Positions 1 through 20,742 of a stretch of DNA of 20,742 bases are shown in pieces. Origin of the DNA: a virus. Position numbers and translations under genes: made by a program. Below the pieces are notes generated by a model, which saw only the letters and a list, made by a program, of their open reading frames with translations, had not been told where the DNA came from and did no database searches. Each line of letters starts with the position of its first letter. Positions within the stretch are counted from its first letter, which is position 1. Location of the stretch: the IMG/VR virus record IMGVR_UViG_3300034198_003039, positions 1 to 20,742 of that record; one strand, 5' to 3'.

Positions 1-747
1 AAAATAGCAGAAGCCAAATATAAAATAAAACTTTCCGAAGATGATACTGATACCAGTGACATTTTGTTTCGTAAACTCATAAACACTGTGCCCCTAGATA
101 AACTAGAGACTATTTTTATTATGGGAGGAGAACCTTTTTATACTAAGTCTCACGTTAAAATGCTCAGACATTTGAAAGAGGTACATCCTGACTTAAGTAA
201 AGTTAGTATTCGATATCAATCAAATGGTAGTATCTACCCAAGCGATGAAGTTCTCAAATTATGGGAAGACTATAAGTTTATCGTCTATGGAGCTAGTTTA
301 GATGGTGTCGGTGAAAGATTTAATTACTTACGTTGGCCTCTTAAGTGGCATAGATGTGACCCTATCATTAAAAGATTGATGAATGAAACTAATGCACAGC
401 TTCATGTAAATTGTACTATCAGCCCATTGAATGTTTTATATGTTCAGGACTTGGAAGACTGGTTAAGGGATAATATTCCCCAAAGCAAATTTAAAATGAG
501 AAATTCTCTTATAAGACCCAATGCATGTTTGGGACCAATGGATCTACGTTATGCTAATCACAAGCTAAGAGAAAAAGTATACCGTAATTACGGGGAAGAT
601 CATGACATAAGCAAGATGTTTAGTAACATGGATGTTTATGATGATGCGTCCCCGATGTTCAATTATATTGAACAGATGGATAAGATTCGCCGATTAGATT
701 GGCGTAAAACTTTCCCTGATGTTGTTGATTGTTATTCGAACGTGTAA
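1..747 (+). CDS. Radical SAM protein, C-terminal part (5' end outside window)
   Basis: The reading frame is open from base 1, so the start lies upstream; the first in-frame candidate, a TTG at 64, is inside the conserved domain and is not a true start. The visible 248 residues carry the radical SAM GGEP motif at residues 42-45 (which binds the SAM amino group), a beta-strand pattern with SNGS, and the segment ASLDGVGERFNYLRWPL. That segment matches the other twitch-type radical SAM proteins in this window (GLSLDGMETRGHYIRYPL in the minus-strand gene at 12151-13548). The CxxxCxxC cluster motif must lie upstream of the window. A family member of about 460 residues would place roughly 200 residues outside. 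It ends tail to tail with the next gene, overlapping it by 16 bases. The family assignment is firm; the substrate is unknown. Confidence 0.85.
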   Translation, partial: KIAEAKYKIKLSEDDTDTSDILFRKLINTVPLDKLETIFIMGGEPFYTKSHVKMLRHLKEVHPDLSKVSIRYQSNGSIYPSDEVLKLWEDYKFIVYGASLDGVGERFNYLRWPLKWHRCDPIIKRLMNETNAQLHVNCTISPLNVLYVQDLEDWLRDNIPQSKFKMRNSLIRPNACLGPMDLRYANHKLREKVYRNYGEDHDISKMFSNMDVYDDASPMFNYIEQMDKIRRLDWRKTFPDVVDCYSNV

Positions 748-1343
748 TTCCACTTAGCAATATCTACTGCAAAAACTTCTGCTACTTTAGCTTTATCGGC
801 GTCAGTATATAGTTCTTTATAATCTGCACATGCGGCATGTGCCTGAGCTAAGAAATCCACATCGGTAAGATTAGCAAACTCTGGTATTGATCTAACGTCT
901 GTGTTAAAGTTATCAAAGTCTAGTTGATAGTTCACTTGGAGTGTTCCAGAGAAAAAGGGTGCGGCAGTTAATGCGTTCATTGTGCTATAGTTAGGATTGC
1001 TTGGATTTAAATATAAGTTCAAGAATTCACTAAAAGTCTTACACACTGTATAATCCACATAGTCCGGGCCTAGCTTAAATTGAGCATCAATAACCGGATT
1101 TGTGCGGTTCTTGTAAAACAATACCATTCTTTTATATGGGTTGATTAAAATTGCAATCGTCTTGAATTCTTCACTGTTCAAATCAAATATTTCATTGATT
1201 TCGGGCAAGGGATGAATATCTTCATGTCCTAGAAGATCATCAGCAGTAATAAAATATTCCAAGTGAGTATTACAGGCTGCAATGAAAGGTAGTACATACT
1301 CCCTTGGCATTGCATATTGTAGTAAAGTATAGTGTGTCATCAT
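732..1343 (-). CDS. Sulfotransferase-like protein lacking a clear PAPS loop
   Basis: This is a 203-residue protein starting with ATG, and the start overlaps the stop of the upstream gene as ATGA, so the two are probably translationally coupled. Residues 61-80 (ILINPYKRMVLFYKN) resemble the 'RNPyeRlvSaY' 3'-phosphate-binding strand and helix of Sulfotransfer_2 proteins. The C-terminal end (LYTDADKAKVAEVFAVDIAK, then WNYTF) matches that family's usual ending, in which an acidic helix precedes 'D...fgY.F'. The N-terminal KTGGTS-type 5'-phosphosulfate loop of the family is not visible, and the conserved Arg before the NPY motif is replaced by Ile-Asn. It could be a divergent or inactive sulfotransferase that works with the adjacent glycosyltransferase-like protein. 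The call rests on motif resemblance only. Confidence 0.5.
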   Translation of the reverse strand: MMTHYTLLQYAMPREYVLPFIAACNTHLEYFITADDLLGHEDIHPLPEINEIFDLNSEEFKTIAILINPYKRMVLFYKNRTNPVIDAQFKLGPDYVDYTVCKTFSEFLNLYLNPSNPNYSTMNALTAAPFFSGTLQVNYQLDFDNFNTDVRSIPEFANLTDVDFLAQAHAACADYKELYTDADKAKVAEVFAVDIAKWNYTFE

Positions 1344-2704
1344 ATTCTTGTTTCCTTAAGGGTGTTCCAAAATCTATCAGAGTAATATTCTCTCAATTTA
1401 CCTTCTTTGACAAAGGCAATATTTTGATCCATTCTGTATTTATGCTGTTTCCACCGTTCTAACATATTAGGTGATGTCAAAATATCTAAATTTAGATCGA
1501 TTGCCGCATTTATTCTTTCTGCTGGATCTGTTATTGTGTCATACGAATGATTTACTATATCGTCAAACATGTCTATGCCCATATTACGCAGGAAATCAAC
1601 GGTTCCCGGACTTGAGATCATAATGGGGAAATTACACCCGTATATAAAGTGCATGGTCTTTTCAGTGATATTAAAGCTGTGTTCATTATAGCTGGTTTCT
1701 GAGACAAATTCAATGATGCTATTATTATACTTTGACTGCAAACTTTCTTTAAAGTTGGTTAAATTGTCATTCTGAAGTTCGTATATATCCACACTGTCTA
1801 GCGTTTTCTCTAACTTGCTGTATCTAATAAATCCATGATCTGCGGTTTCATAATGTCTATCATTTAAATAATCGTATTTTATCACATCACGCAGGTTAGA
1901 CGCCGCAGGCCAAGTTAGATGATGACTGTCTCCGTGTTTGTCCAACATTCTACCATACAACCCGGATACCAGATATGTTCTATGGTATCTAGGACCCCTG
2001 TTCAATGAGATAAAGTTCTTTGCATCAGTGTTTTTATCAACGTTTGGAGTATGTTGCATGTAACTATCAATTTGATTCGTTATATCCCCTCCCATGGGAA
2101 TAATCGTACAATTGTCTTTGTTGATTTCTTTATGTAGATTTTCTAGTGAAGTAACTATTATAAATCGTTTATTTGGATAGTATTCGCATAAGTTATTAAA
2201 GTAAATGCTAAGTTCTGGTACTGTAGTGACCCAAGAATTTTTAGTCTCTATTCTAAAATGATCTTTTACAAAAATTACAACAATATCATTTACGCATGCC
2301 TCTTGTATCATATCTTCTACTACAGTACGATCCATTAAGTTTTCGGAATACTTTTGGTAATGATTACAAAATATATCGTATAATTCTTCGGTGTTAGATA
2401 GATTGGCAAAATCACAATAACTTAGATACAAATCATCACGATTATTAAAATACCTATTATTACCAGAAACTTTTCTACCCGGTCCTTGCAGAAAAAATCT
2501 AGAAAAATTAGGTAACTCATGTATGTTGCTGTTAACTAAAGATTTGTCAGAATATCCGCAATAATTCTCATTACTCAATGGTCCAGACCACAGGTATACA
2601 AAACTAGCATTTCTTAATCCTAAATGATGTTTTCTACCAAATGTCTGATAAAATAGTCTCTTACTATAGTCATCGAAAGGAGGAGAATTAATAATCTTAA
2701 GCAT
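1340..2704 (-). CDS. Glycosyltransferase-like protein (phage type with TEKT...PG..LR..G C-terminal motif)
   Basis: This is a 454-residue protein. The C-terminal half carries FISLNRGPRYHR (231-242), a common opening of the second Rossmann half of such proteins. It then has FNITEKTMHFIYGCNFPIMI (344-363), followed by SSPGTVDFLRNMGIDMFD and HSYDTITDPAER (387-397). The TEKT, P-I, PG..LR..G, F.D..-..SYD and R pattern is that of phage and bacterial proteins related to exostosin-like or GT10-like glycosyltransferases. In those families the Glu-Lys pair binds the nucleotide sugar. The N-terminal 200 residues are not recognised. The gene heads a two-gene minus-strand unit with the sulfotransferase-like gene and diverges from the GT-A-like gene across a 26-base spacer. 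A GTAAATA box lies 4 bases before its ATG. A role in glycan modification is inferred. Confidence 0.65.
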   Translation of the reverse strand: MLKIINSPPFDDYSKRLFYQTFGRKHHLGLRNASFVYLWSGPLSNENYCGYSDKSLVNSNIHELPNFSRFFLQGPGRKVSGNNRYFNNRDDLYLSYCDFANLSNTEELYDIFCNHYQKYSENLMDRTVVEDMIQEACVNDIVVIFVKDHFRIETKNSWVTTVPELSIYFNNLCEYYPNKRFIIVTSLENLHKEINKDNCTIIPMGGDITNQIDSYMQHTPNVDKNTDAKNFISLNRGPRYHRTYLVSGLYGRMLDKHGDSHHLTWPAASNLRDVIKYDYLNDRHYETADHGFIRYSKLEKTLDSVDIYELQNDNLTNFKESLQSKYNNSIIEFVSETSYNEHSFNITEKTMHFIYGCNFPIMISSPGTVDFLRNMGIDMFDDIVNHSYDTITDPAERINAAIDLNLDILTSPNMLERWKQHKYRMDQNIAFVKEGKLREYYSDRFWNTLKETRI

Positions 2705-2717
2705 GTCTTATTTACGC

Positions 2718-2725
2718 TATAAATA
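2718..2725 (+). promoter_or_regulatory. T4-type late promoter box TATAAATA
   Basis: There is an exact match to the T4 late-promoter consensus TATAAATA (NATAAATA in T4-like cyanophages), preceded by GC and followed by TTGAT and then the ATG at 2731. It lies in the 26-base divergent spacer. A late transcript would begin at or within a few bases of the start codon, so the message would be leaderless or nearly so. No Shine-Dalgarno sequence is present in the spacer. The opposite strand has a weaker box, CGTAAATA (2716-2709), 4 bases before the divergent ATG at 2704. Confidence 0.6.
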
Positions 2726-2730
2726 TTGAT

Positions 2731-4272
2731 ATGCGATTTAATCCCACAGACTACACTACAGTTTTTCTAAGCTATGACGAACCAAACTGTGAAGAAAACT
2801 ATCAACATTTATTAACACTTAACCCAAATGCTCTGAGAGTACATGGGGTAGAGGGTAGTGACTCTGCACATAAGGAATGTGCAAAACTTGCACAAACTGA
2901 CCGTGTTGTTATCATAGACGGGGACAATTGGGTAAGAGATGACTTCTATACTACTGACATAGATATTGAATACACAGATGAGGATGTTATAAGTTATGCA
3001 GGATATAACATAGTAAACGGTACAAGCTATGGTAACGGTGGTATCAAATGCTGGCCTGTTAAGCATGTCATGGAAATGCGTACTCACGAAAACGGAGATG
3101 ACAGTAGCATTGACTTTGTATTGAACAAGTACATAGAACTAAACAATATAGGTAGTGACTTGCATATTAACCATGGTCCACTACAAGCATGGCGTGCAGG
3201 ATTTCGTGAAGTAATAAAACTTACACGTGACGATAACATAGACTGGCGCAACTATGACAGAGTATGGCGTTGGATGCATCTTGGTGATGACGTTGAGAAT
3301 GGATTATATTCTATCTATGGTGCAAGACTTGCGTATTATATGCTCAAAGTAAATAACTGGGAAGGCTCGAACAACGTTAAGAATTTTGATTTTCTCAATA
3401 AGTTATTTGAACATATGACAAATATAATGCCCGGAACATTATTGGAAGAAGTAAACGTACTGGGTGTATTGATAAAAGAAAAGACCAATGACAACAATAT
3501 TGGTCTAGCACTGCAAAAACAGGACAGTGTTAATTATAAAAATCTTATTAGTAACCCAACACGTAGCCCAGTAAACTATACACCAGAGTATGATATTGTA
3601 TTCATTCATAATAATGAACTAGGTGCAGAAGAAAATTTCAACAAAGTTAAAGAACGTTTCACACGTGCTAAAGTATTAAGTGGGGTGCAAGGTATACACA
3701 ATGCGCATATACGTGCTGCCAAAATGTGCAGTACTGATTACTTTTGGGTAGTAGACGGTGATGCAATTATACATGATGATTTTAGTTTTGTTTACAATGA
3801 TGTACAGTTCTATGAACAACCCACTGTCAGAGTCTTTCGTTCTATCAACCCTGTCAACAAATTAGTATACGGTCACGGTGGAATTAAACTGCTTCCTCGT
3901 CTTGCTACCATGAGAATGAGTACAGGCAACGTTGACATGACCACAAGCATCAGCACTCTATACGAGCCTGTCAACATCATAAGCAATATACATAAGTTTA
4001 ATACAGATGAGTTTAGTGCTTGGCGTACCGCATTTCGTGAATGTGTTAAATTATCTAGTCAAATCATTGATAGACAACAATCAAGTGAGACACTAGATAG
4101 ATTGTTCACTTGGTGTAGTGTTGGGGCTGAAGAACAATATGGTCGTGAAACAATACGCGGCGCATTAATGGGCAAATTGTACGGGGAAGCACATAAGAAC
4201 GATAGTGAAAAACTAAAACTAATTAACAACTATGAATGGCTACATAATGAGTACACAAAACAACTTCAGTGA
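2731..4272 (+). CDS. Tandem-duplicated GT-A-like glycosyltransferase
   Basis: This 513-residue protein is built from two homologous halves, at roughly residues 9-205 and 287-485. Each half has the same ordered motifs. The hydrophobic strand ends in a DxD-like motif: VVIIDGDNW (60-67) and FWVVDGDAI (338-346). A glycine turn follows: YGNGGIK (100-106) and YGHGGIK (380-386). Next come AWRAGFREVIKL (153-164) and AWRTAFRECVKL (430-441), then a W..-G....-Y/G...I.GA..-..-Y helix (181-203 and 461-484). A DGD after a hydrophobic strand is typical of metal-dependent GT-A glycosyltransferases that use nucleotide sugars. Both halves keep the acidic residues, so both may be active, like a two-site polymerase. 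The first ATG is needed because the domain begins at residue 9-11. It opens the plus-strand run, and its 3' end overlaps radical SAM A. Confidence 0.65.
   Translation: MRFNPTDYTTVFLSYDEPNCEENYQHLLTLNPNALRVHGVEGSDSAHKECAKLAQTDRVVIIDGDNWVRDDFYTTDIDIEYTDEDVISYAGYNIVNGTSYGNGGIKCWPVKHVMEMRTHENGDDSSIDFVLNKYIELNNIGSDLHINHGPLQAWRAGFREVIKLTRDDNIDWRNYDRVWRWMHLGDDVENGLYSIYGARLAYYMLKVNNWEGSNNVKNFDFLNKLFEHMTNIMPGTLLEEVNVLGVLIKEKTNDNNIGLALQKQDSVNYKNLISNPTRSPVNYTPEYDIVFIHNNELGAEENFNKVKERFTRAKVLSGVQGIHNAHIRAAKMCSTDYFWVVDGDAIIHDDFSFVYNDVQFYEQPTVRVFRSINPVNKLVYGHGGIKLLPRLATMRMSTGNVDMTTSISTLYEPVNIISNIHKFNTDEFSAWRTAFRECVKLSSQIIDRQQSSETLDRLFTWCSVGAEEQYGRETIRGALMGKLYGEAHKNDSEKLKLINNYEWLHNEYTKQLQ
2755..4185 (+). repeat. 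Internal tandem domain duplication (protein level)
   Basis: Two protein repeats are encoded by 2755-3345 and 3589-4185, separated by a linker of about 80 residues. They share collinear motifs: (V/I)DGD, YG(N/H)GGIK, AWR..FRE..KL, and a C-terminal W...G........I.GA helix. The nucleotide sequences have diverged, so the duplication is old rather than an assembly artefact. Confidence 0.8.
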
Positions 4273-5239
4273 TATTCCTTTTGATAGAATAGTTAAGTTT
4301 GGGCAAGCAAACATGCTTGACATGAACTTGTTTACAGTTAGTTGGATACTTGGAAGATTCTGTAACTATAGTTGTAGCTATTGCTGGCCATATGCTAACA
4401 GTAACATCCCGGATCATCAAGAATTGCCATTGTATAAAAGTACTATAGACAGTATCAAAACACAAGCTAGGCGCAACGGGTTTAATAAATTTCATTGGAG
4501 TTTCAGTGGTGGCGAACCTACTGCATATAAGCATCTGTTAGAACTAACACAACATTTAGATGAGGGCCCGGTAGAAGGTTATCAAAGTGTCCACATGACT
4601 ACCAATTTATCCCCTAGCATTAATTGGTGGTTGCGTTGGGAAAAAGCTACTAGTTTGTTACAGCGTAGAAGTCTTACTGCTAGTTTTCATAGTGAATTTG
4701 CCAAAGAGAATGAGTTTGGAGACAAGATACTAACATTGATGGAAGAACAGGTATATGTAACTGTCAATCAAGTTATGGTACCTGAATTCTTTTGGGAAAG
4801 CTATGAACGACTACAAAGATTTCACGAGCGTGGAATCAATGTCACACTCAAGCCGCAAAGTGACCCTACTGCTAGCTTTGTTGTTAGTGGGTACACTGAT
4901 GAAATGGTACAGATTATGCGTAATGGATTCCCTCAACATGCTAATAATGAACCTGTACTACAAGTTAAACTGATAGATGATACTAATAAAGTACATTGGT
5001 TAGATCAGGCAGAACGATTCAATAGTTTTGGATTTAACAAGTTTAAAGGTTGGATGTGCAACAGTGGTTATCAGGGCATAGTTATACGTAGCGATGAAGT
5101 AAAACGTAGTTACAGTTGTAATGACACACCACTAGGTACACTTACTAAAGGCTTTACTATCTTTGATAAACCTGTAATTTGTACAACAACCTCATGTGTA
5201 TCTAGCGCAGACAGTAAGATTCCTAAGGAAAAGGTATGA
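4232..5239 (+). CDS. Radical SAM protein A (twitch/SPASM-like C-terminus)
   Basis: This is a radical SAM enzyme of 335 residues from the first ATG at 4232. An ATG at 4247 (330 residues) is equally possible, and neither has a good ribosome site. The [4Fe-4S] motif is CNYSCSYC (C44, C48, C51), and SGGEP at 92-96 is the SAM-binding motif. A C-terminal cysteine-rich segment (C276 in KGWMCNSG, then C296, C317 and C322) should bind an auxiliary iron-sulfur cluster. The same C-terminal layout (KGW.CN.G, C, LG.., PVIC, C....AD.....K) occurs in radical SAM C at 11268-12188, so the two are paralogs. The gene overlaps the GT-A-like gene by 26-41 bases and joins SGNH protein 1 by an ATGA overlap. The substrate is unknown; carbohydrate, peptide or RNA are all possible. 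Confidence 0.85.
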   Translation: MNGYIMSTQNNFSDIPFDRIVKFGQANMLDMNLFTVSWILGRFCNYSCSYCWPYANSNIPDHQELPLYKSTIDSIKTQARRNGFNKFHWSFSGGEPTAYKHLLELTQHLDEGPVEGYQSVHMTTNLSPSINWWLRWEKATSLLQRRSLTASFHSEFAKENEFGDKILTLMEEQVYVTVNQVMVPEFFWESYERLQRFHERGINVTLKPQSDPTASFVVSGYTDEMVQIMRNGFPQHANNEPVLQVKLIDDTNKVHWLDQAERFNSFGFNKFKGWMCNSGYQGIVIRSDEVKRSYSCNDTPLGTLTKGFTIFDKPVICTTTSCVSSADSKIPKEKV

Positions 5240-6003
5240 CCAAAAGGGGTTATGATTTTGTTTGGGACGATGTACCTAGACGCATACGAAAAGGTTATTT
5301 TCTGCATGCGGGTCCAGAATGGGTAGGGAATTTCAGCGGCATGGATAGTAAGGATTTATTCGAAAAGAATTTATTAACTCAACCAATAGATTGGTTCTAT
5401 CGTGACAACCCTATAGAGTATAAATTAAACAAATATGGGTACAGAACAGTAGACTTTGATACAATCGACTGGGCTAACTCAATCGTAGTGTTTGGGTGTA
5501 GTAATGTGTTTGGTGTTGGATTGCATGAAAGAGATACACTATCAAGTCAGTTACATGGTTTGACTAATATACCTGTTATTAACATGGGGATCGGAGCTAG
5601 TTCTATGGAGTACTCACTATACAATAGTGTTATACTCAACGAACACTATCCTACCCCCAAAGCGGTTATACATCTATGGAGTGCAATAGATAGAGCTACA
5701 TATTACAATAAAAAAAACATAGAGCATCACGGCACATGGAACATGACACCAAATAATTATATGGACTTATACAGCACTGACCCTACACATGCTAAGGTAC
5801 ATGCTATACTAGCACAAATGATTAGTAAGCAGATATGGGTTAGTAAAACAAAATACTATGAGGCTAGTTTTTTTGGCAATACTGCAGGGAAATTAAATTT
5901 ACCTACAATTACAGTAGAAGATTACGCAAGAGATTTATCACATCCAGGAAGATTATCAATACAAAAATTAGCACTAGATATTAAAGACAAATTAAAATTA
6001 TGA
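5236..6003 (+). CDS. SGNH-type hydrolase/esterase-like protein 1
   Basis: This is a 255-residue protein. It shows SGNH-family blocks in order: a beta strand followed by FGCSNVFGVG (86-95), where the GDS motif is GCS and S89 is the expected nucleophile; NMGIGASS (116-123), carrying the block II Gly and nearby Asn; a hydrophobic strand IHLWSAIDR (145-153) near block III; and DLSHPG (233-238), the block V Asp-x-x-His. SGNH proteins hydrolyse or transfer O-acyl groups, often on polysaccharides. The N-terminal 80 residues, with FYRDNPIEYKLNKYGYR, resemble the segment that precedes SGNH domains in phage proteins. An AAGGAAAAGG stretch lies just before the ATG, which overlaps the stop of radical SAM A (ATGA). 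Its 3' end overlaps the methyltransferase gene the same way. The substrate is not known. Confidence 0.65.
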   Translation: MTKRGYDFVWDDVPRRIRKGYFLHAGPEWVGNFSGMDSKDLFEKNLLTQPIDWFYRDNPIEYKLNKYGYRTVDFDTIDWANSIVVFGCSNVFGVGLHERDTLSSQLHGLTNIPVINMGIGASSMEYSLYNSVILNEHYPTPKAVIHLWSAIDRATYYNKKNIEHHGTWNMTPNNYMDLYSTDPTHAKVHAILAQMISKQIWVSKTKYYEASFFGNTAGKLNLPTITVEDYARDLSHPGRLSIQKLALDIKDKLKL

Positions 6004-6605
6004 AAATAGACACAGGGCATTTGCATTATTGGATGCAGGCAATTAGACAAAGTGAAAACCACATACGTACCATGGATGCATTCTGGAGTGGACAACTTAA
6101 AAGCAAAGAATGGCTAATAGATAACTTAGATTTTGTTGTTCATCCCTATATTAACAAAACAAAACTGTCAGTAGACATTCACGGTGGCTGGGTTGGGGTA
6201 CTTGCAAGTATGCTATTCCAAAGTAACTTAAACATATCAACTATTCGTAGTATTGATATCGATCCTTCTTGCGAACCAATTGCCACAATGATGAACAAGG
6301 GTGAAGAAATGGAAGGTAGATTTAAAGCTATAACTGGTGATATGTGTACTGTACGTTCCGACAGTGATATAATCATTAATACATCGTGTGAACATATTAC
6401 ACAGGATCAATATGATTTATGGTTAAGTGGTCTACCCCATAATAGCCTACTGGTATTACAAAGCAATAACTATGACATAGAAGAACATGTTCGTACAGCT
6501 AATAGTTTAGAACATTTCAAAGAACAATCTAATATTAAAATACTTTGGCAAGGTCAATTAGAACTACCACTATATACTAGATACATGATAATAGGAAAGC
6601 AATAA
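6000..6605 (+). CDS. Class I SAM-dependent methyltransferase-like protein
   Basis: This is a 201-residue protein with a Rossmann-type methyltransferase layout. Motif I is VDIHGGWVGVLA (58-69), a variant of the usual VDxGxGxG. Motif II is SIDIDP (84-89), whose acidic residue should bind the SAM ribose. The segment DIIINTSCEHI (123-133) corresponds to motif IV. The N-terminus is a helical cap of about 50 residues. It starts by ATGA overlap with SGNH protein 1 and ends as TAATG with radical SAM B, so it should be made together with them. The nature of the methyl acceptor is not visible. Motif I lacks the second glycine of the strict consensus, so activity is likely but not certain. Confidence 0.65.
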   Translation: MKIDTGHLHYWMQAIRQSENHIRTMDAFWSGQLKSKEWLIDNLDFVVHPYINKTKLSVDIHGGWVGVLASMLFQSNLNISTIRSIDIDPSCEPIATMMNKGEEMEGRFKAITGDMCTVRSDSDIIINTSCEHITQDQYDLWLSGLPHNSLLVLQSNNYDIEEHVRTANSLEHFKEQSNIKILWQGQLELPLYTRYMIIGKQ

Positions 6606-7681
6606 TGTTTCGGTTTAACCAATTAGAAGACATACACTTAGAGATAACAAATAACTGCCAAGCAAGTTGCCCTATGTGCAGTCGTAACGTTAACGGTGGG
6701 TTAGAGAACCCATTAATCAAAGTAACAAACTGGACATTAGATGAGTTTAAAACAATACTTTCACCCACAGTATTGAATCAAATCAAACGCTATTACTTCT
6801 GTGGTAACTTTGGTGACCCAATGATGAATAACGATTTAATTGAAATGATTGAATATAGTGTATCAATTAACCCCGAATTGAATATCAGAGTACATACAAA
6901 CGGTGGCGCACGTAATAGTGAATGGTGGACTAGATTGGCTAAAGCATTACCCAAAACTCATTTAGTTACATTTGCGCTAGACGGTTTAAGTGATACACAT
7001 CATTTATATAGGGTAGGCACAACATATGAGAATGTATTGCGCAATGCCAAAACGTTTATTGACGCGGGTGGAAGTGCCGAGTGGGTATATATTAAATTCA
7101 AGCATAATGAACATCAAACAGAAAGTGCTAGACAAATAGCAACAGACATGGGCTTTAAAGAGTTTACTATCAAGAATAGTAGCAGATTTATGATAGAGCC
7201 TAAGGTTAATGTAGTAGACCGTGAAGGGAAATATACACACAGTATCGAGCCTGCCACCGATACACCCATGAAGTTTATTGACATTAAAACCATTGAATCA
7301 TTCAGTGATATTGTAAAAGATGCGGTTATAGACTGCAAAGTACAAAAAGATAAAGAAATTTATATAGATGCACATCGTAACTTATATCCCTGCTGTCATA
7401 CTGCTAGCATTCCATATATGCGTGAACGAATCAACGGGTTTCACTCTGATAAAATCAAAGAAATCACTACTACAATGATGGGCCAACACTTGGACATGAT
7501 TAATACTATCGGCGAAGTTAATACCACTGTTCGTAGTATTCAGGATATTATTGATAGTACTGAGTATCAAACAATGTGGGATGAATACTGGACTACTAAG
7601 AAACTTCTTATATGTGCTAGAACATGCGGTACTAGTAATAAGATAGACTTTTCACTACCGAGAGAACAATGGAAACAATAG
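6605..7681 (+). CDS. Radical SAM protein B (SPASM/twitch-like C-terminus, altered GGEP motif)
   Basis: This is a 358-residue radical SAM protein. The cluster motif is ITNNCQASCPMCSRN (C18, C22, C25). The usual GGEP is replaced by CGNFGDP (66-72), as seen in some SPASM-type enzymes with G-x-GDP. VHTNGG (96-101) and FALDGLSD (123-130) are standard strand motifs. C-terminal cysteines C244, C263, C264, C337 and C341 form a SPASM- or twitch-like auxiliary cluster region (YIDAHRNLYPCCH, then CARTCG). The family includes peptide-modifying and carbohydrate-modifying enzymes. Its start shares a base with the methyltransferase stop, and its end overlaps SGNH protein 2 by 13 bases. It differs in architecture from radical SAM A and C, so it probably performs a different step. 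Confidence 0.85.
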   Translation: MFRFNQLEDIHLEITNNCQASCPMCSRNVNGGLENPLIKVTNWTLDEFKTILSPTVLNQIKRYYFCGNFGDPMMNNDLIEMIEYSVSINPELNIRVHTNGGARNSEWWTRLAKALPKTHLVTFALDGLSDTHHLYRVGTTYENVLRNAKTFIDAGGSAEWVYIKFKHNEHQTESARQIATDMGFKEFTIKNSSRFMIEPKVNVVDREGKYTHSIEPATDTPMKFIDIKTIESFSDIVKDAVIDCKVQKDKEIYIDAHRNLYPCCHTASIPYMRERINGFHSDKIKEITTTMMGQHLDMINTIGEVNTTVRSIQDIIDSTEYQTMWDEYWTTKKLLICARTCGTSNKIDFSLPREQWKQ

Positions 7682-8451
7682 GATTTTTTGGCGACAGCTT
7701 CTGTGAACATTTAAACAATAAACACAGTATAGACAACAACTATAAAACATACATGGAATTATGCCGTGACAAACTAAACTTAAAGATAGTTAACATGGGC
7801 ATGGGTGGCAGTAGCATATATGATGTTGTATTAAAGCAGTTAAACCCACTAATTAAAAGTAACAGTGTGCCCGATGTATGTGTATTCTTTTGGACTATTC
7901 CACAAAGGTTATATCATCCTGTTTGTCGCAGTATTCATTTATCTAGCGCATTAGCAGGATATAATAGCAAGAAAGAAGAATGGTTCAGTAAAACTTACCC
8001 TAACGAAACTAATTGGTTTAGTAAGGATATATGGGATGCCGCACAGCAATACTTCTTGCATCTATATGACGAGGAGAAAAGTCAGTTAGAGTATATTAGC
8101 TTTTTACAGTATATAGACAACAATATACTACCACAATTAAAGTGTAAGATAATACACTTATGGAGTATAGGTAATGTTAAAGATTGGGAATTAGATAGCT
8201 TTAAGCCAGAGAATATTAATTATGTACATGATTGGAAAAATGGGGTAGAAGTGCGCCCATCACTAATGAGCATATCAGCAGTTAATGGTAATACATTTAA
8301 ATACCCTATGATAGATGATAGACCCAATCACTTAGATGGACAATTAAAGAATGACATGGTATTTGATTATATTGTACAAGCATTAAAACATTATGAAGAC
8401 AGCAATTTACTTGACTACACAGACGGAGTTAATAAATTATGGAACGATTAA
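7669..8451 (+). CDS. SGNH/GDSL hydrolase-like protein 2
   Basis: This is a 260-residue protein beginning almost directly with the SGNH block I: IGFFGDSFCEHL, with S10 as the putative nucleophile. Block II is NMGMGGSS (42-49). A hydrophobic strand with FFWTIPQR corresponds to block III. DDRPNHLDG (216-224) supplies the block V Asp/His pair (D217 or D216 and H221). The canonical GDS is intact, unlike the GCS of proteins 1 and 3. No signal peptide is present, so it acts in the infected cytoplasm or on the virion. The start overlaps radical SAM B and the end overlaps the PLP enzyme gene by 13 bases each. Esterase or acyltransferase activity on a sugar is a reasonable guess, but no substrate can be read. 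Confidence 0.7.
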   Translation: METIGFFGDSFCEHLNNKHSIDNNYKTYMELCRDKLNLKIVNMGMGGSSIYDVVLKQLNPLIKSNSVPDVCVFFWTIPQRLYHPVCRSIHLSSALAGYNSKKEEWFSKTYPNETNWFSKDIWDAAQQYFLHLYDEEKSQLEYISFLQYIDNNILPQLKCKIIHLWSIGNVKDWELDSFKPENINYVHDWKNGVEVRPSLMSISAVNGNTFKYPMIDDRPNHLDGQLKNDMVFDYIVQALKHYEDSNLLDYTDGVNKLWND

Positions 8452-9293
8452 GAGTAGCGAATGACTATTCTATTGACTATTTAGAAATAGATCGTCCATC
8501 ACCTCTGTCCGACAATCATATTGAGAGTATGATTATGGATGTATTGTCCGGTAAATTAGATCGTGACATATCAGACAATGTATACAGTAATTTCAAAACT
8601 GAAGTAAACAATTATTTTAATAATAGTAATTTAAACAACTTAAAAGGGTTAGATACATTTAATCGTATAGATATCATAAACGGTTGCACACAATATATAG
8701 ACAATCTTTATATGCAGGGTCCTGTGCAAGTATTACCCGGTGACTATAGATATCACAATAGATTAAATTTGTCGTATATCAAAGATGTTGGTAGTTTAAT
8801 ACCAGACATTCCATTAATTATAGCAATGCCTTTTCCACGAATAGGTGCAATGCATGATGATATGACAGAGATACTACACGAATGCAGTATTAAAAACATT
8901 ACAGTACATATAGACGGTGCTTGGATTACATGCTGTAAAGATATAAGTTTTGACTTTAACCATGATGTTATAAAGTCAGTGGGCATCAGCTTAAGCAAGG
9001 GTTTGGGTCTAGGATGGAATCGTGTTGGGTTACGATATACCAAAGAGTCTAAGATAGATAGCATTACAATAATGAATGACTTCCGTATGAATCTACGTGC
9101 TACAGCAATGATTGGATTACACTTTGTACGAAACTTGCCCACTGATTATCTATGGAATAAGTACAGTGAGTCGTATTATAAGATATGCAAGGATTTCAAT
9201 TTAACCCCAACTAATAGTATCTATCTTGCACTAAGAAACAATCAACCAGTGGGTATTAGCCCCTTAATAAGGTATTTACATGAACGAATTTAA
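8439..9293 (+). CDS. Compact PLP-dependent fold type I enzyme (aminotransferase-like)
   Basis: This is a 284-residue protein with the hallmarks of fold type I PLP enzymes. NGCTQYID (81-88) resembles the phosphate-binding turn after the first strand. VHIDGAW (156-162) has the Asp (D159) that pairs with the pyridine nitrogen. ISLSKGLGLGWNRVGLRY (183-200) has the Schiff-base Lys K187 in a S-x-S-K context, with an Arg nearby (R195). It is about 100 residues shorter than typical class I/II aminotransferases, and the usual C-terminal small domain is reduced, so it may depend on a partner or have a narrowed function. It overlaps SGNH protein 2 upstream and the PP-loop gene downstream. Possible products are an amino sugar or an amino acid derivative; this is an inference. 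Confidence 0.7.
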   Translation: MERLRVANDYSIDYLEIDRPSPLSDNHIESMIMDVLSGKLDRDISDNVYSNFKTEVNNYFNNSNLNNLKGLDTFNRIDIINGCTQYIDNLYMQGPVQVLPGDYRYHNRLNLSYIKDVGSLIPDIPLIIAMPFPRIGAMHDDMTEILHECSIKNITVHIDGAWITCCKDISFDFNHDVIKSVGISLSKGLGLGWNRVGLRYTKESKIDSITIMNDFRMNLRATAMIGLHFVRNLPTDYLWNKYSESYYKICKDFNLTPTNSIYLALRNNQPVGISPLIRYLHERI

Positions 9294-10020
9294 TGTTGAT
9301 GGGGTAAGTATACCCTTCGAAAACGATGTACAGTCTATCGCTATAAGTTTGTCTGGTGGTGCGGACAGTGCATTACTAGCATATCTATTGTGTGAACATA
9401 TTGAGTCAAACAAACTACCTATCGATGTGTTCATTATATCACACATTCGCATGTGGAAGACTAGACCATGGCAGAAATACAATCAATTAGATGTATATGG
9501 GTGGTTATGTAGACGTTTCCGTACCATTCATTTCACACGCTATGAGAACTTTATTCCACCTGACATTGAATGGGGTGACAAGGGTGCAACATTGATAGAT
9601 GAGTATGGAAAAGAAAGTTCCGGAGACATCATTGAGATACGTGCATTTGCAGAATATATTTGCCATCAGGAAGACATTGATGTATATTATAATGCTGTTA
9701 CACGCAATCCAAGAAACGTTGACTTCAAGGGCATGGAAAAGCGTGATATTGAGCCTACAGAAGACAATAAGCATCTAAGACTAATGACACACATGGGTCG
9801 CATTGCTGTACATCCTTTTAGATTTATTGAAAAATCATGGGTAATTAAACAATATAAGGATAAGAATATATTAGATTTATTGAGCAACACACGTAGCTGT
9901 GAGGGTGAGTTTGATGGCGTTAACTATATAACCTACAATGTAGGAGATAGTGTTCCATTATGCAGAGAATGCTTTTGGTGTAAAGAACGAGAATGGGCAT
10001 TAAAACAAAATGACTTGTGA
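9280..10020 (+). CDS. PP-loop ATPase, QueC-like (adenine nucleotide alpha hydrolase)
   Basis: This is a 246-residue protein. The PP-loop is SLSGGADSALLAYLL (23-37), which holds ATP for adenylation of a carboxylate or similar group. Further along are a P-F segment followed by KSWVIKQY (205-212) and an NTRSCEG motif, as in QueC/ExsB proteins. The C-terminus has SCEG followed by LCRECFWCKERE, a C-x(n)-C-x2-C-x2-C zinc-like cluster as in 7-cyano-7-deazaguanine synthase. QueC makes a nitrile from a carboxylate using ammonia and ATP. The pathway partners QueD and QueE are not recognisable here, although several radical SAM proteins are present. Other PP-loop roles (amide synthesis, thiolation) remain possible. 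The gene overlaps the PLP enzyme gene by 14 bases and the next radical SAM gene by 11. Confidence 0.75.
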   Translation: MNEFNVDGVSIPFENDVQSIAISLSGGADSALLAYLLCEHIESNKLPIDVFIISHIRMWKTRPWQKYNQLDVYGWLCRRFRTIHFTRYENFIPPDIEWGDKGATLIDEYGKESSGDIIEIRAFAEYICHQEDIDVYYNAVTRNPRNVDFKGMEKRDIEPTEDNKHLRLMTHMGRIAVHPFRFIEKSWVIKQYKDKNILDLLSNTRSCEGEFDGVNYITYNVGDSVPLCRECFWCKEREWALKQNDL

Positions 10021-11275
10021 TAGTAAAACATTCTGTATGCACCCATTTACCGGGCTTGCTACACGTGAAGACGGTGCAATTACTGCATGTTGTCGCAGTC
10101 ATCCTATAGGGTTTATTGATAAAGATAACTTAGAAACTATCTGGAACAATGACACAATGCGTAGAATACGCAAGCAAGTACTGAATAATGAACGTCCACC
10201 TGAGTGCGAACCATGTTTTAGTTTAGAAGATCAGGGTGTTGAAAGTCTAAGACAAAGACATATTACTAATCGTATTCCCGAGAGCAGAATTAACTTATAT
10301 CCCAATGCATTAAATGGTTTAAGTGAAGATTATTCTATGCCATTTGAAATAGCTACAATGGAATTAAAACTTAATAACTTGTGTAATCTTAAATGTCGTA
10401 TGTGTCATCCAATGGACAGTACTAGTTGGAATGATTGGGGTGAAATTAAAGACTATTATAAGCGTGAAGGTAATATCATGTACGCTATAGTAGAAGAACA
10501 TAACCTAGAGAATAAACCATTTTTAGATAAGTTCCAAGATAACCCTGAATGGTGGAATAGTTTAGAGAAACTATTACCATACTTCCGTCGTGTAGAGTTT
10601 GCAGGGGGAGAACCCTTAATGGATCCTCAGCATTATCGTATATTAGATATGTTAAGCCGTTATGGCCATCAAATAGAAATTAAATATGCAACCAATTTAA
10701 GCATGTTGGGTAAAGGATCACGCAATATATACGACTATTGGCCTAAGTTTAAAAGTATCGCAGTTAATGTTTCTATTGATGGAATGCGTGACAGTTATGA
10801 ATATATTCGTGGTAATGCAGACTATGATATAATGATATACAATATTAAAGAAATACAGAATATTAAAAACATTAGTAGGATAGTTGGGGCTGTAACTGTG
10901 CAAGTAAGTAATGTATTAGAATTAGATAAGATTATCGAATACTTTTTAGATGATTTGGGTATTATCTTTCATACGCATCGTGTTGAATATCCAAAACTAT
11001 TAAGTGCGCAAGTAATGCCCCTAGAGTTAAGACAACTAGCAGTAGAACGATTAGAGGCTGTTAAAAGTCGTGTACCATTATTTAAATCATGCGTAGAAGA
11101 ACCTAGACTGATTCCATATACATTATTACAGATACAGGATAATATCAATTATTTAGAAGCTAGGGATCAAAGTGAATTATGGCATGATTGCGTAGAGTTT
11201 AATCATAAATTAGATAAAAGCCGAAATCAATTAAGTTTTGAAACTGTGACGCCGGAGTTTAAATCTTATGTATAA
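10010..11275 (+). CDS. Radical SAM protein with N-terminal twitch-like iron-sulfur domain (1)
   Basis: This is a 421-residue protein with reversed domain order. An auxiliary-cluster (twitch-like) domain comes first: FCMHPFTGLA with C9, ITACCRS with C27/C28, and ECEPCF with C66/C69. The radical SAM core follows: LKLNNLCNLKCRMCHPMDS (C125, C129, C132) and FAGGEPLM (197-204), then a SIDGM strand motif. This arrangement is known in twitch domain-containing radical SAM proteins that are common in marine phage metagenomes. A conserved W/F-rich insertion (NPEWWNSL) follows the cluster motif and is shared with the gene at 12151-13548 (NPEFWEEI), so the two are paralogs. No substrate is established for this architecture as far as I know. 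The ATG overlaps the PP-loop stop, and the 3' end overlaps radical SAM C by 8 bases. Confidence 0.88.
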   Translation: MTCDSKTFCMHPFTGLATREDGAITACCRSHPIGFIDKDNLETIWNNDTMRRIRKQVLNNERPPECEPCFSLEDQGVESLRQRHITNRIPESRINLYPNALNGLSEDYSMPFEIATMELKLNNLCNLKCRMCHPMDSTSWNDWGEIKDYYKREGNIMYAIVEEHNLENKPFLDKFQDNPEWWNSLEKLLPYFRRVEFAGGEPLMDPQHYRILDMLSRYGHQIEIKYATNLSMLGKGSRNIYDYWPKFKSIAVNVSIDGMRDSYEYIRGNADYDIMIYNIKEIQNIKNISRIVGAVTVQVSNVLELDKIIEYFLDDLGIIFHTHRVEYPKLLSAQVMPLELRQLAVERLEAVKSRVPLFKSCVEEPRLIPYTLLQIQDNINYLEARDQSELWHDCVEFNHKLDKSRNQLSFETVTPEFKSYV

Positions 11276-12188
11276 AGTTAAAAGCCGTTGGAATCACGAA
11301 GGTAGTATTAAGATTGAATGGAACTTAGGGAAACGATGTAATTACGATTGTAGTTATTGTCCATCAATTATACATGATAATACTAGCCCGCATACTGATA
11401 TTAATATACTTAAGGCTACTGTAGATAAACTATGTGATTTAGAGAAGCCTATTCGCTTGAGTTTAACTGGTGGCGAGCCATGCGTTCATCCACACATAGA
11501 AGAATTAATATCTTATATCAAAAGTAAGGGTTTTTGGCTAAGTATTACTACTAATGGAACTAGAAAAGCTAGTTGGTATAATAGTCAAACAACAGTTGAC
11601 CAGTGGGTGTTTAGCTTACACTTTGAATATGAATGGCTAGATATATTACATACTATTAAATCGGTAGATGAGAACATGATTCATACTCATGTATTAGTGA
11701 ATGTTATGGCTCATCATAATCATATGGAAAACGTTCGCACAGCTTCCAGATTATTAGAAAGTCTTACTATTAATCATGGAATTCGCAGAATACGTTGGAC
11801 AGAGGGTGACCACGATTTGTTTGACGATATGAAGTATGACCAGAATGATTTAGACTGGATAATGAGTAAGACTAGCACAGTACAACCTAATACAGTATTA
11901 ATATACAAGGATAGAGAAGAAATGTATCATGCCAACGATGTGATTAAAAAGCATTTAAATCAATATAAAGGTTGGAATTGCAATGCGGGTTTAGAAAGTT
12001 TAATGATTAACTGGGACGGTGAAGTACATCGGGCTACGTGTAGAGTTGGTGGAACATTAGGAAATATATATACCAACTCGTTCGTTGTACCCACCAGTCC
12101 TGTTATTTGTGATAGAAACTACTGCACATGTGCGGCAGATATACCATTAACTAAAGTAAGTGCTGAAGCTCAGGAAATACAGATTTAA
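11268..12188 (+). CDS. Radical SAM protein C (twitch-like C-terminus)
   Basis: This is a 306-residue protein. The cluster motif is CNYDCSYC (C24, C28, C31), the SAM motif is TGGEP (67-71), and ITTNGT follows. C-terminal cysteines C238 (KGWNCNAG), C258, C281 and C286/C288 (YCTC) should bind an auxiliary cluster. The end of the protein (LGNIY...PVIC...C.CAAD.PLTK) aligns with radical SAM A, with which it also shares the CNY(S/D)CSYC cluster motif. It is the last gene of the plus-strand run and converges on the next radical SAM gene with a 38-base coding overlap. Because it is a paralog of A, the pair may act on related substrates. Confidence 0.87.
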   Translation: MYKVKSRWNHEGSIKIEWNLGKRCNYDCSYCPSIIHDNTSPHTDINILKATVDKLCDLEKPIRLSLTGGEPCVHPHIEELISYIKSKGFWLSITTNGTRKASWYNSQTTVDQWVFSLHFEYEWLDILHTIKSVDENMIHTHVLVNVMAHHNHMENVRTASRLLESLTINHGIRRIRWTEGDHDLFDDMKYDQNDLDWIMSKTSTVQPNTVLIYKDREEMYHANDVIKKHLNQYKGWNCNAGLESLMINWDGEVHRATCRVGGTLGNIYTNSFVVPTSPVICDRNYCTCAADIPLTKVSAEAQEIQI

Positions 12189-13548
12189 AGTCTGTGTTTC
12201 GTTGCTTATCCATTGTATTGATATATTCTCTAAAGTCAGGCAATAGATTAGTATGATCCTCAGCGTCCATCCAATCTAATATACCCTCCCAACGTTTCCA
12301 TCCATAGGGATTAGTTGTCCAGAATTCAGTATCCTGTGTATAATTATCCCAGAGCCATTGTTTTAATTCATTGAATAACTGTCTAACATGTTGTTTATCT
12401 TGTGCAGGTAATACACGTAAACTTAACCAAGTGGGTATCCACAGTAAATGTACACCAATTAATCCACCGGCCATTGTTTGTCCTGATGCATTTTTATCAA
12501 AATTAACCTTCTTAAAGTTACTTTTAACTTTCCATTTAATAAAGTCTGGTACGTGTTTAATGTTTAATATCTGTACAGCAAACGCAATGTTAGTTTGGAT
12601 GTTGTCTGGAGCATTGTCTAGCATCTGTAATGACTGTTCTATCACATTCCAATCTAATGGATATCTGATATAATGTCCACGAGTTTCCATACCATCTAAG
12701 CTAAGTCCTACTTTGACTTTACGGAAATGACTCCATACATCAATAATATCTTGGTCTACTAACAATCCATTAGTGTTATAGCGTAAGCTAATCTTATCTG
12801 CATATCCACGCTTGATAATCTCTAATAAGAATGTTTTATGCTCACGTATCATTAATGGCTCGCCACCGGCAAAATATAATTGTTTAATGTTAGGTATTTG
12901 TTCGTATATTTCTTCCCAAAACTCAGGATTTTCATGCCAGAAGTTATTAAAGTCTTTACGGTCCCAACTCATTTGTTTCTTAATTAATTCACTTTGAAAG
13001 ATGGGAAATACTTTCTTATGTTCATTGACCCATTGACTACTATCATGAGGGCTACACATGATGCATTTTAAATTACAAGTATGACCTAATCGTAAGTCTA
13101 AGTACTGTAATTTATAGGGTACGTTTCCATCTTCATCTGTCTGACGAATTAATTCAGGAATATCTACACCATCATAGTGCCATGACCCTGTTTCCCAGAT
13201 ACGTTTACTAGCAATACCCTCAGTTTCTTCTTTAAAGCATTTGGTACAGCTTAGTGGTATTTCTCCAGCAAGCATTGTTTTACGTACACTACGCATATAG
13301 TCATTGTTAAATGCTTGAGTAGGTAAATCACTGCCAAAATTAGCGGGTTTACCATCTTCCATTTTAACTAACCCTACAGTATAATCACCAGTATCTGCCC
13401 CGCTAGCGTTAGCAACACAGCATATACGCATGTCACCATTGGGTCTAGTTGCTAAGTGAATCCAGGGTAATACGCAAAATGTCTTGCTTCCCGATACTTG
13501 TGCTATCTGATTCTGCCACTTAGTTAATTGTTCGATGTTTTCTTCCAT
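12151..13548 (-). CDS. Radical SAM protein with N-terminal twitch-like iron-sulfur domain (2)
   Basis: This is a 465-residue protein starting at the ATG whose first base is 13548; a GTG one codon upstream is less likely. The N-terminal domain has FCVLPWIHLATRPNGDMRICC (C25, C43, C44) and CTKC (C101, C104). The core has LGHTCNLKCIMCSPHD (C158, C162, C165), FAGGEPLM (226-233) and LSLDGM. The N-terminal CxxP(W/F) and CC motifs, the two-Cys pair and the C-x3-C-x2-C spacing match the gene at 10010-11275, and its core also resembles the partial gene at 1-747. So three of the six radical SAM genes belong to this subfamily. It reads towards the main run and diverges from the oxygenase gene at 13579. 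TAAATA lies 4 bases before the ATG, and no Shine-Dalgarno is visible. Confidence 0.88.
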   Translation of the reverse strand: MEENIEQLTKWQNQIAQVSGSKTFCVLPWIHLATRPNGDMRICCVANASGADTGDYTVGLVKMEDGKPANFGSDLPTQAFNNDYMRSVRKTMLAGEIPLSCTKCFKEETEGIASKRIWETGSWHYDGVDIPELIRQTDEDGNVPYKLQYLDLRLGHTCNLKCIMCSPHDSSQWVNEHKKVFPIFQSELIKKQMSWDRKDFNNFWHENPEFWEEIYEQIPNIKQLYFAGGEPLMIREHKTFLLEIIKRGYADKISLRYNTNGLLVDQDIIDVWSHFRKVKVGLSLDGMETRGHYIRYPLDWNVIEQSLQMLDNAPDNIQTNIAFAVQILNIKHVPDFIKWKVKSNFKKVNFDKNASGQTMAGGLIGVHLLWIPTWLSLRVLPAQDKQHVRQLFNELKQWLWDNYTQDTEFWTTNPYGWKRWEGILDWMDAEDHTNLLPDFREYINTMDKQRNTDFKSVFPELQHLL

Positions 13549-13562
13549 CACATATTTAGTTC

Positions 13563-13570
13563 AATAAATA
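13563..13570 (+). promoter_or_regulatory. Late promoter-like box AATAAATA
   Basis: AATAAATA fits the NATAAATA form of the late box of T4-like phages. It lies 8 bases before the ATG at 13579, in the 30-base divergent spacer. On the other strand ACTAAATA (13560-13553) precedes the divergent ATG at 13548 by 4 bases. Neither start has a Shine-Dalgarno sequence. Confidence 0.4.
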
Positions 13571-13578
13571 CTCGTAAT

Positions 13579-14253
13579 ATGATTTCCAAGACTAACATGA
13601 TTGTGCCAAAAGAACTGTTTAATACAATAGTAGATATTGTGCCAAATGTTGAGGGCAAGTTTGTATTGAATCAACCTACCGGACGTTTCTTCTATGATAG
13701 TTGGACTATCAAAGAAGAATTCAAGGGTACAGCGTGGGAAATACTGTTAGCAATGCTTCCAGCACATGGAGAAGCACGATTAATATATCTTAAAAGTGCA
13801 ACTTGTTATACTACCCATAGTGATATAGACGACAGGTATCATTTGAACTTAAAGGGCGGATATAGTTATCTAATTAACTTAGACAATCAACAGATGTATC
13901 CCGTTAGTCAAGACCATGTTTGGTATGATATGAACGCGGGTGTCAGACATACTGCTACTAATTTTGGATATTGTGACAGAGTACAATTGGTGGTTAGAAA
14001 ACTTCTGTTAGACAATAAACTAAGTAATCCAGTAACTATAAGAATATCATCTAACATACGTGACTTAGAGATGGCCCGCTTTATATTTGATGATACAATA
14101 AGTCCATGGTTAAATAACGCAAATAAAAGACATATAATAAGTGATTTTAAATTAAGTGGCTATGATGTGGTATTTAACATGGAAGAAAGTTGTATATCGT
14201 CTTTACTAGAAATATTACCCAAAGAATTTAGTTATGAACAAGTATCTATATAA
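13579..14253 (+). CDS. 2OG-Fe(II) oxygenase-like protein, aspartyl/asparaginyl beta-hydroxylase type
   Basis: This is a 224-residue protein from the ATG at 13579. The frame is open further upstream, but that region overlaps the opposite gene and its regulatory spacer. The double-stranded beta-helix signature is clear: CYTTHSDID with H80 and D82 as iron ligands, then GVRHTATNFG with the distal His H124, and R134 (YCDR) as the 2-oxoglutarate anchor. The H-x-D...H...N-G...R spacing is that of the Asp/Asn beta-hydroxylase group. The final 80 residues are extra. It is the first of two plus-strand genes and overlaps the next by 20 bases. Hydroxylation of a protein or small molecule is expected, but the substrate is unknown. 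Confidence 0.75.
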   Translation: MISKTNMIVPKELFNTIVDIVPNVEGKFVLNQPTGRFFYDSWTIKEEFKGTAWEILLAMLPAHGEARLIYLKSATCYTTHSDIDDRYHLNLKGGYSYLINLDNQQMYPVSQDHVWYDMNAGVRHTATNFGYCDRVQLVVRKLLLDNKLSNPVTIRISSNIRDLEMARFIFDDTISPWLNNANKRHIISDFKLSGYDVVFNMEESCISSLLEILPKEFSYEQVSI

Positions 14254-14887
14254 GATTGATTACAGTGATTTAACACAGTGTACTACCAATTTACTATATA
14301 CTCCTACAATTATTGATAATTGCGTATTGGATATGAACTGGAATAGTACCGCATATCATGATAAAGTGCTTTCAGATAGTCTATTAGCTTGGTTCTTTGA
14401 ACGTGAAGCTACTGGTATCGATAAGTTTAGTAAGTACCCTTGGGCACCTGAAGTATTAGATATAAACTATATTAATAGACACATTTATTTTAAATGGTAC
14501 GGAGAAACATTAAATCATATTCTACTAGACCCTACTAGAGATATCAATAGTGAATGCCCTGACTGGAAAACACAATTAAATGTTATATTAAATGATATCA
14601 TTAGTGGGGGATATTATAAAATGACACTATATCCACATTGTTTCTACTTAGACGACAATAAGCGTATACATACTATGGACTTTTATGGTTGTGTGCCTAT
14701 GAATGATTGTATGATAGAGTTATCTAAAGTTGAGGATATGATCGGTGTTGAGAGCGTAGTTAGATTTGCTGAAGCACGTGTAGGAAACAACATAGATTTC
14801 AGTATATTCTTTAATAGACTATTAGAGACTTACATGGATAAGTATTGGGTTGACAACCCCTTCCCCAGAGTTATCTCCAAAAGTTAA
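14234..14887 (+). CDS. Unknown protein, degenerate kinase-like, paralog 1
   Basis: This is a 217-residue protein homologous to the one at 16268-16951. Shared blocks are: APEVLDINYINRHIYFKWYG (71-90) against VPKILDIDHKNRKLYLEVDG; PDWKTQLNVILNDI against PDWDTQMIDIINAH; and YYKMTLYPHCFYLDDNKRIH followed by TMDFYG (127-152). The last block looks like the catalytic loop and DFG segment of atypical kinases (aminoglycoside or lipopolysaccharide kinase type). Here the His is offset, the DF pair is D149-F150, and the usual catalytic H-x-D-N is not seen. It may be a phage pseudokinase or a scaffolding protein. It overlaps the oxygenase upstream by 20 bases and the oppositely oriented oxygenase by 17 at its 3' end. 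I do not recognise a named family. Confidence 0.6.
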   Translation: MNKYLYKIDYSDLTQCTTNLLYTPTIIDNCVLDMNWNSTAYHDKVLSDSLLAWFFEREATGIDKFSKYPWAPEVLDINYINRHIYFKWYGETLNHILLDPTRDINSECPDWKTQLNVILNDIISGGYYKMTLYPHCFYLDDNKRIHTMDFYGCVPMNDCMIELSKVEDMIGVESVVRFAEARVGNNIDFSIFFNRLLETYMDKYWVDNPFPRVISKS

Positions 14888-15425
14888 ACAAATACTTGTC
14901 GGTTGCTCCTGCGTTAGAGCCTGCATGCCAGCTTTTGCGGCTTGTCCATTGAAATGTGTCACCCACAACTTGATTCCATAAGCATTGATCTTCTACAAAG
15001 AACGCATGTCCCGGCTGACTAGGTATGATATGAGTGTGAAAACGTTTTGGCTCCAGTGTATTACTTAATACCCCTTCATCGTCTGTTACATCCCAATGCC
15101 AGGGTGCTACGTTGCCCGGCTTAACTCTGCTAATCCAGCAATAATAAGGTCCGTCTAAGTCTATGTTAACGAACTTAGCAAAACGTTCTACTACAGTGAT
15201 ATCAAATTGTGTACCCGGGAAATACATATCCCAACTTGCGTTTCCACCTTCGTCTACTGTTTTGTATCCTGCTTGATCCCATACACTAGATACTTCTTCT
15301 AATCCGGGAATGATATCAGTGGCTCTATGCCTAGGTCCTACATATGCAGGTGGTACATTCTTAACTTGTTCTATGACTAGATTCCAGTCAATGATATTAC
15401 TACAATTTCCTATATATTTTAACAT
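14871..15425 (-). CDS. 2OG-Fe(II) oxygenase-like protein
   Basis: This is a 184-residue protein. The beta-helix iron ligands are APWHWDVTD (H110, D112) and SWHAGSNAG (distal H167). RFHTHIIPSQPGHAFF lies between them, and a basic residue after the distal His (K177) could bind 2-oxoglutarate in place of the usual Arg. The W-H-x-D plus H-x-G-x-N-x-G pattern is that of aspartyl beta-hydroxylase-like phage proteins. Its start shares a base with the stop of the upstream oxygenase gene (TAATG), so the two are translationally coupled. It converges with the kinase-like gene. An Fe-dependent hydroxylase is likely; its target is unknown. Confidence 0.7.
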   Translation of the reverse strand: MLKYIGNCSNIIDWNLVIEQVKNVPPAYVGPRHRATDIIPGLEEVSSVWDQAGYKTVDEGGNASWDMYFPGTQFDITVVERFAKFVNIDLDGPYYCWISRVKPGNVAPWHWDVTDDEGVLSNTLEPKRFHTHIIPSQPGHAFFVEDQCLWNQVVGDTFQWTSRKSWHAGSNAGATDKYLFNFWR

Positions 15426-16231
15426 TAGTAACTTTCTAAATGGCTGATACCCAACTCTTGTCTAAATTGTTCAGTAAATTTTCCGTCAATTCTTAGTCCA
15501 TAACTTTGTTCCATAATTTTTTCTCCACCATGCCAGTCTTGGTCATTCCACCAAGCCGCTCTAGTGTTTAAATATGTTTTATTCTTAGATTCAGGATCCC
15601 ATAGATAAAACGCTTTTTTAGTATTTGGACGAACATGAATGAATTCGTTACGATGTGGTCCAGGATTGTTAATTCCATTCTTAGCATCTAAGTCTCTATG
15701 CTCAAAGGGTATCCCATCTGCTTCACAATGAAAGAATATAACACGGCCTATATGTTCAAAGATATTATCAGTAATCATATCTTCAACCCACTTAACTACT
15801 CCGGGAAAATATTGTGCTTCTTCTGTTAATTTACGGGGTGCTGTTCTATCATCCCATGAACCTTCTTCCCATAAGAAATAATAGATATATGGATCGTATG
15901 CACCCATTGCCATTTTAAGATAACGGGTGAACTTGTTACGTTGTTTATAGTTATTAAAATCCTTAAATAGATCAATACCACCTTGATAGATAGGATCGTC
16001 TTTAGGTAACTGCATAAATTCTTCCATAGCTTCATAAATGGGTTTCCAGTTATGTCTATAGCTCATATTTTCAAACGTAAATCCGGGCTTCATCCAAGTG
16101 CCTTCTTTAGCAAACTCTCTTGCTTCAGCAAATCCACGAATAATTTCTGGTTGCAATTCATTGAACCGTTCCATATTGATATAGTTTTCCATATCAAAAT
16201 ATGGCTGATTATTAATTCCTATTAATGACAT
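15425..16231 (-). CDS. 2OG-Fe(II) oxygenase-like protein with long N-terminal extension
   Basis: This is a 268-residue protein. The C-terminal half carries FEHRDLDA (H178, D180), KKAFYLWDPESK (205-216), DWHGGEK (H234) and SYGLRIDG (R247). This gives the ordered H-x-D...H...R set of 2OG-Fe(II) oxygenases. The first 160 residues are helical and unrecognised. The ATG at 16231 has a good ribosome site (AAGGAA, 4 bases before) and a perfect TATAAATA box 29 bases upstream. It is therefore the best-supported late transcript start in the window. The downstream oxygenase is expressed from the same transcript. Two such enzymes in one unit may hydroxylate successive positions or different targets. Confidence 0.7.
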   Translation of the reverse strand: MSLIGINNQPYFDMENYINMERFNELQPEIIRGFAEAREFAKEGTWMKPGFTFENMSYRHNWKPIYEAMEEFMQLPKDDPIYQGGIDLFKDFNNYKQRNKFTRYLKMAMGAYDPYIYYFLWEEGSWDDRTAPRKLTEEAQYFPGVVKWVEDMITDNIFEHIGRVIFFHCEADGIPFEHRDLDAKNGINNPGPHRNEFIHVRPNTKKAFYLWDPESKNKTYLNTRAAWWNDQDWHGGEKIMEQSYGLRIDGKFTEQFRQELGISHLESY

Positions 16232-16235
16232 TTAA

Positions 16236-16241
16236 TTCCTT
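16236..16241 (-). promoter_or_regulatory. Shine-Dalgarno AAGGAA
   Basis: The minus strand reads AAGGAA-TTAA-ATG. This fixes the start of the oxygenase gene at 16231 and shows that this host and phage system does use Shine-Dalgarno sites at some genes. Confidence 0.7.
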
Positions 16242-16260
16242 GACTGTTGTATAGAGTAAA

Positions 16261-16268
16261 TATTTATA
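16261..16268 (-). promoter_or_regulatory. T4-type late promoter box TATAAATA
   Basis: The minus strand reads TATAAATA, an exact T4 late consensus, 29 bases before the ATG at 16231. A start about 6 bases downstream would give a leader of about 20-24 bases that contains the AAGGAA site. The box overlaps the 10-base palindrome TAAATATTTA (16257-16266), so the plus strand also gets an AGTAAATA box, 5 bases before the divergent ATG at 16268. Confidence 0.65.
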
Positions 16269-16951
16269 TGAAATATGACTACTACTACAATAAGCTACCG
16301 GGACAAGAGCCATGGCGAAATAACTTAATCTACACTAGTTTAATGAGTGAGGACAAGAAAGTTTTTGTGCAATGGTATTATAACGATGAAGTCTATCATG
16401 GGGGTCAAAATCAAGTGATATTGCCCGAATTGATGCAGGAAAAATGGGAACGTGAGGTTAAGTATGCACAACTGATGAATGGGGCATACCCTGATTTAGT
16501 TCCTAAGATTCTTGATATAGATCATAAAAACCGTAAATTGTACTTAGAAGTAGACGGGGATGACTTTTGGCAACGTAGTCATGAACTGAATAGTTATTAT
16601 GATGTACTACCCGATTGGGATACACAAATGATTGACATCATCAATGCTCATAAGAATTTGGGATTGCACAAATATAGTATGCATCCATCAAGCTATTTTA
16701 TTGTTAATGGTAGATTGAAGTCAATCAACTATTTCTTTACATATCATAAGACTGAACCTCAAGTTAGTATTAAGGAAGTTGAAAGTCATATCTATAGTAC
16801 TAGACAAGATGAGATGCGCAAACACATAGAAAGTTTAGGAATAGAATGGGATGTGCCACAACCATTTACGCTATTAGACAAATTATGCTGGGAATCTTTT
16901 AGAAAGAATTATCCTGACGAGTTTATTGATAGAGTTAAATGTTTAAAATAA
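16268..16951 (+). CDS. Unknown protein, degenerate kinase-like, paralog 2
   Basis: This is a 227-residue protein from the ATG at 16268. A TTG at 16247 is in frame but lies within the promoter spacer. It is a paralog of the gene at 14234-14887: VPKILDIDHKNRKLYLEVDG (78-97), PDWDTQMIDIINAHKNLG, and YSMHPSSYFIVNGRLKSINY (136-155). The DFG-like Asp of paralog 1 is replaced here (INYFF), so if this is a kinase fold it has lost its metal-binding Asp. Both paralogs sit next to oxygenase genes, which suggests a shared role. The 3' end overlaps the next gene by 13 bases. No named family is recognised. Confidence 0.6.
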   Translation: MKYDYYYNKLPGQEPWRNNLIYTSLMSEDKKVFVQWYYNDEVYHGGQNQVILPELMQEKWEREVKYAQLMNGAYPDLVPKILDIDHKNRKLYLEVDGDDFWQRSHELNSYYDVLPDWDTQMIDIINAHKNLGLHKYSMHPSSYFIVNGRLKSINYFFTYHKTEPQVSIKEVESHIYSTRQDEMRKHIESLGIEWDVPQPFTLLDKLCWESFRKNYPDEFIDRVKCLK

Positions 16952-17493
16952 TCCCATGGTCAGTTGACTTAGACTTGACTGAATTTTATAAAATAGCTGA
17001 ACAAAAAGGTTTTACTAACAACAGTAGTCAAAAAGCCATGGTTAACTGTTTTGACCGTGAGCCTGAGAAGTGTGTGTGGATTTTATACTATAATGATGTT
17101 GCTGTGGGTAGTGTGGCTGCACATACATTTGATATCATGGGAGAGAACTGTTATAGAATAGCCGCACGTACATGTGTGTTTAGTGACATGATTCCCTATA
17201 GTTCACTAAGAACACGTAATCAAATTGTGACGCATCAACATGTTACCAGTCAGTTTTTGATACCTGCTTGTATTGAGTGGGCACCAAAGAATAGTCGGTT
17301 GTTTATAACATCAACCGACAGTGACTTAGGTACGCAACGTTTAGTGCATCGTATATTTGGCCCTAGTATGGCTGAGACAGGACAGATGCGTAAGATAGGG
17401 GATGTAGTATATCGTAATACTAATCAAACAGTATGGGAACTGTTCCCGGATGTGTTTATGAGTGAGTTAAATAAGTACCCCAGATGGGAATGA
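16939..17493 (+). CDS. Unknown protein, possible GNAT-type acetyltransferase
   Basis: This is a 184-residue protein. Residues about 45-65 (CVWILYYNDVAVGSVAAHTF) match the beta2-beta3 hairpin of GNAT N-acetyltransferases, where 'v.e.dg.ivG...' precedes the cofactor site. The later segment SRLFITSTDSDLGTQRLVHR fits a strand-helix unit. The Q/R-x-x-G-x-A/G loop that binds acetyl-CoA is not evident, so the assignment is tentative. It follows the kinase-like paralog 2 with a 13-base overlap and meets SGNH protein 3 tail to tail with a 27-base coding overlap. Confidence 0.4.
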   Translation: MFKIIPWSVDLDLTEFYKIAEQKGFTNNSSQKAMVNCFDREPEKCVWILYYNDVAVGSVAAHTFDIMGENCYRIAARTCVFSDMIPYSSLRTRNQIVTHQHVTSQFLIPACIEWAPKNSRLFITSTDSDLGTQRLVHRIFGPSMAETGQMRKIGDVVYRNTNQTVWELFPDVFMSELNKYPRWE

Positions 17494-18153
17494 CTTAATA
17501 TGATTATACAATCTATCAGCTAATTGAGTATGCCCATCTTCGCTTAGATGATATCTATCAGTGACAATATGTTTATAAGTAGTTTCATCATTGATAAATT
17601 CTTTAGGTTCAGTGTAGATATAAGGCTTGAATGAATCTAGTACAGGATAATCTTGTAAGTATCTAGAGTAAAAGAACACTGTCTTAATGCCGTGACGTTC
17701 TAACATACACTGAAACATATGATTATGTACTAAAAATTTCTCTTGTTCAAAGTCGGGGCTCAAGAAGTTATCTTGGTACATCTTTTGAAATTCATCTTCA
17801 ATAGGGTTAGTATGCCAACTATGACTATCTATCTTAAACTTTAGTATAGTTCCACCCTTAGGATATGTTTCAGATATGTCTGCTTCAGGACTTTCAGGAA
17901 ATTTTCTGTCAATTGCAGACCAGAATTCATTACGTTCTACATTGGTATATTGCACAACTAACAAGTCGTTTTTAGTTAAGTTACCAGTTAAAATATTGTT
18001 AGTAATATATCGCCACATACGATAATTACTACCTATACCTATAGCTAAATGCTTGTATTCAACTCCTAGTAACTTTGCTAATTTACTACCATAATTTTTT
18101 GGTGCCTGATAGTTGTCACTAAAACTACACCCTGCTAAAAATAATTTGCTCAT
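17467..18153 (-). CDS. SGNH/GDSL hydrolase-like protein 3
   Basis: This is a 228-residue protein. Block I is LFLAGCSFSDNY (S10 nucleophile, GCS in place of GDS). The block II region is HLAIGIGSNYRM (35-46), with Gly and Asn. A hydrophobic strand LLVVQYTNVERNEF follows. Block V is DRYHLSEDGHTQLADRL (199-215), with D199/H202 and a second His, matching the 'D..HLs..GH..lA..l' ending of SGNH proteins. No signal peptide is seen. It follows the FkbM gene after one base (TGA-t-ATG), so they are co-transcribed. It probably deacylates or acylates a glycan; the substrate is unknown. Confidence 0.7.
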   Translation of the reverse strand: MSKLFLAGCSFSDNYQAPKNYGSKLAKLLGVEYKHLAIGIGSNYRMWRYITNNILTGNLTKNDLLVVQYTNVERNEFWSAIDRKFPESPEADISETYPKGGTILKFKIDSHSWHTNPIEDEFQKMYQDNFLSPDFEQEKFLVHNHMFQCMLERHGIKTVFFYSRYLQDYPVLDSFKPYIYTEPKEFINDETTYKHIVTDRYHLSEDGHTQLADRLYNHIKSFPSGVLI

Positions 18154-18154
18154 A

Positions 18155-19009
18155 TCAGTATAGTACCTTTAGTTTTTTATAGCGTTCAAAACATGTAACG
18201 AAACCCTCACCCGGTACTACTTCAGCCAGATAATCTGGTTGGGGCATTTCTGCAGGTACTGCTAGTATGTTAGATACTGTGCTATCATTGAATGGGTTTT
18301 CATCACTGTGTTTAAATGTCTCTGCAATTGGCTTTGTCCTGCAAGCTACCCAATATTGTTTGTACTTTCTATCATTTAGAAAATCGTAACATCTAGTCCA
18401 CACATCCCATTCCATTGCTTCATAAAAGACAACCGGACGATGTTTACTGATAGTTTTAGTACAGCCTTCTAATACTTCAAACTCATGACCCTCTACATCT
18501 ATTTTGATAACATTGCATTTGTTAAGTCCTACGCTATCTAATGGTATAACTTTGACCGGTATACCCTCATTCTCAGTAATATGTATATCACCGTAATTTG
18601 TACTTTGCGTGGGGTCAAAATCTTTCAAAAGAATTTGAGCATGTTTATTACTAACACCAGCATTGACAAGTTGAATTTTATGATAGTCTTTGCTATTATA
18701 TGAGGCAATGGCAAAATGCTTATAGTTAGGTTCAAATCCTATAGCATCACAGTTTGTTTTCTTATGCATTGCAACCAAATGATACCCAATGTTAGTACCA
18801 ATATCAACATATTGACTAAAATCATTAGGTAAATATTGTGAAAGTATATCAACTTCAGCTTGACAGTATTCTCCGTACATGTCAATTGCTTTACTTATGG
18901 TTGTGTCGTTTTTGTAAACTAAAAAGGTTCCCATTCTGCTATCAGTAAGCAGTAATGATTCTTTTATAGAATCAATGGTTTGTTGAATTTTTGTTTCAGC
19001 TTCTGTCAT
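18155..19009 (-). CDS. FkbM family methyltransferase
   Basis: This is a 284-residue SAM-dependent methyltransferase of the FkbM family (Methyltransf_21). YVDIGTNIGYHL (67-78) is the SAM-binding motif I. AIGFEPN (89-95) is motif II with the ribose-binding Glu (E93). VIPLDSV and VIKIDVEGHEFEVLEG (167-182) are the family signature. FkbM proteins O-methylate sugars or polyketide hydroxyls, and phage versions are usually linked with glycan modification. It sits directly before SGNH protein 3, an O-acyl-type enzyme, which supports a role in decorating a glycan. A strong hairpin (19023-19053) lies 13 bases before the ATG at 19009. The Shine-Dalgarno is weak (TGAG). Confidence 0.85.
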   Translation of the reverse strand: MTEAETKIQQTIDSIKESLLLTDSRMGTFLVYKNDTTISKAIDMYGEYCQAEVDILSQYLPNDFSQYVDIGTNIGYHLVAMHKKTNCDAIGFEPNYKHFAIASYNSKDYHKIQLVNAGVSNKHAQILLKDFDPTQSTNYGDIHITENEGIPVKVIPLDSVGLNKCNVIKIDVEGHEFEVLEGCTKTISKHRPVVFYEAMEWDVWTRCYDFLNDRKYKQYWVACRTKPIAETFKHSDENPFNDSTVSNILAVPAEMPQPDYLAEVVPGEGFVTCFERYKKLKVLY

Positions 19010-19022
19010 TAAAAATTTCTCA

Positions 19023-19053
19023 GTTACTATAATTTATAATAAATTACAGTAAC
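19023..19053 (-). promoter_or_regulatory. Hairpin with 14-bp stem and 3-base loop in front of the FkbM gene
   Basis: The arms are 19023-19036 and 19040-19053, with loop 19037-19039. Read as minus-strand RNA, all 14 pairs form, including one G-U. Read as plus-strand RNA there is one A-C mismatch, so the structure fits a minus-strand transcript. It lies between the exported protein gene and the FkbM ATG. A five-U run follows after 7 bases. It could be an intercistronic terminator or attenuator, or a translation or stability element. TATAAATT, a near-match to the late box, lies in its loop-side arm. Confidence 0.55.
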
Positions 19054-19061
19054 CAAAATAT

Positions 19062-19373
19062 TTATTGTTGACAAGTTCTAGTACGAGTGATAGTACCATC
19101 TGAATTCTGTGTCTCAGTCCATGGTGTACAGTTTTGATTTTGCTGTACAATTTGGGGTTGTTGCTGAATGACTACAGGAGGTTGTTGAACTACAATAGGT
19201 CTATTGTAAATATCATAGACTACAGCACCTGCTATAGCACCACCAATGATTGGTCCCCAACCCCATCCACCACCGCGATAGTAACCATGGCCATGACCAT
19301 ATCCATAGTGATGATGTTGCGCAAAAGCGGAAACACTAGACAATAGTAATAAAGTAAACAGAAATTTTTTCAT
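19062..19373 (-). CDS. Small exported His/Gly/Gln-rich protein
   Basis: This is a 103-residue protein with a clear signal peptide: MKK, a hydrophobic core of leucines, then SVSAFA with cleavage expected after residue 18. The mature part starts with a His/Tyr/Gly-rich stretch (HHHYGYGHGHGYYRGGG, 20-36). A glycine-zipper-like hydrophobic segment follows (GPIIGGAIAGAVVYDIYN, 40-57), then a Gln/Pro-rich run (58-80) and a C-terminal tail NCTPWTETQNSDGTITRTRTC with two Cys. Proteins of this layout occur in many proteobacteria and some marine phages, usually without known function. A His-rich start could bind metal. The strong AGGAGA ribosome site and a TATAAT box support independent expression. Confidence 0.8.
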   Translation of the reverse strand: MKKFLFTLLLLSSVSAFAQHHHYGYGHGHGYYRGGGWGWGPIIGGAIAGAVVYDIYNRPIVVQQPPVVIQQQPQIVQQNQNCTPWTETQNSDGTITRTRTCQQ

Positions 19374-19378
19374 AACAT

Positions 19379-19399
19379 TCTCCTAGTCATACTATTATA
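19379..19399 (-). promoter_or_regulatory. Promoter -10 box TATAAT and Shine-Dalgarno AGGAGA
   Basis: On the minus strand TATAAT (19399-19394) precedes AGGAGA (19384-19379) and then the ATG at 19373. No good -35 hexamer is found 16-18 bases upstream (AACTAA at best). A sigma70-like early or middle promoter dependent on an activator is possible. The untranslated stretch 19374-19438 holds only these elements. Confidence 0.45.
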
Positions 19400-19438
19400 A
19401 CGCCTCAGACGACGGTTTAGTTGACATTTCATATGTAT

Positions 19439-19969
19439 TTAGTAGACTTGGTTGTCCGATTCTACTACAAGCCACCCAATTTTTAACAAATCTTGACGTA
19501 TTTCATCAGTTACAAAACTTTCACCCACATATGCTTTGGCTTCTAAATGTGCTATCTGTTGTTCTTTGGTAAGTTCTCTAAAACTGTTTTCATCCAAATC
19601 ATTTTCATTACGAATACCAGAACAATACCAGTCTATATAATCACCTTCTTGTCTTATGTCAGCAATTATTCCCCCGGCATATCTCCATGAACAACTCCAT
19701 CGCTTATCCGATAGTATAGGCCATACATCGTTTTTAGTAAACTCATTGTTACACATTGCGGCGTATAAATGCTGTGCATAGATTTTGTCATTGCATTTTT
19801 CTATGATAAAGTCACTGGTACGCAAATCATATTCCATATTGTCAATACGCCACTCATCAGTTTCTTCTAAGTCTAATTTCATTTGTTTAGAACTTTTAAA
19901 ATAATCTATCATAGTAAGCGCATTTTCATCCGTAGGGTCTTCCAAGAGTTTTTTCTCGTACCTTTCCAT
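19439..19969 (-). CDS. Unknown phage-type protein
   Basis: This is a 176-residue protein from the ATG at 19969, which follows the hydrolase stop by one base (TAG-t-ATG) with GAGGGG 10 bases ahead. An in-frame ATG at 20002 would overlap the hydrolase gene. The protein is acidic and hydrophilic, with no signal peptide or membrane segment. The N-terminal third is charged and helical, with repeated Glu/Lys. The centre is aromatic (VWPILSDKRWSCSWRYAGG, then DYIDWYCSG). The end is helical, terminating in RQDLLKIGWLVVESD. I do not recognise a family. Its position directly after a cell wall hydrolase could suggest a lysis-related or co-expressed accessory role, but no sequence evidence supports that. 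Confidence 0.65.
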   Translation of the reverse strand: MERYEKKLLEDPTDENALTMIDYFKSSKQMKLDLEETDEWRIDNMEYDLRTSDFIIEKCNDKIYAQHLYAAMCNNEFTKNDVWPILSDKRWSCSWRYAGGIIADIRQEGDYIDWYCSGIRNENDLDENSFRELTKEQQIAHLEAKAYVGESFVTDEIRQDLLKIGWLVVESDNQVY

Positions 19970-19970
19970 A

Positions 19971-20567
19971 CTAAATGTTCCCCTCTGTAGACTTCTTCTC
20001 ATTGTGTTTTACTTTCTGCTTACTATAAAAAATATGATTACCTATACGTGCTACTTGTTTGTATGGCCAGAATGGGTCAACAGTTAGATTGTGAAAGAAT
20101 AATGCGCTACGAGGTAGTACATCTTGATATGCATCATATGCTAATACTTGATATGCAACATCCAACGCTTGAATATATTTTGGATCATTCGTATTAGGTC
20201 TCTTTCGTCCTTCACATACCCAGCTAAACTGACACATTCTAACTCTATATGTATCTAGAGTTTCTTCATTTAGTTTAGTAATAGTTGTTACTTGATATAT
20301 TACATTGCAAGGTGTACTAGCAAAACCATAGTTAACTCTATTCATCACTACTCTAGCTACTGCTGCCTTTCCATCAATACTTTCATTACCAGCTTCATAG
20401 TAAATATTTTCAGCTAAACATTTTAATTGCTTAGGGTCAACTGGTTTAGCTTCTACAATCGCAACTTCTTCTGGTTCAATAATTGAATTCTCAGATACTA
20501 TTACAAACGTGAATACTGCTAATAATATTGATAATATTTTAGTGGCTCTTAAGGCTATATTATTCAT
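19971..20567 (-). CDS. Cell wall hydrolase, SleB type (Hydrolase_2 family)
   Basis: This is a 198-residue protein. The ATG at 20567 is chosen because AAAAGGAG sits 5 bases before it; a longer frame from 20588 would translate through that ribosome site. Residues about 9-25 are a hydrophobic signal or signal-anchor (ILSILLAVFTFVIV). The catalytic domain follows: CLAENIYYEAGNES (50-63), in which E53 and E58 are the likely catalytic and conserved acids, GKAAVARVVMNRV (66-78), then CQFSWVCEG (112-120). This is the SleB lytic transglycosylase or amidase type, which cleaves peptidoglycan; phage homologs act in lysis or entry. The signal-anchor suggests export to the periplasm and hence an endolysin that needs no separate holin (SAR-like), though that is inference. 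It starts a minus-strand unit with its own promoter. Confidence 0.85.
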   Translation of the reverse strand: MNNIALRATKILSILLAVFTFVIVSENSIIEPEEVAIVEAKPVDPKQLKCLAENIYYEAGNESIDGKAAVARVVMNRVNYGFASTPCNVIYQVTTITKLNEETLDTYRVRMCQFSWVCEGRKRPNTNDPKYIQALDVAYQVLAYDAYQDVLPRSALFFHNLTVDPFWPYKQVARIGNHIFYSKQKVKHNEKKSTEGNI

Positions 20568-20572
20568 ATATA

Positions 20573-20580
20573 CTCCTTTT
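20573..20580 (-). promoter_or_regulatory. Strong Shine-Dalgarno AAAAGGAG
   Basis: The minus strand reads AAAAGGAG-TATAT-ATG. It decides the start of the cell wall hydrolase at 20567 in favour of the in-frame ATG at 20588. Confidence 0.75.
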
Positions 20581-20584
20581 CTAT

Positions 20585-20602
20585 ACATAGTTTACACTAT
20601 GT
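20585..20602. promoter_or_regulatory. Perfect 7-bp inverted repeat over the -10 box (possible operator)
   Basis: ACATAGT and ACTATGT, separated by TTAC, form a perfect inverted repeat (20585-20591 and 20596-20602). It covers the -10 hexamer of the proposed hydrolase promoter. A dimeric repressor site is a natural reading. A short terminator hairpin for the upstream gene is an alternative, but no U-run follows. Confidence 0.4.
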
Positions 20603-20617
20603 GTCTGTGTTCGTCAA
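20589..20617 (-). promoter_or_regulatory. Sigma70-like promoter for the cell wall hydrolase
   Basis: On the minus strand TTGACG (20617-20612; 5 of 6 with TTGACA) and TAAACT (20594-20589; 4 of 6 with TATAAT) are separated by exactly 17 bases. Transcription would start near 20582, about 15 bases before the hydrolase ATG, which leaves room for the AAAAGGAG site. Confidence 0.5.
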
Positions 20618-20628
20618 CAGTTTTGGTA

Positions 20629-20742
20629 TTACATGATGTGATCCCAGCAATCACAGTTACATAATATAACTTCTTCAATTGCTTGAGATGGTGTAATAAT
20701 TGACGGTATTACGATAGGTGTAATGTTAATTATATCTATCGG
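20629..20742 (-). CDS. C-terminal end of an unknown protein (start beyond the window)
   Basis: The minus-strand frame is open from the window edge and stops with TAA at 20629, giving 37 residues. The tail has an Ile/Pro/Thr-rich stretch (INITPIVIPSIITPSQ) and ends in a cysteine cluster, LCNCDCWDHIM. It lies 62 bases before the hydrolase ATG on the same strand, which fits gene order on this strand. The evidence is only an open frame and position. No family is recognised, and a chance frame is possible. Confidence 0.4.
   Translation of the reverse strand, partial: PIDIINITPIVIPSIITPSQAIEEVILCNCDCWDHIM

Follow-up and report, generated by a model that had tools for sequence, protein, structure and literature searches.

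Gene content of the locus

The analyzed window is a virus record of 20,742 bases, considered over its whole length. Its central part is occupied by ten consecutive genes (Table 1), nine of which follow each other on the plus strand with overlaps of 1-14 bp; the tenth, g14, is convergent and shares 38 bp with the end of g13. All ten genes listed in an earlier interpretation made from the letters alone (the sequence-only reading) are present. Every gene of the run is under purifying selection, with pN/pS values of 0.09-0.40 in the comparison with the closest long relative (one pair). Since this selection acts on every gene and the genes are conserved across 94 viral loci (see below), the run is more than a product of chance. 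An Rfam search of the window found no RNA.

Table 1 Genes and features of the 20,742-base window
Feature	Coordinates	Strand	Basis or remark
Truncated sixth radical SAM gene	1..747	+	Runs off window start, CxxxCxxC part outside; PF04055 24.9 bits
g04, duplicated glycosyltransferase-A-like protein	2731..4272	+	PF00535 22.5 bits, just below cut-off of 23.3
Ten-gene run (g05-g14)	4232-13551	nine genes +, tenth convergent	
g05, radical SAM, C-terminal auxiliary-cluster (twitch-like) Cys set	4247..5239	+	PF04055 39.7 bits
g06, SGNH-like, variable member	5236..6003	+	GxS and DxxH motifs; 9/94 loci
g07, putative class I methyltransferase-like protein (motif only)	6000..6605	+	
g08, radical SAM, SPASM-like C-terminus	6605..7681	+	PF04055 39.1 bits
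g09, SGNH-like, variable member	7669..8451	+	PF00657 E=0.055; GDS and DxxH-type motifs; 10/94 loci
g10, short fold-type-I PLP enzyme	8439..9293	+	Invariant D159, SxSKG Lys187
g11, QueC-like PP-loop ATPase family	9280..10020	+	Four invariant Cys
g12, N-terminal-twitch radical SAM	10010..11275	+	NF033640 326.4 bits; PF13186 SPASM at 9-69
g13, radical SAM, C-terminal auxiliary Cys set	11268..12188	+	PF04055 42 bits
g14, N-terminal-twitch radical SAM	12151..13548	-	Convergent with g13; NF033640 392.3 bits
g15, probable iron/2OG-type oxygenase (motif only)	13579..14253	+	HxD...H motif
g16, kinase-fold-like protein	14234..14887	+	g16/g19 profile
g17, probable 2OG oxygenase	14871..15425	-	Invariant H110, D112, H167
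g18, probable 2OG-oxygenase-like protein	15425..16231	-	Invariant HRDL and H/R set
g19, kinase-fold-like protein	16268..16951	+	Aligned with g16
g20, acetyltransferase-like (sequence reading)	16939..17493	+	Often after g19
g22, FkbM methyltransferase	18155..19009	-	PF05050 60.8 bits
Cell wall hydrolase at window end	19971-20588		PF07486

Radical SAM proteins

Five genes of the run (g05, g08, g12, g13 and g14) encode radical SAM (rSAM) proteins, as had been proposed, and PF04055 exceeds its cut-off in each of them. The three architectures distinguished before are also borne out: g05 and g13 have a C-terminal Cys set, g08 ends in a SPASM-like region, and g12 and g14 begin with a SPASM/twitch region. 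The two latter proteins match the family of twitch domain-containing rSAM proteins (NF033640) over the whole model with about twice its cut-off of 170 bits.

The CxxxCxxC motif is retained in nearly all full-length members of the five families (g05 65/66, g08 74/79, g12 68/68, g13 93/93, g14 86/86), and the C-terminal Cys sets of g05, g08 and g13 are conserved as well. An alignment of 16 diverse g05 relatives contains over 100 invariant columns, and their conserved start suggests that g05 probably begins at the ATG at 4247 and not at the opening of the reading frame at 4232. The closest structure matches of the rSAM proteins are scattered over enzymes acting on sugars, lipids, nucleotides and peptides, and some of the proteins show a weak similarity to QueE. 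Homologs of g08 occur in the T4-like phage Mosig, in Campylobacter phages and in one Rhodobacteraceae MAG.

A truncated sixth rSAM gene at the very start of the window had been missed. It matches the rSAM families phrog_1802 and phrog_14086, and at its position the 98-kb relative G001 possesses two R35-type rSAM genes. Four clustered genes of the R35 family (N-twitch-like) are also found in Vibrio phage K566 (L180:11962-18698), only three of them being annotated as radical SAM.

The g13 gene stands out by its relationships. With the g13 gene of locus L006 it shares 61% identity, compared with 69-93% for the other genes of the run, whereas it is 86-88% identical to the g13 genes of L086-L089. 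Moreover, L006 carries an rSAM gene of the R13 family between g13 and g14 that is missing in the window. Taken together, this pattern is a sign of gene exchange.

Partner enzymes in the run

The assignment of g11 as a PP-loop enzyme is supported by its motifs and by structure prediction. The SGGADS sequence, corresponding to the SGGxDS motif, and the residues C207, C228, C231 and C234 are invariant among 24 aligned relatives, and the AlphaFold model (pLDDT 92.3) has the fold of PP-loop enzymes of the QueC/TilS/thiolase type. The viral models nearest to this fold are mostly phage QueC proteins. Thus g11 resembles the 7-cyano-7-deazaguanine synthase QueC in its PP-loop, in four conserved cysteines with a CxxCxxC arrangement and in fold, but it differs in staying below the family cut-off and in that the module does not include other queuosine genes. 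PF06508 (QueC) matches six of the 24 aligned members (best E-value 1.9e-6) and not the window protein itself, and none of the 14 long records contains a family member above the PF06508 cut-off. A profile search with g11 against PDB sequences gave nothing significant. We confirmed no relative of g11 in a scan of 84,980 cellular genomes with two peptide patterns, and INPHARED contains no relative of either g11 or g12.

The PLP enzyme g10 was likewise recognized correctly. Besides the invariant lysine, its AlphaFold model (pLDDT 92.5) is matched by Foldseek with a probability of 1.00 to fold type I enzymes of the AspAT, HisC, threonine-phosphate decarboxylase and C-S lyase types. It is closest to the fold-I enzymes acting on amino acids and not to DegT sugar aminotransferases. 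PDB sequence profiles yielded nothing significant for g10 or g07.

The remaining three assignments are weaker. SGNH motifs in g06 and g09, joined in g09 by a weak GDSL profile match, would agree with the proposal, but Pfam GDSL is significant for their relatives only. For g07 the proposed methyltransferase function is suggested by motifs, without a match in the profile libraries; the g07 profile does match Mosig_00090, which is annotated as 'putative methyltransferase' (E=3.9e-17).

Genes adjoining the run

The glycosyltransferase-like gene g04 adjoins g05 upstream, and the two are adjacent in 18 dereplicated loci. Downstream, g16 and g19 were combined in one profile, which finds protein kinases (E=2.7e-4). 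In PDB profile searches g17 matches the beta-hydroxylase 7v4f weakly and not significantly (E=0.2), and g18 has no match; a PHROG search with g20 was equally negative. The conserved gene set runs past position 13548 into g15-g20, and the ten genes are not established as the complete route that the sequence-only reading proposed.

Conservation across viral loci

Viral contigs were scanned with g11 and g13 as queries, which gave 155 loci, 94 of them after dereplication. These loci are mutually related contig fragments, among which g05 is present in 73, g07 in 78, g08 in 67, g13 in 92 and g14 in 85; the choice of queries biases the counts of g11 and g13 only. For 43 loci at least 7.5 kb are available on either side of g13. 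Within this full-flank set g12 is found in 43/43 (100%), g14 in 42/43 (98%) and g15 or g15b in 41/43 (95%), followed by g05, g07 and g17 (each 35/43, 81%), g11 (30/43, 70%), g08 (28/43, 65%) and g10 (20/43, 47%). Among the downstream genes, g18 reaches 74%, g19 65%, g16 63% and g20 44%. Few of these loci carry the window's two SGNH genes (5/43 and 7/43, 12-16%). Loci of 20 kb contain 5-11 rSAM genes with a median of seven.

The gene order is kept in part. In 42 of the 43 full-flank loci g12 directly precedes g13, and 36 have a convergent g14 close by. However, in 30 of the 35 loci with g05 this gene and g13 lie on opposite strands, so the single run of nine genes in the window is one arrangement among several. 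The sequence-only reading had proposed a search for conserved co-occurrence in the same order and had named free shuffling of unrelated cassettes, with an order that is not conserved, as the observation that would speak against it. Membership is conserved for g05, g07, g08 and g11-g14 to a large extent and for g10 in about half of the loci, but the SGNH pair is variable and blocks are rearranged. That the genes other than the SGNH pair are not freely shuffled cassettes is thereby largely supported.

Two further features recur around this module. A four-gene cassette with an amidinotransferase is inserted after g13 in L061 (3736-4917) and in about ten loci; it is related by profile to counterparts in Campylobacter phages. 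A conserved protein of about 750 amino acids, termed x45, adjoins the module in 15 loci (L066:18426-20696, L165:3234-5474).

Carrier phages and tRNA arrays

Contigs bearing the module reach 364 kb. T4-like major capsid genes are present in six of 24 long contigs with the module, which agrees with the proposed phage origin, and one of these genes is 64-67% identical to those of the jumbo T4-like phages PBECO4/121Q and Vibrio phage 2.275.O. Judged by these genes, the view that the carriers are T4-like phages, some of jumbo size, is supported. The 14 long records examined for gene content have 7-17 rSAM matches each, most of them inside the module. The module of G001, the relative closest to the window, has PAAR, nrdA and proteins of virion or baseplate type as neighbors; VrlC and gp14, which bound the pelagimyophage host recognition cluster with its tail fibres, were not located there. 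In other contigs it is flanked by a tRNA array or by other accessory genes.

In nine long contigs there are 28-42 tRNA genes, most of which form a single array at a distance of about 0.5-12 kb from the module, on one side or the other, and the fragments G002, G009 and G019 combine the module with 0-2 tRNAs. This proximity could stem from a plastic region common to both or from a tRNA-related role of the module. Many long relatives have arrays of about 19-42 tRNA genes with a near-full set next to the module, among them L163:6624-18815 (G001), L169, L172, L175 and L148. Additionally, ARAGORN reports a tmRNA gene of its tmRNA* class at L172:7886-8279 (G003) with the tag ANAANDEVYALAA. It is probably of the permuted form and might help to name the host.

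Nucleotide-sugar activation (PF00483) was found in 0/14 long contigs, a canonical GT2 glycosyltransferase exceeds the cut-off in 2/14, and NDP-sugar dehydratases lie mostly outside the module. Full synthesis from nucleotide sugars was therefore rejected as a candidate for the phages studied, and we speak of tailoring and not of synthesis in the following.

Possible functions of the module

The reading that we prefer, although we rate it at somewhat below an even chance, is that the module forms the core of a tailoring pathway in T4-like phages that acts on a component of the host surface or the virion. The enzymes would work one after another on a single substrate that is not made from nucleotide sugars by the phage itself, such as a glycan or lipid of the host envelope or an attachment on the tail fibre. 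The rSAM proteins might perform C-H chemistry, the PP-loop enzyme might activate a carboxylate or form an amide by adenylation, and the PLP enzyme might contribute amino-group chemistry. The 2OG oxygenases, the acetyltransferase, the SGNH and FkbM proteins and the glycosyltransferase-like genes could then provide variable decorations. The purpose could be an altered receptor recognition or superinfection exclusion, in line with what has been suggested for the pelagimyophage host recognition cluster (PMC7029224).

Tailoring is the best reading because the specific routes tested failed and because of the analogy with Mosig and with a cellular relative of g08. It agrees with the conserved membership and strongly linked core in the 94 loci, with the retention of active-site motifs in almost every full-length member, with purifying selection, and with module homologs near tail genes in Mosig and in the Campylobacter phages CP220/CPt10 as well as virion genes beside the module of G001. 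Against it stands that the 14 long contigs have no nucleotide-sugar activation and few GT2 enzymes, that NDP-sugar dehydratases lie mostly outside the module, that g10 is not DegT-like and that only some of the modules have tail genes as neighbors. The sequence-only reading had suggested a surface glycan or a modified nucleotide as target. Distant homologs in host-recognition or tail regions, close to DegT and carbamoyltransferase genes, would be in line with this suggestion, but PF00483 is lacking in the 14 long contigs and the module does not include the canonical queuosine pathway.

A somewhat less probable view, which we consider possible, stresses the exclusiveness of the route to viruses. 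In this case uncultured large phages would be the sole holders of the PP-loop family and of the rSAM genes constantly associated with it, and the resulting modification, perhaps of their own tRNAs or of the virion, would have no parallel in cells.

The substrate might also be proteins of the phage particle itself, such as those of the tail fibre, which would undergo hydroxylation, epimerisation, C-methylation or glycosylation. The joint occurrence of many probable 2OG oxygenases (g15, g17, g18 and the O5 and O18 families) with peptide-type SPASM/twitch rSAM proteins would suit such a role, as would the position beside virion genes in G001, Mosig and the Campylobacter phages. However, this adjacency is only suggestive, the rSAM structure matches point to several substrate types, and neither a peptide-recognition domain nor a precursor was detected in our analysis, so we regard protein modification as rather unlikely.

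Hypermodification of tRNA, for instance of the near-complete set of the phage, could support translation or confer resistance to anticodon nucleases. The large tRNA arrays near the module and the QueC/TilS/thiolase-type fold of g11 are in line with this, and kinase-like and 2OG proteins are also known in tRNA modification. Nevertheless, the explanation appears improbable, given the three fragments with few or no tRNAs, the lack of a TGT and the distance of about 18 kb between the island of Mosig and its three tRNAs. Both features may merely share a plastic region.

At least as improbable is the production of a free small molecule or peptide natural product, such as an antibiotic, a signal or a cofactor. 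The enzyme mix is similar to that of biosynthetic clusters, and about ten relatives have the amidinotransferase cassette. Two cellular relatives of g08 were obtained by a genome-wide pattern scan; one of them has a clear biosynthetic context, with genes for a carbamoyltransferase, a DegT aminotransferase, a JmjC protein, a B12-rSAM and a GMC oxidoreductase as neighbors. On the other hand, no NRPS/PKS, exporter or resistance gene was seen, nor was a precursor peptide, whose absence had been noted before; the gene overlaps leave no space for one within the run. A RiPP cluster likewise found no support, as the run has no space for a precursor and no match to a recognition element or domain was obtained.

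It is also conceivable, with a small probability, that accessory cassettes have gathered in a plastic region and share no common pathway. Block rearrangements, duplications, the many optional genes and the deviating identity of g13 to L006 could be explained in this way, but g12-g13-g14 together with g15 in 95-100% and g05 and g07 in 81% of the full-flank loci argue against it. Very improbable, finally, is a 7-deazaguanine modification of nucleotides or DNA (queuosine- or archaeosine-like), for which the QueC-like fold and weak profile of g11 and the weak QueE similarity might be cited, but which is at odds with the failed QueC cut-off in 14/14 long records, with PTPS/QueD in only 6/14 and outside the module, and with TGT in 0/14; the canonical queuosine/deazaguanine pathway was rejected as the identity of the module for these reasons.

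Comparison with known phage islands

Phage islands with multiple rSAM genes are as a kind already reported. They have been noted since 2010 and were called unusual, with no function given. The Campylobacter phages CP220/CPt10 carry 11-12 rSAMs (PMC2853527), and rSAM cassettes belong to the host recognition clusters of pelagimyophages (PMC7029224). In contrast, we found no description of the defined partner set including g11 in the literature searched, and the rSAM matches to g08, g13 and g14 in INPHARED are only 20-35% identical. This partner set, consisting of g12-g13-g14, g05, g07, g08, g11 and g15, is now defined across many phages, and its PP-loop enzyme is apparently virus-specific. A curiosity has thus become a defined gene set that can be expressed, and the cultured phage Mosig offers a related test bed.

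Mosig EXVC030M (MT647606.1; PMC7029224) has a T4-like island with several rSAMs and with homologs of g07, g08, g10, g13/R13 and the SGNH families, which lie between the tail fibres and VrlC. The island also encodes hydroxylases, a desaturase, a DegT-type aminotransferase, a carbamoyltransferase and a methyltransferase. It differs from the window in gene order and in having no family match to g11, g12, g14 or g05 at the cut-off used.

In CP220/CPt10 (PMC2853527) each cluster comprises five rSAM genes beside baseplate-lysozyme and PAAR genes, and the cluster of CP220 additionally has genes with a nucleotide-diphospho-sugar-transferase domain. Both phages share the g08/R25 and R13/g13 families with the module and the amidinotransferase family with some relatives of the window, but the identity is low (22-28%) and there is no match to the g11 PP-loop enzyme or the N-twitch proteins.

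Two other large phages rich in rSAM genes can be likened to the carriers of the module by their description: a T4-like TARA genome has 12 such genes (PMC5332604), and in Aeromonas phage 332-Vera eight of them lie inside the structural cluster (PMC12390700).
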